From positions 1,566,565-1,630,564 of the forward strand of contig JAJVIF010000001.1 of assembly GCA_022072165.1 (NCBI GenBank): DNA of 64,000 nt, read 5' to 3'. The notes under the pieces are model-generated. The model saw only the letters and a list, made by a program, of their open reading frames with translations, did not search any database and had not been told where the DNA came from. Source of the stretch: a bacterium (lineage in GTDB: Bacteria > JAJVIF01). Positions 1 to 64,000 of the stretch are shown here, piece after piece. The position numbers and the translations under genes are program-made. Positions within the stretch are counted from its first letter, which is position 1. Each line of letters starts with the position of its first letter.

Positions 1-1097
1 GAGAAGGGATCGCCTGCCAGCACGGGCATACCGAGCTTCTCCGCCATGAAGTCAAGGAACTTTTGGCCGTAGGGGTAATACCCATCGACCACGGCAAAGC
101 CGATTTCTGCGGAGTCTTTGCCGAAGGACTGCCCGTAGCGGATGGTGTTCAGCGTCTCGTCTACCAGGTCGGTGATAAGTTGCTCCACCCGACCCAGCCC
201 GCGACGTTCCACCTGCGCCTGAATGCTTTCCACTGCACTTTCGGCGAAGGCGGTGGAGGTGGCGAAGGGGTCGAAGGCCTCGAAGGGATTGGGCGCTTCG
301 GTCGGATCGGGCTCCGGTTCCTGTTCAATCACCGGCTCTGGCATCACCGGGACGGCAGAGTAATCGTCTTCCTGCAGCGACTCATCAAACATCGGCGCCT
401 CGCCGAGCTGCTCGAGGAACTGCTGCGCACCAATGGGGAGGGAACGCACCAGCCGCACTGCGCCAGCATGGACGATAGAGAGGTCGGTGCAGCGGTCGTT
501 GACCGTGATCAGCACGAACTCATCGCCGTGATCGCGAATGAAGGGGCTGCGGCGCTCCGCGCGCCAGGCGGCGACCGCAGTAAGGTCGATGGCCAGTGGC
601 TCCATGTCGGACTGCTGGATCGCTTCTGCCAGGGCGACCACCGGCTCACGCTCGGCGGCCATGATGAGGACCTCCACCTTCTCGGTGTTGTCTTCGGCGG
701 ACTCATAGACCCGGGTGACTTTGTAGTCGAAGAGGTTCGGGATCTCGCCCGTGGCTTCAGGGAGCGAGGCTTCGGTCTCGAACTGGATCGCCTTGCGCAG
801 CTCTTTCTTGTTCATGCTGGGCAGGGTGATGGGTCGAATGATGACCCGGTCGGCATCCAGGCTGGAGACGACATGCCGGGCGCGCACATTCATGCTGGAG
901 AGGAGGCGGGCGACGGCTCCGGCGACGAGGGCGGGATTTTCCATCCGATGACCGGTGTAGGCCTCGGGAGGAGTTTCGGTCCAGCCGACATTCACCAGGC
1001 GTGCGACTTCTCCGGTACGCTCGACTTCGACCGCACGGATCAGCGTCGCGCCCACCTGGAGCCCGACCACGCGTTTGAGCTTTTTCCGGCCAAACAT
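1..1097 (-). CDS. pilM: PilM-like type IV pilus assembly ATPase (3' end outside window)
   Basis: The minus strand reads openly from ATG at 1097 to the window edge, giving 365 residues without a stop. The N-terminus (MFGRKKLKRVVGLQVGATLI) is the PilM actin-like phosphate-1 loop, followed by the usual RPITLPSM and ELRKAIQFE segments. PilM is a cytoplasmic actin-fold protein that links the PilN/PilO inner-membrane complex to the pilus machinery. A Pro/Glu-rich insertion at about residues 235-285 interrupts the fold; I do not know it from typical PilM proteins of about 350 residues. The gene has its own promoter in the 281-bp gap behind the pilin array. pilN and pilO would be expected just beyond the window edge. 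The long plus-strand frame across this gene is antisense. Confidence 0.85.
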   Translation of the reverse strand, partial: MFGRKKLKRVVGLQVGATLIRAVEVERTGEVARLVNVGWTETPPEAYTGHRMENPALVAGAVARLLSSMNVRARHVVSSLDADRVIIRPITLPSMNKKELRKAIQFETEASLPEATGEIPNLFDYKVTRVYESAEDNTEKVEVLIMAAEREPVVALAEAIQQSDMEPLAIDLTAVAAWRAERRSPFIRDHGDEFVLITVNDRCTDLSIVHAGAVRLVRSLPIGAQQFLEQLGEAPMFDESLQEDDYSAVPVMPEPVIEQEPEPDPTEAPNPFEAFDPFATSTAFAESAVESIQAQVERRGLGRVEQLITDLVDETLNTIRYGQSFGKDSAEIGFAVVDGYYPYGQKFLDFMAEKLGMPVLAGDPF

Positions 1098-1175
1098 AGA
1101 GCCGTTGGCCTCCACGCACCGACAGAGTATCCCGGTGGCAGCCACCAGGCGGGTGTCGTTCCCTGAAGATTGCCT

Positions 1176-1205
1176 AGATTAGCAAGGCAACCGCGAGGCC
1201 GTCAA
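1176..1205 (-). promoter_or_regulatory. Promoter for pilM
   Basis: TTGACG (1205-1200) is followed after 18 bases by TAATCT (1181-1176) with an extended TGC just upstream. It predicts a leader of about 70 nucleotides before the pilM ATG. The surrounding gap (1098-1378) otherwise holds only a 10-bp inverted repeat (1279-1310) with no T tract. Confidence 0.5.
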
Positions 1206-1378
1206 CCTTCGACAGCCCTTCTTTACCTGTTGCCGGCCTGCTGGCCGACCCTGCTGTGTGCCTGACATACGGCGGCCCCACGGCAGCACGATACGACGGC
1301 TGCTGCCGTGTGGCACGAATCAGGCCAGTTTTAAAGTCCTTTAAGTGGGGACAAGTGTGCATGACCAGTGGATTATGT

Positions 1379-1939
1379 CTACCGGTCGGGGATCGGGCGC
1401 AAACTATAAGTACCGATATCTGGCGTCAGTCCGTACAGCGGTGTCGGTGAGAGCCGGTTCGTCGCCGGATCGATGCTCACCCCCAGATAGCGCTCCTGAA
1501 AGCCGATGGGACGGAGCACGATCGCGAAGTAATTGCTCGTTGAGCGGAGATTCCCGGCGTCCTGCGTGTACGGCAGGATTTCGATGTCGTAGCCGTCCAT
1601 CGGACCGCGCACCACCAGCATCCCGGGTGGCGGGGCATAGTTGGCCCAGGCCCGGGGGAGATGCCCCCGGTTCACCATGTCGGTCCAGAGGGCTCCCGGA
1701 CTCCCGTAACGCTGTCCGGGTCCCCAGTGGGGGTACTCCCCGTTTTTCACCATGAACGTGGTGTAGGCGTTCACCAGCCCCTTGATCTGCGCGACTGCCT
1801 GGGCTTCCCGGGCCTGGACTCGCGCTTTGGTCACGGAGGCGACCGCCATCGCGACCAGGATGCCGATGATGGCCATCACGGTCAGAAGTTCAATGAGGGT
1901 GTAACCCACCCGGCGGGAGCTGAGGGAGCGCAGATGCAT
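1379..1939 (-). CDS. Type IV prepilin-like protein (array member 15, last)
   Basis: A 186-residue protein with a class III signal: prepilin peptidase site after G12 (RRVG|YTLIELL), Glu at mature position 5, then a hydrophobic helix to about residue 33. After cleavage and N-methylation such proteins assemble into type IV pili or type II secretion pseudopili. The globular part has Tyr- and Pro-rich stretches and lacks the RTF-x-I-x3-G-x-V end shared by the central array members. Its ATG directly abuts the stop of the preceding gene (CTA/CAT on the plus strand), so translation is probably coupled. It is more divergent than the middle genes; its substrate or place in the fibre is unknown. Confidence 0.85.
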   Translation of the reverse strand: MHLRSLSSRRVGYTLIELLTVMAIIGILVAMAVASVTKARVQAREAQAVAQIKGLVNAYTTFMVKNGEYPHWGPGQRYGSPGALWTDMVNRGHLPRAWANYAPPPGMLVVRGPMDGYDIEILPYTQDAGNLRSTSNYFAIVLRPIGFQERYLGVSIDPATNRLSPTPLYGLTPDIGTYSLRPIPDR

Positions 1940-2575
1940 CTAGCCCCCCCCATCCGCGAAGGCGTAAATCGAGGCAGTCGTGAGATCAACGCTCCGATTC
2001 GGCAGCTTGTAATACCGGGCGGTGTGGTCCCGGTTGTACGCCCGACCATTGATAATGGCGACGGTATTGCGCTGATAGGAGCCAGGAATCGGCTGGAGCG
2101 CGACCGCATAGATCATCGACGGGTCTTCATTTGCGGTATCGACGCCCGGTCGATCAAACGGAAACAAGACCAGCTGGTAGCCGGGAGTCAGCAAGTCCGG
2201 GGTGTTGTAGGCAAAGCCAGAGTAACGCTGCGGGAGGAGTCCCTCATTCACCAGCCCCTGGAAGAGCGCCTGGGGATTGCGGTAGTGAAAGAACTGGATG
2301 TCGGTCTGTCCGTTGTTCTGATAGTGCGGATAGGTCTTGCCGTTGGTCATCCAGTACTGCTCGTAGGCGTTCTGGAGCTGATTCAGCGCGCCCAGAGCCG
2401 AGGCTTCATTCGCCTGGATGCGGGCTTCCCGGAGATACGCGAGGGAGACGGTCGCGAGAATCGTCATGATCGCAGCCACGGTCAGCATTTCGATGAGGGT
2501 AAAGCCCCGGCCAGCCGCCCCCGGTCCGCGCAGGGCAGACACGGGGCGGCAGAGGCGGCAGATGAGGCGGGGCAT
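1940..2575 (-). CDS. Type IV prepilin-like protein (array member 14)
   Basis: A 211-residue prepilin with an unusually long leader of 24 residues carrying three Cys/Arg-rich turns before the cleavage site GRG|FTLIEML. Glu5 is present and the hydrophobic helix is AIMTILATVSLAYL. The ectodomain contains AYEQYWMTNGKTYP, a helix-to-loop pattern also seen in GspG-like pseudopilins. It lies 35 bp after the preceding gene and abuts the next. An internal start would shorten the leader but no methionine is available before the cleavage site, so the long leader is kept. Pilin class is certain; exact role is not. Confidence 0.83.
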   Translation of the reverse strand: MPRLICRLCRPVSALRGPGAAGRGFTLIEMLTVAAIMTILATVSLAYLREARIQANEASALGALNQLQNAYEQYWMTNGKTYPHYQNNGQTDIQFFHYRNPQALFQGLVNEGLLPQRYSGFAYNTPDLLTPGYQLVLFPFDRPGVDTANEDPSMIYAVALQPIPGSYQRNTVAIINGRAYNRDHTARYYKLPNRSVDLTTASIYAFADGGG

Positions 2576-2610
2576 GACGACCAGCAGCTCCTGGAGTCGG
2601 GGTATCCGAC

Positions 2611-3042
2611 TTACACCGGGCGACCATCGGGGAGGGTGACAATCCCCTCATGATTAATGACGAACGTCGAGAGTCGCAGCCCCGAATTGCGGGGATAAGC
2701 GAAGACGGTGTAGGTCTGATTGTTCCCGGCATTCCGGAAGTCCAGGCTGTAAGACTGGATGAAGTAGCGCTTGTTGGCGAGACCGGAGTACGCCGCGGGG
2801 AGGTAGTTGCTGACCTCGCCCCAGACGGTGGTGTACCGCTGATTCCGGTTGAAGAACATTTCTTCCGCATCCGCCAGGCTCTTGAGGCTCTTGATGCAGG
2901 CCGCTTCGAGGGCGCTGCGCCGGGAACCATTAAGCGACGGGATCGCGATGGCTGCCAGGATGCCGATGATGCTGGAGACCACCAGCAACTCGAGCAGCGT
3001 GAAGCCGCGACGGGGTTCGTAGGGGCGCAGGGCTCGGATCAT
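2611..3042 (-). CDS. Type IV prepilin-like protein (array member 13)
   Basis: A short 143-residue prepilin with cleavage after G13 (PRRG|FTLLELL) and Glu5. The helix (SSIIGILAAIAIPSL) is followed by RSALEAACIKSLKSLADAEEMFF, the conserved amphipathic helix common to the central array members. It ends in STFVINHEGIVTLPDG, a form of the shared C-terminal signature. The length and layout are those of major pseudopilins (GspG/PilE type). Confidence 0.87.
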   Translation of the reverse strand: MIRALRPYEPRRGFTLLELLVVSSIIGILAAIAIPSLNGSRRSALEAACIKSLKSLADAEEMFFNRNQRYTTVWGEVSNYLPAAYSGLANKRYFIQSYSLDFRNAGNNQTYTVFAYPRNSGLRLSTFVINHEGIVTLPDGRPV

Positions 3043-3083
3043 GACTGACGTACCTCTTTCTTTCCCGGCGATAGGCCGGGCGG

Positions 3084-3566
3084 TTAGTTCCCCGAAAGGC
3101 CACTGACCGGCAGGATGCTGGAACCGGAGATCTGGGACACGCTGCCATCGGAATCGGCAACGAAGGTCCGCAGGTCATACTGGCCACCGGGAACCGGCAC
3201 CAGGCTGATACGGAAGGTGTCGGTGCGGAGCCGCACCTGCACTGAATAGAACGGTGCGATCGGGCTGTCATTCGTGCGGCTCAGGTCGTCGCCCTGGTGG
3301 TACCGGGGATCGACCAGATCCCCTTCGGCCTGCAGCTGATCAAAGCGTCCGAACGACTTGTACCGGGCGAAGTACTGATACTGCGCGGTCGCCAGGGTCT
3401 TGCCGGCCCCCACCGCCGACGCTTCCAGCGCTACCGCCCGACTCTGGCGCATCGACGCCAGAGCGACGGTCGCGAGGATCGCGACGATCGCGGCGACGGT
3501 CAGGACTTCCACCAGGGTGAAGCCCCGATGTGTCCGTCGGCGGGATGGCGGAAAGAAGTCGCGCAC
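3084..3566 (-). CDS. Type IV prepilin-like protein (array member 12)
   Basis: A 160-residue prepilin starting at GTG (3566), three bases behind the stop of the upstream gene. The cleavage site is HRG|FTLVEVL at G15, with Glu5. The mature part carries QYQYFARYKSFGRFDQLQAEG, which matches the pattern of its array neighbours, and ends RTFVADSDGSVSQI. No better start exists: the frame has no ATG between the GTG and the hydrophobic helix. Confidence 0.86.
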   Translation of the reverse strand: MRDFFPPSRRRTHRGFTLVEVLTVAAIVAILATVALASMRQSRAVALEASAVGAGKTLATAQYQYFARYKSFGRFDQLQAEGDLVDPRYHQGDDLSRTNDSPIAPFYSVQVRLRTDTFRISLVPVPGGQYDLRTFVADSDGSVSQISGSSILPVSGLSGN

Positions 3567-3569
3567 GGC

Positions 3570-4043
3570 TTAGAACCCCAGACTGCTGGGCGGGAAGGTC
3601 TGCACCCGCCCCTCGTGGGTGATAGTGAAGGTCCGCAAGGTGCGATCGAAAGGCTCGGCCACCACGGTGAAGTTGGCGTACAGCGAGTGAGTCCCGGTGG
3701 CGCTGGTGTAGGGCGGCCGGACTTCCCCGGGCTGGATGAAGATCAGGGAGAAGTTCTTCGCGAAGGAGCCGGCGGCATCGCTGGCGCTGTAGCTGGAGGG
3801 GAGGTAGGTCCCCACCAGGTCACTGAAGTTGTTGGCATAGAGACCATTGCGCTGATAGAAGAGCTCCTGCCCTTCGGCGACCGCCTTGAGTCCCTTTTCG
3901 GCGGCGACTTCCAGCGCTTGCCCCCGGGCGCGCTGCATACTCGCCAGGGCCATGGTGGCGATGATGAGAATCACCAGCGCGACCAGGGTCATTTCGATGA
4001 GGGTGAAGCCGCGGCGCGGCCTGCCACTAATGCGCCGGAACAT
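3570..4043 (-). CDS. Type IV prepilin-like protein (array member 11)
   Basis: A 157-residue prepilin. I take the ATG at 4043 rather than one 45 bases upstream, because it gives a leader of normal length (MFRRISGRPRRG) and only a 17-bp overlap with the preceding gene. Cleavage is after G12, followed by FTLIEMTL with Glu5. The ectodomain has the amphipathic helix AAEKGLKAVAEGQELFYQRN and ends RTFTITHEGRVQTF. Confidence 0.87.
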   Translation of the reverse strand: MFRRISGRPRRGFTLIEMTLVALVILIIATMALASMQRARGQALEVAAEKGLKAVAEGQELFYQRNGLYANNFSDLVGTYLPSSYSASDAAGSFAKNFSLIFIQPGEVRPPYTSATGTHSLYANFTVVAEPFDRTLRTFTITHEGRVQTFPPSSLGF

Positions 4044-4524
4044 ACGTCCCTCCGCTTCCCGAGGTCCCCTGCCGGGTCTCGTACACAATCCCTTCCTGGG
4101 TCAGCAGGAAGATGACGTTATCGCCGGTCCGCTCGTTGTAGGGATAGTCCACCCCGCGGGCGATGACGGAATAGCGATGGGGCTGCGCCGGGTCATAGAC
4201 CCAGGTGACGCTGAAACCCCGCATGAAGGCATCGATCCCACCAGCCGGCCCCCGGGGGTCGCTCTGGCGGTAGGCCTGCGCGATGATGGAGTAGTTCTGC
4301 AGTTCCCGGAAATTGGCGGCGTAGCGACCGTGGGAGGTGTGGTACGCCTCCATGCCGGCTCCGATGGCTTTCAGGCCGTGGAACCCCGCCACCTCGATGG
4401 TCCGCTGGCGGCTGTTGCGATAGCTGGAGAGCCCCATGGTGATGAGGATGGCCACGATAGTCGCCACCACCAGGATTTCCAGCATCGTGAAGCCCCGCAG
4501 GGAAGACCGGCGGTTACTTGACAC
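4027..4524 (-). CDS. Type IV prepilin-like protein (array member 10)
   Basis: A 165-residue prepilin. A GTG at 4524 sits six bases behind a GGAGGTGG ribosome-binding site and gives the leader VSSNRRSSLRG before FTMLEIL, so it is preferred to the upstream ATG at 4557. It overlaps the preceding stop by 11 bp, suggesting coupling. The body has TIEVAGFHGLKAIGAGMEAY and a C-terminal FLLTQEGIVYET, both matching neighbouring paralogues. Confidence 0.86.
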   Translation of the reverse strand: MSSNRRSSLRGFTMLEILVVATIVAILITMGLSSYRNSRQRTIEVAGFHGLKAIGAGMEAYHTSHGRYAANFRELQNYSIIAQAYRQSDPRGPAGGIDAFMRGFSVTWVYDPAQPHRYSVIARGVDYPYNERTGDNVIFLLTQEGIVYETRQGTSGSGGTYVPAH

Positions 4525-4990
4525 GGTAGCCACCTCCGGTGGATTCCTGCATGACACCGTTTTCGGTCAGCCGGAAGGTCTTCAGCCCGAAACCAGGGTC
4601 CGGGACGGCGAACACAGAGAACCCATAGGTGCGGCCCGCGATCGGCGGCTCCAGTTCGATCCAGACGGAGTAGTGTTTCGCCATGCGCGTAGCATCCGTG
4701 CCACCACCGTGGCTATAGCCCCGGTCCACATAGTTCAGTCGCTGCAGGTGATAGAAGCTGGTGAACTGGCGATAGGACGACTGATAGGCGTGCTGCGCTG
4801 CGCCGAGGGACTTGACAGCCTGCATGGCGCCGACTTCCCAGGCGCTCTTCTTGGACCCGGTGACCTGCGGGATGGCCATGGCCAGGAGGATGGCGATGAT
4901 CGCCACCACCAGCAGGATCTCGAGCAAGGTAAAGCCACGCTCCGCGTGCCGGAGGCTGAGGCTGTCCCGATGGGATCCTTTCACTTTCAT
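4514..4990 (-). CDS. Type IV prepilin-like protein (array member 9)
   Basis: A 158-residue prepilin with a 19-residue leader ending HAERG|FTLLEIL; Glu5 is present. An AGGGGAG motif lies five bases before the ATG. The helix VVAIIAILLAMAIPQVTGSK is typical of major pilins. The body shows AMQAVKSLGAAQHAYQSSYR and a C-terminal KTFRLTENGVMQES, the shared array signature. Confidence 0.87.
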   Translation of the reverse strand: MKVKGSHRDSLSLRHAERGFTLLEILLVVAIIAILLAMAIPQVTGSKKSAWEVGAMQAVKSLGAAQHAYQSSYRQFTSFYHLQRLNYVDRGYSHGGGTDATRMAKHYSVWIELEPPIAGRTYGFSVFAVPDPGFGLKTFRLTENGVMQESTGGGYRVK

Positions 4991-4999
4991 GGTGCTCCC

Positions 5000-5500
5000 C
5001 TACAGGTTGTTGAAGGCGCTGCCGACGGTCACGGTTCCCTGCGCCTCGATGTAAAAGGTCCGCATTCCCAGTTCCGGATTCACCGGGAATGCACCGATAG
5101 TGAAGATGTGGCTCCCCAGAATGCGCCCCTGGCTGTCCGTGGGAGCGGCGGGGAAGGTGTCGGTCCGGGCCCGCAACTCGTAACCCTTCGCCAGCTGATC
5201 GGTCAGACCCGACTGATAGGTCTCCGGTGGGAGGTACCCCCGGATGTCATCGAAGAACCGGGTCGAGAAGTTCGTGTCCATGGCGGGGTAGTAGCCCCGG
5301 TCCCGGTAGTAGAGCTCGAAGGTCCCGCGGATGGTCTGGAGGCCTTTGACAGCGGACGCCTCATACGCGGGGACCCGGGATTTCTGCAGTCCGGGCAGCG
5401 CCAGGATGATCAGCAGCGCCGCAATGGCGACGACGATCAGCACTTCGACCAGGGTGAACCCCGCCTGCTGGCGTCGGAGGTGGTGACAAAGTCGGGTCAT
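5000..5500 (-). CDS. Type IV prepilin-like protein (array member 8)
   Basis: A 166-residue prepilin with cleavage after G14 (QQAG|FTLVEVL). A strong GGAGGTG ribosome-binding site precedes the ATG. The body has AVKGLQTIRGTFELYYRDRG and ends RTFYIEAQGTVTVG. It starts 11 bp after its upstream neighbour and is clearly a duplicate of the same ancestral pilin as genes 9 to 13. Confidence 0.87.
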   Translation of the reverse strand: MTRLCHHLRRQQAGFTLVEVLIVVAIAALLIILALPGLQKSRVPAYEASAVKGLQTIRGTFELYYRDRGYYPAMDTNFSTRFFDDIRGYLPPETYQSGLTDQLAKGYELRARTDTFPAAPTDSQGRILGSHIFTIGAFPVNPELGMRTFYIEAQGTVTVGSAFNNL

Positions 5501-5511
5501 CGGGGCACCTC

Positions 5512-5979
5512 CTACCAGATCACCACGCCGGTCTGACTGTCGCGGAGCCGGCCATTGATGAGCGCAAAGGTGCGCAAGCCGGTTTCCGGCACGACGGGCG
5601 TGACGGTGATGGAGTAATCCTGCGGATACGGGCCGTTCGAGAAAAAGGCGATGGAATACCCCTTAATGAACCCATCGACCGTATCCGGCCGGCCATACCC
5701 CTTGGGGTCGATGGCATCGATGGACCGCAGGCGGTTCCAGTGATCTTCACTGGTGCCGCCGGGGTAGTAGCTGTTCAGGTTGTAGTAGAGCTCTTCGGCT
5801 TCGGCGATGGCCTTGAGGCCGCCGACCGCCGATGACTCAAGGGTGGAGCGCCGGCTGCCGTAGTACGACGGAATGGCGAGGACCACCAGGATCGCGAGAA
5901 TGCCAACCACAATGAGGATCTCCACGAGAGTGAACCCTCGGGCCAAGCGGGACTCGCGATGGGCAGCCAGACTGAACAC
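5512..5979 (-). CDS. Type IV prepilin-like protein (array member 7)
   Basis: A 155-residue prepilin starting at GTG (5979), seven bases behind AAAGGAG. Cleavage is after G15 (RLARG|FTLVEIL). The helix VVGILAILVVLAIPSYYGSR and the following AVGGLKAIAEAEELYYNLNS are very close to other members, as is the end RTFALINGRLRDSQTG. A 39-bp gap separates it from the upstream pilin. Confidence 0.87.
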   Translation of the reverse strand: MFSLAAHRESRLARGFTLVEILIVVGILAILVVLAIPSYYGSRRSTLESSAVGGLKAIAEAEELYYNLNSYYPGGTSEDHWNRLRSIDAIDPKGYGRPDTVDGFIKGYSIAFFSNGPYPQDYSITVTPVVPETGLRTFALINGRLRDSQTGVVIW

Positions 5980-6018
5980 AGGCCGCTCCTTTAGACAGAG
6001 ACCGGAGAGATCCGGTAT

Positions 6019-6531
6019 TTAGAAGCCACTGACCGGCGGGCCGAAGATGCTGAGGCCTTCCCGGACCGGCGGATCGGTAAAGAGCGTGTCCCGGGAGGCT
6101 TCGTTATCCAGGACGATGCTGATGTTGAAGGTCCGCATCCCGAGGCTCTGCCGTGCCGGGACCGCGTCGATCTTGAAGTACAGGCTGTTCGCTGTCGCCG
6201 GTACCGTGAAGATCAGCGAGTACATCTCGATGTACGGCCGGACCGAACTGCCACTGTTGGGGGGGACCAGGAACCCCTCCTTGCGATACCCCTTGGGGAT
6301 GTAGCCCGCCTCGACCAGTTCGTTGAACCGCCCGAACTGCTTGTTCTCCCCGAGATACCGCTTCTGCACCATCGCCAGGTTGGCGAGCTTCGCCACGCAC
6401 TGGCTCTCGTAGTTTCGTCGCTTCACCGCCTGAATCCCCGGCAGGGAGAGGGTGGCGACGATCCCGATGATGGCTGCCACCATCAGCACTTCCGTCATGG
6501 TGAACCCGGATCGGGGGCGGGGAAAGCGCAT
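6019..6531 (-). CDS. Type IV prepilin-like protein (array member 6)
   Basis: A 170-residue prepilin with the shortest leader in the array (nine residues, RPRSG|FTMTEVL). Thr occupies mature position 4 in place of the usual Ile or Val, while Glu5 is kept. The body has KLANLAMVQKRYLGENKQFG and ends GMRTFNISIVLDNEASRDTL, where the shared signature is extended rather than turning at Gly. Confidence 0.86.
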   Translation of the reverse strand: MRFPRPRSGFTMTEVLMVAAIIGIVATLSLPGIQAVKRRNYESQCVAKLANLAMVQKRYLGENKQFGRFNELVEAGYIPKGYRKEGFLVPPNSGSSVRPYIEMYSLIFTVPATANSLYFKIDAVPARQSLGMRTFNISIVLDNEASRDTLFTDPPVREGLSIFGPPVSGF

Positions 6532-6538
6532 CGCGTCC

Positions 6539-7057
6539 CTACTTCACCGGCCGGTTGTTGGCGGCGAGCCGCACGACGTTGTCCTGGCTGACGTACATCG
6601 CCCGCAGGTCCGGCTGCCTTCCGGCCAGCCGCCAGCGAGCGGGGACCGCCTGCTGCGGCATGGCAGCCGTCGCAGTGATCCGGAAGTTATCGGTTTGCGC
6701 CACGATTTCGAGCTGGTAATCCGGGATGAACGCGCTGGCAGGCAGCCCATTCAGGGTCTGGTTGTGCAGCACGACATCGTCTTCCACGAACTGGGCCGCG
6801 ATGTACCCCTGGTCCTGCAGTTCAGTGAAGGTGGCGTAGCGATCGAAGTTCTGAAAGTAGATCTGCTGGAGCGCGGCGAGTTCACCGAGCTTGACGTAGG
6901 CACGGTTTTCCTTCGCCTGCCGGAGCGTTTCCAGATAGGTGACCGTCCCGATGGTCGCCAGGGTCAGGAGGAGCCCGGTGACGATCAGGAGTTCGATCAG
7001 CGTATAGCCGGTGCGCGAGCGGAGCATCGCTCGCAGAGCGTACATGCTGCGTACCAT
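6539..7057 (-). CDS. Type IV prepilin-like protein (array member 5)
   Basis: A 172-residue prepilin. The start at 7057 is chosen because AGGAGG lies seven bases upstream (CGAGGAGGACCGGA then ATG); an ATG 48 bases earlier has no such site. The leader ends RSRTG|YTLIELL, with Glu5. The body has KLGELAALQQIYFQNFDRYA and ends LRAMYVSQDNVVRL, a diverged form of the shared end. It is followed by gene 6 after seven bases. Confidence 0.86.
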   Translation of the reverse strand: MVRSMYALRAMLRSRTGYTLIELLIVTGLLLTLATIGTVTYLETLRQAKENRAYVKLGELAALQQIYFQNFDRYATFTELQDQGYIAAQFVEDDVVLHNQTLNGLPASAFIPDYQLEIVAQTDNFRITATAAMPQQAVPARWRLAGRQPDLRAMYVSQDNVVRLAANNRPVK

Positions 7058-7208
7058 TCCGGTCCTCCTCGGTCGAAGTTCCCCTCTTGGGGGTATTTTC
7101 GGCACTTTACGGTCCCGTTGACGCCGGTTTGCCGGACCTCAACAGGCGCGATTTGTTGCTTTTTGCTCCACTGTCGCGAGACCGACCAGTTTCACGCGGA
7201 GTGTAGCG

Positions 7209-7706
7209 CTACCGGATCCGCCGTTGCGTCCCATCCGGGTTGATCGTAAAGACCTGCCCATCCTCTTCCATATAAAGGATGGGGAGGCGGCCCGGCGCAC
7301 CGACCGGTTCCGCCACGACAGCGTAGTTGAAGCCATCCGGCGGGACGGTCATGTTCGCGATGTCCCGGCCAATCTGCAGGCGATAGTACCGGAGAAAGGG
7401 ACTACCGCCATGCCCGGTGGTGTCGTCGGGCACCAGGTCCCGGGCGATGAAGCCCGCATTCTGGAGGTCGACATAGCTCGCGAAGGTCCCGTTGGGGTTC
7501 ACCCCGAGGTCGCCGCTGCTTCGGTAATTCTCCTGCCAGGTCGCGATCTGCTTCAGGCGGGTTACCGCCCGACTCTGGATCTGCGCCTGCTTCATGGCCG
7601 GCAGGACTGTCATGCCCAGGCCGGCGATGATGACGATGATCGCGGCGACAGCCACGGACTCGATGAGGCTGAAGCCGCGACGCTGGGCGGCGGGCAGTCC
7701 GGACAT
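7209..7706 (-). CDS. Type IV prepilin-like protein (array member 4)
   Basis: A 165-residue prepilin starting at ATG 7706 behind AAGGAG; the open frame extends 105 bases further upstream but that extension would ruin the leader. Cleavage is after G11 (AQRRG|FSLIESV), with Glu5. The body has RLKQIATWQENYRSSGDLGV and ends LYMEEDGQVFTINPDGTQR. A 151-bp gap to gene 5 contains small inverted repeats and possibly an internal promoter, but nothing convincing. Confidence 0.85.
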   Translation of the reverse strand: MSGLPAAQRRGFSLIESVAVAAIIVIIAGLGMTVLPAMKQAQIQSRAVTRLKQIATWQENYRSSGDLGVNPNGTFASYVDLQNAGFIARDLVPDDTTGHGGSPFLRYYRLQIGRDIANMTVPPDGFNYAVVAEPVGAPGRLPILYMEEDGQVFTINPDGTQRRIR

Positions 7707-7740
7707 AGTGCGCGACTCCTTTCTCACGACACAACCTCCG

Positions 7741-8391
7741 CTAGCGGAGGAAGTTCGCGTCCTCGATGGCATCGAACTCCAGCCCCGGTGGGAGCCGGAC
7801 AGTCCCTTCATTCCCGGCGCGTAACACGCCGGTGAAGAGGTTTTGACGTTTCACGTTTGCGGATGCGAGGCTGAGGTCCATCTCGATCCGCCGGATCTCC
7901 GAGGCCAGCCCCGCCCGGTTGCCCTGGGCATCATAGAAGCGGAAGGTCACACCCTCCACTTCCGGGGCAAGGATCGTGGTGAGATAAGTCTCACCATCCT
8001 GCTCATTCGAAGTCTTGAGCAGGTAGAAACTGCCTGTGGAGGCGGAAGCCTTGGCGGTGTAATGGACCCAGATGTCCTGCCCCCGCTCGTTGGTGTACCC
8101 GAGGATCAGGTCCTGGGGGTCTTCCAGCGGGGTGATGCTGCGGGTACTCACTTTGGTGTTATCGGTGTACCCGAAGTGGAACCGGGTCGTCTGCGCGACA
8201 TCCCGCAGGAACGACCCCTGGATCCGCCGGAACGCGGAGTTGAAGTCCTGCTGTGAATGCAGTTCGTTGGTCGTGGAAAGTCCGTTCAGTGCGAACGTGG
8301 TGGCGAGCACGATCGCCCCGGCCGCGATGGTCACGGTCAGGAGCGTTTCCAGCAAAGTGGTCCCTCGTCGGGACGAGCGCCAGGCGAGCAT
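7741..8391 (-). CDS. GspJ/PilW-like minor prepilin
   Basis: A 216-residue protein with leader MLAWRSSRRG and site G10|TTLLETLL; Glu5 is present, and the helix is IAAGAIVLATTFALN. The ectodomain contains FNSAFRRIQGSFLRDVAQTT, the pattern of GspJ/PilW minor pilins, which sit at the fibre tip and prime assembly. It starts three bases after the PilV-like stop and precedes the small pilins, the order typical of minor pilin operons. Assignment to J/W rests on this pattern and on gene order. Confidence 0.75.
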   Translation of the reverse strand: MLAWRSSRRGTTLLETLLTVTIAAGAIVLATTFALNGLSTTNELHSQQDFNSAFRRIQGSFLRDVAQTTRFHFGYTDNTKVSTRSITPLEDPQDLILGYTNERGQDIWVHYTAKASASTGSFYLLKTSNEQDGETYLTTILAPEVEGVTFRFYDAQGNRAGLASEIRRIEMDLSLASANVKRQNLFTGVLRAGNEGTVRLPPGLEFDAIEDANFLR

Positions 8392-8394
8392 CTG

Positions 8395-10266
8395 TTAGTT
8401 CCCCCCCAGCACTGTGTCGAGGATGAACTGCTCGCCGGAACTCTCTTCATAGGATCCGTCGCCACTGGTGCTGGCATCGGGATTCCGGAAGAAGTTGTCG
8501 TTGGACTGCCGGTCCTCCGGGAGTCGGTCAAGCGGGAGCCGGGGATAGACCTGTGTCTCGAACATAGCCGCGACATCCTCATCGAGATTGGCCGCATCCT
8601 CCGTCGGCTCTTCAGGAATGCCGTTGATCTCCACGAAGTCGACTTTGACGCCACCAAAGTAGGCAGGAGGCAACGATGAGCCGCTGGCATCGCTCTTGAA
8701 GCGGAGGACCACGGTATCTCCTGGCAGCCAGGGACTGTAGCGACCCGCCAGACTCTCCGGGTCGGTGGTGTTCCCAAAGTACTGCGGCAGGCCATACTGA
8801 TTCCCGCTGACATCGTAGATCTGCAGGAAGTCGGTATCGGGCTGGCGCTGAAGGTCGAAGGTGCTGAAGTGGAGACGAATGGCTTCCGCACCCGGGACCG
8901 TGATGACTTTCAGGAAGTCCTCGTTGGAGCGGTAGTTGGTGTGGTCGAAGGGGACCAGCGAGGTGGTAGGGAGCTGCGGCAGGGTGCCGCCCGCGACTTC
9001 GGCATCGCGGTAGATGACACTCGCGAGCTTCGTGAGCTCGGAGTTATCGGTCTGCCACCAGTCCTGCTCCATGAACTTCTTGGTGTTTCGTCGGCCATCG
9101 TGACGCATTACTTCGATTTCGACCCGCAGCACGTTGGGGCGATCCTGCGGCGGCCAGACCGTCATGTCCGGCGTCCAGTACACCCGGCGCGCCAGGTCAT
9201 AGTCGGACCCGGCGTACTTCGGGAAGAACATGATGTAGTTCCCGACTTCCCGGCTCCCATTGTCCCGGTCGAAAGTAGGGATGTAGGCGGTGGCGGTGTT
9301 GTACCCAAAGACTTCCAGTTCGCCCACGTAGGGGTAATGGAAACTGGGGTCACTGCTGGAGACCGTGTAGATTTCGCCGATGCCCAGGATGACCGTCTCC
9401 AGAGGATTGGCGGGGTCATTGCGAATTTCGATGATCCCGGCGGAATCGATGGTCTGATCGCCAATGCCGTAGATGACCCGTCCTTCATGCACGGCGGGGT
9501 TGAACGGGATGCCGAGCCCGAGGTCGACATTGGAGGCGAACATCTTGAACCGGCGCTGATAGATGCCGGGATACTGGCTGACGGCATCTTTCTGAACTAC
9601 GGGATCGGGGTCGGTTTCCAGCGCGGGATCGCCAAAGGTGTTGAAGCGGTTGTCGTAGAGGATGCGGTGCATCCGGGTGACCTGGCGGAAGTTGAGCCAC
9701 CACATCTGGCTGTCTTCATCGACATCGGTGCCGGGCTGGGTGGGGTCGATGACATTCCCCGGGTCCAGCGCTCCGCCGGAGGTGCCACCACCACCGATAA
9801 CCGTGTCGTTGGGGTTATCGATTTCGCCGGGCCAGCCACCACCGGCAATGGCGAAGGGGCCATTCTCCAGCGCGACCCACTTCCCCTGTGCGCTGTCGAG
9901 CCGGATGCCATCAGCCGCAAGTTCCGGCGGGAAGTTCGGATGGTGACCCGTCGAGGCGACCTGCCCATTCCCGTTGGGGGGCAGCACACTGGTTACGAGA
10001 TTCGTGAGGTAATCCGGGACCTCTTCGATGTCTTTCGGGGTCGAGGTCTGGAAGTACGGCAGTTCGTCAAACGACACTGCCCGGAGGAGTTCGAGCTCCT
10101 GGGCCGCGAAAAGATCCGCCGCCGTCTGGTCGCGGGAGGTGACACTCACCCCCACACTGGAGGAAAGGGAGCCGAGGTACCCGAGGGCGATGATCGCCAG
10201 TACGGCGGCTGCGAAAGCGATTTCAACCAGGCTCAGGCCCCGATGTGCGCGCCAGATGCGGAGCAT
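8395..10266 (-). CDS. Very large GspI/PilV-like minor prepilin
   Basis: A 623-residue protein with cleavage site HRG|LSLVEIAF (G10), Glu5 and a helix AVLAIIALGYLGSLSSS. The sequence QTAADLFAAQELELLRAVSF just after the helix is characteristic of GspI/PilV minor pilins, which are normally 120-200 residues. The remaining 550 residues are an extracellular domain rich in Asp, Pro and aromatic residues, with YDNRFNTFG and LEVEVMRHDGR-like stretches I cannot place. Its ATG overlaps the preceding stop (TAATG), so it is translationally coupled to the GspK-like gene. The large domain might act at the fibre tip in adhesion or substrate binding. Confidence 0.72.
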   Translation of the reverse strand: MLRIWRAHRGLSLVEIAFAAAVLAIIALGYLGSLSSSVGVSVTSRDQTAADLFAAQELELLRAVSFDELPYFQTSTPKDIEEVPDYLTNLVTSVLPPNGNGQVASTGHHPNFPPELAADGIRLDSAQGKWVALENGPFAIAGGGWPGEIDNPNDTVIGGGGTSGGALDPGNVIDPTQPGTDVDEDSQMWWLNFRQVTRMHRILYDNRFNTFGDPALETDPDPVVQKDAVSQYPGIYQRRFKMFASNVDLGLGIPFNPAVHEGRVIYGIGDQTIDSAGIIEIRNDPANPLETVILGIGEIYTVSSSDPSFHYPYVGELEVFGYNTATAYIPTFDRDNGSREVGNYIMFFPKYAGSDYDLARRVYWTPDMTVWPPQDRPNVLRVEIEVMRHDGRRNTKKFMEQDWWQTDNSELTKLASVIYRDAEVAGGTLPQLPTTSLVPFDHTNYRSNEDFLKVITVPGAEAIRLHFSTFDLQRQPDTDFLQIYDVSGNQYGLPQYFGNTTDPESLAGRYSPWLPGDTVVLRFKSDASGSSLPPAYFGGVKVDFVEINGIPEEPTEDAANLDEDVAAMFETQVYPRLPLDRLPEDRQSNDNFFRNPDASTSGDGSYEESSGEQFILDTVLGGN

Positions 10267-12878
10267 TACTGCACCTCCCCGAAGCTCCGGACTTTGCCGG
10301 TGGAGCGCTGGTTGTAGTTATCGGCATCCGCCGGGGCGAGGTCGCGGTCGGTGTTCCCGAGGAAGGTGTTCGCGAAGTAGGCCACTTTGTCGATGACGAA
10401 ACCGTTGTAACCGTTGTTGGGCTGGCCATCGCCCCGGAGGACCACCCGGGCGGTGTCGCCGGACACCAGCACCCAGCCATACTGGCTGTTGATCTCCGGG
10501 GGCAAATTCGGGTCCGCAAGCAGCTCGCCCACCACGCCGCCCTGCTGATCATTCGGGTCCAGGAAGACCGGCGGGTCAACCCCGGTGTCCGAGAATGAGG
10601 TGAGGGTCTTGATGAGCTGGCCCGACGCGTCGTAGATGTCGATGGCATCCCCGGGGGCCAGTCGGAACTGATCACGCAGGAAGTGGATGCCGAGTTCCGT
10701 GACACCCGGGACCGTCAGCCACCACTCGCCCTGCCGATTGATCCCCTCACCCCAGTTGGTGTAGGCCGCCGTCGCACCGAAGGAACTCATTGTGCCGGGG
10801 GCGATCATGGAGCGGTCAACGTCATTGGCGTTGTTCGCCACATAGCTGATGGAATCGACCCAGAAGCCGTAGTTCAGGCGGTCGTCCAGATAGTCGCCCT
10901 GGCGATCCAGATAGGGGGTAATTTTGAGGCCGTTCACCGACGGTCCAAGGGTGAAGTTCTTGTTCGCGAGATCCGCAATGTCGTAAATCCCGGGCGTCCC
11001 GATCAGCAAGCCGAGGGCCCCGTTGGGGGAAACATAGGTCTCGGGCGGCAGAATCGGACCGAAGGAAGAGAGATAGTCGATGCGGATGGAGTCGCCATCA
11101 GTACTGCTGGCCGCAGCGAGGCTGGTCGCGCGATTGAAGTGGACCTTCCAGCTCACCAGGGGTGCACCGCCAGGAGGCGTCGGTTTGAAGACCGTGGTCG
11201 ACCAGGGGAGTGTGGGATGAATCGCCTCCAGGCTCCCGAGGCTCCCCTGATGGGCGGTCCGCTGAGTGGGGAGATCGATCCGCACCAGCTGCCCGTTGTT
11301 ATCGACGTACTCGACTGCCGAGACCAGATAGCCATACGCCGAGGGATCACCGACCCCGTCGAGGCCCAGGCGCAACTGGATCCCCAGAGGCGTGTTGGCA
11401 CGGACCCGGGTCGCGAAGGGGGTCTGGTAGAACGGCAGCGCCCCGGTCAGAGTCGCGAGGACCTGACCGGTGTTCGCGTTGATGACATCCAGCGTATCCC
11501 CGGGGCCCAGAAATGAATCGCCGGAGAACTCCAGGCGCATCGCCTGAATGATGTTGTTGGGGTCCTGGCCGTTGGGGTCCGTGATGATCGAGGGGTCTAC
11601 CACCGGCGGGGTGGTCCCGCCACCAGGCTGGACCTGCAGGCCCGCTTCCTCCTCGGTCATGTTGTATGGCGACCAGATGGTCTGTGTGAAGCTGCTGGCG
11701 ACCCCGCCTTCGAGGCCATCGTAGGGATGCGGCGTCTCGAAGTAGGCTGGCTTTTCTTCCTCGTCGAAGAAGTACCGGACACCGGAGAGCTGGAAGCCAT
11801 ACTGCTGGTCCGGAGTCCCTGAACCAAAGACGTTATCTGTCACCATGCGAATACGGAGCGTCGTGCCATCGGCAGGATCTTCGAAGTAGTAGGACACAGG
11901 CCCCGGAGTCGGGCCGGCAATGGTAGCGAAGGGAGGCTGATACACCCCATTAGCCCAGCGGCTGAACTCCAGCCGGTCGCCGGGATCTTCCAGACCCAGG
12001 AAGCCCGGATCAAAGAGGAGTCCGATACGCTTGATTTTGCGTCCCGGATTCGCGGGGTCCCGGGGATAGCTGACCGACCAGTAGCGGTCCATGCCCGGAG
12101 GATAGGCATCCGTGCCCATCAGCCCTGCGAGATCGTGGGGAGACTCCACGGTATGCGGACGGATCGTCAGTTGCGAGAAATCATCGCGCGTCCGCTCCCG
12201 GGAACCGTAGTACCGATTCTCCTGCTGATACGACTTCCGGAGCGTGGCCGTCCGGATGTCACTCTGTCCCTTGGTGATTTCGCCGTGGGCGTAGAGATTC
12301 AGCGTGCTGGACTCTTCACCCGGGAAATAGTTGTAGTCCAGGCGACGCTGTGCGAAGGCATCATCCGAGAGGAACTCCAGCAAGCGCTGGTCCGCCGGAC
12401 CAGCGACAGTGGTGACCATGGCGGCTTCATCGATGCCACCGGAGTTGCGGATGAACTCCGCACCGACATACACGGTTCCGGAGCCCTTGGTGGTGGGGAA
12501 ACCGACCCGTCCGACCCACGGCTGCTCAGTGTCTTTGAGGGTCTTCTGCAGATCGACCTTCGCAAGATCGAGACCGGATTCGATGGTGGCATCCGGGGTC
12601 GAGGTGTCCCCCGCCGCCGGGAGCTTCAGATTGCCGGGGAGACGCTTAATATTTTCTTTGAGCTGCCAGGCGGCGAGGTCCAGAACCCCTTCGGTGGCGG
12701 TCCGGGCCTGCATTGCCCGACTCCCCGCATCGGATGTCTGATACTCATCGACCGCCAGGGCCAGCAATCCCGCAGACACCAGGGCGACAGCGCCCATGAT
12801 CACGGCCACCAGCACCAGGGCATACCCACGACGGGGTCGTGCCGCGGTCCGATGCCAGTGACTGAGCCAGCGATCCAT
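10266..12878 (-). CDS. Giant GspK/PilX-like minor prepilin
   Basis: An 870-residue protein from ATG 12878, with GGAGGG six bases upstream; a longer frame to 12998 lacks this support. The leader ends ARPRRG|YALVLVAVI. The mature protein lacks Glu5, the hallmark of GspK-class tip pilins, and continues with GLLALAVDEYQTSDAGSRAM, the PilX/GspK N-terminal helix. GspK proteins are usually about 300 residues. Here a 750-residue ectodomain carries repeated segments of the form DTLDVINANTGQVLATLTG and DAIDIYDASGQLIKTLTSF, which look like related beta-domains. It heads the array and probably caps the fibre. Confidence 0.75.
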   Translation of the reverse strand: MDRWLSHWHRTAARPRRGYALVLVAVIMGAVALVSAGLLALAVDEYQTSDAGSRAMQARTATEGVLDLAAWQLKENIKRLPGNLKLPAAGDTSTPDATIESGLDLAKVDLQKTLKDTEQPWVGRVGFPTTKGSGTVYVGAEFIRNSGGIDEAAMVTTVAGPADQRLLEFLSDDAFAQRRLDYNYFPGEESSTLNLYAHGEITKGQSDIRTATLRKSYQQENRYYGSRERTRDDFSQLTIRPHTVESPHDLAGLMGTDAYPPGMDRYWSVSYPRDPANPGRKIKRIGLLFDPGFLGLEDPGDRLEFSRWANGVYQPPFATIAGPTPGPVSYYFEDPADGTTLRIRMVTDNVFGSGTPDQQYGFQLSGVRYFFDEEEKPAYFETPHPYDGLEGGVASSFTQTIWSPYNMTEEEAGLQVQPGGGTTPPVVDPSIITDPNGQDPNNIIQAMRLEFSGDSFLGPGDTLDVINANTGQVLATLTGALPFYQTPFATRVRANTPLGIQLRLGLDGVGDPSAYGYLVSAVEYVDNNGQLVRIDLPTQRTAHQGSLGSLEAIHPTLPWSTTVFKPTPPGGAPLVSWKVHFNRATSLAAASSTDGDSIRIDYLSSFGPILPPETYVSPNGALGLLIGTPGIYDIADLANKNFTLGPSVNGLKITPYLDRQGDYLDDRLNYGFWVDSISYVANNANDVDRSMIAPGTMSSFGATAAYTNWGEGINRQGEWWLTVPGVTELGIHFLRDQFRLAPGDAIDIYDASGQLIKTLTSFSDTGVDPPVFLDPNDQQGGVVGELLADPNLPPEINSQYGWVLVSGDTARVVLRGDGQPNNGYNGFVIDKVAYFANTFLGNTDRDLAPADADNYNQRSTGKVRSFGEVQ

Positions 12879-13273
12879 GTGCCCTCCGGACTCTGCAGCG
12901 CGCCAGGGCTCCTGCAGGTGCGATATGCCGTGGGGAGAGTATCCAAGCATCGTACCAAAGCGCCTGTTGGAGCCTGGTTCTCCCAGAACGCCTCCCAAAA
13001 GAGAAACCCCCTTCCTCAGGCCTTCGGAGAGAAAGGGGGCATTCCAGGGATAACGACGCTTTGGAGGGATACAGTGGGGGGGCCAAAACCGTTTCGGGTA
13101 AGATTTACAACAGAAATGAGCAGATTATGTCCTCCAGAGCGGTGCCGAGGGCGATTTCGGAAGGAGGCAGGTCCGCCAGCGCGGGGCGACATATCGGATC
13201 GACATGTATTTTTTTGCCGCCCGCACCTCATGCCACCCCGTACTGTTGCATTCTGAGGCAGCGCTGCGCCGCG
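12879..13273 (-). other. 395-bp intergenic region upstream of the pilin array
   Basis: No convincing gene is present; a 71-codon frame here has low-complexity Arg/Cys/Ser composition and no ribosome-binding site. The stretch contains a hairpin described separately (13007-13039) and presumably the main promoter of the fifteen-gene pilin array, although I cannot find a good -35/-10 pair. Confidence 0.5.
13000..13039 (-). terminator. Rho-independent terminator
   Basis: On the minus strand a CCCCCTT/AAGGGGG stem (13039-13007) is followed by TTTCTCTTTT. It lies about 235 bp after the glycosyltransferase stop and 130 bp before the pilin array, so it would insulate the array from upstream read-through. 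Confidence 0.6.
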
Positions 13274-14080
13274 CTAGCGACCCAGGGCGCGACGTCGCCG
13301 GCGCAGCTCCCCGGCATGGGTCAGGGCGTACCACCGCAGGCGCGGCACGATGAAAAACGACTCGATGGCGATCCGCCGGGAGAGCTTGCTTTGCCCCGCC
13401 GTCCGGTCCGCAAAAATGATCCGGACTTCCCCGATCGAGAAACCAAGCATCACCGCCCGGTAGTTCAGTTCAATCTGAAACGCATAGCCGTTGGAGCGGA
13501 TTTCATCCAGCCCGATGGCTTCCAGGACCTCGCGACGCACCACCTTGAAGCCGGTCGTCATGTCCCACATCTTCATCCCCGAAATCGCCCGGACATAGGT
13601 CATCGCTCCCAACGAGAGCATCAGGCGAAACAGGGGCCAGTTGACGATCGACAATCGGCCATCCTTGAAGCGGGAGCCGATGACCAGGTCATAGGTGCTG
13701 CTGGCAGCCAGCAAGTCAGGAATCGAGGCCGGATCGTGCGAAAAATCGGCATCCATCTGCATGATGTGAGTGTAGTCGCGTGCCAGTGCCCAGTGGAACC
13801 CCGCCACATAGGCGCGTCCGAGACCATCTTTCACCTGCCGATGCAGGACATGGACCCGGGGCTCCGTGGCACGGAAGGACTCTACCCATTCCCCCGTCCC
13901 ATCCGGCGAGCTGTCGTCCACCACCAGCACATGGGCGTTCGGCACATGCTGGAAAATCAAGGGCAAGAGCCCCGGCAGATTCTCCCGCTCGTTGTAGGTC
14001 GGCATCACGATCAGGACCCGCATGGCGGGGTCGAGGGCCGGAGGGGCAGGCATCGATGGGGCAGGCAGATCGGTAGGCAT
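13274..14080 (-). CDS. Dolichol/polyprenol-phosphate mannose synthase-like glycosyltransferase (GT2)
   Basis: A 268-residue GT-A family 2 enzyme. It opens with MRVLIVMPTYNERENLPGLL (from residue 20), then DDSSPDGTGEWV, the nucleotide-binding motif, and MDADFSHDP, the metal-binding DxD-type motif. SGMKMWDMTTGFKVVRREVL is typical of Dpm1. Such enzymes transfer mannose or glucose from a sugar nucleotide to polyprenyl phosphate on the cytoplasmic face, making donors for membrane glycosyltransferases. No C-terminal membrane anchors are seen; the end is Arg-rich. The start could be ATG 14080 or ATG 14023. It follows a polytopic membrane protein by 21 bp, a plausible acceptor-side partner. Confidence 0.88.
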   Translation of the reverse strand: MPTDLPAPSMPAPPALDPAMRVLIVMPTYNERENLPGLLPLIFQHVPNAHVLVVDDSSPDGTGEWVESFRATEPRVHVLHRQVKDGLGRAYVAGFHWALARDYTHIMQMDADFSHDPASIPDLLAASSTYDLVIGSRFKDGRLSIVNWPLFRLMLSLGAMTYVRAISGMKMWDMTTGFKVVRREVLEAIGLDEIRSNGYAFQIELNYRAVMLGFSIGEVRIIFADRTAGQSKLSRRIAIESFFIVPRLRWYALTHAGELRRRRRALGR

Positions 14081-14101
14081 GGGTCAGTAGGTCGCTCCAG
14101 C

Positions 14102-15550
14102 TTACGACAGGCGTCCGGCGGGGTAATACGACGCGAGCCCGACCGACCAGCGGTAGACCGCTTCGATAAGGGGGCAGACCAGCGCGCCGGCGGGCTGCGC
14201 GGTCCCGGCGACCCAGACCAGCACCCCGAGGCGAACCGCGTTGTGATACCAGGGCTGCCAGCCCTGCAGGATTGGCTCTCTGAAGATAAACGCGCAGTAG
14301 TACCCCAGGAGTGGCAGCAGACTCACGAGCGCGTCGCCGCCAAACTGATGGAGATAGAAGGTGACCTGTGTGCGCCCACCGAAGGTCGGGACCAGAATGC
14401 CAATTTGCTTGCCCCCCTCCGATGCTGGTACGCCATAGCCAAACGCGCCATCGATGATCGCCAGTCCGACGGCGGCGAGGAGGGTCCAGTACGCCCCCCA
14501 ATGGAAGATCCCCTGCCCGGCGCGAAAAAGGTCGACCTGCTGCGCCTCTTCCAGTTCCTGGGTCCGGATGATGCGACTCACCAGTATCAGGGTCCCGATC
14601 AGTGCTGGCGGGAACATCCAGAGAAGTCCGTTGTACCCGATCAGGTTCTGCAGGAAGTACTGCACGCTGGCGCCGATGTTCGCCTGATGCAGCACGATGA
14701 GTGGCAGCAGCTTGTTGAAGCCCCACATGTGGGTCCCGACCAGCACCAAAGCCACCGGAAGCGCCCCCAGCGCCAGATGCTGTCCCAGTTGCTGCAACGG
14801 GCGGGGACGGGTCGCCAGCAACACGCCTCCAAAGCCAATGACTGCGGCTCCCGCCACCGGGACGATGCCACAGGCGAGCATCAGCAACGCTCCCGCGCGC
14901 CAGCCCTGCATCCGGGCAGGCTGATCTTTCGCGATGCGGAAGAGCGCGGTGTTGAGTTGCGCGAGCCCGGTCCAGAGGAGCGCCGCACCAAGGGCGTGCT
15001 CGGTGAGATAGGTCATCCGGAGCGCCAGGGGCGACAGAAAGAGGACCGGGAGCACCAGCACCCACCAGCGCGACCCGGAGAGTCCCCGCAGCTGGATGCT
15101 CTGGCCAAAGAACCATGCGAGGAGGCTGACCGCGATCAGATTCGGCACCAGCGCCAGGACCCGGTAGAGCGTCAGGGGGTCCAGGGCATCTGGTGCGACG
15201 CCGGCGATGCGGGATGCCATGCTCGTCAGGCCCCCCAGCAGGAGGCCATAGAGGGGGGTGAAGCGGGGACGCAGGGTGGTAGTCCCCTCCCCCTGACGGG
15301 CCGGGACATGGACCGTACCCGGGGCCTGCGCCAGGACGTCCGGCACCCGGAAACCCCGTCCGGACGCCACTTCCAGCGCTGTGGCATAGCGGACTGCCTC
15401 ATCGCCGGAGACCGGAATCTGCGGCTGCCAGGTCCAGCGGGCGATGGTCTGACGGTACTCGTTGGTGGTCGCGACTGGGGTCAGCACCACCAGCGTACTG
15501 AGGACGACCCAGGCCCAGCCCAGGAGCATCAGGAGACCGAGTTGGCGCAT
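14102..15550 (-). CDS. Polytopic membrane protein, possible GT-C glycosyltransferase
   Basis: A 482-residue protein with an N-terminal membrane helix, a periplasmic loop of about 80 residues containing SGDEAVRYATALEVASGRGF, and roughly nine to eleven further hydrophobic segments. The layout, and its place just before a polyprenol-phosphate sugar synthase, suggest an ArnT/PMT-type glycosyltransferase that uses lipid-linked sugars. I cannot see the Asp-Glu motif of PMT enzymes clearly in the first loop, so the family is not proven. It is divergently transcribed from the lipoprotein at 15613. Confidence 0.5.
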   Translation of the reverse strand: MRQLGLLMLLGWAWVVLSTLVVLTPVATTNEYRQTIARWTWQPQIPVSGDEAVRYATALEVASGRGFRVPDVLAQAPGTVHVPARQGEGTTTLRPRFTPLYGLLLGGLTSMASRIAGVAPDALDPLTLYRVLALVPNLIAVSLLAWFFGQSIQLRGLSGSRWWVLVLPVLFLSPLALRMTYLTEHALGAALLWTGLAQLNTALFRIAKDQPARMQGWRAGALLMLACGIVPVAGAAVIGFGGVLLATRPRPLQQLGQHLALGALPVALVLVGTHMWGFNKLLPLIVLHQANIGASVQYFLQNLIGYNGLLWMFPPALIGTLILVSRIIRTQELEEAQQVDLFRAGQGIFHWGAYWTLLAAVGLAIIDGAFGYGVPASEGGKQIGILVPTFGGRTQVTFYLHQFGGDALVSLLPLLGYYCAFIFREPILQGWQPWYHNAVRLGVLVWVAGTAQPAGALVCPLIEAVYRWSVGLASYYPAGRLS

Positions 15551-15612
15551 AGCAGCGGTGATGCGGCGACTCCCAAGGGGGGGGATGCGTGGTCCGGTGA
15601 CACGGCGGGGCC

Positions 15613-16101
15613 GTGACGCCGATGGTAGCGCAGACTCATGGCATCATCGGCTGTATGGCCCTGTGTGTCCCATGCCGTCCGTTGTCGCCGCTCCTGTTGG
15701 GGGTCGTGATGTTGCTCGCTGGTTGCGAAGCGGCGACCACGGAAGCGCCGCTGGTGCCGCCATCGACAGTTCCCGATCCAGCGTGGGTGGCCCTGGTGAC
15801 CGGTCGCTGGGAAGGGATCAGCACCACGACCACCGGCGTGGAGGATTACCTTGACTTCACGTTCTGGCCCGATGGTGTCTATGCCCGGGTCCGCGTCGAG
15901 GTGAATCGTCGGCGGCTGGCCGAGCCCTACGCGGAACTGACGGGCGAGGAAGTCCGGATCGAAATTGCGGATCTCCAGGGAAACAGCGGGCAGTTTCTGG
16001 GGACGATTGCGGCATCGGCAGGGACGATCTCAGGGACCTTTACCCTGACATTCAACGGCACCACCGACCAGGGCACTTTCACGGTTACCAAAATCGACTA
16101 G
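15613..16101 (+). CDS. Small lipoprotein of unknown function
   Basis: Up to 162 residues from GTG 15613; in-frame ATGs at 15622 and 15655 are equally possible, and the latter gives MALCVPCRPLSPLLLGVVML. The lipobox is LLAGC. The mature domain of about 120 residues contains GRWEGISTTTTGVEDYLDFT and repeated GTISGTFTLTF, an alternating pattern that suggests a small lipocalin-like or beta-sandwich domain. The 3' end converges with the next gene, eight bases away. No family was recognised. Confidence 0.65.
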   Translation: MTPMVAQTHGIIGCMALCVPCRPLSPLLLGVVMLLAGCEAATTEAPLVPPSTVPDPAWVALVTGRWEGISTTTTGVEDYLDFTFWPDGVYARVRVEVNRRRLAEPYAELTGEEVRIEIADLQGNSGQFLGTIAASAGTISGTFTLTFNGTTDQGTFTVTKID

Positions 16102-16108
16102 CGCCAGC

Positions 16109-16990
16109 TTAGGTGCGGGGTGACGGGGCTGGGGGGCCGACTTCGGGCTTCTCCGGCAGCTTTGGTGCAGGCTTGGGGGCGGGCTTCGGTTTCGGTTTCG
16201 CGTTGGGGTCCTGGATGCTGTGCTTCTTTAAGCGCCAGATCCGATTACCCGCCTCGTACTGCGCGATGATGCGCGGATCCTTGACGGCATACCAGACGAA
16301 TTCCGAGACGCCGCTGATCCGGTGCTCCACTTTCCAGCACTCGTAGATGCCCGCCGGGACCGGGATCACTTCGCGCCCGGTGATGGTGATGATGGGGGTC
16401 CGGAAGGAGAGATTCACCGGGTCGAGCATCATCGTGGTGAAGAGGTTCCCCTCCTCAAACTCCAGCCCGCGACCCGCCAAAAAGAGGAGCGGCAGGAGCG
16501 TGTAACTCCCGGCGTTGGTGAGCTTGCGCGACACCTGCTCGCCATTCACCTGGGTCTGGAGCGCAGTGATCTGTTTGTCGGCGAACTGGAGTTCCAGGGT
16601 TTCGGTGCCCCGCTCATCGGCGTAGCGCTGACGGAACCCCCAGGGCTGGAGGGTCTTCGCCTCCAGGGTCGCGACCCAGCCGAGAGATTGCCCTCCCGGC
16701 TCGGTACCGTTGTAAGTGATTTCCAGCTTGTCGTAGGGGCCGCCGGTGAGTCGTTTTGTGGAGAGGGTCCCCTCCCCTTCCCGGATCGCGCCATCGCCTC
16801 CCTTGAAAGCGCCCCCGGTATCGTTCTTCACTACGATCTGATAGGTCAGGGTATCGGGGGCGGGGAAGCTCTTATCGGCGGGATACCGCCAGGAGTGGAA
16901 CGGCTTCGCCTCTGAATGGATAGGCTGCGCCCCACCCACCAGGAGTGTCAGCGCCAGCACCGCAGTGACATGTCGTGCCGTCATCAGCAC
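16109..16990 (-). CDS. Secreted DUF3108-like protein
   Basis: A 293-residue protein from GTG 16990 (or ATG 16984) with a signal peptide (VTAVLALTLLVGGAQPIHSE). The body contains DTLTYQIVVKNDTGGAF, YDKLEITYNGTEPG and a central IITITGREVIPVPAGIYECW followed by VWYAVKDPRIIAQYE, the layout of DUF3108 proteins, which are periplasmic beta-rich proteins often linked to envelope biogenesis. The last 35 residues are a KPKPKPAPKPAPK tail. The family call is from pattern only. Confidence 0.5.
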   Translation of the reverse strand: MLMTARHVTAVLALTLLVGGAQPIHSEAKPFHSWRYPADKSFPAPDTLTYQIVVKNDTGGAFKGGDGAIREGEGTLSTKRLTGGPYDKLEITYNGTEPGGQSLGWVATLEAKTLQPWGFRQRYADERGTETLELQFADKQITALQTQVNGEQVSRKLTNAGSYTLLPLLFLAGRGLEFEEGNLFTTMMLDPVNLSFRTPIITITGREVIPVPAGIYECWKVEHRISGVSEFVWYAVKDPRIIAQYEAGNRIWRLKKHSIQDPNAKPKPKPAPKPAPKLPEKPEVGPPAPSPRT

Positions 16991-17052
16991 TCATTTAACA
17001 CACTTTTGCATGTATCCGCTCGCCCATGCCTGATCAGACTTAATGGCGGGGT

Positions 17053-19734
17053 CTAGCTCTTCTTGCGGGCCGGGGCGGGGGTCCGCTTCCCTACCCCATT
17101 CCCCGACGCTTTGCTGGCAGGACGTTCGGTGGGCTTCGCGGGGGCCTTGCTGGCCGCTTTTGTTGCGGTTTTCGCGACGGGCTTGCCGGTCGCTTTTGCT
17201 GCGGACTTCGCGGCGGGTTTCGCGGGGGCAGGCTTCGGTGGTGGCACCACTTTCGCCGCAGGTTGGGCCGGTGCGATAGGACCTGTCGCCCGGACCCGTC
17301 CAGGCTTCTTGCCGGTCCCGAGTTCCGCGAAGTCCTTCATCGACAACGCGACCTGCAGGACCTCTTCCACCCGGGTCACCGGGTAGATCGTGAGGTGCTG
17401 CAGCACTTCGGGGTCGACTTCCCGCAGATGGAGCTCGTTGTCCTTGGGGATGATGGCGGTTTTGAGGCGTCCCCGGACCGCCGCCAGGAGCTTTTCCTTC
17501 AGGCCGCCGATGGGGAGGACATCGCCCCGGAGATTGACCTCGCCGGTCATGGCAACATCTTTGTCCACCGGGTGCCCGGTGAGAAGACTGGTGAGGGCGG
17601 TGACCATCGTGACGCCAGCAGATGGGCCATCTTTCGGGGTCGCTCCGGCGGGGACATGGACATGGATGTCGTGCCCCTGGAAGACTTTGGGATCAATGCC
17701 GAGGCGCTCGGCGTTGGCGCGAATCCAGCTCAGGGCTGCCTGTGCCGACTCCTGCATCACGTTCCCCAGCTGCCCGGTAAGAATCAGCTTGCCCCGTCCC
17801 TCCATCATGGTGGCTTCCACCTGGAGGATGGTGCCGCCGACAGAGGTCCAGGCGAGGCCTGTGGCGACCCCCACCTGGCGCTTTTTCTCGAAAGCCTTTT
17901 CGGGGAACTTGGGGATGCCGAGGAAGTCCTCGAGATTTTTCTCCGTGATGGAGAAGGGTCCCTTTTCGCCACTCGCCTTGCGATAGGCGGCCTTACGACA
18001 AAGGCTGGCAATGGTCCGCTCGAGATTGCGGACCCCGGCTTCCCGGGTCCACTCCTCGATCATGCGCTGATACGCCTTGTCCGCGACTTTCAGGTCGGTC
18101 TTTTTCAGGCCGTGATTTTCCAGCTGCTTCGGCAGCAGATGCTGCTTCGCGATTTGGGTCTTTTCATTTTCGGTGTAGGACGACAGCTCGATGACTTCCA
18201 TGCGGTCCCGCAGAGGGGCCGGGATGGGGTCGAGCATGTTGGCCGTGGCAATGAAGAGGACATTGCTCAGATCGAAGGGGAGTTCGAGATAGTGGTCGGA
18301 GAAGGTGGAGTTCTGCTCCGGGTCCAGGACCTCCAGCAGGGCGGAGGTGGGGTCGCCCCGGAAGTCCATCCCGACCTTGTCGATTTCATCGAGGATGAAG
18401 ACCGGGTTCTTGGTACTGGCGGTCCGGATCCCCTGAATGACCCGTCCGGGCATGGCCCCGACGTAGGTCCGACGATGCCCGCGAATCTCCGCTTCATCGC
18501 GGACTCCCCCGAGGGACATCCGGACAAACTTGCGTCCGAGGGCTTCCGCAACGGAACGTCCGAGAGAGGTTTTGCCCACACCGGGCGGTCCGACCAGGCA
18601 AAGGATCGGGCCTTTCATGTCGGCCTTGAGCTTCTTGACCGAGAGGTACTCCAGGAGCCGCTCCTTCACGGTATCGAGGCTGTAGTGATCCGCATCGAGG
18701 ACGGCCTTGACATGACTGATGTCGAGATTGTCTTCCGTGACTCGCTCCCAGGGGAGGGCGATGAGGGTGTCGAGGTAGGTCCGGACCACCCCGGACTCAG
18801 CGGAGTCGGGATGGAGCCGCTTGAGGCGATCGAGCTCGTGGAGCGCCTTCTTTTCGCCATCTTCCGGCATCTGCGCTGCTTTGATCTTCTCGCGGTACTC
18901 CTCGATCTCCTGCTCGCGCTCGTCGCCCTCGCCGAGCTCGCCCTGGATCGCCTTGAGCTGTTCGCGCAGGATGAATTCGCGATGAGCCTTGGAGAGTTCC
19001 TGTTGCGCCTTGTCCTGGATCCGGCTGGAGACCGACAGGACCTCGACCTCCTTCACCAGGAGATTGACGATCTTCTTCAGGCGTTCTTCGGGATCGATGA
19101 TCTCCAGGACATCCTGTTTGTCCTGGGTCGGGATATCGAGATTGGTGGTCACCATGTCCGCGAGCATCCCGGGCTGCTCGATCCGCTCGGCGGCCTGCAT
19201 CATGTCGGGGGAGATGTGCTTGGACATGGACCCGAGCTTTTTGAACTGCTCGAGGACCGTCTTCATCAGCGCTTCGACCGTCACGCCGGTGACTTCCGGC
19301 TCGGTGAGCTCTTCCAGGTGCGCTTTGAGCCAGGGGTCGGTATGGACCCACGAGGCAAAGCGGACCCGGGCAAGGCCCTGCACGAGAATCCGCACTTCGC
19401 TCTCGAGGCGGGCCATCCGCAGGACCACCGAGAGAGTCCCGATCTCATAGAGATCCTCAGGCATCGGATTCTCGACCCCGGGATTCTTTTGGGTGACCAG
19501 GACCACTTTGCGGTCCTTCTCCAGCGCTTCTTCCAGCGCGGCCACTGAGGCCTGACGTCCGACCGAAATCGGCACCACCAGATAGGGGAAAATCACCAGG
19601 TCCCGCAGGGGAATCACCGGACATTGCGCCGGCACCTCGACATCCCCTTCCTGGGGGTTGTCCGAGATCGGGGGGGTCGCAGGTCCGGCCGGCCGATCGG
19701 CGGGACTATCGGGCGAGTCAGCGCCCAGACGCAT
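17053..19734 (-). CDS. lon: ATP-dependent Lon protease with Ala/Lys/Pro-rich tail
   Basis: An 893-residue Lon. The start ATG 19734 has AAAGGAG upstream, although the frame is open for a further 495 bases. Domains: N-terminal substrate-binding domain (about 35-240, CPVIPLRDLVIFPYLVVPI), coiled-coil region, AAA+ module with Walker A GPPGVGKT (about 382) and Walker B VFILDEIDK, then the protease domain with Ser in PKDGPSAG (about 705) and Lys in GGLKEKLL (about 748), the catalytic dyad. Lon degrades misfolded and regulatory proteins in the cytoplasm. Unusually, about 90 extra residues after the protease domain consist of Ala, Lys and Pro repeats resembling histone H1 tails. Confidence 0.95.
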   Translation of the reverse strand: MRLGADSPDSPADRPAGPATPPISDNPQEGDVEVPAQCPVIPLRDLVIFPYLVVPISVGRQASVAALEEALEKDRKVVLVTQKNPGVENPMPEDLYEIGTLSVVLRMARLESEVRILVQGLARVRFASWVHTDPWLKAHLEELTEPEVTGVTVEALMKTVLEQFKKLGSMSKHISPDMMQAAERIEQPGMLADMVTTNLDIPTQDKQDVLEIIDPEERLKKIVNLLVKEVEVLSVSSRIQDKAQQELSKAHREFILREQLKAIQGELGEGDEREQEIEEYREKIKAAQMPEDGEKKALHELDRLKRLHPDSAESGVVRTYLDTLIALPWERVTEDNLDISHVKAVLDADHYSLDTVKERLLEYLSVKKLKADMKGPILCLVGPPGVGKTSLGRSVAEALGRKFVRMSLGGVRDEAEIRGHRRTYVGAMPGRVIQGIRTASTKNPVFILDEIDKVGMDFRGDPTSALLEVLDPEQNSTFSDHYLELPFDLSNVLFIATANMLDPIPAPLRDRMEVIELSSYTENEKTQIAKQHLLPKQLENHGLKKTDLKVADKAYQRMIEEWTREAGVRNLERTIASLCRKAAYRKASGEKGPFSITEKNLEDFLGIPKFPEKAFEKKRQVGVATGLAWTSVGGTILQVEATMMEGRGKLILTGQLGNVMQESAQAALSWIRANAERLGIDPKVFQGHDIHVHVPAGATPKDGPSAGVTMVTALTSLLTGHPVDKDVAMTGEVNLRGDVLPIGGLKEKLLAAVRGRLKTAIIPKDNELHLREVDPEVLQHLTIYPVTRVEEVLQVALSMKDFAELGTGKKPGRVRATGPIAPAQPAAKVVPPPKPAPAKPAAKSAAKATGKPVAKTATKAASKAPAKPTERPASKASGNGVGKRTPAPARKKS

Positions 19735-19779
19735 GAGCAGTTCTCCTTTGTTCAGCCCCGGCAGGACTGTTGGGGAGCG

Positions 19780-19785
19780 AGTATA
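19780..19785 (-). promoter_or_regulatory. -10 element for lon
   Basis: TATACT on the minus strand, preceded by TGC (extended -10). No good -35 is visible. It predicts a leader of about 40 nucleotides that contains the AAAGGAG ribosome-binding site of lon. Confidence 0.4.
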
Positions 19786-19956
19786 GCACCCGCTTTTAAT
19801 GCGCCTTAGCGAGATTTTGCCGGACTGAAAGGTCCCGCGATGCAACCTTTGGCGTTGATGGGGCATCCCAGTCAGCAGAGAAAGCGTGCGCTGACGGTTG
19901 CCCGTCACTCGGCGCTTACCCACGACTACATGACCCCGACTGGAGCCCGCTGCCCT

Positions 19957-20565
19957 ATGTCCCACTTCCCGCAACGCCTCCGACCCGCCACGTCTGGCCT
20001 GATGAGCCGGCGTATGTCGGTGGCTCTGCTGCTGGTGGGAGTCGCACTGCTGCAGCTTGGCTGCTTCACGCCGGTGGCGAAACACCAGTATGGGCCGTCG
20101 TTGAGCGAGCAGCCTGCGGCGACTCTCGAAAAGAGTCAGGCCGCCGGGATCGCCGCCCAGCGGGAAGAGCGACTTGCCGCCGGGACGGATCAGCGGGGCG
20201 GGTTTGGGACTGTCCCCCTGGCGGCGCATTTTCTGGGGGATGTAAACAGCGCCGTGCAGGAGGCGCAGTCATCGGGGATACGGCAACGGATTTTTGTCCT
20301 GATCACCGATGGGCAATGCCAGGAGTGTGAACGTTGGGAAAAGATTCTGACTTCCGATGTCATCCTCCGGGAGAAGCAGCGGGGGTGGATCTTTGTCCGG
20401 GCGGATGTGACGGTGAATCCGAAGGTGCTGGACCGGTACAAGCTGACGGTGGATGATCTGCCGGTGGGGCTGGTCGTGAGCGACCGGGGGAACGAGAACT
20501 ACCGGTATGTGAAAGCGCCGTCGAGTGTCGAGGTGATGCACCAGTGGCTCCGCGACCGCTGGTGA
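19957..20565 (+). CDS. Thioredoxin-fold lipoprotein with CxxC motif
   Basis: A 202-residue lipoprotein from ATG 19957; the frame is open further upstream (to 19840) but the later start gives a normal signal peptide (MSVALLLVGVALLQLGC) with its lipobox Cys. After a linker of about 70 residues comes IFVLITDGQCQECERWEKIL, a thioredoxin-like first helix with the redox motif CQEC, then VILREKQRGWIFVRADVTVN. Proteins of this kind sit in the envelope and act as thiol reductases or oxidases. Its neighbourhood encodes many Cys-rich secreted proteins (20.6-26.5 kb), so a role in their disulfide formation is a reasonable inference, not shown. Confidence 0.65.
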   Translation: MSHFPQRLRPATSGLMSRRMSVALLLVGVALLQLGCFTPVAKHQYGPSLSEQPAATLEKSQAAGIAAQREERLAAGTDQRGGFGTVPLAAHFLGDVNSAVQEAQSSGIRQRIFVLITDGQCQECERWEKILTSDVILREKQRGWIFVRADVTVNPKVLDRYKLTVDDLPVGLVVSDRGNENYRYVKAPSSVEVMHQWLRDRW

Positions 20566-20618
20566 GAATCTCGCCACCTTAATCAGCAAAGAGTTATCCG
20601 TCTGATTCGCAATGGCAC

Positions 20619-20655
20619 TTGACGTGTGTGTGTGTGTGTGTGTGTGTGTTACTTT
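20619..20655 (+). promoter_or_regulatory. Promoter A with (TG)12 spacer, possible phase-variable promoter
   Basis: TTGACG (20619-20624) is followed directly by twelve TG units (20625-20648), then TGTTACTTT, an extended -10 (TACTTT, 20650-20655). The spacer is 25 bp, eight more than optimal. The -10 ends six bases before the ATG at 20662, so the transcript would be leaderless. Loss of four TG units would restore a 17-bp spacer. Confidence 0.55.
20625..20648 (+). repeat. (TG)12 microsatellite
   Basis: An uninterrupted run of twelve TG dinucleotides between the promoter elements of cassette copy 1. It is a slippage-prone tract; copy 2 carries only eight units at the same place. Confidence 0.95.
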
Positions 20656-20661
20656 GAGGGC

Positions 20662-21219
20662 ATGGCTACTCCATGGACGAAATCTTTCTGCACCTTGGCG
20701 CTAACTTGCGCTATGTGGGTGGCCATGGGAGCCATGCCCAACATGAGTGCAACAAATGCCAGCCCAATGGCTGGATGGTGTCTCTGCCATGGCTGCCTTC
20801 TTCATGAGGATCCCGTGCTGTCGTATGAAGTGGATACATGCCCGAACCTGCATATCTTCTGCTGGGGCGTGCCGATTCCAGTACCGATCACTGTTTTGTG
20901 TACCGTCAGATTTAGAGAGAATATTTACTCCTTTACTGGCTCCGCGCACGAGCAGGACGGTGATTGCCAGGACCAGGGTATGGTGGAGTGCGGCAAGCTC
21001 CACCCACGCCGGTGCAGAGAATTCCTGGGAGTCGACTGCAGTGCAGACATCTCTGTGGAAGTGCTGGATGAACTGATCGGGCTATTCCCGGGATGCGACC
21101 TCCCAGGAAATCTGATACAGATCCGCGAAGCCTGCGAGATTACAGTGCGCCAGCGTTGGGAGGGTCCGCCAGTCTGTTCAGATGCCATCGCATGCGACCA
21201 GTCGGAGGGCTGCCCCTGA
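20662..21219 (+). CDS. Cys-rich secreted protein, type 1 (cassette copy 1)
   Basis: A 185-residue protein starting at ATG 20662; GTG codons inside the TG tract would add a CVCVCVC extension but place residues in front of the signal peptide. The leader is MATPWTKSFCTLALTCAMWV and the mature part has about 16 Cys, with GWCLCHGC near the start, VPIPVPITVLC, DCQDQGMVECGKLH and a terminal CDQSEGCP. The same Cys spacing occurs in the protein at 24150. It is probably exported and disulfide-bonded or metal-binding. No known family was recognised. It overlaps the next gene by TGATG. Confidence 0.75.
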   Translation: MATPWTKSFCTLALTCAMWVAMGAMPNMSATNASPMAGWCLCHGCLLHEDPVLSYEVDTCPNLHIFCWGVPIPVPITVLCTVRFRENIYSFTGSAHEQDGDCQDQGMVECGKLHPRRCREFLGVDCSADISVEVLDELIGLFPGCDLPGNLIQIREACEITVRQRWEGPPVCSDAIACDQSEGCP

Positions 21220-22385
21220 TGCGTCGTATTCTCCCACTACTGCAGGCGTCACTCCTGCTGGCCATCCTGTTTCCGACTGGTTGTGGTTCAGGCCAGCGAC
21301 AGCCAGCGCCTGCCTCTGCAGAGCGATCTACGGAACTCACAGCAACCGTGGACCGACGGTTTGGTGACTGGGACGGCGAAAAGGAGTGGCGGAACAGATC
21401 AGGACGGGACGATGACCCTGTGGCGGATCTCTTCGCCCGGCGCCTGGAGATAACAGTACCGACCGCCGCTGATGCTGACAGAATCCGGAGTTGGCAAACG
21501 GGGGAGACTGGTCCCTGCATGAAGCAAATCTGGGACAGCCATCGGGGCCTGAGAGAAGCGCTCGAGTTCTATTGCTGGTCTCACGATGGAGCATGGCCGA
21601 CGGCGGTACAGGACGTGGCCCCGTACTGCTTTAGCTGGCCAGTGAAGGGACCACGGAGTACAGAGTTGATCCCGCTGGTTGACGCAGAAACATTTAAGGT
21701 CCGAGTCGCTCAGCATGACAAGCTGGTCTTCCCATTAGAGCAGATGCTGGAACTGCAGATGCTGGCCCTCGACCTCACGGAAGATGGCGCGTCCGTTTAC
21801 CGGCCGGCCATCGAGACTGGTGGCACCCGCTGTCTGTTCATGGGTGTCCCGGAGGCATGCAGCCGATACCCTGGGTCTACGCCGCGATACCGGCGCGAGT
21901 CCATCACCACGCTCGCTTCATTGCCGCCGGACGCTCTCCGGACGAGATTGAGCAAGGCTTTCAACTGGGCACCCCCGGAAGAGATTCGTGTGGGATTCGC
22001 AGCCGACGCGCTGCAGGAGCTGATCCGGTGGGCCTGTCTAAATCTCTGGCGGCCCCCGGAGAACCTGGACGAGATGCTGCAGTTCTCGGGGCATCAGGTG
22101 ATCAATTTGGCCGCCGTCCCACCGGAGGAGGCAGACATCCTTGTCGAGTTTGACGGCGAGTCCAGCTACCGGATGACACTTCGCTATATGCCCAACCTGG
22201 TCGTGCAAAGAATCTATACGATTCACCGGGTGGCTCATCCGCACTTCAGCGCCAGCATCATTGGCCCCACCCGATTTGAAGAGCTTCGCCCGGAAGCCAG
22301 TTTTGTACCGTTTGCCAGCTTCCGCCTCGCGACTCCGTCGGCAGCCGCTATGCCGTATCAGCTCAGCCCGCCAGGAGGATCATAA
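21219..22385 (+). CDS. Lipoprotein A of unknown function (cassette copy 1)
   Basis: A 388-residue lipoprotein whose ATG overlaps the stop of the upstream Cys-rich gene (TGATG), so the two are translationally coupled. Signal peptide MRRILPLLQASLLLAILFPT ends in a GC lipobox. The mature part is mostly helical, with REALEFYCWSHDGAWPTAVQ, SWPVKGPRSTELIPLVDAE, and near the end ADILVEFDGESSYRMTLRY. All three segments recur in the paralogue at 24706 (EALGRYERYRGE, FAWPARAPGSSEPIPLI, ADLVVEFDGEASYLFTLRY). No family was recognised. Confidence 0.75.
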   Translation: MRRILPLLQASLLLAILFPTGCGSGQRQPAPASAERSTELTATVDRRFGDWDGEKEWRNRSGRDDDPVADLFARRLEITVPTAADADRIRSWQTGETGPCMKQIWDSHRGLREALEFYCWSHDGAWPTAVQDVAPYCFSWPVKGPRSTELIPLVDAETFKVRVAQHDKLVFPLEQMLELQMLALDLTEDGASVYRPAIETGGTRCLFMGVPEACSRYPGSTPRYRRESITTLASLPPDALRTRLSKAFNWAPPEEIRVGFAADALQELIRWACLNLWRPPENLDEMLQFSGHQVINLAAVPPEEADILVEFDGESSYRMTLRYMPNLVVQRIYTIHRVAHPHFSASIIGPTRFEELRPEASFVPFASFRLATPSAAAMPYQLSPPGGS

Positions 22386-22393
22386 ACTTTGCC

Positions 22394-22960
22394 ATGCAAA
22401 CACCTGCTTCACAGTTTTCATCACGGGTCATGCCCTGGTTCCGTGGAGCCATGACTTCGCTTGTCTTACTCTCCATCGCCGCTGCTCCTCCAGTGGTGCA
22501 AGCAGAACCCTGCGACAAGGCTTGCTGTCTGGCCGTTGCGGTGAATGAAGGTGTATGGACCATCACCCTTCCATACTACTACTGTCATTGCGAAGGTGGG
22601 ATTCCCCACACCTATGTGGCATTTCTGGAGGAGGTGACGTATCACTTTGATGTGCGGAGCTGGACCTATGCCTGCGGGGAGGAGTGGGAATGTACGCAGG
22701 TCTCCACATATCCTGAGGCGGTCATCTATTGCGGGGAGATTGAACAGATGCTGCACCCTCGCATCGGACCTGACTGGATTCGTGCCGAGGGGCCAAAGAA
22801 TCAGACCATCTGTGAGCAATGCTATATCCCAGGGGTCTGCTTCCCAAGTGGGCCTGCCTGGGCTGACTTACCTCACATGTGCGGCATCTGTGTCTGTGAC
22901 GACCCCTGCCATTGCCATGTTGAATGGCTCACACCGCTCATCTACTGCCCCGCTCGATGA
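22394..22960 (+). CDS. Cys-rich secreted protein, type 2 (cassette copy 1)
   Basis: A 188-residue protein with signal peptide GAMTSLVLLSIAAAPPVVQA. The mature part has about 19 Cys in a fixed pattern: CDKACCLAV, YYYCHC, YACGEEWECTQVS, ICEQCYIPGVC and a dense MCGICVCDDPCHCHVEWL near the end. The last cluster, with Cys, Asp and His, could bind metal. The paralogue at 25883 shares this pattern, and two stretches (41 and 54 bp) are identical even at DNA level. It lies eight bases after lipoprotein A. Confidence 0.75.
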   Translation: MQTPASQFSSRVMPWFRGAMTSLVLLSIAAAPPVVQAEPCDKACCLAVAVNEGVWTITLPYYYCHCEGGIPHTYVAFLEEVTYHFDVRSWTYACGEEWECTQVSTYPEAVIYCGEIEQMLHPRIGPDWIRAEGPKNQTICEQCYIPGVCFPSGPAWADLPHMCGICVCDDPCHCHVEWLTPLIYCPAR

Positions 22961-22977
22961 CACCTGGAGGTGTTCCG

Positions 22978-23985
22978 ATGCTTCTACACTTCGCAAGTCG
23001 TATCCATCCATTACTCAGGACCGTTATTTACATGGCCTTTCTCGGCTTTCTGTCATTGCTCGGCTGCCCCCGGAATTCGCCTGAGAACTCCCCTGCTGCC
23101 CTGGACCCAGCAGCTGCCCGGCAGACGGCTGGGTTCCCGGCGACCGTAAAGCTCGGTGATCGTGATGTTGAGCTGCGGTCGACCAGTAGTCCGGAACTGC
23201 GACAACTCAACCGAGTCGCAAAAGCGCTGGCGACTGCGGTCTCCTGGGGCGCGAAACAGGACGCTACCGTCTTCACGGACTGGTTTCAGCAACCCGCACC
23301 AGAACTGTCCGCTCCGTTGCCCGTCATCTGGGTGGATCCGCCGGGGCATCCGGTGCCGATGACACAGGATCGGTCGGTGCCGCGGCGGATCTGGCCCTCT
23401 TTCAAGGATGGCACGTTGCAGATCCTGACGCTGACCACGCCGGAGGCAAAGACTGCCCGAGGCCTTCAGGCTATCGATCCGGAGCGCCGGAGCACCCCGC
23501 TTCCGCCGCTGCCTGACGGCAGAATCATCCCTACACTGGATCCCTGTGCGCCGCTGCCCCCCGCCGGGCGGCTCCCACTGGGGATCGTGGCTGCTCTGGC
23601 CGAGCTGCATCACATGGCCCAGTATGAGCCGGGGAAACTCCGCTCCGAACTGGAACTCATGGTCCCGCCACAGACCCAGGCCCTCCTGGCGCAGGAACTG
23701 GGACCTATTCGCCTGCTCATGTGTCGTGCCCGGGGAATGGCTGCCCTCGCCTTCACCTATCAGGGAGAGTCTTACGCGGCCCTGGCAATCCAGCAACGCT
23801 GGTCCATGGGACATACCGGGGAGCACTACACATTTGGGCATGTCACCAACGAGCCACCGGAATTGATGGCGAGGTCGGTCATGATCGAGATGCTGGATTC
23901 CCAGAAGCTGCGTCCGGGCGGCATGTACGACTTCGCGAACCAGGCGCTCTGGGAGGAGGTCTCGGTCGGCCTGGGCGACCTGTGA
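22978..23985 (+). CDS. Lipoprotein B of unknown function (cassette copy 1)
   Basis: A 335-residue lipoprotein starting at ATG 22978, seven bases after GGAGGTG; the open frame extends 54 bases upstream into the previous gene without support. Lipobox LSLLGC. The body contains AKALATAVSWGAKQDATVFT, LPVIWVDPPGHPVPM, PPAGRLPLGIVAALAELHHM, and ELMVPPQTQALLAQELGPIR. These segments recur in the protein at 26483 (ARALAFAISWGARLNAEIFS, LIPLGIASALASLPDL, RLAVPPQTIALLSQDVSHLR). The family is unknown; two outer-membrane lipoproteins per cassette suggest a surface complex. Confidence 0.75.
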   Translation: MLLHFASRIHPLLRTVIYMAFLGFLSLLGCPRNSPENSPAALDPAAARQTAGFPATVKLGDRDVELRSTSSPELRQLNRVAKALATAVSWGAKQDATVFTDWFQQPAPELSAPLPVIWVDPPGHPVPMTQDRSVPRRIWPSFKDGTLQILTLTTPEAKTARGLQAIDPERRSTPLPPLPDGRIIPTLDPCAPLPPAGRLPLGIVAALAELHHMAQYEPGKLRSELELMVPPQTQALLAQELGPIRLLMCRARGMAALAFTYQGESYAALAIQQRWSMGHTGEHYTFGHVTNEPPELMARSVMIEMLDSQKLRPGGMYDFANQALWEEVSVGLGDL

Positions 23986-24113
23986 GCGCACCTGCCTGCG
24001 GAGAAAACCATTCCAATCCGCCTGAAGTGTGATGCACTCATGGCTCTGTGCTGGTGCTGCGAGGTCATGCCGCATCTATCATCAATGAGGTTTCATCATT
24101 TTGCTGCTGGCAC

Positions 24114-24142
24114 TTGACGTGTGTGTGTGTGTGTGTTAGCGT
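24114..24142 (+). promoter_or_regulatory. Promoter B with (TG)8 spacer, possible phase-variable promoter
   Basis: TTGACG (24114-24119), eight TG units (24120-24135), one T, then the extended -10 TGTTAGCGT (TAGCGT, 24137-24142). The spacer is exactly 17 bp, the optimum for the main sigma factor. The -10 ends seven bases before ATG 24150, again predicting a leaderless transcript. The 5' context TGGCACTTGACG is identical to promoter A. Confidence 0.6.
24120..24135 (+). repeat. (TG)8 microsatellite
   Basis: Eight TG units at the same promoter position as the (TG)12 tract of cassette copy 1, which shows that the tract length differs between the copies. Confidence 0.95.
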
Positions 24143-24149
24143 ATTTGCT

Positions 24150-24701
24150 ATGATTCTCCGACCGTTGCAGGCTCTGCTGGCATTAAGCATTCTGCTAGCA
24201 AGCCTACTCTGCGTGAACACCGTCAGATCAGAGGAAGGCGACCCACCTTCAACAGATGTACCCGGTTGGTGTTTTTGCCGGGGCTGTGAACTCGATTTTT
24301 TGGAGCTTCAGCTTGCGGAGCAGGAGACTTGTGGAGGCCTGATGGTGATCTGTGCCAGTGGTCCTGTCCCTGTGCCATTTCCAATCGATTGTCTGATAAC
24401 TTATGACGCCAAGATTTTTACACTCGGAGCAGCCGCTGCAGAACCCGAGCCTGGAGACTGCGATGAGCTCGGCTTAATTGAGTGCGGCGCATCACATGTC
24501 GAACTGTGCAAAACTTTCCGGGGTGCGATGTGCTCCGCAGCAGCTTGGGCGGTGTTTCTCGACGAGTTTAACTTCACCTGCGGCATCCCGTATCAACTCG
24601 AAATCTTTGAGTATTTATGTCGGGAAGAAATCAGGCAAACGCTGGAAGGACAGATCATTTGCACAGGCACTGTCTCCTGCGACGCCACGGAGGGTTGCTG
24701 A
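24150..24701 (+). CDS. Cys-rich secreted protein, type 1 (cassette copy 2)
   Basis: A 183-residue protein from ATG 24150, with signal peptide LLALSILLASLLCVNTVRSE. It shares with the 20662 protein the order GWCFCRGC, VPVPFPIDC, GDCDELGLIECGASH, CKTFRGAMCSA, and a terminal SCDATEGC, so the two are paralogues despite only moderate overall identity. The reading frame also stays open through the TG tract, which would give a CVCVCVSVF extension, but the signal peptide argues for the downstream ATG. Probably exported. Confidence 0.75.
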   Translation: MILRPLQALLALSILLASLLCVNTVRSEEGDPPSTDVPGWCFCRGCELDFLELQLAEQETCGGLMVICASGPVPVPFPIDCLITYDAKIFTLGAAAAEPEPGDCDELGLIECGASHVELCKTFRGAMCSAAAWAVFLDEFNFTCGIPYQLEIFEYLCREEIRQTLEGQIICTGTVSCDATEGC

Positions 24702-24705
24702 ACCA

Positions 24706-25893
24706 ATGAAGGGCGGCATCAGATTCGTACTGATAACCGGGTTACTGCTTGCTCCAGGATGCGCCAGTAAAGCTGCGCGCCCAGCAGCACCGGGACAGGT
24801 GTCCCCAGCCACAACTATCAGGAGGCCAGCGACTGATGGAGAGTCGGCAAGTCAAAAACAGGGAACCAGTATTGAAGAGGCAAAGGCCCTGGTTGCGGAA
24901 GGCAGACCCCTTGAAATCTTTTCTCCCACTCCCGCACAACGAATCGAGATCGAGGGCTGGATCGCTGGCGACCTGGCGACCTGCTGGCCCAAGATGTGGA
25001 AGTCTCCATTTGACATACGGGAAGCGCTGGGGCGATACGAGCGATACCGGGGAGAGCCTCCGCCGGATATGTTACTGACCGGCCTGGCACCGTTTGTCTT
25101 CGCCTGGCCAGCCCGCGCCCCAGGGAGTAGTGAACCAATCCCACTTATCCATCCGGTAGACGCTGCCAAGTGGCAAGCCTGGACTCAGCGCGCTCAACTA
25201 ACGCAAGAGGAGATGCTGGATGCTCAGGCATTCGCCCTGGAGCTGGACCAGGACTCGAGGCGTCTGACGGTACCTTTTCGCCAGCGAGCCCTGATCGAGA
25301 CGTACGGCTTTATAACAATCCCGCTGACAGACTCACCTGTCCGTGCGCAAGTTAAATACCAGCCCCGATCATCGATGCAAGAGGCCCTTCCCCGCCTCGA
25401 ACGGATGCGTGATCATCGTCGCTGGGGCGAGCTCAACGATGTCGAGTCATGGCTGATACCGGATGAACTCCGTCTCTATCTTGCGGCGTCAGACATCATG
25501 AATCTCATCAGAGTAGCGACGGTGAACAGCTGGCAAGTACCAGGATCGCTCAGCGAGCTGGAGCGCTATTCAGGCCATGTGCTGCTGAATCTTGAACCCA
25601 TCGATGCTCAGCACGCCGATTTGGTCGTGGAGTTTGATGGTGAAGCCAGCTATCTGTTTACGCTCCGTTACCCGGCAGGTGTGACGCATACCATCCAGTA
25701 CCAGATCAACCGCCTTGCCTGGCCTGAGTGGCTTTCCTCCAAGCTGGATCCTACAGGCAACAACAACAAGTATCAGGGCAAGAACTACAAGCCCTTCGCG
25801 GCGTTTCACCTGACTTCATCCTCCGATGCTCAACTTCCTGTCAGGCGGATAACTGCAAGCCACAAGCACGAAGGAGCGACCGATGAAGAGTGA
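24706..25893 (+). CDS. Lipoprotein A of unknown function (cassette copy 2)
   Basis: A 395-residue lipoprotein starting at ATG 24706, four bases after the previous stop; a much longer open frame from 24478 overlaps the previous gene and is rejected. Leader MKGGIRFVLITGLLLAPGC with lipobox. It has a Ser/Thr/Pro linker to about residue 60, then the helical domain shared with the 21219 protein. Two differences: it lacks the internal Cys-containing loop around CLFMGVPEACSRY, and it ends in a basic tail. It overlaps the next gene by 11 bp. Confidence 0.75.
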   Translation: MKGGIRFVLITGLLLAPGCASKAARPAAPGQVSPATTIRRPATDGESASQKQGTSIEEAKALVAEGRPLEIFSPTPAQRIEIEGWIAGDLATCWPKMWKSPFDIREALGRYERYRGEPPPDMLLTGLAPFVFAWPARAPGSSEPIPLIHPVDAAKWQAWTQRAQLTQEEMLDAQAFALELDQDSRRLTVPFRQRALIETYGFITIPLTDSPVRAQVKYQPRSSMQEALPRLERMRDHRRWGELNDVESWLIPDELRLYLAASDIMNLIRVATVNSWQVPGSLSELERYSGHVLLNLEPIDAQHADLVVEFDGEASYLFTLRYPAGVTHTIQYQINRLAWPEWLSSKLDPTGNNNKYQGKNYKPFAAFHLTSSSDAQLPVRRITASHKHEGATDEE

Positions 25894-26467
25894 TAACCAG
25901 CCGGTCTTTCTGGCTGTACATCTTAGACGGCTGATCCCGGCTGTCGCGAGCTTGGGGCTAGCTTTGCTGATCCTGGCACTGCCCAGCATCGCGCCTGATG
26001 TCGCGGCTGAGGAAGATTGTGACAAGCACTGCTGCCTCGCCGCAGGAGTCGTCGACAGCGTCTGGCGGTTCGAGATGGACTACTACCAGTGCTGGTGCAT
26101 AAATAATGAGCCCATGGGGGAGACCAGTTTCAGGAGGAGGGTCGCATTTGAGTTTGACGTGTTTTCCTACACCTATGCCTGCGGGGAGGAGTGGGAATGT
26201 ACGCAGGTCTCTACCGACCCCAAAGCAACCATTCGCTGCGGCGATACAGAGCAGATGCTGTTTCCCCGGTTAGGGGAGAACTGGCGGCGCGCTTATGGGC
26301 CCAAGAGCCAGGCGATCTGCGAAGAGTGTTACATCCCAGGGCAGTGCTTTCCGCTGATGCCTAACTGGGCCGATCTGCCCAAAATGTGCGGCATCTGTGT
26401 CTGTGACGACCCCTGCCATTGCCATGTTGAATGGCTCTCGCCTCTGGTCGATTGTTCCCTCAAGTAG
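25883..26467 (+). CDS. Cys-rich secreted protein, type 2 (cassette copy 2)
   Basis: A 194-residue protein from ATG 25883 behind GAAGGAG, overlapping the end of lipoprotein A. Signal peptide VASLGLALLILALPSIAPDV. The Cys pattern CDKHCCLAAG, YYQCWC, YACGEEWECTQVS, ICEECYIPGQC, MCGICVCDDPCHCHVEWL is the same as in the 22394 protein. The strong conservation of aromatic and Cys positions against variable surroundings suggests a small disulfide- or metal-stabilised fold under selection. Confidence 0.75.
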   Translation: MKSDNQPVFLAVHLRRLIPAVASLGLALLILALPSIAPDVAAEEDCDKHCCLAAGVVDSVWRFEMDYYQCWCINNEPMGETSFRRRVAFEFDVFSYTYACGEEWECTQVSTDPKATIRCGDTEQMLFPRLGENWRRAYGPKSQAICEECYIPGQCFPLMPNWADLPKMCGICVCDDPCHCHVEWLSPLVDCSLK

Positions 26468-26482
26468 CAAAGGAGAATCCCC

Positions 26483-27463
26483 ATGCTTCATCGGCTTTCG
26501 CAGCACCACGGTCGCATCGCCATTGTCCTAGGTCTCTGCTGGTCCCTCCCGGTGGTCGGATGCCTGAGTGGCGGTCCAGGGGCAACCCCAGGCCAGACAA
26601 CACAACAAAAACCACCTCATATCGCCCCCCCGGTTCGTCAGCCTGCTGACATTCGCGAGCCGGTATCGGCGGAGTCGCTCTATCTCAGCGATCAGGCCCG
26701 GGCGCTGGCCTTCGCGATTTCCTGGGGTGCTCGCCTCAACGCGGAGATCTTTTCCCGGTGGCTTCAGATGGAGCATCCAGAGCTGCAGGCATCACTCCCG
26801 GTCGTGTTGCTCGACAGCCACGGCGAAGTCGTCCCGTTTACGACCCGGCACAGCGATCCCCATCGCATCGAAGTTGCGTTCAAAGATGGCATCGCACGTC
26901 TGCTCGTGATTCGGACCCCAGAGCGTTACGAAGGCTGGGACTTCAGCAGCCGTCCTCCAGGCTTTTGGTCAGAAAACCCAGTCAAGGGGACCAGCTACAC
27001 AGCCACGCTTCCGGTAATCGATGCTGGAGCGGGGCTGCCGGAAGCCGGGCTCATCCCTCTCGGGATCGCCAGTGCGTTAGCCAGCCTCCCCGACCTGGAA
27101 GGCTACCAGCAGGGCGACTTACGAGAATTGCTCCGGCTGGCAGTTCCTCCGCAAACAATCGCGTTACTTTCGCAGGATGTCAGTCACCTCCGGGTACTCC
27201 GACGTCGCGGCTATGGCTGGGTAGCGCTGGTCTATGAGGTCAATGGACAACGAATCGCGGCAACTGCCCAATCGGGCAAGCTCGACATGATTCGCAAGCC
27301 GGGTGGTGGCTATGAACTCCGCCACAGTGCGACTGGTGGCGCGGGTCGCTCCGTTCACATCACGTTGCTCAATGAAGTACTCATTTCATCACAGACCAGG
27401 ATGTACGCCTTTGATGACCCGGCGCAATGGGAACTGTTGACGACCGATCTCTCAGCATTGTGA
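26483..27463 (+). CDS. Lipoprotein B of unknown function (cassette copy 2)
   Basis: A 326-residue lipoprotein with AAAGGAG six bases before ATG 26483. Lipobox SLPVVGC. After a Gln/Pro-rich linker it carries the same domain as the 22978 protein, including SWGARLNAEIFSRWL, PVVLLDSHGEVVPF, and IPLGIASALASL. It closes the second cassette; I see no terminator after it, and a new promoter begins 13 bases downstream. Confidence 0.75.
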   Translation: MLHRLSQHHGRIAIVLGLCWSLPVVGCLSGGPGATPGQTTQQKPPHIAPPVRQPADIREPVSAESLYLSDQARALAFAISWGARLNAEIFSRWLQMEHPELQASLPVVLLDSHGEVVPFTTRHSDPHRIEVAFKDGIARLLVIRTPERYEGWDFSSRPPGFWSENPVKGTSYTATLPVIDAGAGLPEAGLIPLGIASALASLPDLEGYQQGDLRELLRLAVPPQTIALLSQDVSHLRVLRRRGYGWVALVYEVNGQRIAATAQSGKLDMIRKPGGGYELRHSATGGAGRSVHITLLNEVLISSQTRMYAFDDPAQWELLTTDLSAL

Positions 27464-27475
27464 GGCTCGCATCGC

Positions 27476-27504
27476 TTGACGCTCCCTCTGGAGCCCCCTA
27501 CACT
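27476..27504 (+). promoter_or_regulatory. Promoter TTGACG-N17-TACACT
   Basis: TTGACG (27476-27481), a 17-bp spacer and TACACT (27499-27504), placing transcription start near 27511. It shows that TTGACG with a 17-bp spacer is in normal use here, which supports reading the TG-tract promoters the same way. Confidence 0.6.
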
Positions 27505-27533
27505 CCCTGCTGCATCAGAGTTCTGGCGCGGTT

Positions 27534-28556
27534 TTGCCGTGCCAACGATCACGAGGAGGCGCCATCCTTCAACGGCACCCCTACGAGGACCTGAGAGTCT
27601 GGCAGAACGCTATCGGGTTCCTCGAGATGATCTTTCACGAGACGGCGGATTTTCCGCCGGACGAGCGGCAGGAGTTAGGACGTCGCCTGCGGGATGCCGC
27701 CATTGACTGGATCAACGATCTGTCGATGGCGCACAGCAAGTCGCAGGACGAGTTTGTCGGGTTACTGAAGTCGTACCACCTCTATCGCACCCGTCTCATC
27801 ATCCTCCTGAAGCTGGGCTTTCGCGTCGGCCTGATCAAGGCCAACAGCTACGCTGAGCTTGAAGGGGATTTGATGGAGCAGGAGAAGGTAGTGGCTCATC
27901 AGATCGACCTGCTGGAGAGCGGCCGGGGGATGCACACGGGTGCCCTGACCAGTCGCTCGGCAGCACGGTCATTGCAGGTCGCCGATCGCGACCGCCGGAC
28001 CAGTGGTGGCCGGGGTCGTGAGGATCGCGACACTGGTCGCGGCAGTCGCGAGGAGCGCCCCTGGGGGCGTGATGACCGGGAAGAGCGCTTCGAGCGTGAG
28101 CCCCGGTCCGGTCGTGAAGCCGCCGTTGCGCCTGCGCGCAGCCGTTCGCGGGTGGAAGAAGAGCCGGCCGCGCCGGCGAGTCGGTCCGGACGCCGCATGT
28201 CGTCCCGGGACTACGACGATGCCCCGGCTGTCGCCGCCGAGGAACTGGCACCGACGCGCTCCACGGGCCGTCGCGCCAGCACCCGGGCCACGGCAGAAGA
28301 GCCGGTGGAAGCCCCCCGCACTGCCACACGTCGCGCCAGCAGCCGGTCCGCCGAGCCTGCAGCGCCTGCGGTCCCGAGTCGCCGGGTGTCTACCCGGGAT
28401 GAGGACTATGACGACGATGCTCCGCCTCCCTCCCGGTCCGCCCGGAGCGAGGAGAGCGAAGCGACGCCGGTCCGACGCCGCCGTCGCGCCGCCGTCGCGG
28501 AAGTAGTCGCCCCGGAAGCTCCGGTGGCCGCCCCCAGCCGCACCCGTCGCCGCTAA
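27534..28556 (+). CDS. Four-helix-bundle protein with long Arg-rich disordered tail
   Basis: Up to 340 residues. Residues about 15-115 (HPYEDLRVWQNAIGFLEMIF and helices with RLRDAAIDWINDLSMAHSKS) are the four-helix-bundle family also encoded in 23S rRNA intervening sequences. The following 220 residues are disordered, with many Arg, Ser and Glu, including DDREERFEREPRSGRE and RRRRRAAVAE. The start is unclear: TTG 27534 is the only canonical start, yet a GAGGAGG site lies at 27553-27559, pointing to a start near 27564 (ATC). The bundle domain may bind nucleic acid or protein; the tail could bind RNA. Confidence 0.7.
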   Translation: MPCQRSRGGAILQRHPYEDLRVWQNAIGFLEMIFHETADFPPDERQELGRRLRDAAIDWINDLSMAHSKSQDEFVGLLKSYHLYRTRLIILLKLGFRVGLIKANSYAELEGDLMEQEKVVAHQIDLLESGRGMHTGALTSRSAARSLQVADRDRRTSGGRGREDRDTGRGSREERPWGRDDREERFEREPRSGREAAVAPARSRSRVEEEPAAPASRSGRRMSSRDYDDAPAVAAEELAPTRSTGRRASTRATAEEPVEAPRTATRRASSRSAEPAAPAVPSRRVSTRDEDYDDDAPPPSRSARSEESEATPVRRRRRAAVAEVVAPEAPVAAPSRTRRR

Positions 28557-28594
28557 GGTCGAGTTCTGCCGGTTCTGAGTGAAATCGGAGCCTG

Positions 28595-28625
28595 CCCGCC
28601 CCCGGTCCCCGGGGGCGGGTTCCGT
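28595..28625 (+). terminator. Rho-independent terminator
   Basis: An 11-bp GC stem (CCCGCCCCCGG / CCGGGGGCGGG, 28595-28619) with a TCC loop, then TTCCGTTGT. It lies 39 bp after the Arg-rich protein gene and should end its transcript. Confidence 0.7.
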
Positions 28626-28650
28626 TGTAGGGGGGGTGACGACTGAAACC

Positions 28651-28800
28651 GGAGCCCAGGTCTTGAGACCTGGTCGCGTGATCAATCTCCACGTTCCAAG
28701 TCTGAAGACTTGGGGTCCGCTGCGACCCGGAGCCTAGGTCTTGAGACCTGGTTGCGTGATGAATCTGCACGGCACAAGTCTGAAGACTTGTGGTCCGCCG
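28651..28800. repeat. Two tandem 78-bp units, each with two palindromes
   Basis: Units begin at 28651 and 28729. Each contains an AGGTCTTGAGACCT palindrome (28658-28671 and 28736-28749) and an AAGTCTGAAGACTT palindrome (28698-28711 and 28776-28789). In the second palindrome the outermost pair is C-G in unit 1 and A-T in unit 2, a compensatory change suggesting selected secondary structure. This is probably a dispersed intergenic element. The 346-bp gap (28557-28902) holds only this and the terminator. Confidence 0.8.
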
Positions 28801-28902
28801 GCCTGATTCGTATTGCATCGCACTAACTCCCCAGCTAACTGACGTCGCGACTCTACTCTGAAGGCCGCCTGACCGGGCGGCACCACAGGAGCGCGACCGA
28901 TC

Positions 28903-29703
28903 ATGCCCCAGCGCGGACACGACCCCTACACCATCCTTCGGGTACCCCCCGATGCGACACCTCAGCAGCTCCGGCGCGCCTGGCTCACCCTGGCGCGTCA
29001 GCACCACCCGGATCGCTATCCCTCTGCCGCCCAGAAGCAGCAGGCGACCGAGCGGCTGCAGGTCATTAATGCGGCGTATGAGGAAGTGTCGGATCCGCGC
29101 CGGCGACGTCGGCTGGATGCCCAGCGGCAGACAGCGCTGCAGCGACGTCCTGCCGCAGCAGCTGTCCGACAGACGGCGGCAGCAGTCGCGACACCCGCGG
29201 GGATGCGGAACCCCGCCCTCCCCCATCGGTACACCCCCGGTAACAAGTACGTCGTCTTCGATGGCGTGACCTACATGAACCTGGCGGAGGCATCGCGACG
29301 CCTCAAGCAGCCGGTCGCCCGACTCCAGCTTTATGTGGAGAACGGCGAGCTCAACGCGTTTGCCTTCGACAATCAGCAGTGGGTCACCGAAGCGAGCCTG
29401 ATTCCGCTCAGGACCCGGCATCGCCGGGAACCGAGCGGGACAGCCCAGCGGGCGTGGAGAGCGGTCGTGCCACACCTGGGGCGTCCGCCGCGACAGGTCC
29501 CCGGGGCTGTCGCGGCACGTCCCTCGAACAGCATCGATCGTCGGTACGATGCCCCCCGGGTGGACCAGCGGGCGGCGGCGATCCTGCAGGTCGCGCCGTC
29601 CCTGTTTCTGATGATTTGCGGGGTGCTGCTCTATGCGTACCTGGCGAACTTCGCTCTCGTCTGGCCGGCCCTCGCCCGGCTTCCGCAAGCGCTGGGGCTG
29701 TAG
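28903..29703 (+). CDS. DnaJ-domain protein with membrane segment
   Basis: A 266-residue protein. The J domain (residues 7-70) has helix II RRAWLTLARQHHPDRY with the HPD motif that stimulates DnaK ATPase activity. It lacks the Gly/Phe and zinc-finger parts of DnaJ itself. Residues about 118-165 (KYVVFDGVTYMNLAEASRRL) look like a small helix-turn-helix domain, and a single membrane helix near the end (SLFLMICGVLLYAYLANFAL) would anchor it. It may recruit DnaK to the membrane. Confidence 0.75.
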   Translation: MPQRGHDPYTILRVPPDATPQQLRRAWLTLARQHHPDRYPSAAQKQQATERLQVINAAYEEVSDPRRRRRLDAQRQTALQRRPAAAAVRQTAAAVATPAGMRNPALPHRYTPGNKYVVFDGVTYMNLAEASRRLKQPVARLQLYVENGELNAFAFDNQQWVTEASLIPLRTRHRREPSGTAQRAWRAVVPHLGRPPRQVPGAVAARPSNSIDRRYDAPRVDQRAAAILQVAPSLFLMICGVLLYAYLANFALVWPALARLPQALGL

Positions 29704-29750
29704 GCATAAACCGAAACGTGACTAATCCTTTTGGCGAGCACGCGGACAGC

Positions 29751-29775
29751 AAAAAGCCCCGGGGAGCCCCGGGGC
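29751..29775 (-). terminator. Rho-independent terminator
   Basis: A perfect nine-bp stem (GCCCCGGGG, 29775-29756) with an AG loop, followed on the minus strand by TTTTT. It lies 27 bp after the lipoprotein stop at 29802. Confidence 0.85.
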
Positions 29776-29801
29776 AGCGCTTCAGTTGGTAGCCAAACGC
29801 G

Positions 29802-30812
29802 CTAATGCGTTGTGGAGGAGGAGGGCTGAGCTCCCAATTCGGAATCGCCAGTTGGCGCGATAGCAGGGAGCATTGAGCCTGGCTCGTACTCCCCAAGGTG
29901 GCCGCAGTATCTTGTGGCTGTTTGCCCTTGCACGTTAACGTAGTGGAAGCCGATCCAGGTTCCTTCCCCTGTTGAAAGGTCTGAATAGTCGCCGGGAGTG
30001 GGCTGGCTGATCGGCACGTTCTTCATGGGCGCTCCTGTATACGGGTTTATCCAACAGGCAGGGTTGAGTCCACCGTAAATGAGCGCAAGATGTTGGAGCG
30101 ATGTAGGGGCTCGATGATCCGGTGAAGATCGGACGATCTCGGTGACACAAGCATTGATGATGTTCACCATGAGTACTAGTTTGGCGTTCGCGGTCGTCGG
30201 CTCCGGAAGTGGAGCGTCCGAATTTTGTGAGGAGGTCAGCTTCGAGGACCAGGCTTCGGTTTGCGACTGTTGGTACTTCAGGTCGCTCCAATGAGGCTCG
30301 TGTGGCGAGACAATAGCGATCCAGCGCTCCACATCACCGTGCACTCCGGGCGGCGGGTCGAATCCCTCGTACTTCGGGATCGTGCCCTGGACTTGCATCG
30401 CGCGGAGTTTGGCGGAGAACGGATTGTCGCTGCTTAACGGGCGCTCACCTACAAGTAGGGTATAGCCCAGTTCCTGGTTGCGCGAGTATGTGAGTTCGAA
30501 GGCATCGCGGAGGCTGTTGAACGGCACATACCGATTCAACTGCTGAAAGGATGACGGCGCAGGGGATTCCCCGATCGCAGGCCACATCAAGATGATGTGG
30601 TCGGCTACCAGTCCCGAGATATCACCGCCGCTTAAGGTCGACATGAAGCCGAGCCATTCCTCGTTCGATCCCACCGCAGGGCCCGATGCCCGTTGAACAT
30701 CTGTTGGTCTCGGCCCGACTACGCCAGCGTCGGCAGTCTCCCTGGGTGACTGACCCGCTTTACAGCCACTGATTAAGGCAGCGGCCATCAGTACGGCGAT
30801 CCAGTGTTTCAT
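29802..30812 (-). CDS. Lipoprotein of unknown function (third secreted/lipoprotein pair)
   Basis: A 336-residue lipoprotein starting at ATG 30812, with GGAG eight bases upstream; an upstream start at 30851 is less likely. Leader MKHWIAVLMAAALISGC with lipobox. The body has LRDAFELTYSRNQELGY and MVNIINACVTEIVRSSPDHR, and ends with CWINPYTGAPMKNV, a motif also seen in pseudopilin-related lipoproteins. Size, lipidation and pairing with a Cys-rich secreted protein recall lipoprotein A of the tandem cassettes, but no segment aligns convincingly. Confidence 0.65.
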   Translation of the reverse strand: MKHWIAVLMAAALISGCKAGQSPRETADAGVVGPRPTDVQRASGPAVGSNEEWLGFMSTLSGGDISGLVADHIILMWPAIGESPAPSSFQQLNRYVPFNSLRDAFELTYSRNQELGYTLLVGERPLSSDNPFSAKLRAMQVQGTIPKYEGFDPPPGVHGDVERWIAIVSPHEPHWSDLKYQQSQTEAWSSKLTSSQNSDAPLPEPTTANAKLVLMVNIINACVTEIVRSSPDHRAPTSLQHLALIYGGLNPACWINPYTGAPMKNVPISQPTPGDYSDLSTGEGTWIGFHYVNVQGQTATRYCGHLGEYEPGSMLPAIAPTGDSELGAQPSSSTTH

Positions 30813-30859
30813 GATTAGCTCCGTTTGCGGATGAATGAAGAAATCCTGCACAGAAAGGG

Positions 30860-31552
30860 CTAGTTGTGATAGTGACTGCCATAGTCACCATTACAATGGG
30901 GTGCAGCACAGCCCGTTGTGGAGCCGGTCGTATGCATGAGCCGGACCCAGGGGGATCCAGTCCCTACATGACAGGTGGCGAGGTGGCCATTCGCCATCTC
31001 TGACCAGATCGCGTTCTTCAGGGCAGTGACATGCGCACCGTTGTAAGTCCCTGAGACATGCTGGACCTCGATCTCGATAAGGTCAGTGTCAGTGCGATCC
31101 CACCCCCCATCTCCGCCTTCGCCATCGTCTGGGTTGCAGAACTTAGCAACGTTCCATTTGACCGAGCCAGCACACCCAGTAGGCTGTGTCAGGTCTCCGC
31201 ATGCCGATCCATTAGAGGCGCAATGCTGACCGTCCAAATTGAACTGATTGTGGTCAGGGCTAACCGTGCAGGGAGGGCTGCCAGAAGAGGTATACAGACA
31301 GTAGTGCAACCGGACCCGCATTTTGTAGACCGATGACGTGCCTGGAATCGTATGATCGATCCAGTCAGGCCAGCTGCCTCCGACGTAGTAGGTTCCGGTA
31401 CCGCCACCGCAGGGTGACGTGCCCAGGAACGTTTGCATGTAGAGTGCTGGTCCGTGACTTTCATACGGACACATGATGGAAGCTTCCGCCCGATGAGGGA
31501 CGTCCGCTACCAGCACCATGCAACAGATCACCAAAAGTAAGAAGCACTTCAT
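30860..31552 (-). CDS. Cys-rich secreted protein of unknown family
   Basis: A 230-residue protein from ATG 31552 behind AAGGAG; a longer frame to 31912 overlaps the methyltransferase gene and is rejected. Signal peptide MKCFLLLVICCMVLVADVPH. The mature part contains about a dozen Cys, Gly-rich turns (CGGGTGTYYVGGSWPDW), the acidic stretch CNPDDGEGGDGGWDRT and a terminal CNGDYGSHYHN. Its promoter is a perfect extended TATAAT. With the lipoprotein downstream it forms a two-gene operon ended by a clear terminator. Confidence 0.65.
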   Translation of the reverse strand: MKCFLLLVICCMVLVADVPHRAEASIMCPYESHGPALYMQTFLGTSPCGGGTGTYYVGGSWPDWIDHTIPGTSSVYKMRVRLHYCLYTSSGSPPCTVSPDHNQFNLDGQHCASNGSACGDLTQPTGCAGSVKWNVAKFCNPDDGEGGDGGWDRTDTDLIEIEVQHVSGTYNGAHVTALKNAIWSEMANGHLATCHVGTGSPWVRLMHTTGSTTGCAAPHCNGDYGSHYHN

Positions 31553-31595
31553 GCGCCGCTCCTTGCTGACTTGAGACTTGCTGAACTGGAACGAC

Positions 31596-31604
31596 ATTAT
31601 ATCA
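31596..31604 (-). promoter_or_regulatory. Extended -10 promoter for the Cys-rich gene
   Basis: TGATATAAT on the minus strand (TATAAT at 31601-31596), a perfect extended -10. No clear -35 is present. Start is predicted near 31589, giving a leader of about 37 nucleotides with an AAGGAG site. Confidence 0.6.
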
Positions 31605-31644
31605 CATAGCCTTGCGGCATAAAAGCTGGGCAAGGGAAACCGCT

Positions 31645-32376
31645 TTACTGAGCTGGTTTGTGACACCAATACACCGGCTCGCTGGCGCGTAGCCCGTACC
31701 GTTCGATGCTCGCTGTTCCCAACTGCTCTGGATAAGGTATTTGCTCTACCTGAAAGCCCGCCTTGCGAAGCCGCTCGGGATAGTCCCGTCCGTAAATGCG
31801 CACATGGTCTTCCTGGCCAAACGCCCGCAAACGCTGTTCTCGCCCAATTATTGTTGGGTCCTCGTAGGTGGTTGCTCGGTTGAAGTCCTGCGGCACCTGC
31901 AGAATCGCCCAAGCATTCGGTTTCATTACCCGGTAGATTTCTCGCATCGCCAGCAGGTCATCCGGAATGTGCTCCAATACATGATTGCAGATTACCGCAT
32001 CGAAGTGCGCATCGGGAAATGGGAGGGCCTGCAGATCCGCCTGCACCTGCACTCCATGCATTTCGCTGTCCAGCGTGACCCGTTCGATCGCGGGGAATTG
32101 GGCGAAGTACGTCGCAAGTACGGTCTCAGGCGCGACATGCAGGATTCGCAGCGGCGTGGTACCTAGCTCGACTTGGTCCCGCAGAAACAATACCAAGAGC
32201 CGCTGTCGCTCCAGAGCACCACACTGTGGACAGCGGGCACCGACCCGCGCTGAGGTGACCCCGAAATTCTTGAAAGAACGAAAATTGCCGCCGCAGCATG
32301 GGCACTCCCGACCGGTGCCTCGATAGTGCAGCATAGTGTCGACCGTGCGGTATAACCGACGCAGTGAGTCGATCAT
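31645..32376 (-). CDS. SAM-dependent methyltransferase with N-terminal zinc ribbon
   Basis: A 243-residue class I methyltransferase. Residues 25-52 carry CPCCGG and CPQCGALERQ, a four-Cys zinc ribbon. Then come RILHVAPETVLATYF (motif I, diverged), VTLDSEMHGVQVQADLQALP (motif II) and FDAVICNHVLEHIPDD (motif IV), the Methyltransf_11 pattern. Members of this group are common in cell-surface glycan clusters. A GGAGAG lies ahead of the ATG. The target is unknown. Confidence 0.75.
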   Translation of the reverse strand: MIDSLRRLYRTVDTMLHYRGTGRECPCCGGNFRSFKNFGVTSARVGARCPQCGALERQRLLVLFLRDQVELGTTPLRILHVAPETVLATYFAQFPAIERVTLDSEMHGVQVQADLQALPFPDAHFDAVICNHVLEHIPDDLLAMREIYRVMKPNAWAILQVPQDFNRATTYEDPTIIGREQRLRAFGQEDHVRIYGRDYPERLRKAGFQVEQIPYPEQLGTASIERYGLRASEPVYWCHKPAQ

Positions 32377-32694
32377 GAAGCCCTCTCTCCTTGATGATCC
32401 GCCTTTTCAGCCTCCGTTCCGGAGCAGGCGCTGAATGGCCGCTTTTCGTCCTGCTTAGTGTACATGTTTTCCACGCAGGTCTATGGTCAACGGGCCACCC
32501 TGCAAGCATTGACTGACCACTCACCCCAATCTGCTATGATTACAGCCCCTCCCCAATTGGTGGGGGTACTTTGCTGTCCGCTGCTGAAGCCCCGGGACCT
32601 CTGGCAGGCCTCCCGTGCGGTGGATCCGTCGCGCGAAACGGATCTGAAATTCGCCCGGACATAAGCGCACCCAGACTGGAGCCCGACTGACGCC
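32377..32694 (+). other. 318-bp intergenic region holding the rpsB promoter and leader
   Basis: No gene is seen. The right half is the rpsB promoter and an untranslated leader of about 150 nucleotides. Near its start it contains a short hairpin (CCCCAATTGGTGGGG, 32551-32565), a possible site of S2 autoregulation, though this cannot be shown from one sequence. Confidence 0.5.
32509..32540 (+). promoter_or_regulatory. Promoter for rpsB
   Basis: TGCTATGAT (extended -10, TATGAT at 32535-32540) with TTGACT 20 bp upstream (32509-32514). The long spacer is tolerated by extended -10 promoters. Confidence 0.5.
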
Positions 32695-33534
32695 ATGTAC
32701 GACGTCACTATGAAGCAGCTGCTCGAAGCGGGGATCCACTTCGGCCACCAGACCAAGCGCTGGAATCCGAAGATGCGCCCCTACATTTACACCCAGCGCA
32801 ACGGCATTTACGTGATGGACCTGCAGCAGACCCTCAAGATGCTGAAGGAAGCCTACAACTTCGTGGTTGATGTCACGAAGAACGGCGGCACCGTCATGTT
32901 TGTCGGGACCAAGAAGCAGGCCCAGGACAGCATCGCCTTCGAGGCGACCCGCTGCGGCTCGCCCTTTGTCAACCATCGCTGGCTGGGCGGCACGATGACC
33001 AACTTCGGCACCATGCAGGCCCGGATCCGCGAGCGCAACGACCTCGACAAAGCCTTCCAGGAAGGGGGCTTCGCTCTCCGCACCAAGAAGGAGAATCAGA
33101 AGCTCTCCCAGAAGCTGGAGCGGATGAATCGCTTCTTCTTCGGGCTCAAGGACCTCAAGCGCCTCCCCGATGCCCTCTTCATCATCGACCTGAAGAAGGA
33201 GCAGAACGCGGTCAAAGAGGCCAAGAAGCTCCACATCCCGGTGGTTGGCATCATCGACACCAACTGCGACCCCGATGATGCGGACTATCCGATCCCGGGG
33301 AACGATGACGCCATCCGCGCCATCAAGCTCTTCTGCCAGACCATGTCCAACGCGGTCATGGAAGGCAAGGAGGGGCAGGATGCTCCGATGACTGAAAGCC
33401 AGAGCGCGAAGGCCGCCGAAGCCCCGGTGGTCCCGAGCATTCCGGTGGAGGAATTCCTCGCCGACGCCGCTGTGCTGGCCTCGCCGGCTCCCCCGGCGGA
33501 CCTCTCCCCCAGCGGTGGCATCATCCTCGAGTAG
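32695..33534 (+). CDS. rpsB: 30S ribosomal protein S2
   Basis: A 279-residue S2 with the family signatures MKQLLEAGIHFGHQTKRWNP, RNGIYVMDLQQT, WLGGTMTN and LPDALFIIDLKKEQNAV. S2 binds 16S rRNA late in assembly and helps recruit S1. The last 45 residues are an Ala/Pro/Glu extension beyond the usual C-terminus. The gene stands alone: a strong terminator follows it and tsf, its near-universal partner, is not next to it. Confidence 0.97.
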   Translation: MYDVTMKQLLEAGIHFGHQTKRWNPKMRPYIYTQRNGIYVMDLQQTLKMLKEAYNFVVDVTKNGGTVMFVGTKKQAQDSIAFEATRCGSPFVNHRWLGGTMTNFGTMQARIRERNDLDKAFQEGGFALRTKKENQKLSQKLERMNRFFFGLKDLKRLPDALFIIDLKKEQNAVKEAKKLHIPVVGIIDTNCDPDDADYPIPGNDDAIRAIKLFCQTMSNAVMEGKEGQDAPMTESQSAKAAEAPVVPSIPVEEFLADAAVLASPAPPADLSPSGGIILE

Positions 33535-33560
33535 TCGCCGCTTCGCAGAACACCACATCA

Positions 33561-33596
33561 CGCCCCCCGGTCCGCCGGGGGGCGTTGCGCTTGTTT
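33561..33596 (+). terminator. Rho-independent terminator of rpsB
   Basis: A ten-bp stem (CGCCCCCCGG, 33561-33570; CCGGGGGGCG, 33575-33584) with a TCCG loop, followed by TTGCGCTTGTTT. It lies 26 bp after the rpsB stop. Confidence 0.8.
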
Positions 33597-33629
33597 GGGG
33601 AACGGCGAAGGCTGCGCTTGGAGTCCGGA

Positions 33630-34538
33630 CTATCGCGCCCGGAGCCAGCAGGCCAGCTCCTGCTCAAACTGCGGGGACCTGAGGCGAAAGAGCAGCGGCG
33701 ACAGATAGCAACTCTGCGCCTGGGCTTCGCGACGAATCTCGCGAATCCCCCGCCGTGTTTGTCGACAGTGATCCGCATTAAGCCCTTCCGCTGCCGGGGC
33801 CTGCCGCAGGAAGTCCTCCAGGATCGTCAGGTCCTGTACCCAGCCCAGCTGTTTACCCAGCAGGTCCGCCGCCTGCACGAGGGGTGTCACCGACTCTGGG
33901 GCGAGGCGTTCGATGACCAGCAGGTGATACCAGGTCGTCTTCACTCGTTTGCGCCATTCATGGAACTCAGGCACCGACGCCTTCCCGGCCCGGGCGCGGA
34001 GCCCCAGCTGATGTCCCTGCCGGTATCCCCGGCTGATGGCGGTCACCAGATGTGCTGGCGTTAACTGATCAAGCGGCCAGTCCTGCGACCGCCCAAGATG
34101 CGTCCGCAGCGATGCTGCGACGGACTGACACGCGACTTCATCGAGCCCCCCGGCACTCAGTTCCTGCGCCCGACGATCCACCAGTCGCTGCCGAATCGGG
34201 GCAGTGGTGGTGGGGTCGAGAATCAGCAGGACCCCGGCGCGATCCCAGGTCGCGACCAGCGCCGCCGCATCCCGGGCCTGCGCCAGCCGGCGTCCGGCAT
34301 CCCGCAGGGTGGTGTTCTCCTGCTCCCAGGTGAGAGGGTCGAGGACCGGTCGACAGAGGCGTAACAGCGCACGAGCCTGTTTGAGGCGTCGACGGGTCAC
34401 GGCAACTCGCTGATCCAGCAGCGTGGTGTCACCGGATTCCAGTTGCTTGAGCGCCTTGCCAAGACGTCCGGTGTAGATCCGCAGGAGCCCTGACCCCAGG
34501 GGGATTTCGGGACGCAGCGCCAGGGGAGAGAAGACCAT
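33630..34538 (-). CDS. CHAD domain protein
   Basis: A 302-residue, almost fully helical protein with the CHAD pattern: VAVTRRRLKQARALLRLCRP, LRDAGRRLAQARDAAALVAT and VPEFHEWRKRVKTTWYHLLV. CHAD domains bind inorganic polyphosphate through conserved Arg, Lys and His residues and often accompany a CYTH domain, which is missing here. A role in polyphosphate handling is inferred from the family. Confidence 0.85.
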   Translation of the reverse strand: MVFSPLALRPEIPLGSGLLRIYTGRLGKALKQLESGDTTLLDQRVAVTRRRLKQARALLRLCRPVLDPLTWEQENTTLRDAGRRLAQARDAAALVATWDRAGVLLILDPTTTAPIRQRLVDRRAQELSAGGLDEVACQSVAASLRTHLGRSQDWPLDQLTPAHLVTAISRGYRQGHQLGLRARAGKASVPEFHEWRKRVKTTWYHLLVIERLAPESVTPLVQAADLLGKQLGWVQDLTILEDFLRQAPAAEGLNADHCRQTRRGIREIRREAQAQSCYLSPLLFRLRSPQFEQELACWLRAR

Positions 34539-34622
34539 GAAGGCAGGGTACTCCAGTCGCGACGATGCGCAGGCCGCGGCATCGTGGTCGGGTGTGATTG
34601 ACGGATGGCAGGCGACGAGCCG

Positions 34623-35417
34623 TTACTCCACTGGACGGCTCAGTTCCCGGAAGTTGTGCGGCACCCAGAGGTGCCACACAGGATCCAGTTCGCACAGCTC
34701 CAGTGGCAACGACCGGTCGAGCTGCCAGGGTCCCCCCTCCTGGGCGAGATCCAGCAGCGGATTCAGCAGTGCCAGGGGAATGTCCCAGCGCTCCCGCATC
34801 GACCAGAGCGTAAACCCCACCCGGATGCGAAACGCCTTTGAGTCATAGCGCTCCAGATACTCCTGCAGCTTGGGGGGATTCAGAAAGCCGAAGCGGTAGA
34901 GCGACCGGAAAAAGGGAATGAGTCCGCCGGCCAGATCAAAGCGCTGGATGCAGTCGAGGAAGGTCTTCTCGAAGTCGGTGACTTCCACCGGCAGATCGTC
35001 CTTGTAGTAGACCGTCCGCACCCCAAAGAAATCGGTGGTATGGACCGGCACAAAGTCCATCTGCTGGAAGCTGAAAGGCGTAAAGCGTTTGGGGCTGGTG
35101 ATGATGACCCGGGGGAAGCGCCCCTCGATGAGCCCATAGATGGTCAGCGCGGACCGATGAGAGAAGCAGTAGGGACTCACGATCCGGCTGCCGATGAGAA
35201 ACATGTCCGGGGCATACGCCGCAAAGGTGGTGTCATCCTGCCGCGCTTCCCACGGGACGATGGTGTAGAGCCCGCCCTTGATGCGCTTGAGGTACCGGCG
35301 CGTGGTGGCGTAGTGGAGGGCGTTCCGGGCCTGCTGGACGTCCGGAAAGAGGGGCTTCACCTCCTCGAGGGAGAAGACCCGCTGACCGTAAAAGCGCTCG
35401 TAGAGCCGGGGGACCAT
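34623..35417 (-). CDS. AbiEi-like antitoxin / transcriptional regulator, orphan
   Basis: A 264-residue protein with an N-terminal winged helix (VFSLEEVKPLFPDVQQARNA, LHYATTRRYLKRIKGGLYTI), then the AbiEi C-terminal nucleotidyltransferase-antitoxin region with YCFSHRSALTIYGLIEG and VEVTDFEKTFLDCIQRFDLA. In AbiE systems this antitoxin represses its operon and counters the AbiEii nucleotidyltransferase toxin. No toxin gene lies on either side: the neighbours encode a CHAD protein and a sugar dehydrogenase. It may be a stand-alone regulator. Confidence 0.75.
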   Translation of the reverse strand: MVPRLYERFYGQRVFSLEEVKPLFPDVQQARNALHYATTRRYLKRIKGGLYTIVPWEARQDDTTFAAYAPDMFLIGSRIVSPYCFSHRSALTIYGLIEGRFPRVIITSPKRFTPFSFQQMDFVPVHTTDFFGVRTVYYKDDLPVEVTDFEKTFLDCIQRFDLAGGLIPFFRSLYRFGFLNPPKLQEYLERYDSKAFRIRVGFTLWSMRERWDIPLALLNPLLDLAQEGGPWQLDRSLPLELCELDPVWHLWVPHNFRELSRPVE

Positions 35418-35438
35418 CAGGGGCGAGTGTACAGGGAC

Positions 35439-36557
35439 CTAGCGACGACGCACCCGGAAGATGCGACCGCCGAAATCATCGCTCACATAGAGCTGCCCAT
35501 CGGCACCGGTAATGCAGTCCACCGGACGGCCCCAGACACGATCTTTGCTCTGCAGGAACCCACTTAAGAAGACTTCCGCCTTTTTGGGGACGCCCTTCTC
35601 AAAGTCGAGGCGCATCACCTCGTAGCCCTTTTTGTACGACGAGTTCCAGCTGCCGTGGAAGGCGATGAAGAGGTCGCCCTGGTACTCAGCGGGCCAGGCA
35701 GTCCCGGTGTAGAAACCGAGTCCCAGCGGCGCCGTGTGCGCGGAAAACTCCCAGGCCGGCGGGATGGTGGCGGCGACTTTCTCAGGGTCGATGTTGCCGA
35801 ACTCGGGGTCCGGCACCCGGTTGCCGTAGGCATAGGGCCAGCCATAGAAGCCCCCATCGACCACCTGATATAGGCACTCCGGTGGCAGCTCATTGCCCAG
35901 CCAGTCGCGACCATTGTTGGTCGCCCAAAGACGCCCCCGGCTGTCGAACGCGATCCCGACCGCGTTCCGCAAGCCTGTGGCATAGAGTCGTCGCTGCTTC
36001 CCCTCGGGAGTCATGGCAATGATGCTGGCCCGTTCGGGATTGTCTTCCAGACAGACATTGCAGGTGGAGCCGATCGACACCAGGAGGGTCGAGCCATCGG
36101 GGGTAAAGGTGATGGTGCGGGAGAAGTGCCCGCCGCCACCGGGGAGGTCTGCGATTTTCTCCGGTGCGGCATCAGGCTTCAGGTCGTGGTTGTCATCCCG
36201 GAACCGGACCACCCGATCGGTGCCGGCGACATAGAGCCAGCCCTCATGGAACGCCAGCCCGTGCGCCTGCTTGATGTTGCTGACCACCTGCACAACCCGG
36301 TCCGGGACGCCGTCCTTGTCTTTGTCAGGCAACGCCACCACCGCATCCCGGTCGATGATAGAGGCATAGAGGACGCCGGTAGTGGGATGCACGGCCATGA
36401 GCCGGACTTTCCCCAGTCCGGAGGCAAAGACATCGACCGTGAAACCAGGGGGGACCGTGACCCCGGTCGCCGGCTCCGCCGCGACAGGGGCTGATCCACC
36501 TGCCAGGAGGGTGACACCCAGCAGCAGCGACAGCAGCGGTCCGGTGAAAGGTCGCAT
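35439..36557 (-). CDS. PQQ-type glucose/sorbosone dehydrogenase-like protein
   Basis: A 372-residue secreted six-bladed beta-propeller starting at ATG 36557, one base after the upstream stop. Signal peptide PLLSLLLGVTLLAGGSAPVA. Family signatures: QAHGLAFHEGWLYVAGTD, GLRNAVGIAFDSRGRLWATN, GWPYAYGNRVPDPEFG and WGRPVDCITGADGQLYVSDD. Such enzymes oxidise aldoses in the periplasm using PQQ. The GSTCNVCLEDNPERAS segment carries a CxxC that may form a disulfide. Enzyme activity is inferred; some relatives lack it. Confidence 0.8.
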   Translation of the reverse strand: MRPFTGPLLSLLLGVTLLAGGSAPVAAEPATGVTVPPGFTVDVFASGLGKVRLMAVHPTTGVLYASIIDRDAVVALPDKDKDGVPDRVVQVVSNIKQAHGLAFHEGWLYVAGTDRVVRFRDDNHDLKPDAAPEKIADLPGGGGHFSRTITFTPDGSTLLVSIGSTCNVCLEDNPERASIIAMTPEGKQRRLYATGLRNAVGIAFDSRGRLWATNNGRDWLGNELPPECLYQVVDGGFYGWPYAYGNRVPDPEFGNIDPEKVAATIPPAWEFSAHTAPLGLGFYTGTAWPAEYQGDLFIAFHGSWNSSYKKGYEVMRLDFEKGVPKKAEVFLSGFLQSKDRVWGRPVDCITGADGQLYVSDDFGGRIFRVRRR

Positions 36558-36558
36558 C

Positions 36559-37794
36559 CTAGGGGAGCTTATCCAGTCGATAGATGCGGCCGCCGGTGTC
36601 ATCGCTGATTAGCAGTGCGTTGCCGAACTGCAGACAGTCGACCGGACGTCCGATGGCGGGATTGTTTCCCTGTCGGAAGTTCCAGACCACCGCTTCATCG
36701 CTCACTGGCTTCTGGGTGACGGGGTCAAAGTGGACCCGACGGACCTCGTAACCGACGGGCACATTCGGCACCCAGGAGCCGCGGAGCGCGACATAGGCAT
36801 CGCCCAGCTTATCCAGCCCCCAGTGCTTGGTCTGCCAGAAGCAGAGCCCCATCGGCGCTTTGTGCGCGCCGAATTCCCATTCAGCAGGGCGAGTCGCGGC
36901 GACTTTGTCAGGATTCGAGGGACCGTGCATCGGGTCGGGAATGACGACACCGTTGTTGGAGTAGGCATAGGGCCAGCCATAGAAACCCTGGTCCACGATC
37001 TCCCACATCGACTCATTGGGGAGGAAGTCCCCGAGGCTGTCCTGCCCGTTGTTCACCGCCCAGATGTTTTGGGTGCCGGGCCGGAAGGCGACTCCCACAC
37101 TGTTCCGGAGCCCTGAGGCGAACATCCGTCCGCCCGTGCCATCCATGTTGTACTCCCAGATGGTGGCGCGGTACTGATTGGTCTCGATGTTGTTGTTGGA
37201 CTGGGAGCCGATGGAGACATAGAGCTTCCGGTTGTACGGATTCACGCGGGGAGTACGGGTGTTGTGGCCGCCTGTGGGGAAGCCACTGATGATGACCTGC
37301 GGCGCAGCGTCCGCGACCCGGTCGCCGTCATCATCACGGAAGCGCGAGACCTGGCTCGGCTCGCCGATGTAGAACCAGCCCCGAAAATAGTCGATGCCGT
37401 GATTGCCGGAGCGCCCAGAGACGGCAGTCGTTTTGTCTTCGGCGTACCCATCGCCATCGAGGTCGCGCAGCACCGTAATGCGTTGCCCGCCCCGTTCGGC
37501 CACCCAGACTTCATCGCCACGACGTGTCAGGTGTCGGGGACCCGCCAGTCCATCGGCAAAGATGGAGAGCTGATAGCCAGCGATGACCTGGATCTGCGGA
37601 TTGGCAGGAGGGGCGGTCAGGGTCCGGACATCAACGATGGGTCCGGGATTCGGTTCCTCCGGAATCAGCGGCAGTTCCGGTCCGGGGTCGGGGATCGGGC
37701 TGCCTGGGTCGGCGGGTAATGGTGCCGAGGTGCCGCTGCTACAGGCAGCGAGCGACAGAAGTCCGGCGCAGCAGAGGAGCGTGAGCAGGCGCAT
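36559..37794 (-). CDS. PQQ-type sugar dehydrogenase-like lipoprotein
   Basis: A 411-residue lipoprotein from ATG 37794, with GGAGG seven bases upstream; the frame is open for 180 more bases but lacks a start with a signal peptide. Lipobox LSLAAC, then a Pro-rich linker of about 45 residues, then a beta-propeller close to the neighbouring protein (NHGIDYFRGWFYIGEP, GLRNSVGVAFRPGTQNIWAV, GWPYAYSNNGVVIPDP, GRPVDCLQFGNALLISDD). The two genes are tandem paralogues one base apart, so probably co-translated; one is anchored, the other soluble. Confidence 0.8.
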   Translation of the reverse strand: MRLLTLLCCAGLLSLAACSSGTSAPLPADPGSPIPDPGPELPLIPEEPNPGPIVDVRTLTAPPANPQIQVIAGYQLSIFADGLAGPRHLTRRGDEVWVAERGGQRITVLRDLDGDGYAEDKTTAVSGRSGNHGIDYFRGWFYIGEPSQVSRFRDDDGDRVADAAPQVIISGFPTGGHNTRTPRVNPYNRKLYVSIGSQSNNNIETNQYRATIWEYNMDGTGGRMFASGLRNSVGVAFRPGTQNIWAVNNGQDSLGDFLPNESMWEIVDQGFYGWPYAYSNNGVVIPDPMHGPSNPDKVAATRPAEWEFGAHKAPMGLCFWQTKHWGLDKLGDAYVALRGSWVPNVPVGYEVRRVHFDPVTQKPVSDEAVVWNFRQGNNPAIGRPVDCLQFGNALLISDDTGGRIYRLDKLP

Positions 37795-37900
37795 GACAGG
37801 CCTCCATGCCGTCGAAGACGACCAGGCACAGGATAGGCAGCGGCTTAATCGTACCGAATTCTGCCCGGTCCAGCGTCTCGGGGCAGCAGGCTCGCTGCTC

Positions 37901-39253
37901 CTACGGACGCCCGATGCCGTGGTACTCCCAGCCGGCGGTCCGCATGGCGGCGGGGTCGAGGAGATTCCGGCCATCGAAGAGGACCGGTTGCCGCATCACG
38001 CCTTTGATGGCGCTCCAGTTCAGGGCGGCATATTGCGGCCATTCCGTGCAGAGGAGGACTCCATCTGCCCCGGCGGCGCACTCCTCCGGCGTGTCGAAAA
38101 AGGTGCAGCCACCAAACGCCTGCGCGGCCCGGGAGACCGCGACCGGGTCGGTGGCCCGGAGCTGGACCCCCTCGCGATGCAGTTCCTTCATGATGTCCAG
38201 CGCTGGGCTCTCACGGATATCGTCCGTCTGCGGCTTAAACGACAACCCGAACACCGCCAGCGTGATGGCCGGAAACTCCGCGCCATACGCCCGCCGGATC
38301 CGCTGTGTGAACCGGTAGCGCTGGAGCTTGTTCACCTCGATGACCGCATTTAGCAGCGTGAACTGATACCCTTGGGAGCCTGCTTTGAAGCTGAGGGCTT
38401 TGGTGTCCTTGGGGAAGCAGGAGCCGCCGAAGCCAAGCCCGGCGTTGAGGAACTGTCGTCCAATACGGGTGTCGAGGCCGATGCCTTCCGCCACTTCCGT
38501 GACATCCGCCCCCAGGAGCTCTGAGAGATTCGCGATCTCATTGATGAAGCTGATCTTGGTCGCGAGAAAAGCGTTAGCGGCGTACTTGATCAGTTCTGCT
38601 GTCGGCGGGGTCGTCGCGACCACCGGGACCGGCACCCGGCGATCTCCCCGGGCGGGGGGAATCAGCGACGATCCGTCGTAGCGGCCATGAATCACCGGCT
38701 CGTACAACTCCCGCATCGCGGTCAGACCGGCGCTGTCGATGGTCCCCAGCACGATACGATCGGGATGAAAGGTGTCGTAGACCGCCTGCCCTTCCCGGAG
38801 GAACTCGGGGTTGGACACGATGATCGGGTCGTGATGCGTCGGATGGGCGTCTCTGAAGAGTCGACGGAAGTAATCGTTGGTGCCGGGGGGGACCGTGCTC
38901 TTGAGGATGATCACGGCCTCGGGTCCGGCATGCCGGGCCAGGCTCAGGGCCACCGACTGCAGACTCTCGAGGCGGATCTCCCAATTTTCGCCCGTCGGCG
39001 TATCGACCGTCACAAAGATGACATCGGCATCGATACAGACCGCGTACTCCTCCGTGAAGGTGAGCCGTCCCCGCCGGATGTTCTCCAGCACCAGGGGCTC
39101 GAGGCCCGGCTCCCAGATCGGGAGGAGGCCATCCCGCAGACGAGTGATCTTGACGGTATCGATATCGAGGCCCGTCACCTGATGCCCGAGTTCGGCACAG
39201 GTGGCAGCAGTTGCCAGCCCGACATATCCGACCCCGATGACGACGATCTTCAT
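37901..39253 (-). CDS. ugd: UDP-glucose 6-dehydrogenase
   Basis: A 450-residue enzyme from ATG 39253; a longer frame upstream to 39481 covers the 3' end of the phage-like block and is rejected. The NAD-binding fold opens MKIVVIGVGYVGLATAATCA; VDTPTGENWEIRL and LKSTVPPGTNDYF follow. The catalytic Cys is in GFGGSCFPKDTKAL (about residue 277), with KYAANAFLATKISFINE before it and VFGLSFKPQTDDIRESPA in the C-terminal domain. It oxidises UDP-glucose to UDP-glucuronate, a precursor of capsule and other acidic glycans. It fits with the sugar phosphomutase and O-antigen ligase-like genes at 52.6-55.7 kb. Confidence 0.93.
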   Translation of the reverse strand: MKIVVIGVGYVGLATAATCAELGHQVTGLDIDTVKITRLRDGLLPIWEPGLEPLVLENIRRGRLTFTEEYAVCIDADVIFVTVDTPTGENWEIRLESLQSVALSLARHAGPEAVIILKSTVPPGTNDYFRRLFRDAHPTHHDPIIVSNPEFLREGQAVYDTFHPDRIVLGTIDSAGLTAMRELYEPVIHGRYDGSSLIPPARGDRRVPVPVVATTPPTAELIKYAANAFLATKISFINEIANLSELLGADVTEVAEGIGLDTRIGRQFLNAGLGFGGSCFPKDTKALSFKAGSQGYQFTLLNAVIEVNKLQRYRFTQRIRRAYGAEFPAITLAVFGLSFKPQTDDIRESPALDIMKELHREGVQLRATDPVAVSRAAQAFGGCTFFDTPEECAAGADGVLLCTEWPQYAALNWSAIKGVMRQPVLFDGRNLLDPAAMRTAGWEYHGIGRP

Positions 39254-39302
39254 GACACGCTGCCCTTCTGGTGAGAGTCCGGACCTCTCACACGAGGAGC
39301 CG

Positions 39303-39308
39303 ATTATA
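39303..39308 (-). promoter_or_regulatory. -10 element for ugd
   Basis: A perfect TATAAT on the minus strand in the 74-bp gap between ugd and the phage-like block, giving a leader of about 43 nucleotides. The -35 is weak. Confidence 0.45.
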
Positions 39309-39327
39309 GAGACCCCGTCGTCAGACT

Positions 39328-39720
39328 TTACTCCTCCCAGGTGACCAAAAGTTCCCCATAGAAGCGTCCCGCTTCCGGAGCCGATTCCAGGACGGTCGGG
39401 AGATTGCATTGCAGCCAGAGCGTGATGGCCGCGCCGGGAGCCATGTCCGGGAGTCCGACCGGTGCGGTGAGGTCGTGCCACTCCTCGTACCAGATATACA
39501 ACGCACCAGCCTGCAGCAGCGCAACGCTGTGGGCATCGTGGCCGATGGCGGCGAGCTCGACCTGTCGCATGGCCGGTGCACCATCCGCCCCCCGACTGTT
39601 GAACAACTGCAGTGGGATCGGTGCGCTGGTCCCCCGGTGGTAGAGCGTCCCCAGATCCAGCAGCGCCAGCCGTTGATCAGGATCTTCTGTAGTCCAGACA
39701 GAAATTGCGGACGTCAGCAT
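39328..39720 (-). CDS. Phage-like structural block: small protein, last gene
   Basis: A 130-residue protein at the 3' end of the block. It includes LYHRGTSAPIPLQLFNSRG and IWYEEWHDLTAPVGLPDMAP, beta-rich with several Trp, which could suit a virion fibre or tail component. It begins two bases after the preceding stop. I do not recognise a family. The position after the large tail-like genes is its only functional hint. Confidence 0.6.
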   Translation of the reverse strand: MLTSAISVWTTEDPDQRLALLDLGTLYHRGTSAPIPLQLFNSRGADGAPAMRQVELAAIGHDAHSVALLQAGALYIWYEEWHDLTAPVGLPDMAPGAAITLWLQCNLPTVLESAPEAGRFYGELLVTWEE

Positions 39721-39722
39721 CT

Positions 39723-40628
39723 CTACCCTCCAAACGGTACGGGAATGACAAACTGGTAATCCTGCGCCGGGACCTGCCCACTCCAGGCGAACTCATCGAC
39801 CAACGTGCGCTGTAGCCGACGCACCGGCAGGGGTCCGGTGATCGCGCTCAGGGGCTGCACCGCATCGGCCCAGGCGGTCGCCTCCATGAACGCGATGCCG
39901 TTGAAACGTCGCTCGAACGGCGGCTTGCCCCGCTTCCCTCCCTGATAGGACGCTGCCCCATGACTGACCTCCAGCGTCCAGTCCCCAGAGGGCAACGGCA
40001 CGGGGTCGGTGAATAGCGATGGCATGGCTGACGCTTCCGGCAACGGCGGATCGTCCTGCAGCAGAAAGGCGTACTCAGGCAGATCAAGACGAGGCCAGAT
40101 GGTGTTCGCGAACGACGGACCCAGCGTCGCGAGATTGCAACTGATGACCGCAAGTCCGTGATTGACATACCACGGGTCGGCATCCCGCTGGTACCAGGTC
40201 ATATGGCGACGCTCCAGCCCATGTCCCAGGATGAAGCCAGCCCCTCCGGGGCGCAAGCGAAGCCAGGGAGTCCGCTGGTCGGGCAGGTCGGGATCACAAA
40301 GCAGCAGGGCAAATCGATAGTAACGATCCCGCTTCACAATCTGCCCGAACTCCGCAGAGTAGCTCTGTTGCACCCGTTCATACCCCGTGAAGGTGTACCC
40401 CGCCAGTGCAATCAGCTCCGGCAGGGAACCCCCGCCTGGAGTGCGGAGACGGACCACCGAGGGGCGGAGTCGCGGCGCATCGAATCCGCTGCCGCCATAG
40501 GTGTGATGCTCCCAGGTGACCCGCAGGGCGCAAAGGTCGACTTCCTGCGGAATGCGATGAAGTCGGAGGGGCGCATCGGGCCAGAGGGGAGTGGTGAAGT
40601 CGGGATAGAGCACCAGCGGATCGGTCAT
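39723..40628 (-). CDS. Phage-like structural block: tail-associated protein of unknown family
   Basis: A 301-residue protein rich in Arg, Trp and Pro. It opens MTDPLVLYPDFTTPLWPDAP, has VRLRTPGGGSLPELIALAGY and, near the end, LEVSHGAASYQGGKRGKPPF. The beta-rich composition suits a baseplate or tail-tip part. It follows the 779-residue hub-like gene by three bases and is likely co-translated with it. No known family was recognised. Confidence 0.6.
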   Translation of the reverse strand: MTDPLVLYPDFTTPLWPDAPLRLHRIPQEVDLCALRVTWEHHTYGGSGFDAPRLRPSVVRLRTPGGGSLPELIALAGYTFTGYERVQQSYSAEFGQIVKRDRYYRFALLLCDPDLPDQRTPWLRLRPGGAGFILGHGLERRHMTWYQRDADPWYVNHGLAVISCNLATLGPSFANTIWPRLDLPEYAFLLQDDPPLPEASAMPSLFTDPVPLPSGDWTLEVSHGAASYQGGKRGKPPFERRFNGIAFMEATAWADAVQPLSAITGPLPVRRLQRTLVDEFAWSGQVPAQDYQFVIPVPFGG

Positions 40629-40631
40629 GGA

Positions 40632-42971
40632 CTAGCGCACCTCCACCAGGACTCTCCGCCAGCGACCAAACACCATCGGACTCCGGGCGACAATCAGTCG
40701 TGCGCTCGCTCCGGGAAACCACTTCGCGACCTGGACGGTCTCCCCGACTTCCACTTCGCCCATGATGGGACTGCATCCCAGGTTCCGGTGCAGACGACCC
40801 TCGATTTCGACATCCGCGATGAACTGCCCGGCGATGTTGCGACCAATCGCGACGACGGTCCCGACCCGTGTCTCCAGGGGGTCATCCGTCATCGGCGGAA
40901 CCAGATTCAGCGCCAGCGAGGGAGTCACCGGGCCGATGCGCGACCGGGTCACGCCGGTGGCCGTGCTGATCTCCCAGTGATGCTGACCGCAGCGCCAACG
41001 CTGGGGAGTCGCGCTCCCAGCATCGGACTGCGCTATCACATCGCCTGGTCGCAACAGCGGTGTCAGCGGAGCAACGCATCCCCTTTCCTCGGCCACCGCG
41101 TGTGACGCCCACAGAAAAATGCTGCCGACCCGGATCGCCAATCGCTCAGTGGTCAGACGCTCATCCCGGATCGCCGGGGCGTAACGCAACTCAGCTTCGG
41201 GGACTCCGGCCACCCGCACTTCCACCCGGACCTGCCCCAGCGTGAGGTCATGGATGCCGGCATCGACGGCATACCCCTGTCCCCAGACGATGATGTGGTA
41301 CGGCGTGAGCTCTTTCAGGTAGCGACCATCAGCAGTCGCAGCGAGCCAGTCGGCGTACTCGGCCTCCAGGTCGCGAATCAGATTGTTCTCCGGATCGCTG
41401 TCTACCCAGTTCATCCGATAGCCAGGTGCCCGGGCTTCGATGCGATACCGCCCCAGCGGCACATCCACGAAGCGGTAGTACCCGCGGGCATCCGCCAGGA
41501 GGGTCACGGTGTCTGGCAGCGGCAGGTCGCCCTCCAGACGGATCCGTGTGACTTCGGCAAAGGGAACGGGCTGCGGCTCCCCTGCGTCGGAAGCGAGGGC
41601 ATCGATCACCTGCCCCGCCAGCACGAACCGGGGGTCGCCGTTTTCATCGAGGACAAACGGAGGGTCCCCCGCGAGGTCGGTCACGACCCAGGGGAGTTCC
41701 AGCTCGATGGTCGCCCAGCGATACGGACCGATCACCTCCATGCGCGGGGGACCGACCCGACGTGCCCCCTCCACGAGGAGCGTCGCCGGGTCGAACAATG
41801 TCGCGTTGAACGTGAAGGTGATCCGGAGTGGCGGCGGCAGCGTGTCGGTCCGGACCGGCGGCTCCGGCTCCCAGAAGCCTCTCGTCTCCCCGAGACGTAC
41901 CCGCCCACCCGCGCTGGGATCGGCGTTGTAGGGCCATTGCGGACGGGTCGCCACCAGTCCGCTGTCAGTGTGGCCGAAGAGCTGGATCGCTGTTGGCGCT
42001 TGTTCGGGCCGGGTCCCGGCATCAGACGACTCCAGCACGGCCCGGGGATAGCGCATCGTCAGTTGCGGACTGCGACTGGCGGGTCCAACCTCGTGCAGCA
42101 CCAGGAGCCGTCCTGCGGCACAGACCTGGGCTCCCGCCAGTCGCGCGATCTCCTGCATCAGCGCTAACGGCGAGCGGCCTGCGCCATCAAACTCCACGAT
42201 CGGGAAGTCGAGGAATCCCAGACTAATGTCAGTGAACCAGGGGTCCTGCAGCCCTGCAAAGAGCTCCCGGCAAATCGTATGGGCCGTAGGGAGTGCCTCC
42301 ACGACCCGCGACTCCCGAACACTCTGTACGGTGAAGCCCCCTACCTGACGGGAACCGAGGGTCAGACGCTCCACCCGCAGCGTCCGTCCCCAACGCTGCA
42401 TCACCACCGCCGCGTACGGGGGCTCCAGACGGTGCATCGGTTCGGCGAGGGTCAGGGTCACGGTCAGGCGACCCGCACTGTCCGCCGACTCTTCGCAGGA
42501 AATCACAAAGCCTTCGAAGAGTGTCAGCTCTGTTCCAGGAACCAGTTCCATCGAGACCCGCAGGACAGGATCGTCTGCCTGCAGCGCGTGCCACTGCTCC
42601 AGCAGCTCGATGCTCCCAGTGAGTCGGGCTGTATCGGGAGCCGGTCCCAGCGACTGGTGCCCCTCGACACCCCACATCAGATCGCTGAGGTCCGTAACCA
42701 CCGGCGTGGCATCCCAGGATGTCAACGCCCGGACCCGCAATCGTGGCTGCGGCAGTGTCACCACTTCGCCAGCGGCCAGTCGTTCCACCAGCGGCGACAT
42801 CACTTCCACAGCCTGCTGCACGACAACAGTCCCACCTGATGGCACCTGCCCATCCGGGAGCCGTCGCACGGCATTGGTGTCGGGGTCCCAGGCGACATCG
42901 ACGCCGAGTACCAGCGGCGTTGGGGGGTCCAGGAGCCAGCAGATCGGCGGCAGATAGCGCGGCGATGACAT
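40632..42971 (-). CDS. Phage-like structural block: large tail hub-like protein
   Basis: A 779-residue protein, the largest in the block. The first 380 residues alternate strands in a pattern like tail hub proteins (GGTVVVQQAVEVMSPLVERL, LTVTLTLAEPMHRLEPPYAA). A carboxypeptidase regulatory-like domain follows at about 480-545 (DARGYYRFVDVPLGRYRIEA). The last 150 residues (GRNIAGQFIADVEIEGRLHR, GEVEVGETVQVAKWF) resemble an OB-fold of baseplate spike proteins such as gpV/gp5. I infer a baseplate hub or spike; homology searching is needed. Confidence 0.55.
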   Translation of the reverse strand: MSSPRYLPPICWLLDPPTPLVLGVDVAWDPDTNAVRRLPDGQVPSGGTVVVQQAVEVMSPLVERLAAGEVVTLPQPRLRVRALTSWDATPVVTDLSDLMWGVEGHQSLGPAPDTARLTGSIELLEQWHALQADDPVLRVSMELVPGTELTLFEGFVISCEESADSAGRLTVTLTLAEPMHRLEPPYAAVVMQRWGRTLRVERLTLGSRQVGGFTVQSVRESRVVEALPTAHTICRELFAGLQDPWFTDISLGFLDFPIVEFDGAGRSPLALMQEIARLAGAQVCAAGRLLVLHEVGPASRSPQLTMRYPRAVLESSDAGTRPEQAPTAIQLFGHTDSGLVATRPQWPYNADPSAGGRVRLGETRGFWEPEPPVRTDTLPPPLRITFTFNATLFDPATLLVEGARRVGPPRMEVIGPYRWATIELELPWVVTDLAGDPPFVLDENGDPRFVLAGQVIDALASDAGEPQPVPFAEVTRIRLEGDLPLPDTVTLLADARGYYRFVDVPLGRYRIEARAPGYRMNWVDSDPENNLIRDLEAEYADWLAATADGRYLKELTPYHIIVWGQGYAVDAGIHDLTLGQVRVEVRVAGVPEAELRYAPAIRDERLTTERLAIRVGSIFLWASHAVAEERGCVAPLTPLLRPGDVIAQSDAGSATPQRWRCGQHHWEISTATGVTRSRIGPVTPSLALNLVPPMTDDPLETRVGTVVAIGRNIAGQFIADVEIEGRLHRNLGCSPIMGEVEVGETVQVAKWFPGASARLIVARSPMVFGRWRRVLVEVR

Positions 42972-42992
42972 CAGATCAATCCTCGTGTGACA

Positions 42993-43424
42993 TCACTCAG
43001 GCAAGGGATCCAGCAACACCGGGTTCTCACCGGTTAGTACCACCGACACCCCCCGGCTGACTTCCAGTGCAGCGGGCATCGCATCTAGCAGGGCGGGACT
43101 CACGATGAGCCCGATGATGGGAATCCGTCCGGACTGGCGCCACCGGACAGCCAAGGGGTGTGAACGCAGCAGCGCGGTCCCCCACTGCACGGCCAGTGGA
43201 TGCGAGATCGGTGGTGCTCCGGCGAGTCGCAGGCTCAGCGGCAGACGCTGACTCACCGCCCCGGCGATGCGGAGTCCCAGGAGCAGGGTGGTGGTCGGCG
43301 CGAGTTGCCAGGAGACGCCCAGGGGTCGTGTGGTGACTCGTGGAGTCCCCACCCGATGCCCCAGGGGATAGCGTCGGCTCACCCCGGCGTAGCAGCGATA
43401 GCTCAGTGGATGGGTGGCCGTCAT
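42993..43424 (-). CDS. Phage-like structural block: repeat protein with PL motifs
   Basis: A 143-residue protein with eight short units marked by a PL or similar core: HPLSYRCY, YPLGHRVG, RPLGVSWQ, LLLGLRIA, LPLSLRLA, HPLAVQW, HPLAVRW, IPIIGLI. The spacing is about 14-17 residues, suggesting stacked beta strands, as in fibrous virion parts. No family was recognised. It lies three bases before the gene at 43427. Confidence 0.55.
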   Translation of the reverse strand: MTATHPLSYRCYAGVSRRYPLGHRVGTPRVTTRPLGVSWQLAPTTTLLLGLRIAGAVSQRLPLSLRLAGAPPISHPLAVQWGTALLRSHPLAVRWRQSGRIPIIGLIVSPALLDAMPAALEVSRGVSVVLTGENPVLLDPLPE

Positions 43425-43426
43425 AA

Positions 43427-44338
43427 CTATGCCGACACGATGCGCGCCTGGAGCTGCGCGGAATAGGGATTCCCGGCGGCGGTCCGACCCGGTGCCGCCT
43501 GCGCCCGGATCCAGAACGGGATCGATTCCTCCGGGTCCATGGCTCCCAGGACCAGTTCCGGTCCCACAAAGGTGCCGGGTGCGCCCGACTCATCGGGAGC
43601 TAACTGGAAGTCCTGGAAGCCGGCGGAGATTTCCACTTCCCCAGGTCCCTCGGCGACCTGCAGCAGTTCGATGACCACAGTTGGACCATCCGGCAATTCC
43701 AGCAGAATCACCGGGCCATCCAAGGTTCCCGCAATCGTGCCGACTTCTTCGCCGTTGAACTCCACCTCGAACTCATAGGTCGAGTCCGGCACCCAGGCGA
43801 TGCCCCAGACACCCACCGGTGTCGTCAGGTCGAGACTCGCCTCCGCCACGGCCTGGATGAACGGGGATTCGCCACTGTTGCGGACCACGGCATCCGGACG
43901 AATCAGGAGCCGGGCATCCACGCCCCCGGTTTCACCCACATTGCGGGCATACATTCGATGGGGCGTGCCGGTTGCCCCCGCGACCAGCGTCCCGGCGTGC
44001 CAGCCGACATCAATCTGGCTGATGTAGTGCGTCCCGGGGATCAGTACGCCGAACTCCAGCTGGATGCCGGGAATGATGCTCCCGGTACTCACCGCGCCGC
44101 CTCCTGGCAGCACGAACTCGACCGGCATCCCGGTGGCCGGTGTCATCGTGCCCCGCCATACCAGGCCGTCATGCTCCAGATCGATCACATAGCTGTCGGC
44201 CAGTGCGAAGCCGCCGGTCCGGGCGGAAGCTTCCAGCAACGACGCTGTCACAATCGCGCTCCCGGCGACATTGGTCAGATAGACCTGCCGACTCTGCAAT
44301 CCGGTGCTGTCTTCGAATACCTGTAACTCTGCTGCCAT
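43427..44338 (-). CDS. Phage-like structural block: beta-rich tail protein
   Basis: A 303-residue protein taken from ATG 44338; 39 further codons are open upstream but run over the next gene's end with no ribosome-binding site. Two domains are visible: FALADSYVIDLEHDGLVWRG with STGSIIPGIQLEFGVLIPGT, then WVPDSTYEFEVEFNGEEVG and a final Ig-like region (PFWIRAQAAPGRTAAGNPYS). Position and size would fit a major tail or tail-tip protein. The family is unknown. Confidence 0.55.
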   Translation of the reverse strand: MAAELQVFEDSTGLQSRQVYLTNVAGSAIVTASLLEASARTGGFALADSYVIDLEHDGLVWRGTMTPATGMPVEFVLPGGGAVSTGSIIPGIQLEFGVLIPGTHYISQIDVGWHAGTLVAGATGTPHRMYARNVGETGGVDARLLIRPDAVVRNSGESPFIQAVAEASLDLTTPVGVWGIAWVPDSTYEFEVEFNGEEVGTIAGTLDGPVILLELPDGPTVVIELLQVAEGPGEVEISAGFQDFQLAPDESGAPGTFVGPELVLGAMDPEESIPFWIRAQAAPGRTAAGNPYSAQLQARIVSA

Positions 44339-44387
44339 CAGAGACCTCGCTTCTGCATCTGTAATCGGCGACCTTTTCCGCCACCTG

Positions 44388-44717
44388 CTACCCCACGACC
44401 TGACACTCCACGGCCACAGTCCAGCGATCGCTCCCCAACGTCGGCGACCGCTCAATCCTGGTCAGCACGATCTCCCAGGAGTCGGCACCGAGGGTTAGCG
44501 TGGTGTTCGCACCAGCGCCCCAGAGCGACTCCAGGTCGGTCAGCTCGTCCGCGGTAATCCCCTGGCCGGTCAGCTTCAGGCGCTGCCTGCGACCACCGCG
44601 CCAGAGGAGTCCCCCGCCAGTGAGGGTGCTGACGAGCAGCCCACCGACATCCCTCACTGCCACGATTTCCGGCGTGAGTCCCAAAGTCCGGCCATCGATG
44701 CTCACCTGTATTGCCAT
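44388..44717 (-). CDS. Phage-like structural block: small tail protein
   Basis: A 109-residue beta-rich protein: MAIQVSIDGRTLGLTPEIVA, GITADELTDLESLWGAGANT and DSWEIVLTRIERSPTLGSDR. The last part resembles small tail-tube or distal tail domains of siphophages, but the similarity is weak. It is three bases from the neighbouring gene. Confidence 0.55.
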   Translation of the reverse strand: MAIQVSIDGRTLGLTPEIVAVRDVGGLLVSTLTGGGLLWRGGRRQRLKLTGQGITADELTDLESLWGAGANTTLTLGADSWEIVLTRIERSPTLGSDRWTVAVECQVVG

Positions 44718-44720
44718 GTG

Positions 44721-45092
44721 CTAACTCCCTGTCACCTGCCAGTCTTCGAGTCGCCAGACCATTTCCTCACGCACCTGACCCGCCTCCGCCACCAGCGACC
44801 ACTCCCGCAAAACAGCCCGCGCTGATTCCAGCATCACCGCATCTGAGTGAAGCCGACAGGTGGTCGGCTGGCCCAGCCAGGCCATCCCTTGCGGCGGATC
44901 GCTGGCGTACGCGACACAGCGGAGTTCCAGAGTCCGGCTGGTGGTCAGATGGAAGCGATCCGGCGAGTCCGCGTTGCGTGGGAGCGCGAGTCCCTGGTCG
45001 GCAAACTGCAGCTGACAACGGGTGATCTGCCAGATCGTTCCTGCCCCGATTTCCAGCGACATCTGCGGTATTGCCAGTAACGGTGGTGTCAT
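44721..45092 (-). CDS. Phage-like structural block: tail component
   Basis: A 123-residue protein starting at ATG 45092, which overlaps the stop of the upstream gene (TAATG), so an earlier in-frame start is rejected. It holds RTLELRCVAYASDPPQGMAW and VREEMVWRLEDWQVTGS. The layout echoes the 109-residue protein that follows, and both could form tail parts. No family was recognised. Confidence 0.55.
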   Translation of the reverse strand: MTPPLLAIPQMSLEIGAGTIWQITRCQLQFADQGLALPRNADSPDRFHLTTSRTLELRCVAYASDPPQGMAWLGQPTTCRLHSDAVMLESARAVLREWSLVAEAGQVREEMVWRLEDWQVTGS

Positions 45093-45613
45093 TACACGTC
45101 CCCTTCCAGCCACCAGCTCGGCCCCTGCAGGACGAGCCGGCCAACACAGTGCGCCCAGGGACCCGATGATGGAGTCATCGGCTGTGCACGTCGATCCCCA
45201 GCCTGCCCCTGACGCTCCAGATGCAGCAGAAGGGTCCCGCGCTGTATCAGGTCGGAGTGCACATCGTCAGGGTCCTGGGGGAGCAGCAACGGCAACATGC
45301 CGACCGCACAGGCCTGCTGCAGGGCATCCCACCACTCCCGGACCGGCTCCTGCCACACGCCAGCTGCGGTCAGCAACGTGACATCACAGGTCAGCTGCAA
45401 CCAGCCCCCCTGCTCGTTCAGGACCGATGAGACTCGCTGCCCCAGGCAGGGTTCCCACTGTCGACTCCGTTCTTCCAGGACCAGCAGCGGCAGCGAAGAT
45501 GGCGTTGCGGGGGGCGGGCCTGGCACCACGGTGAGATCCGGGAGCGCGGTCGCCAGATGCTGGATCAACGACACCAGCCACCAGCGGGTCGATGTTGTAG
45601 CAACCAGCGTCAT
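45092..45613 (-). CDS. Phage-like structural block: tail terminator-like protein
   Basis: A 173-residue protein. It starts with STRWWLVSLIQHLATALPDL and contains GGWLQLTCDVTLLTAAGVWQ, a helix-then-sheet order like tail completion or terminator proteins (gpU or HK97 gp10 types). The position between connector genes and tail genes is the standard one for this role. It overlaps both neighbours by one to four bases. Confidence 0.55.
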   Translation of the reverse strand: MTLVATTSTRWWLVSLIQHLATALPDLTVVPGPPPATPSSLPLLVLEERSRQWEPCLGQRVSSVLNEQGGWLQLTCDVTLLTAAGVWQEPVREWWDALQQACAVGMLPLLLPQDPDDVHSDLIQRGTLLLHLERQGQAGDRRAQPMTPSSGPWAHCVGRLVLQGPSWWLEGDV

Positions 45614-45996
45614 GACGACACCTCCAGCGGTCGACAGCGCAGGAGGCGACAGGCACCGTGCGGATGCTGCTCATGGACTGACTCCACCTGCCAAAGTCGC
45701 CCATCAAGGGAGACCACCGCTCCCGCTGGGACCGCCGCCAGGGTGATCAGATCCATCGCTCCGGCCTCCGGAGCCAGCGTGGTGTACCAGAGACGCGACT
45801 CAAGACCCCGGCGCAGCATCGGCACCTGGCCCTGCAGTCGCCACTCGACCGCCGGTGGTTCCCCCCGGGTGGCATCGCCGCCGGTGAGCACGCTGACCCA
45901 CCAGGGGACCGACTCCAGTTCGCCGATGTCCGCCAGCTGTCGCCACCAGCGACGCAACCAACTCACCGACGCTCCCGCTTTTACGTTTCCTGCCAT
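45610..45996 (-). CDS. Phage-like structural block: head-tail joining protein
   Basis: A 128-residue protein with SWLRRWWRQLADIGELESVP and VPAGAVVSLDGRLWQVESVH. The latter is a small beta-barrel pattern typical of head-tail adaptors or stoppers (HK97 gp7/SPP1 gp16 type). It overlaps the upstream connector gene by 16 bp. Confidence 0.55.
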   Translation of the reverse strand: MAGNVKAGASVSWLRRWWRQLADIGELESVPWWVSVLTGGDATRGEPPAVEWRLQGQVPMLRRGLESRLWYTTLAPEAGAMDLITLAAVPAGAVVSLDGRLWQVESVHEQHPHGACRLLRCRPLEVSS

Positions 45997-46499
45997 TTCA
46001 GTCGATCCACCCGATGCTGAAAATGCGCATAACTGCCGTATCCACGCAGCGTTTTGATAGCCGAGGCGATCGCCACCTGCCGCGCCATCAGGTCTGTCCC
46101 GATCCCCGGCATCCGCAACGCCAGCACGACGGATGGGTCGAGCTGCAGGACTTCCAGGCAGCGGGCCGCCGCCAATGGCACGGACTCCCCCGCCGCCGCC
46201 AGCTGCGTATCGATAGCGGCATCAGAGAGCTGCGCCCAGGCGTAGTCCGCCAGGAGCACCGCCCCTTCCTCCGGCGCGACCGGAAAGGTCACCAGTCCGT
46301 GGATCAGGTCCACTTCCACCGTATCTGTCACATCCGCGCCATCCAGCAGGACCAGAAGCGATCCCTCCATCACCGGATGGCCGGCGAGTTCGAAGACCGT
46401 GCGACGGCCATCACCGAGGCCCGGCATCTCGCCGAGCACCCAGACCGGCTGGTCCCAGATCAACTGCCGCACGGCATCACGCAACGACTCACTGCTCAC
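45981..46499 (-). CDS. Phage-like structural block: head-tail connector
   Basis: A 172-residue protein starting at GTG 46499, five bases after GGAGGTG. The C-terminal half is helical (AAIDTQLAAAGESVPLAAAR, LMARQVAIASAIKTLRGYGS), as in gp6-type DNA-packaging adaptors that dock on the portal; the N-terminal half carries a small beta domain (LLVLLDGADVTDTVEVDLIH). It follows the major capsid gene after a 102-bp gap, the usual connector position. Confidence 0.6.
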   Translation of the reverse strand: MSSESLRDAVRQLIWDQPVWVLGEMPGLGDGRRTVFELAGHPVMEGSLLVLLDGADVTDTVEVDLIHGLVTFPVAPEEGAVLLADYAWAQLSDAAIDTQLAAAGESVPLAAARCLEVLQLDPSVVLALRMPGIGTDLMARQVAIASAIKTLRGYGSYAHFQHRVDRLKWQET

Positions 46500-46601
46500 A
46501 GGGCACCTCCATTGGCCGGAGAATCAGCGACGTGTCGCCACGCGCCGATTCCCCGGCTCCCGCACACTCAGGTCATCACACTCTGCTCACGCCCGAATGC
46601 C

Positions 46602-47627
46602 TCAGCCGAGGCTCGGCAGACCCGCATAGAAACTCCGCCAGTCGAGAATCGCGCCCCCCAGGACCAGACGCCCCTTGTAGGCCAGGAGGTCCCGCTCGAA
46701 GTCCTCTTTCACCAGGACTTCCGGCGTCTCCCGCCCATTGAGGAAGCCGAGTTCGAGGGTCGGCGAGGAAGCAGGCTGAGCGATGAGATACCAGTCCTCC
46801 GGACGGGTCAGCAGGGGCTCCACAATGACCTCCACCAGCCCATGCAGGACATTCACATCGTTGGTGCTGCCCCCCGGTACCAGGCTCGAGTGCACCAGGG
46901 TCTTCGCCTGAAACTCCAGCTCCGGCGGGACCACGAGGTACCCCGGCACGATGTGCAGCGGATGCCCCTTTTCGCTGAGCTGCGAGCGCATCGCCGTGAT
47001 GCCCGCCTGCAGTCCCTCAACATCCAGGAGATCCGTCGACTGATTGGTCCGGCTCCCATCGAAGAGAGGTGCACCGTCGTAGATCGGGTCCGCACTGGTA
47101 AGGAGTCCCACCACAAAGTCGCCCACCGTGTTCATGGCTCCCTGGGCGAGGTCGTGGCCGATGTGCTGGAAGGCTCCGAGGTCATCGTTCACAAACATTT
47201 CCCAGGTGAACTCCAGGACCAGTTCGTACTTCGCCGGCGAGTAGTCCACGCGATAGCTCGAGAAGTTGCCCTGACCAGCTTCCGCTCCTTCGAGGACCAC
47301 GCCGAACCGATCCGTATCGCTCCGGCGCAGGCGACTCACCGGCTTCAGGTCGCCGAGCGACGCGATCCGGGCGTACTTCCGCCAGGTCGGCGTCTGCAGC
47401 GCGGCTTGCGCAATGAGCGCTCGCTCCACCTGCGACTGGGCTCCGACCAGATCGGGGAAGTCCGAGGTCGTCGCCTCCCGAATCGACTCCCGCTGTCGCA
47501 CGGCCTGCTCCTGAAAGATCTCCAGGGCGTGTCGCTCGAAGTCGGGATCGGCCAGGACACGCTCAATCAGCCGTCCCCGACGTCCCTGCTCGTGCGCCCG
47601 CATCGCCCATTGCTGCAACAGTCCCAT
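46602..47627 (-). CDS. Major capsid protein (Mu gpT/HK97-like)
   Basis: A 341-residue protein with AGGAGGG six bases before ATG 47627. The region YELVLEFTWEMFVNDDLGAF, followed by IGHDLAQGAMNTVGDFVVGL and DPIYDGAPLFDG, is diagnostic for capsid proteins of the Mu gpT-like group with the HK97 fold. The C-terminal part (WYLIAQPASSPTLELGFLNG, PEVLVKEDFERDLLAYKGRL) matches the usual end of such proteins. It forms the icosahedral shell. Codon use and GC look like the host. Confidence 0.82.
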   Translation of the reverse strand: MGLLQQWAMRAHEQGRRGRLIERVLADPDFERHALEIFQEQAVRQRESIREATTSDFPDLVGAQSQVERALIAQAALQTPTWRKYARIASLGDLKPVSRLRRSDTDRFGVVLEGAEAGQGNFSSYRVDYSPAKYELVLEFTWEMFVNDDLGAFQHIGHDLAQGAMNTVGDFVVGLLTSADPIYDGAPLFDGSRTNQSTDLLDVEGLQAGITAMRSQLSEKGHPLHIVPGYLVVPPELEFQAKTLVHSSLVPGGSTNDVNVLHGLVEVIVEPLLTRPEDWYLIAQPASSPTLELGFLNGRETPEVLVKEDFERDLLAYKGRLVLGGAILDWRSFYAGLPSLG

Positions 47628-47711
47628 TCCATACCCTCCTGCCAGGTCTGCTGACCTGCTGACTCAAGTGAGAAATGACTACGGTCGAGTTGGAAGCGCT
47701 CCGGGAGCGCG

Positions 47712-48041
47712 TTACGTATCGGTGGTCTGCTGCAGCCGACACTGGAAGCGTTGCGCGCTGTCGCTCGCGGTCACGGCGCGCCCAAAGATGACCTTCCCCG
47801 CTCCGCTGCTCGTACTCAGGGCGAAAGTCGTGGTGTTGATGTAGACCAGCGCGCCGGCCACGACCCCAGCCAGCGTCAGCGTGAAGATCCCCTCCACCTG
47901 GAACGTGAAGGGGGTCCCACTCGACGCGCTGATCAGCGCGACGCCGTTCAGCCCCGCGACTCGCAGCGCCTGTCCGCTGCTGACATTGGCTGGCGCGGTC
48001 AGCGTCACCACCCGCCCACTCCCGGCATAGTTCAGTGCCAT
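47712..48041 (-). CDS. Capsid decoration protein (DUF2190-like)
   Basis: A 109-residue protein starting at ATG 48041, five bases after AAAGGAG; a GTG six bases earlier would sit on the ribosome-binding site. The sequence (VTLTAPANVSSGQALRVAGL, FTLTLAGVVAGALVYINTTT) is the all-beta DUF2190 type, small proteins that decorate or cement capsids. Its place between protease and capsid genes fits. Confidence 0.75.
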   Translation of the reverse strand: MALNYAGSGRVVTLTAPANVSSGQALRVAGLNGVALISASSGTPFTFQVEGIFTLTLAGVVAGALVYINTTTFALSTSSGAGKVIFGRAVTASDSAQRFQCRLQQTTDT

Positions 48042-48081
48042 CGTCACTCCTTTCGGAACTCGTGGTCCCGCATCTGATTAC

Positions 48082-48639
48082 TTACGAATGCTGTTGCAGC
48101 AGCCAGGCTCTGGTCTCCCGACGCCGGCCCGCCAGCGCCACCAGGTCGATTTCTTCAGCGCTGGTAGCGACACTCTCGAAGAGCTGCTCGACCTGTCCTC
48201 CGGCAGCGGGCACCGTCACAAAATCCACCGACTGGATATCCGTCAGCGACTCCACCACCCGCCACATCGCCCCATCGAGACTCGCCAGCCGCGTCACTCC
48301 AGTTCCGGCGATCGATAGTCCCCCCGCCAGCCCCTCTTTCAACAGTGTGGCGAGAGCCGGCTGCGATGCCGTCAACCTGATCCGCCCACGAATGCGGTCC
48401 TGGTCGAACCAGGCCGCTTCAACGACGCCGGCAACATCCCGGACCGACCGGGACCCCACCTGATGATCGAGATAGCAGGGAACTCCCCGGAGTCGGGGGA
48501 CTGCTTCCTGCAGGGTGCTGACGGGATACCAGGTGCCATTCCGACTCGGCCCCGCCGCCAGCAACGTCCCTTCCACGATCAGCCCAACTCCCGACCGCAA
48601 GTCAGGCCCACTGTCCGCTTCCAGTGCGATTCGATTCAT
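48082..48639 (-). CDS. Prohead maturation protease-like protein
   Basis: A 185-residue protein. It has GTWYPVSTLQEAVPRLRGVP followed by CYLDHQ (His in the catalytic position), GGLSIAGTGVTRLASLDGAM (Ser in the GLS motif), and SVDFVTVPAAGGQVEQLFES, the classical end of phage prohead proteases. These enzymes cut scaffold and capsid proteins during maturation. It overlaps the portal stop by ATGA. Confidence 0.78.
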   Translation of the reverse strand: MNRIALEADSGPDLRSGVGLIVEGTLLAAGPSRNGTWYPVSTLQEAVPRLRGVPCYLDHQVGSRSVRDVAGVVEAAWFDQDRIRGRIRLTASQPALATLLKEGLAGGLSIAGTGVTRLASLDGAMWRVVESLTDIQSVDFVTVPAAGGQVEQLFESVATSAEEIDLVALAGRRRETRAWLLQQHS

Positions 48640-49880
48640 TCATCCTCCTGCTTCGCAACCGCAGTCTCGGCAGCGATACGCGCCTCTTCTGCGCCGACAT
48701 CGGGAATCCAGGGGATCAGGCTTCTGGCAGTCCGCTGTGAAATCAGTCCCAGTTCCAGTTGTTGCGCCAGCGTGGTCGTAAGCGTCTGGGCATCCCGCAG
48801 ACCTGGTGCAGGGAGCGTCAGTTCCAGAGTCCCCACCACCCCTGCCTGCGCGAGAATCCGTTCAAACACGCCACGAAACAGACTGATGACTCGTCGCTGA
48901 TGTGCTTCAAAGCGCTTCAGCATCGGGAGTTCCGCCGCCTGGGCGGTCGCGAGATTCGACGCCGACAAATCACCCACATAGTGCTCCGCAAGGCCCGCCC
49001 CGGCGAGGATCATCAGCTTCAGCGCCCGGCCATCCGCCGAGGCGTCATCGGCCCCCACTTCCGGTGCCAGGACCTGCCACTCTTCCTGTTCATTCACCAC
49101 AAGCACCGATCCGGGTCGCGGAATCAGCGACTCCGCCGGTCCCTGCCCCAGCGAGGGCTCCGGCGTGATGCCCCAGCCAGGGACTTTTCGCAGGAAGGCG
49201 AATGCCCCCCGGGTCCGGTTGATGCGGAGCCGATCCAGTAGCCACTGGTCGTAGCGCTCCACCCAGGGAACGATCCGCGCCAGGTCCGGGATCCCACGGT
49301 CCTGCGGCAGGCCGGCCTGCGTCCGGATCCAGACCACGGTGTCCGCCGGGTGCTCCCGACGTTCTACCTTCCCTCCGACGTACCGCTCTTCCACCAGTCG
49401 CACCAACTCACCGGCGCGATCCCGCTCGATCTGCGTGATGCTCGTGGGGGGAATCAGACGCAACAACGGCCAGGCAGCAGTATCCCGGGACTCCAGGCAG
49501 ACCATCGCTTCACCATAGACCGCCAGATGCGCCGCGACTCCCCGCTGGAGTCCCTCCCATTCCGGCTGACTCGCGATACAGCCATCAATCGTCTGCTGTG
49601 CGGCTGGTTCGGCAGCGGTGATCGTCAGTCCGGATCCCACCGCAAAGTCGCAGAGCAAATTCACAATCTGCCCGACGAGGGGATGCGTGAGCCACAAACG
49701 CTCCACCTGTCGCTGCATTTGCGCTGCCTCCGGACCGGCAACACTGGCAGTCAGTGACTGCCAGCCCTGCTCCGGTCGCAGCAGGCTTTCCTGCAGGGCG
49801 TAGCGAAGGGGAGGCGGGGTATCAGACTTTGGTTGCTCGCGCCGATGTTGCCAGCGCTGGAAGAAGGGGAAGGTTCGCAT
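48636..49880 (-). CDS. Phage portal protein
   Basis: A 414-residue portal. Features: WLTHPLVGQIVNLLCDFAVG and LQRGVAAHLAVYGEAMVCLE in the wing, RGIPDLARIVPWVERYDQWL, then PGSVLVVNEQEEWQVLAPEV and LAGAGLAEHYVGDLSASNLA, typical of dodecameric portals that form the DNA entry ring. It is the first gene of the phage-like block, starting 51 bp after fliR on the same strand. The terminase large subunit normally found just upstream is absent. Confidence 0.82.
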   Translation of the reverse strand: MRTFPFFQRWQHRREQPKSDTPPPLRYALQESLLRPEQGWQSLTASVAGPEAAQMQRQVERLWLTHPLVGQIVNLLCDFAVGSGLTITAAEPAAQQTIDGCIASQPEWEGLQRGVAAHLAVYGEAMVCLESRDTAAWPLLRLIPPTSITQIERDRAGELVRLVEERYVGGKVERREHPADTVVWIRTQAGLPQDRGIPDLARIVPWVERYDQWLLDRLRINRTRGAFAFLRKVPGWGITPEPSLGQGPAESLIPRPGSVLVVNEQEEWQVLAPEVGADDASADGRALKLMILAGAGLAEHYVGDLSASNLATAQAAELPMLKRFEAHQRRVISLFRGVFERILAQAGVVGTLELTLPAPGLRDAQTLTTTLAQQLELGLISQRTARSLIPWIPDVGAEEARIAAETAVAKQEDE

Positions 49881-49931
49881 CTCAGGCAGTCACAGACAGT
49901 TCGTCCGGACTTCCGCCACCAGAGGCCGAAA

Positions 49932-50729
49932 CTATCTCGTCAGGAGCGGCAACAATCCCCAGTACCAGTCATCCAACTGCTGCTGCATGTAGAGCTCCAT
50001 GATCGCGCCGGTCATCACAAAGCTGAGAATCAGGATGATCAGCCCAACGCTCGCCTTGAGCGGCAGGCCCACCATGAACACATTCATCTGCGGGACCGCC
50101 CGGGCCATGACCCCCAGCCCGAGGTCCACGAGGAAGATCGTCCCTACCACTGGCAGCGCAATCTGCAGACCCGCTACAAACGTCCCCTGCAACATCCTCA
50201 CCAGCAGATCGACCGCCGGGCCGGTCAGCGCGAGACTTCCCGGCGGAACCACCCGGACCGACTCCACCAGCCCCCGGAGCGCCAGGTGATGCCCATCCAT
50301 GGCCAAAAAGATGAGCATCCCCATGAAGAACAACAGCTGCCCCAGCACGCTGACCTGTTCCTGTGACAACGGGTCCACGACGTTCGCGACCGTGTACCCC
50401 ATCTGGAAGCCCTGCAGAAAACCAGCGAGCTGAAATGCCCCGAAGATAAACGTCACCACCAGCGACAGCAGCAGCCCAATCGCGGTCTCGCTGATCAGCA
50501 TCGCAAGAAAGCGGTAGTCCAGCCCGGTCACAGAGAGTCCGGAAGCCGCCACGGTTTGCGGCAGGGTCACCGGCGCCGCCAGCAAGGTCGTAGCCGCCAG
50601 AAAGGCCCCCAGTACCAGCTTCCATTGCGCGGGCACCGCCGGCGCACCGAAGAGTGGAACGCTTACCAAAAATGCGGTGTAGCGTGTGAGGAGGAGGAAA
50701 AAGGTCAGTCCCAGAAGCGCGACATCCAT
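49932..50729 (-). CDS. fliR: Flagellar biosynthesis protein FliR
   Basis: A 265-residue membrane protein with the FliR pattern: RYTAFLVSVPLFGAPAVPAQ, GLLLSLVVTFIFGAFQLAGF, GFQMGYTVANVVDPLSQEQV and PQMNVFMVGLPLKASVGLII. FliP, FliQ and FliR form the core export gate of the flagellar type III apparatus. It lies 12 bp after fliQ. flhB, its usual downstream neighbour, is replaced by a phage portal gene. Confidence 0.9.
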   Translation of the reverse strand: MDVALLGLTFFLLLTRYTAFLVSVPLFGAPAVPAQWKLVLGAFLAATTLLAAPVTLPQTVAASGLSVTGLDYRFLAMLISETAIGLLLSLVVTFIFGAFQLAGFLQGFQMGYTVANVVDPLSQEQVSVLGQLLFFMGMLIFLAMDGHHLALRGLVESVRVVPPGSLALTGPAVDLLVRMLQGTFVAGLQIALPVVGTIFLVDLGLGVMARAVPQMNVFMVGLPLKASVGLIILILSFVMTGAIMELYMQQQLDDWYWGLLPLLTR

Positions 50730-50741
50730 GACCCTGACGGC

Positions 50742-51011
50742 CTACCGGACATAACGCCCCAGGTTCCCGAAGAGCACGCTGGTCCAGTCCACCAGCTGAT
50801 CCGAGACCCAGGGACCGAACAAAATCAGCACGACCGCGATGGCAATGATCTTCGGCACGAACGTCAGGGTCTGGTCGTTGATGCTGGTCACCGCCTGGAA
50901 AATGCTCACCAGCAAACCCACCACCAGCGCGACCACGAAAGTCGGAGCCGCCATCAGGAGCGCGAGACTCATCGCCTCCCGTCCCAGTTCGATGTAGAGC
51001 GTCCTGTCCAT
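50742..51011 (-). CDS. fliQ: Flagellar biosynthesis protein FliQ
   Basis: An 89-residue protein with two membrane helices and the family signature VGLLVSIFQAVTSINDQTLT followed by FVPKIIAIAVVLILFGPW. FliQ packs around FliP and FliR in the export gate. fliP is not upstream; instead a divergent RuvX-like gene starts 59 bp away. Confidence 0.92.
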   Translation of the reverse strand: MDRTLYIELGREAMSLALLMAAPTFVVALVVGLLVSIFQAVTSINDQTLTFVPKIIAIAVVLILFGPWVSDQLVDWTSVLFGNLGRYVR

Positions 51012-51069
51012 CCCTGCCTCGTCCTCTCAGGTCGCCAGCCTTGACAACCACGGGTATGCTAGCGCACCC

Positions 51070-51465
51070 ATGACCCGCGAGTGGCCCGCCTGCATCGCCA
51101 TCGACCCCGGGACCGGCAAAGTCGGTCTCTGTCTCTTTCGCGCTGATGCCACGGTGATGCTGCGACGGGTCCTGCCGGTGGCGGAACTCGCCGGCTTTCT
51201 CGCCCAACATCCAGGGGTACCGCTGGTACTCGGCGAGGGAACCGGACAACTGCGACTCCCGGCGGGGCATCCTATGATCCACATTGATGAAGCCCACTCA
51301 ACGCAGGAAGGGCGTCGGCTCTGGCGACGCGCTTACCCGCTCCTGGCCTTCCTGGAGCTCTTTGGCTACAACCCACCCAGCGATGGTTACGCGGCGGAGG
51401 TCATCGGTCGACGCGCCCTTGCAGCGGGGCTTATCCCCAGCCTGAATCGCGATCCGGTCCCTTAA
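51070..51465 (+). CDS. RuvX/YqgF-like RNase H-fold protein
   Basis: A 131-residue protein with CIAIDPGTGKVGLCLFRADA at the start, the first strand with the catalytic Asp of the YqgF/RuvX family, and IHIDEAHSTQEGRRLWRRAY, matching the DE-R-T segment of RuvX. Members resolve Holliday junctions or process 16S rRNA 5' ends. Length is close to the usual 135-150. A TATGCT lies 10 bases before the ATG. Its 3' end overlaps the convergent HTH gene by 35 bp. Confidence 0.7.
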   Translation: MTREWPACIAIDPGTGKVGLCLFRADATVMLRRVLPVAELAGFLAQHPGVPLVLGEGTGQLRLPAGHPMIHIDEAHSTQEGRRLWRRAYPLLAFLELFGYNPPSDGYAAEVIGRRALAAGLIPSLNRDPVP

Positions 51466-52528
51466 AGCGCGCGCCCCGACCCCGGGGGCGTCGCTCTTCC
51501 CCCTCCACTTTCAGCGCCAGGTGAAACTCCCCGAACAGCTGCTGCACAAGCCCCGCGCTGGTCCGGAAGACCACCGCGATGTCGCTAAACGACTTGCCAC
51601 CCTCATAGAGCGAGTACATCTGCATGGCAATCCGCTCCCGTTCATGGGGATCTTCCGGCGCTTCCAGCATCGGCCCTTCAGGCTCAGCCGGAGCGGGGGG
51701 CTCGGGAGCTGCTTCATATGGAGCGCCGACCGCGCCACCCAGACGGGGCACCCGCCGCGAGCCAGTGGTCTCTTTTGCCGCGACAGTTGCACGCACCGGG
51801 GTCGCGGCGGTGCTCCGGGTCTTGGGCTTCGCCTTGACTGTAGAGAGGCGTCGCAGTGGCAGATGATGTAACTGGAACAGCGCCCGCAACTGACCAACTG
51901 TCAGTTGCGCCAGCTTCGCGACATCCTCCAGTTCATCCCCAGCGTCAAAGCGCTCCCAGTACGCCCGGACCCTGGATTCGTCATCTGCCAGCTGGGGCTT
52001 CGTGGCCGCAGCTTTGATGCCCAGCCCATGCTGCTTGAAGCAGCTCCGCATCTGACTGATCGTTATCTTGTACTCGTCAGCGAGGAGCGCCATCGGTTCA
52101 CCCGCCTTATAGCGCTCGTACATGGCCCTGGCCAGGTCAACAGGCCAGGCCCGGGTGCCACGAGGACGAATCTGAAAGCCTGCCCGACGGAAGAAGTTCC
52201 CCACCGTCACCGGACTCACCTTGTATTCCGTCCCGATCTCACCGAGGGTCGCGCCAGCCTCATAGCGGGCATACATCGCCTGGACCAACTCGTCGTTGTA
52301 GGTGGACTTGCGACCCCGGGGATTGCCGGTGCGGCTCCCAGGCTCCCGAGGCGGCGGCGGCGGGAAACGGACCAAATCCGCTTCATTGAGTGGCAGGAAC
52401 CGATGATGGAACTCCTGGAGCATCTCCTCCAGGGGCATTCCAAAATCGTCGGCGACTTCTTCCAGGGTGCGACCACCCCAGTAATCCGCGTACATCGCCC
52501 GTACGCGCATGCTCTTGTTTGCTGGCAT
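51431..52528 (-). CDS. Five-repeat helix-turn-helix protein
   Basis: A 365-residue protein with five similar units of about 32 residues at 9-40, 82-113, 132-164, 187-218 and 301-332. Each follows the form MYxRYxAGxxLxEIAxEYxxSxxxVxxxF, as in VQAMYARYEAGATLGEIGTE, a Fis- or resolvase-type helix-turn-helix. Pro- and Arg-rich linkers separate them, and the C-terminus is basic (RRPRGRGARFKG). Multiple DNA-reading modules on one chain suggest binding to a long repeated site. The ATG follows GGTGAGGGG. I know no named family with this architecture. Confidence 0.65.
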   Translation of the reverse strand: MPANKSMRVRAMYADYWGGRTLEEVADDFGMPLEEMLQEFHHRFLPLNEADLVRFPPPPPREPGSRTGNPRGRKSTYNDELVQAMYARYEAGATLGEIGTEYKVSPVTVGNFFRRAGFQIRPRGTRAWPVDLARAMYERYKAGEPMALLADEYKITISQMRSCFKQHGLGIKAAATKPQLADDESRVRAYWERFDAGDELEDVAKLAQLTVGQLRALFQLHHLPLRRLSTVKAKPKTRSTAATPVRATVAAKETTGSRRVPRLGGAVGAPYEAAPEPPAPAEPEGPMLEAPEDPHERERIAMQMYSLYEGGKSFSDIAVVFRTSAGLVQQLFGEFHLALKVEGEERRPRGRGARFKGPDRDSGWG

Positions 52529-52603
52529 CCCCTCACCGGCGCCACGCAGACCGTGTTCGGAACGGGCACGAATCGACCCAGGACGGTGGTCACGTTGTCC
52601 CGG

Positions 52604-54121
52604 CTAACGCAGTAATCCCCGACTGGGATCACTCACAGCAGCCGTAGCCGCATCCAGGAGAGTCGTGACCGCTTGCGTGGAGGCCGCCTCACAATATAGG
52701 CGAAGTAGCGCTTCCGTGCCGCTCGGTCGCAACAGCAGCCAGCCATCCGCAAACCAGAGCTTGATGCCATCGAGGGTTTCCACCCGCTCGACCCCATAAC
52801 CCGCGAACGATCCATCCCGGCTCGCCTGCTGCATGATCGCCTCCAGCTCCGCCCGGTCGGCCACCCGCGCCAGGGGAAGATCCCGGCGTTCGAAGGCCAC
52901 CGGACCAAACTCCGCCTGCAGTTCATCGTGCAGCGCGGCCAGCGACATCCCCCGCAGGTGCATCAGCCGCAGCGTCATCAGCCCGGAATACATCCCGTCC
53001 CGCTCCGGCAGGAACTCCACGAATCCCAGCCCCCCCGACTCCTCGCCCCCCATCGCAATGGACCCATCCGCCAGCATCAGCGAAATATGCTTGTAGCCCA
53101 CCGGGACCTCCCGGCAGTCCAGGCCGTACTTTTTGGCGATACGGTCCAGCAGCATCGTCCCTGAAAAAGTCTTCGCGATGGCCGGGACCGGAAGCTCGCC
53201 CAGCTTCAGGCGATTCAAAAGGATGAGGGGATAAAAGAGCTGGCTCGACAAAAAGCGACCCGCCTCATCCACCAGACCCAGCCGATCCGCATCCCCATCG
53301 CAGGCGATCCCCACACTGTCCGGGGTCGCCCGTACTTGCGCAATCAGATCAGGAAGCCACTGCGCCAGCGGCTCCGGATGAAGCTCTGTCGCCCGGGTCG
53401 CCTGCGCTTCGTGCAGCGACCGGACCCGCAGGCCAGTCCCCTCCACGACTTCCGGGAGCCAGCCCACCGATGCCCCGTGCATGGGGTCAAAAATGATCGT
53501 TTTCCCCGGCAGCAACCCGGACTCCAGCGGCAGGGCGTTGCGGAGGGCCGCGATGTACCCCCCCCGGAGGTCCACCGCCTGTGGCGGATGCTCCTTCGCG
53601 ACTGCGCAGGCCTGCGCCCGCTCCGGATGCGCGAGAGCTTCTTCAACTTGCCGGGTAATCTCCTGGGTGGCAGAGCCGCCATAGTGCGGCTTCAGCTTCA
53701 GACCATTGTCGGTGTAGGGGTTATGCGAGGCTGTCACGATGAGCGCGAGGTCGTAGCCCTCGTCCCGCGCAGCCCGGGCGATCACCGGCGTGGGCGTCGG
53801 ACGATCTGTCAGGTCCACCACAAAGCCATACGCGGCGCAGACTTTCGCCAGATGCGTCGCGAACTCCGGGGAGTCGGGGCGACGGTCATACCCCACCAGC
53901 AGCCGGTTGGTCGCCGGACGTGTCAGGGCATCCGGGAGCCCCGGCAGCGCAAGCACCCCGCTGACGCTGGTTTCCCGCAGCCAGGTACAGACCCCCCGTC
54001 CCAGGTGCGTCACCAGCGCCAGATTGAATTGTTCCGGCACCCGACCTCGGATGCCATCAGTACCGAACGCCAGGGGGGTCGCGGCCGCGTCAGCCGCCGG
54101 ATTCGCAGGGGATGCACTCAT
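52604..54121 (-). CDS. Phosphoglucomutase/phosphomannomutase family enzyme
   Basis: A 505-residue alpha-D-phosphohexomutase. Motifs: FGTDGIRGRVPEQ near residue 19, the catalytic Ser in IVTASHNPYTDNGLK (about 130), metal-binding DGDADR (about 274), sugar-binding GGEESGGLG and the phosphate-binding LLRPSGTEALLRLY at the end. It interconverts hexose 1- and 6-phosphates in the cytoplasm and feeds sugar nucleotides, matching ugd in this window. The start overlaps the stop of the O-antigen ligase-like gene by four bases. Confidence 0.9.
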   Translation of the reverse strand: MSASPANPAADAAATPLAFGTDGIRGRVPEQFNLALVTHLGRGVCTWLRETSVSGVLALPGLPDALTRPATNRLLVGYDRRPDSPEFATHLAKVCAAYGFVVDLTDRPTPTPVIARAARDEGYDLALIVTASHNPYTDNGLKLKPHYGGSATQEITRQVEEALAHPERAQACAVAKEHPPQAVDLRGGYIAALRNALPLESGLLPGKTIIFDPMHGASVGWLPEVVEGTGLRVRSLHEAQATRATELHPEPLAQWLPDLIAQVRATPDSVGIACDGDADRLGLVDEAGRFLSSQLFYPLILLNRLKLGELPVPAIAKTFSGTMLLDRIAKKYGLDCREVPVGYKHISLMLADGSIAMGGEESGGLGFVEFLPERDGMYSGLMTLRLMHLRGMSLAALHDELQAEFGPVAFERRDLPLARVADRAELEAIMQQASRDGSFAGYGVERVETLDGIKLWFADGWLLLRPSGTEALLRLYCEAASTQAVTTLLDAATAAVSDPSRGLLR

Positions 54122-55695
54122 GCCCCGGAGGGTGCCACATTTTCCTCAGCCCGGACAGGCGTCCTGCGTTCCAGGGCGCACATCCAGGCGAACCCGGGAA
54201 CGAGGAAGTAGAGCCCGGTCGGTGCGCCGATGATGTTGTTCGTCCAGGCCGTGATCAGCAGCGGCGCGACACTCGCGAGATACCCCATGGTCAGGGCGCG
54301 TTCCCAGGGAGCGAGGGACTCCTGTCGTAGTCCACGGAGACCCACCCGGAAAAAGGTCGCGTAAGTCCACAACAACAGCGCTAGCCCCACCAGTCCGAAT
54401 TTCAGGACATACCACAGATACCCGTTGTGGAGATACGCCTCCTGACTCGCCGGCTCATGCCCCCGAAAGCGCTTGTTGATCACTGCGCCCGGACCCCGCC
54501 CGACCAGCCAGTCCCCGGCCATTTGCTCCAGCGCCGTTTCGGTCTCCAACTCCCGATAGAGGTCTGAGGACCCATCGGCGTTCGCGAACCGACCCGTCAC
54601 ATACTCCTCGCTCGCTGCTGCACGCTCCCGACCGGCGGTGACATCCAGTACCCGCTCGGTGACGACATAGAGCGCGGCGGTCCGCAGGCGCGGCACCGCC
54701 GCCATCCCCAGCCCCAGCACCAGCGCCATGATCCCCAGGAGCCACCAGAGGCGGGATGCCAGCCGACGTCGCTCTGTCCCCGGCGACATCGCAGCGTGTA
54801 GCAGGATCAGACTCAGGATCAGCTGTGCGATGGCACTTCTGGAGAGGGTCGCCAGTGTCCGGAACGTCAGCATGAGCATCGCAACGCCCGTTAGTGCTCG
54901 CAGGCGGGAGGTCCGCTCCAGCACCAGCAGATCGAGCGCCAGCAGGACTGGCACAAAGGTCCCGGCGAGGTCCGGACTCCCTCCTACTGCCATCCGGATC
55001 ACATCGGTCAGATACTCCGGACTGGTGAAGATGCCAGGCCCAGTCAGATCAATCAGCAACGCCAGGCCATGCACGACCGCACCGGCAGCGCTCAGGCCGA
55101 TCAGCTGGAGCCAGCCCCGACGGTCGCTCACCAGTCGGCCATACAGCACCGCACTGCCCCAAAAGAGGATGACATGGAGGTCATACAGCATCGGCAACGG
55201 ATTCACTCCATGCCCGATACTGAACAGACACCAGATCGCCGCCAGCGCCATGAAGCTGACCAGCGCTCGCTCCAGCCGCCCCAGATACCAGCGGTCGCCG
55301 CTCAGAATCAGCGAGAAGCCCGTGCCGGTCCACGACATCGCGAGCAGCACGATGCAGCCGAGCATGGCATGAAACTCGAAGGGGATCTCATACCCGATCG
55401 TCCCTTCCCCACTCTTCATCGTGGGGATGCGATTCACCGACGTGAACAACGTCAGAGTCGAGAGCACCAGTTCCCCCCCCAAGGCAAGCAACAGCCCGGT
55501 CCGGGGAAAGAGGAACGCTACTGCACAGAGAATCAGGCCCCCTGCGACCGCCAGTCCTCGCAGGCCCATCCCCAGCCCCAGTCCCCAGAAGAGCACCAGG
55601 AAGAGGAGCGCCAGGATCCAGTCCCAACGACGCAGCACCCCCGGGGGAATCCCCGGAGTCAGGTCTTCCTGCTGTGAAAAGGACTGGACCGCCAT
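54118..55695 (-). CDS. O-antigen ligase/polymerase-like membrane protein
   Basis: A 525-residue protein with about 12 hydrophobic segments. A large loop of about 80 residues (TAGRERAAASEEYVTGRFAN to HEPASQEAYLHNGYLWYVLK) lies in the last third, and the YLHNGYLWYVLKFGLVGLAL segment has the His of the Wzy_C (O-antigen ligase) pattern. Such proteins join or polymerise surface polysaccharides on the periplasmic side. Partner: the phosphohexomutase gene, which it overlaps by four bases. Confidence 0.8.
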   Translation of the reverse strand: MAVQSFSQQEDLTPGIPPGVLRRWDWILALLFLVLFWGLGLGMGLRGLAVAGGLILCAVAFLFPRTGLLLALGGELVLSTLTLFTSVNRIPTMKSGEGTIGYEIPFEFHAMLGCIVLLAMSWTGTGFSLILSGDRWYLGRLERALVSFMALAAIWCLFSIGHGVNPLPMLYDLHVILFWGSAVLYGRLVSDRRGWLQLIGLSAAGAVVHGLALLIDLTGPGIFTSPEYLTDVIRMAVGGSPDLAGTFVPVLLALDLLVLERTSRLRALTGVAMLMLTFRTLATLSRSAIAQLILSLILLHAAMSPGTERRRLASRLWWLLGIMALVLGLGMAAVPRLRTAALYVVTERVLDVTAGRERAAASEEYVTGRFANADGSSDLYRELETETALEQMAGDWLVGRGPGAVINKRFRGHEPASQEAYLHNGYLWYVLKFGLVGLALLLWTYATFFRVGLRGLRQESLAPWERALTMGYLASVAPLLITAWTNNIIGAPTGLYFLVPGFAWMCALERRTPVRAEENVAPSGA

Positions 55696-55734
55696 CGCGC
55701 GAGAGGATACATCCCGAACATCAGCGCAATGACG

Positions 55735-55786
55735 CTAGCGGCGTCGCTTGCGCTTCTTGTGGATGAAACTTCAGCAACGACTCCAT
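55735..55786 (-). pseudogene. Remnants of a deleted DUF58 gene
   Basis: Two scraps on the minus strand match the intact DUF58 gene at 58822. 55758-55735 encodes KKRKRRR and stop, identical to its C-terminus; 55786-55760 encodes MESLLKFHP, which matches its internal MESLLEFHP. They lie in different frames, so about 140 residues were deleted between them. They sit in the same order relative to the PKD gene as the intact copy. Confidence 0.75.
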
Positions 55787-55807
55787 GCTGACGGTCGACC
55801 ATGGCTC

Positions 55808-55837
55808 GTGGCAACGCAGCCTCCGTCTGTCACCAAC
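55808..55837 (+). pseudogene. Remnant of a deleted MFS gene 5' end
   Basis: The plus strand reads VATQPPSVTN from GTG 55808, matching the start of the intact MFS gene (MATQPPPVPT). The rest of the gene is missing, so the next PKD gene follows after about 80 bp. Confidence 0.65.
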
Positions 55838-55868
55838 GCGCTCCAGGGCACACTACCCCCCGATGCCC

Positions 55869-55874
55869 TATACT
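55869..55874 (+). promoter_or_regulatory. -10 element of PKD gene copy 1
   Basis: ATGCCCTATACT, with TATACT 45 bp before the ATG. The same position in copy 2 reads TATAAT; flanking bases differ by nine in sixty, so the two copies may be expressed at different levels. Confidence 0.35.
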
Positions 55875-55900
55875 CGGTGTTTCTCTGTGTCCATGCCCCA

Positions 55901-58720
55901 CATCGAGGTCTGCCGCTCATGCGTTTGTGCAACGCGCCGTCATTGGCCTTACTCCAACTCATAGGAGCCGCCTTCCTGTTGGCGGGCTGTTCCGGACGCG
56001 GCGCGACACCGCTGTTGCCCTCCAGCGACCCCGTCCGGCCCGCAGCGGAACTGCCGCTGGAAGTCGCCCCCCGGGATGGGAACCTGGTCCTCGGCCAGGT
56101 CTCGGTAAGTGTCGATGGCAACACCGGCAATGTGACCGCTGACCCCGTCCGCCTCAATCAGGCCATCGGCGATGCCTGGCTGGTCGGGCTGAACCAGCTC
56201 GATGCCCTCTGCCAGTGCTTCAAGGTCACCGGGGTAACCCGGACGCCAGTCCCTGGCGGTGCGGAAGTGACCCTCCAGGTCGCGTTTGATCACCCCTTTA
56301 AGCTCGCTACCCGTCCGGACCTCTTCGGCTGGGACCTGAAGGCGATTCTGGCTACCGACCGGAACGCCATGACCTTCATCAGCCCCGGCGTGACCGTCCC
56401 GACGGGCGTGCTCCTGAACGCGACTGGCTACACCGAAGAGTGGACAGATCAGATCCGGACCGCACTGCCCCAGTCCATCAGCGGCGCCTACCCCTATGTC
56501 ATCCTCGGTGAGGATCGCCGCATCCCCGTCCCCTTCGACTTCCAGCAGCCCCACGGCTGGAATGTCTTCCCCAGTGGCGGCACCAACACCGGCGAGCTGG
56601 TGCTGTTTGTCCCCACCAATGACACGCTCAACTTTGATCTCTTCTTTACGGTCGGCTACCAGGTCTCCGCGACCCGGACCACCCGGCAGAATCCAAACTA
56701 CCAGCCGCCTCGTGGCAACACCCGCGCCCCCTTCCGGGTGGATGCCGAAGTCACCCTAAACGGGCTGACCGCGGCCACGGGCACCTTCGCCACCATGGAC
56801 CTGGAAATCTTCGACTGGCAGCACTTGTCGCAGCTCGGCAGTGATGTCACCGCCATCAATGTCTATGCGCCCACGCTGACCGCGAATCCCATCAATCCCC
56901 CGCTGGGGACCGGCACCGGTCGGGACACGGATCCCATCACCGCGTCTTTCAGCATCAGCAACACGCTGGGGACCTATGCGGGCGGCACCACCTATGCGCT
57001 GGTGGAAGTCCGGGATGAACTGCATCAGCAGAATCCCGGGGGCCTCGTGGGGCAGCCTGGCGTCGGCGTGGTCGGCGACAACTTCCAGCCCGCCGGGTCG
57101 CTGAACAACGTCCGGACCTTCCAGGTCATTCCCCTGGAGGTCGACAGCAACCTCCCCGGTGACAATCCCACGGCCATCGTGACCAGCACCCCGCCGCACA
57201 CTGCAGGCGTGCTAAACATCAGCATCAACACCACCGTCCAGTGGGATGCGAGTTCCTCCACCGATCCCGACCCGCCCCTCACCCCCGAAGGGACCATCGT
57301 CGCCTGGGAATGGGACTTCGAGTGGGATGGCAACCCCGCGAACTTCGTCGATGACACCGCCGGCAGTGGCACCGTCAATGAGCCGCACCAGTACACCACC
57401 GTCGGCACCACCACCCTCGGCTGTCGGGTCACCGATGGCGTCGGCCGCAAGTCCGCCATCGCCGCCATCACCGTGAACATCAGCAACCAGACCCTCCAGC
57501 TGGTGCTGGAATCCATCGTCGATGTCGATCGCGCCGGCTGGCTTGCCACGAATGAGCGGGAGTTTGGTCCTGCCCTGGTGGAGCGCTCCACCGGCGACAT
57601 GGCCGTGAACTTCCACGCTGAGCGGGATCAGGGCGGTGGCGGCTACTACTCCGTCGGCATCATGAGCACCCGCAACAGCGGGACCGGGATGTGGGATCTC
57701 GCCGATGGCTCCCTCGGTTCCAGCGGTGGCCTGCAGTATGGCTGGGTCACCAAGACCTGCCCCGCCTGGGCTCTGGGACACACCATCAACACCCATACCT
57801 TCACCTGGCGGCCGGATCACCCGACTCTGGCGAACGAGCCGGCCCACGAAATCGTCTTTGGCTACACCTGCCCCAATCCGCCAAACGTCTATGCTGTCAA
57901 CGCCCGGCATTCCTACGGCACCGATGTCGCCTGCAGCCGGGTTGACAACTCGATCTACTTCTTCGAAGACCGCTTCTCCACCCTCCGCTGCTCGAAGGGG
58001 GGCCCGAACTATCCGGACCAGCCCCTCTTCTGGTGGTGGGATGACCCGAGCATTGTCTACACCGCGGTCGATGCCCGGCCGTCGGTCGTCTCCCGCTCCC
58101 GCTCGACCTTCACCGGGGCCGATGGCAGCCTGCATCTCGCCTACCGCTCCCAGACAGGACATCAGCTGCGCTATGCGAAGAACGCCAACGGCAACAACAT
58201 CACCTGGACCCTGACCGATCTCGCCACCGATGTCGATCAGACCTTCGGGGACCCCAGCTTCGACCTCGATGAAGCCGGGGGCGCGACCATCGCGGTCACC
58301 CGCCAGGCCGGTGCGAACTACGAGATCGTGGTCTTCAACAGTAGCGACAACGGCGCGACCTGGAGCGGCCCCATCGTGGCTGGCCCGAGCTTCACCACCC
58401 GCCCGGCGGAAATCGCCGTCTCGGTCCGCTGGATCCTCGGGATGCGGATCATCGTCGTTGGCTACGCCACCCAGGCGACGCCGAGCTTCAGCGAAGCCCG
58501 GGTCCGCTGGTCCGCTGATACCGCCACCTGGACCGACCAGCTCATGTCCGCCGGGGCCGATGCCATGCAGCCCGATGTCCTCCTCAAGCGGACCGGCAAC
58601 GAGTTCTACGGCACCTGGGTGACCCCGGGCACGGCACCCCGCCAGGATGTCGTGGTGCGACGCGGGACGTTCCAGTACCTGTAAGTCGCCGCCGCTCCTG
58701 AACACACCACAGGGCACCCA
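55901..58720. repeat. 2,820-bp direct repeat, copy 1
   Basis: Identical at every line I compared to 61181-64000 (offset 5,280 bp), and the two encoded proteins are identical. Identity starts at CATCGAGGTC 18 bases before the PKD gene and continues to the window edge. The 40 bp before it differ at nine positions. Confidence 0.9.
55919..58684 (+). CDS. PKD-domain lipoprotein with Asp-box repeat, copy 1
   Basis: A 921-residue lipoprotein from ATG 55919 (MRLCNAPSLALLQLIGAAFL, lipobox LLAGC at Cys24); the frame is open for 57 more codons upstream through the DUF58 and MFS scars and is not used. Domains: a beta-rich N-terminal region (70-420), a PKD domain (about 430-530, TVQWDASSSTDPD, WEWDFEWDG and the FGTVNEPHQYTTVG-like loop), and a C-terminal propeller-like region with an Asp box (SSDNGATWSG, about 810). 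Such proteins are surface-exposed and often bind glycans. No catalytic motif was seen. Confidence 0.8.
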   Translation: MRLCNAPSLALLQLIGAAFLLAGCSGRGATPLLPSSDPVRPAAELPLEVAPRDGNLVLGQVSVSVDGNTGNVTADPVRLNQAIGDAWLVGLNQLDALCQCFKVTGVTRTPVPGGAEVTLQVAFDHPFKLATRPDLFGWDLKAILATDRNAMTFISPGVTVPTGVLLNATGYTEEWTDQIRTALPQSISGAYPYVILGEDRRIPVPFDFQQPHGWNVFPSGGTNTGELVLFVPTNDTLNFDLFFTVGYQVSATRTTRQNPNYQPPRGNTRAPFRVDAEVTLNGLTAATGTFATMDLEIFDWQHLSQLGSDVTAINVYAPTLTANPINPPLGTGTGRDTDPITASFSISNTLGTYAGGTTYALVEVRDELHQQNPGGLVGQPGVGVVGDNFQPAGSLNNVRTFQVIPLEVDSNLPGDNPTAIVTSTPPHTAGVLNISINTTVQWDASSSTDPDPPLTPEGTIVAWEWDFEWDGNPANFVDDTAGSGTVNEPHQYTTVGTTTLGCRVTDGVGRKSAIAAITVNISNQTLQLVLESIVDVDRAGWLATNEREFGPALVERSTGDMAVNFHAERDQGGGGYYSVGIMSTRNSGTGMWDLADGSLGSSGGLQYGWVTKTCPAWALGHTINTHTFTWRPDHPTLANEPAHEIVFGYTCPNPPNVYAVNARHSYGTDVACSRVDNSIYFFEDRFSTLRCSKGGPNYPDQPLFWWWDDPSIVYTAVDARPSVVSRSRSTFTGADGSLHLAYRSQTGHQLRYAKNANGNNITWTLTDLATDVDQTFGDPSFDLDEAGGATIAVTRQAGANYEIVVFNSSDNGATWSGPIVAGPSFTTRPAEIAVSVRWILGMRIIVVGYATQATPSFSEARVRWSADTATWTDQLMSAGADAMQPDVLLKRTGNEFYGTWVTPGTAPRQDVVVRRGTFQYL

Positions 58721-58737
58721 TCGGGTGCCCTGTTTTA
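58710..58737 (+). terminator. Rho-independent terminator of PKD copy 1
   Basis: A perfect ten-bp stem (CAGGGCACCC / GGGTGCCCTG, 58710-58732) with an ATC loop, then TTTTAG. The second copy begins the same hairpin before the window ends. Confidence 0.9.
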
Positions 58738-58821
58738 GTGTGCGGAACCATCGTTGTGCGACTCGAGGCTATACCGGACCCAGCATCTCCAGCGCAGTGA
58801 GCGACCCGTTGCGCTTCCGCG

Positions 58822-59700
58822 TTAACGGCGTCGCTTGCGTTTCTTGATAAACCGAATCACGGCTTTGGAGATGTCTTCGCCGGTGGTCAATTCCACGATG
58901 TCCAGTCCCAGCCGTCGTGCCAGGCTCTCCACCCGCATCAGCTCTTCGGTGGCCGCTTCCTCGAGCCATCGACGCACCGCCGGGTCGCTCGCATTCACCA
59001 GAAACTGCTCCCGGGTCTCCGGGTCCATCAGCGTGACCCAGCCTTCCATCCCTTCCAGGGCTTCCCCACGATCCCGCACCCGGACCAGCACCACATCATG
59101 TCGCGCCGCCAGAATCTTCAGGGGCTTGTAGAGGTCCTCGTCGGTCTGGAAATCACTGACGATAAACACCAGACTCTTGGGGAGCTTGCGAGCACCGAGG
59201 TCCATGAGTGCCGGGACTAACGCGGTCCCCCACCCCTCTGGATGAAACTCCAGCAGCGACTCCATGAACCGCAGGAAGTGGTTGCGCCCTTTCCGAGCGG
59301 GAAGCTTTTTCTCGACCCGGTCCGTGAAAAGCGTCAGCCCGACCCGGTCCTGATGCTTCATCGCGAGATAGGCAATGGTGCCGGCGAACTCGGCGATCAG
59401 CTCCCGCTTGAATTTCTCCCGGGTCCCGAAGTGACCGGAAGCCGAGATGTCGCACAACATGAAGAGCGCGAGTTCCCGCTCTTCTTCAAACTCCTTGATG
59501 TGCGGCGATCCGGACCTTGCAGTCACCTGCCAGTCGATGAGCCGGACATCATCTCCTTCCACATACGGTCGCACTTGCGCGAACTCGGAACCCCGTCCCT
59601 GAAATGCCGACTGGTACTCCCCCAGCAGCAGGGTATCGACCCGGTGCCGGATCTTGATCTCCAGCTTCTTGATGGCAGCGATGGTGTGCGGCGTCAGCAT
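58822..59700 (-). CDS. DUF58 domain protein
   Basis: A 292-residue protein from ATG 59700, the usual start for the family (MLTPHTIAAIKKLEIKIRHR). The DUF58 signature GRGSEFAQVRPYVEGDDVRL with IDWQVTARSG is followed by a von Willebrand A-like region (ALFMLCDISASGHFGTREKF, DxSxS metal site; LVFIVSDFQTDEDL). DUF58 proteins usually stand next to MoxR AAA+ ATPases and transglutaminase-like genes; none is nearby, so this copy is isolated. The C-terminus is the basic KKRKRRR. It converges with the PKD gene. Confidence 0.85.
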   Translation of the reverse strand: MLTPHTIAAIKKLEIKIRHRVDTLLLGEYQSAFQGRGSEFAQVRPYVEGDDVRLIDWQVTARSGSPHIKEFEEERELALFMLCDISASGHFGTREKFKRELIAEFAGTIAYLAMKHQDRVGLTLFTDRVEKKLPARKGRNHFLRFMESLLEFHPEGWGTALVPALMDLGARKLPKSLVFIVSDFQTDEDLYKPLKILAARHDVVLVRVRDRGEALEGMEGWVTLMDPETREQFLVNASDPAVRRWLEEAATEELMRVESLARRLGLDIVELTTGEDISKAVIRFIKKRKRRR

Positions 59701-59792
59701 CTGTGTCCAAGCGTAACAGCCCCTCCCCAACCCCTCAACGCCACCAGCGGTCTCTTTCTGCATTCACTCCCTGTTACAGTCGACCGTAGTTC

Positions 59793-61136
59793 ATGGCGAC
59801 ACAGCCTCCGCCGGTCCCGACTCGCGACCTCACCCTCGCTGCCTGGGAAGGCGCGCCCACCCGGGCGTGGCTCACCCTCACCCAGGGCTCCTTCCTTCGG
59901 GGCTTCCTGATTTCCCACGGAGTCGGGAACTTCGCCCTTGCCCTCATCGACAACCTCCCCCTGATGACCCTCCTGGTCCAGCCCCTGGCGACACTGGGAC
60001 TCGCCCGCTCGGAGCATCTCCGCCTGGTGACCCTCCGGGCAGTCGTCCTGGAACGACTCTGCTTCTTGCTACCAATTCTTCTGGTGATTGGGTTCCACTG
60101 GACCACCATCCCGACCTGGTGCCTGGTGCTGCTCGGCTGCTCCTATGGCGCAGGGGCAGTGGCGCTGGCCGCCTGGATGACCTGGCTGGCGGAACTGACC
60201 GAGCAGCAGCCCCGGGGCGCGTTCATCGCCCGACGTTCCACCTATGACTCCCTCGTCTCCATCATTCTCGGCCTCGGAGCCGCCGCCCTCCTCGACTGGC
60301 TCCTGGATCACTACGGCCCGACTTTGGGCTATCTCGCCATCTTTACCCTGGCTGGATTCGCTGGCGGCGGAACCCTCTGGCTCCTGGCGCAAATCCGGAC
60401 TCATCCCTCGCAGCAATTCACTGCTCCTCAAACCGACTGGCATCTCCTGCAACGCCCCCTGCGCTCTCCGGATTTCCGTCGCTATCTTCGGTACATCCTG
60501 GTGCTGGGGGTCGGGCAGTCGATCTCAGGCCCCTTCTGGGTGGTTTACATGTTGCAGGTCCTGCGATGGTCCTTTGTCGAAATTGCCCTCTACGGCACCC
60601 TCGCGACCCTGGCGTCCCTGGCCTGTTACAACTGGTGGGGACGGCTCGCTGACCGGGTCGGGACCATCCCCCTCATCCGGGTCATCACCTACGCCCGCAT
60701 CATTAATCCGGTCCTCTGGCTCTTTCTGACCCCGGAGAATGCCTGGCTCATCCTGATTCCGGAAGCGATCCTCACCGGTGTCTTTATCGCCGGACTGGTG
60801 CCACTCCAGCTGGTCTACGCCCTCAAGGAGGCCAGTGGCGAGGATCGGAGCGCGTTCCTCAGCCTCTTCCACGCCACGCAGGGACTCGCAGCCCTGATCG
60901 GCGCCCTCCTGGGCGGGAGCCTTATGACCTGGACCGCCACCCTGGCCCTCCCCTGGGGTGCGGGTTGGACCTTCATGGGCTTTCACCTGGTGTTCTTGCT
61001 CACCTCCCTCGCACGACTCCTCGCCCCCAGCCTGCTGCTGGGAATGCACGAACCGGATGCTGTCCGGGTCCGTGATCTCTGGCCCCTCCTGCGCAGCAGC
61101 CTCCGCCTCAATCCCACGCGCCCTAAGGCGCATTAA
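59793..61136 (+). CDS. Major facilitator superfamily transporter
   Basis: A 447-residue protein with about 12 membrane helices; the cytoplasmic loop WWGRLADRVGTIPLIRV matches the MFS signature (G-x3-D-x-R-x-G). It begins divergently from the DUF58 gene. The substrate cannot be read. The 3' end (NPTRPKAH) lies over an inverted repeat (GCGCCCTAAGGCGC) just before the promoter of PKD copy 2. Confidence 0.8.
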   Translation: MATQPPPVPTRDLTLAAWEGAPTRAWLTLTQGSFLRGFLISHGVGNFALALIDNLPLMTLLVQPLATLGLARSEHLRLVTLRAVVLERLCFLLPILLVIGFHWTTIPTWCLVLLGCSYGAGAVALAAWMTWLAELTEQQPRGAFIARRSTYDSLVSIILGLGAAALLDWLLDHYGPTLGYLAIFTLAGFAGGGTLWLLAQIRTHPSQQFTAPQTDWHLLQRPLRSPDFRRYLRYILVLGVGQSISGPFWVVYMLQVLRWSFVEIALYGTLATLASLACYNWWGRLADRVGTIPLIRVITYARIINPVLWLFLTPENAWLILIPEAILTGVFIAGLVPLQLVYALKEASGEDRSAFLSLFHATQGLAALIGALLGGSLMTWTATLALPWGAGWTFMGFHLVFLLTSLARLLAPSLLLGMHEPDAVRVRDLWPLLRSSLRLNPTRPKAH

Positions 61137-61148
61137 CCCCTAATGCCC

Positions 61149-61154
61149 TATAAT
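61149..61154 (+). promoter_or_regulatory. -10 element of PKD gene copy 2
   Basis: A perfect TATAAT 44 bp before ATG 61199, in the 62-bp gap after the MFS gene; no -35 was found. Copy 1 has TATACT here. Confidence 0.45.
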
Positions 61155-61180
61155 CCGACTCTCTCTCTGTCCATGCCCCT

Positions 61181-64000
61181 CATCGAGGTCTGCCGCTCAT
61201 GCGTTTGTGCAACGCGCCGTCATTGGCCTTACTCCAACTCATAGGAGCCGCCTTCCTGTTGGCGGGCTGTTCCGGACGCGGCGCGACACCGCTGTTGCCC
61301 TCCAGCGACCCCGTCCGGCCCGCAGCGGAACTGCCGCTGGAAGTCGCCCCCCGGGATGGGAACCTGGTCCTCGGCCAGGTCTCGGTAAGTGTCGATGGCA
61401 ACACCGGCAATGTGACCGCTGACCCCGTCCGCCTCAATCAGGCCATCGGCGATGCCTGGCTGGTCGGGCTGAACCAGCTCGATGCCCTCTGCCAGTGCTT
61501 CAAGGTCACCGGGGTAACCCGGACGCCAGTCCCTGGCGGTGCGGAAGTGACCCTCCAGGTCGCGTTTGATCACCCCTTTAAGCTCGCTACCCGTCCGGAC
61601 CTCTTCGGCTGGGACCTGAAGGCGATTCTGGCTACCGACCGGAACGCCATGACCTTCATCAGCCCCGGCGTGACCGTCCCGACGGGCGTGCTCCTGAACG
61701 CGACTGGCTACACCGAAGAGTGGACAGATCAGATCCGGACCGCACTGCCCCAGTCCATCAGCGGCGCCTACCCCTATGTCATCCTCGGTGAGGATCGCCG
61801 CATCCCCGTCCCCTTCGACTTCCAGCAGCCCCACGGCTGGAATGTCTTCCCCAGTGGCGGCACCAACACCGGCGAGCTGGTGCTGTTTGTCCCCACCAAT
61901 GACACGCTCAACTTTGATCTCTTCTTTACGGTCGGCTACCAGGTCTCCGCGACCCGGACCACCCGGCAGAATCCAAACTACCAGCCGCCTCGTGGCAACA
62001 CCCGCGCCCCCTTCCGGGTGGATGCCGAAGTCACCCTAAACGGGCTGACCGCGGCCACGGGCACCTTCGCCACCATGGACCTGGAAATCTTCGACTGGCA
62101 GCACTTGTCGCAGCTCGGCAGTGATGTCACCGCCATCAATGTCTATGCGCCCACGCTGACCGCGAATCCCATCAATCCCCCGCTGGGGACCGGCACCGGT
62201 CGGGACACGGATCCCATCACCGCGTCTTTCAGCATCAGCAACACGCTGGGGACCTATGCGGGCGGCACCACCTATGCGCTGGTGGAAGTCCGGGATGAAC
62301 TGCATCAGCAGAATCCCGGGGGCCTCGTGGGGCAGCCTGGCGTCGGCGTGGTCGGCGACAACTTCCAGCCCGCCGGGTCGCTGAACAACGTCCGGACCTT
62401 CCAGGTCATTCCCCTGGAGGTCGACAGCAACCTCCCCGGTGACAATCCCACGGCCATCGTGACCAGCACCCCGCCGCACACTGCAGGCGTGCTAAACATC
62501 AGCATCAACACCACCGTCCAGTGGGATGCGAGTTCCTCCACCGATCCCGACCCGCCCCTCACCCCCGAAGGGACCATCGTCGCCTGGGAATGGGACTTCG
62601 AGTGGGATGGCAACCCCGCGAACTTCGTCGATGACACCGCCGGCAGTGGCACCGTCAATGAGCCGCACCAGTACACCACCGTCGGCACCACCACCCTCGG
62701 CTGTCGGGTCACCGATGGCGTCGGCCGCAAGTCCGCCATCGCCGCCATCACCGTGAACATCAGCAACCAGACCCTCCAGCTGGTGCTGGAATCCATCGTC
62801 GATGTCGATCGCGCCGGCTGGCTTGCCACGAATGAGCGGGAGTTTGGTCCTGCCCTGGTGGAGCGCTCCACCGGCGACATGGCCGTGAACTTCCACGCTG
62901 AGCGGGATCAGGGCGGTGGCGGCTACTACTCCGTCGGCATCATGAGCACCCGCAACAGCGGGACCGGGATGTGGGATCTCGCCGATGGCTCCCTCGGTTC
63001 CAGCGGTGGCCTGCAGTATGGCTGGGTCACCAAGACCTGCCCCGCCTGGGCTCTGGGACACACCATCAACACCCATACCTTCACCTGGCGGCCGGATCAC
63101 CCGACTCTGGCGAACGAGCCGGCCCACGAAATCGTCTTTGGCTACACCTGCCCCAATCCGCCAAACGTCTATGCTGTCAACGCCCGGCATTCCTACGGCA
63201 CCGATGTCGCCTGCAGCCGGGTTGACAACTCGATCTACTTCTTCGAAGACCGCTTCTCCACCCTCCGCTGCTCGAAGGGGGGCCCGAACTATCCGGACCA
63301 GCCCCTCTTCTGGTGGTGGGATGACCCGAGCATTGTCTACACCGCGGTCGATGCCCGGCCGTCGGTCGTCTCCCGCTCCCGCTCGACCTTCACCGGGGCC
63401 GATGGCAGCCTGCATCTCGCCTACCGCTCCCAGACAGGACATCAGCTGCGCTATGCGAAGAACGCCAACGGCAACAACATCACCTGGACCCTGACCGATC
63501 TCGCCACCGATGTCGATCAGACCTTCGGGGACCCCAGCTTCGACCTCGATGAAGCCGGGGGCGCGACCATCGCGGTCACCCGCCAGGCCGGTGCGAACTA
63601 CGAGATCGTGGTCTTCAACAGTAGCGACAACGGCGCGACCTGGAGCGGCCCCATCGTGGCTGGCCCGAGCTTCACCACCCGCCCGGCGGAAATCGCCGTC
63701 TCGGTCCGCTGGATCCTCGGGATGCGGATCATCGTCGTTGGCTACGCCACCCAGGCGACGCCGAGCTTCAGCGAAGCCCGGGTCCGCTGGTCCGCTGATA
63801 CCGCCACCTGGACCGACCAGCTCATGTCCGCCGGGGCCGATGCCATGCAGCCCGATGTCCTCCTCAAGCGGACCGGCAACGAGTTCTACGGCACCTGGGT
63901 GACCCCGGGCACGGCACCCCGCCAGGATGTCGTGGTGCGACGCGGGACGTTCCAGTACCTGTAAGTCGCCGCCGCTCCTGAACACACCACAGGGCACCCA
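61181..64000. repeat. 2,820-bp direct repeat, copy 2 (continues past window)
   Basis: The second copy of the repeat starting at 55901, matching at every line compared up to the last base. Its true right end is outside the window. Confidence 0.9.
61199..63964 (+). CDS. PKD-domain lipoprotein with Asp-box repeat, copy 2
   Basis: Identical in amino-acid sequence to the protein at 55919 (921 residues, lipobox LLAGC, PKD domain about 430-530, Asp box about 810). Its 5' flank differs from copy 1 and carries a better -10 (TATAAT). No synonymous change was seen, so the two copies are either very recent or kept identical by gene conversion, unless the repeat is an assembly artefact. The 36 bases after its stop match copy 1 as well. 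Confidence 0.8.
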   Translation: MRLCNAPSLALLQLIGAAFLLAGCSGRGATPLLPSSDPVRPAAELPLEVAPRDGNLVLGQVSVSVDGNTGNVTADPVRLNQAIGDAWLVGLNQLDALCQCFKVTGVTRTPVPGGAEVTLQVAFDHPFKLATRPDLFGWDLKAILATDRNAMTFISPGVTVPTGVLLNATGYTEEWTDQIRTALPQSISGAYPYVILGEDRRIPVPFDFQQPHGWNVFPSGGTNTGELVLFVPTNDTLNFDLFFTVGYQVSATRTTRQNPNYQPPRGNTRAPFRVDAEVTLNGLTAATGTFATMDLEIFDWQHLSQLGSDVTAINVYAPTLTANPINPPLGTGTGRDTDPITASFSISNTLGTYAGGTTYALVEVRDELHQQNPGGLVGQPGVGVVGDNFQPAGSLNNVRTFQVIPLEVDSNLPGDNPTAIVTSTPPHTAGVLNISINTTVQWDASSSTDPDPPLTPEGTIVAWEWDFEWDGNPANFVDDTAGSGTVNEPHQYTTVGTTTLGCRVTDGVGRKSAIAAITVNISNQTLQLVLESIVDVDRAGWLATNEREFGPALVERSTGDMAVNFHAERDQGGGGYYSVGIMSTRNSGTGMWDLADGSLGSSGGLQYGWVTKTCPAWALGHTINTHTFTWRPDHPTLANEPAHEIVFGYTCPNPPNVYAVNARHSYGTDVACSRVDNSIYFFEDRFSTLRCSKGGPNYPDQPLFWWWDDPSIVYTAVDARPSVVSRSRSTFTGADGSLHLAYRSQTGHQLRYAKNANGNNITWTLTDLATDVDQTFGDPSFDLDEAGGATIAVTRQAGANYEIVVFNSSDNGATWSGPIVAGPSFTTRPAEIAVSVRWILGMRIIVVGYATQATPSFSEARVRWSADTATWTDQLMSAGADAMQPDVLLKRTGNEFYGTWVTPGTAPRQDVVVRRGTFQYL

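What the first reader, a model, noticed from the sequence alone, without database searches (positions are those of the whole stretch)
20662..27463. Tandemly duplicated four-gene cassette of Cys-rich secreted proteins and lipoproteins, family unknown
The order type 1 Cys-rich, lipoprotein A, type 2 Cys-rich, lipoprotein B occurs twice in a row. Paralogous pairs share fixed Cys patterns and motifs (GWC-x-C-x-GC; YACGEEWECTQVS; CHCHVEWL; VEFDGE-S-Y). Genes are coupled (TGATG at 21219, 11-bp overlap at 25883). I recognise no known family. Two exported small proteins plus two lipoproteins under a putative phase-variable promoter suggests a surface complex, a toxin/immunity-like set or a contact system.
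Basis: partly seen in the sequence, partly recalled or inferred. Interest (0 to 1): 0.9.

Follow-up and report, generated by a model that had tools for sequence, protein, structure and literature searches.

The report
Switchable family of cysteine-rich surface proteins
This uncultured bacterium carries at least 19 scattered operons (perhaps 25-30) that pair a cysteine-rich secreted protein with a lipoprotein, most behind slippage-prone DNA repeats that look like random on/off switches, so it seems to vary its surface with proteins that match no family library searched here.

Summary
In detail: two tandem four-gene cassettes (Cys-rich, lipoprotein A, Cys-rich, lipoprotein B; paralogues 30-55% identical) lie at 20662-27463, without relatives in Pfam, NCBIfam, PADLOC or PHROGs.

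The tandem pair is not isolated. It belongs to a genome-wide repertoire: 19 operons found, 10 of them in an unbiased 1.2-Mb sample (37% of the genome). Relatives of the four-gene cassette occur at two other places; the other operons are mostly two-gene versions.

All eight long dinucleotide repeats in 1.33 Mb lie directly before these operons. Seven abut a TTGAC -35 box and fill the spacer to a -10 candidate, with spacers of 17-25 bp, all odd; members without a spacer repeat mostly have exactly 17. Others carry perfect 8-, 10-, 12- or 17-bp repeats in the leader or N-terminus. A lipoprotein homologue in a MAG of the same class has a C14 tract in its promoter spacer.

Best reading: slippage-driven phase variation of a secreted Cys-rich protein plus partner lipoprotein in a diderm, with signs of segmental gene conversion. 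The regulatory principle is known (hifA/hifB); the protein families, pairing and scale appear new. Their extracellular function is inferred.

The parts
20619..20655 (+). Promoter of cassette 1: -35 TTGACG 20619-20624, (GT)13 repeat 20624-20649 filling the spacer, -10 candidate TACTTT 20650-20655 (spacer 25 bp, predicted off)
20662..21219 (+). Cys-rich secreted protein C1, copy 1 (185 aa)
21219..22385 (+). Lipoprotein A, copy 1 (388 aa); start overlaps the stop of C1 (TGATG)
22394..22960 (+). Cys-rich secreted protein C2, copy 1 (188 aa)
22978..23985 (+). Lipoprotein B, copy 1 (335 aa)
24114..24142 (+). Promoter of cassette 2: -35 TTGACG 24114-24119, (GT)9 repeat 24119-24136 filling the spacer, weak -10 candidate TAGCGT 24137-24142 (spacer 17 bp, predicted on)
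24150..24701 (+). Cys-rich secreted protein C1, copy 2 (183 aa)
24706..25893 (+). Lipoprotein A, copy 2 (395 aa)
25883..26467 (+). Cys-rich secreted protein C2, copy 2 (194 aa); overlaps lipoprotein A by 11 bp
26483..27463 (+). Lipoprotein B, copy 2 (326 aa)
22664..22704 (+). 41-nt block identical in the other C2 copy at 26171-26211 (candidate gene-conversion tract)
22877..22930 (+). 54-nt block identical in the other C2 copy at 26384-26437 (candidate gene-conversion tract)
30860..31552 (-). Third operon of the family in the window: Cys-rich secreted protein, related to the one at C1:191k; no repeat in its promoter
29802..30812 (-). Partner lipoprotein of the third operon, related to those at C1:810k and C1:192k
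19957..20565 (+). Thioredoxin-like lipoprotein just upstream of cassette 1 (Thioredoxin_7, E=1.2e-4, below the curated cut-off); link to the cassette is conjecture

Best explanation
The two cassettes belong to a large, dispersed, phase-variable surface repertoire of a diderm bacterium. Each operon encodes one or two exported, disulfide-rich proteins, each followed by a partner lipoprotein. Expression is switched at random by slipped-strand mispairing in simple sequence repeats. Where the repeat is a dinucleotide it forms the -35/-10 spacer, so gaining or losing units moves the spacer in 2-bp steps around the optimal 17 bp; cassette 2 (17) would be on and cassette 1 (25) off. Where the unit is 8 or 17 bp in the N-terminal coding region, slippage would change the reading frame; units of 10 and 12 bp lie in the leader. 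Shown: gene content, paralogy, operon layout, repeat positions and spacer lengths, presence of BamA and VKOR genes. Inferred: slippage and switching, outer-membrane location of the lipoproteins, physical pairing of each Cys-rich protein with its lipoprotein, and the benefit, which I take to be a heterogeneous cell surface facing phages, predators or neighbours, diversified further by gene conversion between paralogues.
For: Family operons: 10 in an unbiased 1.2-Mb sample, 19 in all; partner lipoproteins are each other's best hits among 8163 ORFs. Repeats: six of nine tandem repeats in the sample sit at starts of family operons (P=3e-16). All eight dinucleotide repeats of 8 or more units in 1.33 Mb precede family operons and seven abut TTGAC. 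Genome-wide, all eight true TTGAC-dinucleotide promoters drive this family. Spacers 17, 17, 17, 19, 19, 21, 21, 25, against 17 in most members without a spacer repeat. A homologue in a class-mate has a C14 spacer tract. BamA and VKOR present. Segmental DNA identity in paralogues.
Against: No length variation was observed: one assembly, no reads. Repeat counts in a MAG may be miscounted. The -10 candidates of several loci (C1-2 TAGCGT, GAATAT of L116b and L122) are weak. Not all members have repeats (29802-31552, L014c, L079, L116a). Promoter scores assume an E. coli-like sigma factor. Localisation and pairing were not tested, and some Cys-rich proteins share little beyond cysteine pattern. The closest relatives held are MAGs with environmental isolate names, so no host immune pressure is evident.
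Confidence: 0.68

Rival explanations
1. A polymorphic toxin/immunity arsenal: the secreted Cys-rich proteins are antibacterial toxins acting on neighbours, the lipoproteins are periplasmic immunity proteins, and repeats turn whole pairs on and off.
For: Two-gene units of a small variable exported protein plus a partner, present in many divergent copies and in tandem, as in SitA lipoprotein toxin families of myxobacteria (PMC5562445, found; only its abstract was seen). Coupled translation keeps the partners together.
Against: No toxin or immunity domain in any library. The partner lipoproteins are larger than the exported proteins and form homologous families across loci, whereas immunity proteins usually vary with their toxins. 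Switching off immunity would expose the cell to sisters that are on.
Confidence: 0.17
2. Structural or adhesive accessories of a surface fibre or envelope layer (pilus-like lipoproteins with a Cys-rich cap) whose dose is tuned by repeats; variation between cells is incidental.
For: The lipoproteins show motifs recalling pilin globular domains, and the model of an AUK107 homologue has two helix plus three-strand domains. A true prepilin-like ORF follows the L088 operon.
Against: No Pfam pilin match and no convincing structural match. The many divergent paralogues with separate switches suggest diversification rather than one structure.
Confidence: 0.1
3. The repeats are neutral or assembly artefacts and the operons are ordinary constitutive lipoprotein genes.
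For: No variation was measured; the genome is an assembly of unknown origin with unnamed contigs.
Against: Long dinucleotide repeats are rare in this genome (8 in 1.33 Mb), all lie before one gene type, and 7 of 8 lie exactly between TTGAC and a -10 candidate. Different units (GT, AG, CT; C in a relative) occupy the same position.
Confidence: 0.05

Closest known systems
hifA/hifB fimbrial switch of Haemophilus influenzae ((TA)9-11 in the promoter; PMC2651432)
   Same: A dinucleotide repeat proposed to alter -10/-35 spacing and so switch surface-protein expression
   Different: One divergent fimbrial promoter with TA units; here eight promoters with GT, AG or CT units drive unrelated Cys-rich protein/lipoprotein operons
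Phase-variable surface lipoprotein families of mycoplasmas (e.g. Vpma, PMC2268961, abstract only)
   Same: Multigene families of variable surface lipoproteins in one genome
   Different: Vpma switching is by DNA recombination in wall-less pathogens; here repeats lie in promoters, in a diderm, with a separate Cys-rich secreted partner and no sequence relation detected
SitA/SitI toxin cassettes of myxobacteria (PMC5562445, abstract only)
   Same: Many polymorphic two-gene cassettes involving lipoproteins
   Different: In SitA the lipoprotein is the toxin, delivered by outer membrane exchange; here the lipoprotein is the second gene and no toxin domain was found
Campylobacter phasomes (PMC6321876, abstract only)
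   Same: A genome-wide set of loci governed by simple sequence repeats, mostly affecting the surface
   Different: Mostly G/C tracts; here mainly dinucleotide spacers and 8-17-bp units ahead of one repertoire of gene pairs

Membership tests
Repeat-mediated (SSR) phase-variable locus, promoter-spacer type | Perfect short tandem repeat located between -35 and -10 | tested here: met
   TTGAC abuts the dinucleotide repeat at 7 of 8 loci, -10 candidate at its other end
Repeat-mediated (SSR) phase-variable locus, promoter-spacer type | Spacer lengths differ by whole repeat units around the optimum | tested here: met
   17, 17, 17, 19, 19, 21, 21, 25 across paralogous loci; this compares loci, not one locus between cells
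Repeat-mediated (SSR) phase-variable locus, promoter-spacer type | Repeat length varies between cells and expression follows it | not testable with these tools
   no reads, second strains or expression data held
Phase-variable surface lipoprotein family | Several paralogous lipoproteins with own switches in one genome | tested here: met
   at least 19 operons, lipoproteins homologous across loci, repeats at 14 of them
Phase-variable surface lipoprotein family | Exposure on the cell surface | not testable with these tools
   lipobox-like motifs by eye and BamA present, no localisation data
Polymorphic toxin/immunity system | Recognisable toxin or delivery domain | tested here: inconclusive
   no match in Pfam, NCBIfam, PADLOC, PHROGs; new toxin folds would be missed
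Polymorphic toxin/immunity system | Partner protein neutralises toxicity | not testable with these tools
   needs expression assays in a laboratory strain
Type IV pilin / pseudopilin fold (lipoproteins) | Match to pilin profiles or structures | tested here: inconclusive
   no Pfam match; model of the AUK107 homologue pTM 0.61 without significant PDB match

The most novel reading that the evidence does not exclude
A self-diversifying recognition system in an uncultured bacterium: dozens of independently switched pairs of a disulfide-rich secreted protein and a cognate lipoprotein receptor or anchor, reshuffled by gene conversion, giving each cell a combinatorial surface identity used in kin discrimination or in defence against phages and predators.
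Probability: 0.2. Interest if true: 0.92.

Novelty: new variant of a known kind. Interest (0 to 1): 0.77.

Why it matters
Repeat-driven phase variation has been worked out mainly in host-adapted pathogens (own knowledge). Here a lineage whose nearest held relatives are MAGs labelled AUK107 and Lake Pavin sediment appears to devote 25-30 operons to it, using protein families that matched nothing searched. The dinucleotide-as-spacer design recurs at eight loci with predicted on and off lengths, so it is directly testable from long reads of the source sample. It also suggests a way to find hidden surface-variation systems in uncultured phyla: look for repeats that exactly fill a promoter spacer.

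Tried and rejected
C2 had no convincing relative in 59 related genomes (one short hit with stops inside), in genome contigs, viral contigs or phages. Lipoprotein A profile hits in other genomes were short, mostly N-terminal lipoprotein-signal matches and were dismissed. AlphaFold on lipoprotein A gave pLDDT 34 and was not used. Foldseek and VIA-align on the AUK107 lipoprotein model gave only weak, mixed matches; absence of pilins from the significant rows excludes nothing. Weak NCBIfam hits of lipoprotein B copy 2 (HTH_BldC, sphingomyelinase) are far below cut-off and are treated as chance. Repeats not linked to the family: CATCTG inside a HIT-protein-like gene (L076), ACGCAAG before an ssb-like gene (L120), a 20-bp array (L074). 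Non-members in the Cys-rich screens (zinc-ribbon-like or wrong-frame ORFs) were dropped by eye. One literature search failed on syntax.

Full report
Observation. The eight genes exist as described. Paralogues in the two tandem cassettes are 30% (C1), 32% (lipoprotein A), 55% (C2) and 36% (lipoprotein B) identical, with BLASTP E-values of about 1e-26 to 1e-71. None of the eight matches Pfam, NCBIfam, PADLOC or PHROGs above cut-off, and the C2 profile matches no PDB sequence.

Not isolated. Searches of the window's own genome (3.26 Mb, 4 contigs) with the lipoproteins found further loci, each with a Cys-rich exported ORF directly upstream: C4:128.7k, C4:60k, C1:810k, C1:191k, and the window's own 29802-31552 on the minus strand. 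I then took sixty 20-kb stretches at coordinates chosen beforehand (1.2 Mb, 37% of the genome). They held ten more operons: L079, L086, L087, L088, L116 (two), L121, L122, L126 and L132. With the window (three), L014 (two), L015, L016, L017 and the related lipoprotein pair at L102, 19 operons are known. Scaling the sample gives about 27 in the genome.

Shared anatomy. The first gene is usually a short exported protein with a CC pair just after the presumed signal peptide (by eye: DCCWK, QCCCYR, GCCYE, DFCCEY, CDKACC) and often CC at the C-terminus. C1 departs from this (GWCxCxGC), L088 is a Cys-rich lipoprotein, and L102 a small lipoprotein. A lipoprotein of roughly 310-460 aa follows, usually overlapping or within 80 bp. 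Among 8163 ORFs of the held sequence, lipoproteins of different loci tend to be each other's best hits. Main clusters: L116/L087/L079/L132/L126/L086; window A/L014c/L015; 29802/L016/L017; window B/L014; and L122/L088/L102 (E=1e-69 and 4e-44).

The four-gene cassette elsewhere. The order Cys-lipoprotein-Cys-lipoprotein recurs at L014 and L121. At L014 the fourth gene is lipoprotein B (E=1.1e-12). The third genes at L121 and L014 are relatives of C2 (L121 to C2 E=0.003; L121 to L014 E=0.006-0.01) and share its Cys framework. The L121 fourth gene resembles lipoprotein B only weakly.

The switch. Tandem repeats with at least 95% match and period up to 20 are rare: nine in the 1.2-Mb sample. Six lie at the start of family operons: L086, L087, L116b, L121, L122, L126. 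The chance probability is 3e-16. That figure is optimistic, because L086 and L122 were recognised by looking next to repeats. Counting only operons found by cysteine content alone (four of nine repeats), my own arithmetic with the same formula gives about 1e-10. All eight dinucleotide repeats of 8 or more units in 1.33 Mb precede family operons, and seven begin exactly at TTGAC. A genome-wide pattern search returned eight true TTGAC-dinucleotide promoters, all of this family; the eighth, at C2:53930, is an imperfect repeat. The same pattern over 58 other genomes gave one clear case in the part of the list shown.

The repeat is the spacer. Lengths to the best -10 candidate are 25 and 17 (window cassettes 1 and 2), 19 (L014a, L088), 21 (L116b, L121a), 17 (L126, with a perfect TATAAT) and 17 (L122). 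Members without a repeat in the spacer have 17 (L014c, L015, L016, L079, L087) or 16 (L017); L132 has an A8 tract in a 14-bp spacer. This is what 2-bp slippage around an optimum of 17 would leave. Other members carry perfect repeats further downstream: an 8-bp unit starting just after the ATG of L017, where slippage changes the frame; a 17-bp unit with its own AGGAG and ATG at L087; 10-bp units at L015 and L086; a 12-bp unit at L016.

Relatives. Only three other genomes of the class are held. G002, identified as MAG AUK107 by matching contig lengths, has three homologous lipoproteins, two of them directly after exported ORFs with 6-7 cysteines. G001, a Lake Pavin sediment MAG, has one. Its promoter has a C14 run between TTGA and GTG, giving a 16-bp spacer to TATACT: the same design with a homopolymer.

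Diversification. In C2, exact 41-nt and 54-nt blocks lie in a background of 30-60% identity. In the L079 tandem lipoproteins the last ~240 nt are 87-100% identical after about 800 nt of mostly 20-60%. This points to segmental gene conversion or recombination, though strong constraint is not fully excluded.

Cell context. The genome encodes Omp85/BamA and VKOR, so an outer membrane and oxidative folding of exported Cys-rich proteins are expected. A thioredoxin-like lipoprotein precedes cassette 1. The lipoproteins recall pilin-like domains by motif, and the model of the AUK107 homologue shows helices plus three strands twice, but profile and fold searches did not confirm it.

Verdict. Phase variation through promoter-spacer repeats is a known principle (hifA/hifB; PMC2651432). 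The protein families, the secreted-protein/lipoprotein pairing and the number of loci appear new. Slippage, switching, pairing and surface function remain inferred.

Noticed in passing
55901-58701 and 61181-63981: A 2.8-kb direct repeat, 100% identical, offset 5280 bp; the long ORFs in it have no Pfam match. Recent duplication or mobile element.
   Followed up: partly
39723-49880 (-): Prophage-like block: phage capsid (Phage_capsid_4, E=8.7e-36) at 46605-47627 and a portal-like protein at 48639-49880, next to a FliR-like ORF at 49932-50729.
   Followed up: partly
28649-28798; also upstream of the L121 operon: Two-copy 78-bp repeat with a palindromic 'AAGTCTGAAGACTTGG' element; similar elements occur at several other places in the sampled genome. 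Possibly a REP-like dispersed element.
   Followed up: no
L088:3930-7061 (C2:53.9k): A gene with a classical prepilin N-terminus (GFTLIELLVV) follows directly after a phase-variable Cys-rich/lipoprotein operon.
   Followed up: no
31645-32376 (-) and L065:575-1372: Methyltransferase-like genes of similar sequence lie near a family operon both in the window and in MAG AUK107; shared neighbourhood or chance.
   Followed up: no
L120:15946-15974: Perfect (ACGCAAG)4.1 repeat just before an ssb-like gene: a possible switch on a housekeeping gene.
   Followed up: no
L112:1-914 (C1:960k, -): An exported relative of the L121 lipoprotein (E=9e-10) with no Cys-rich gene seen directly upstream.
   Followed up: partly
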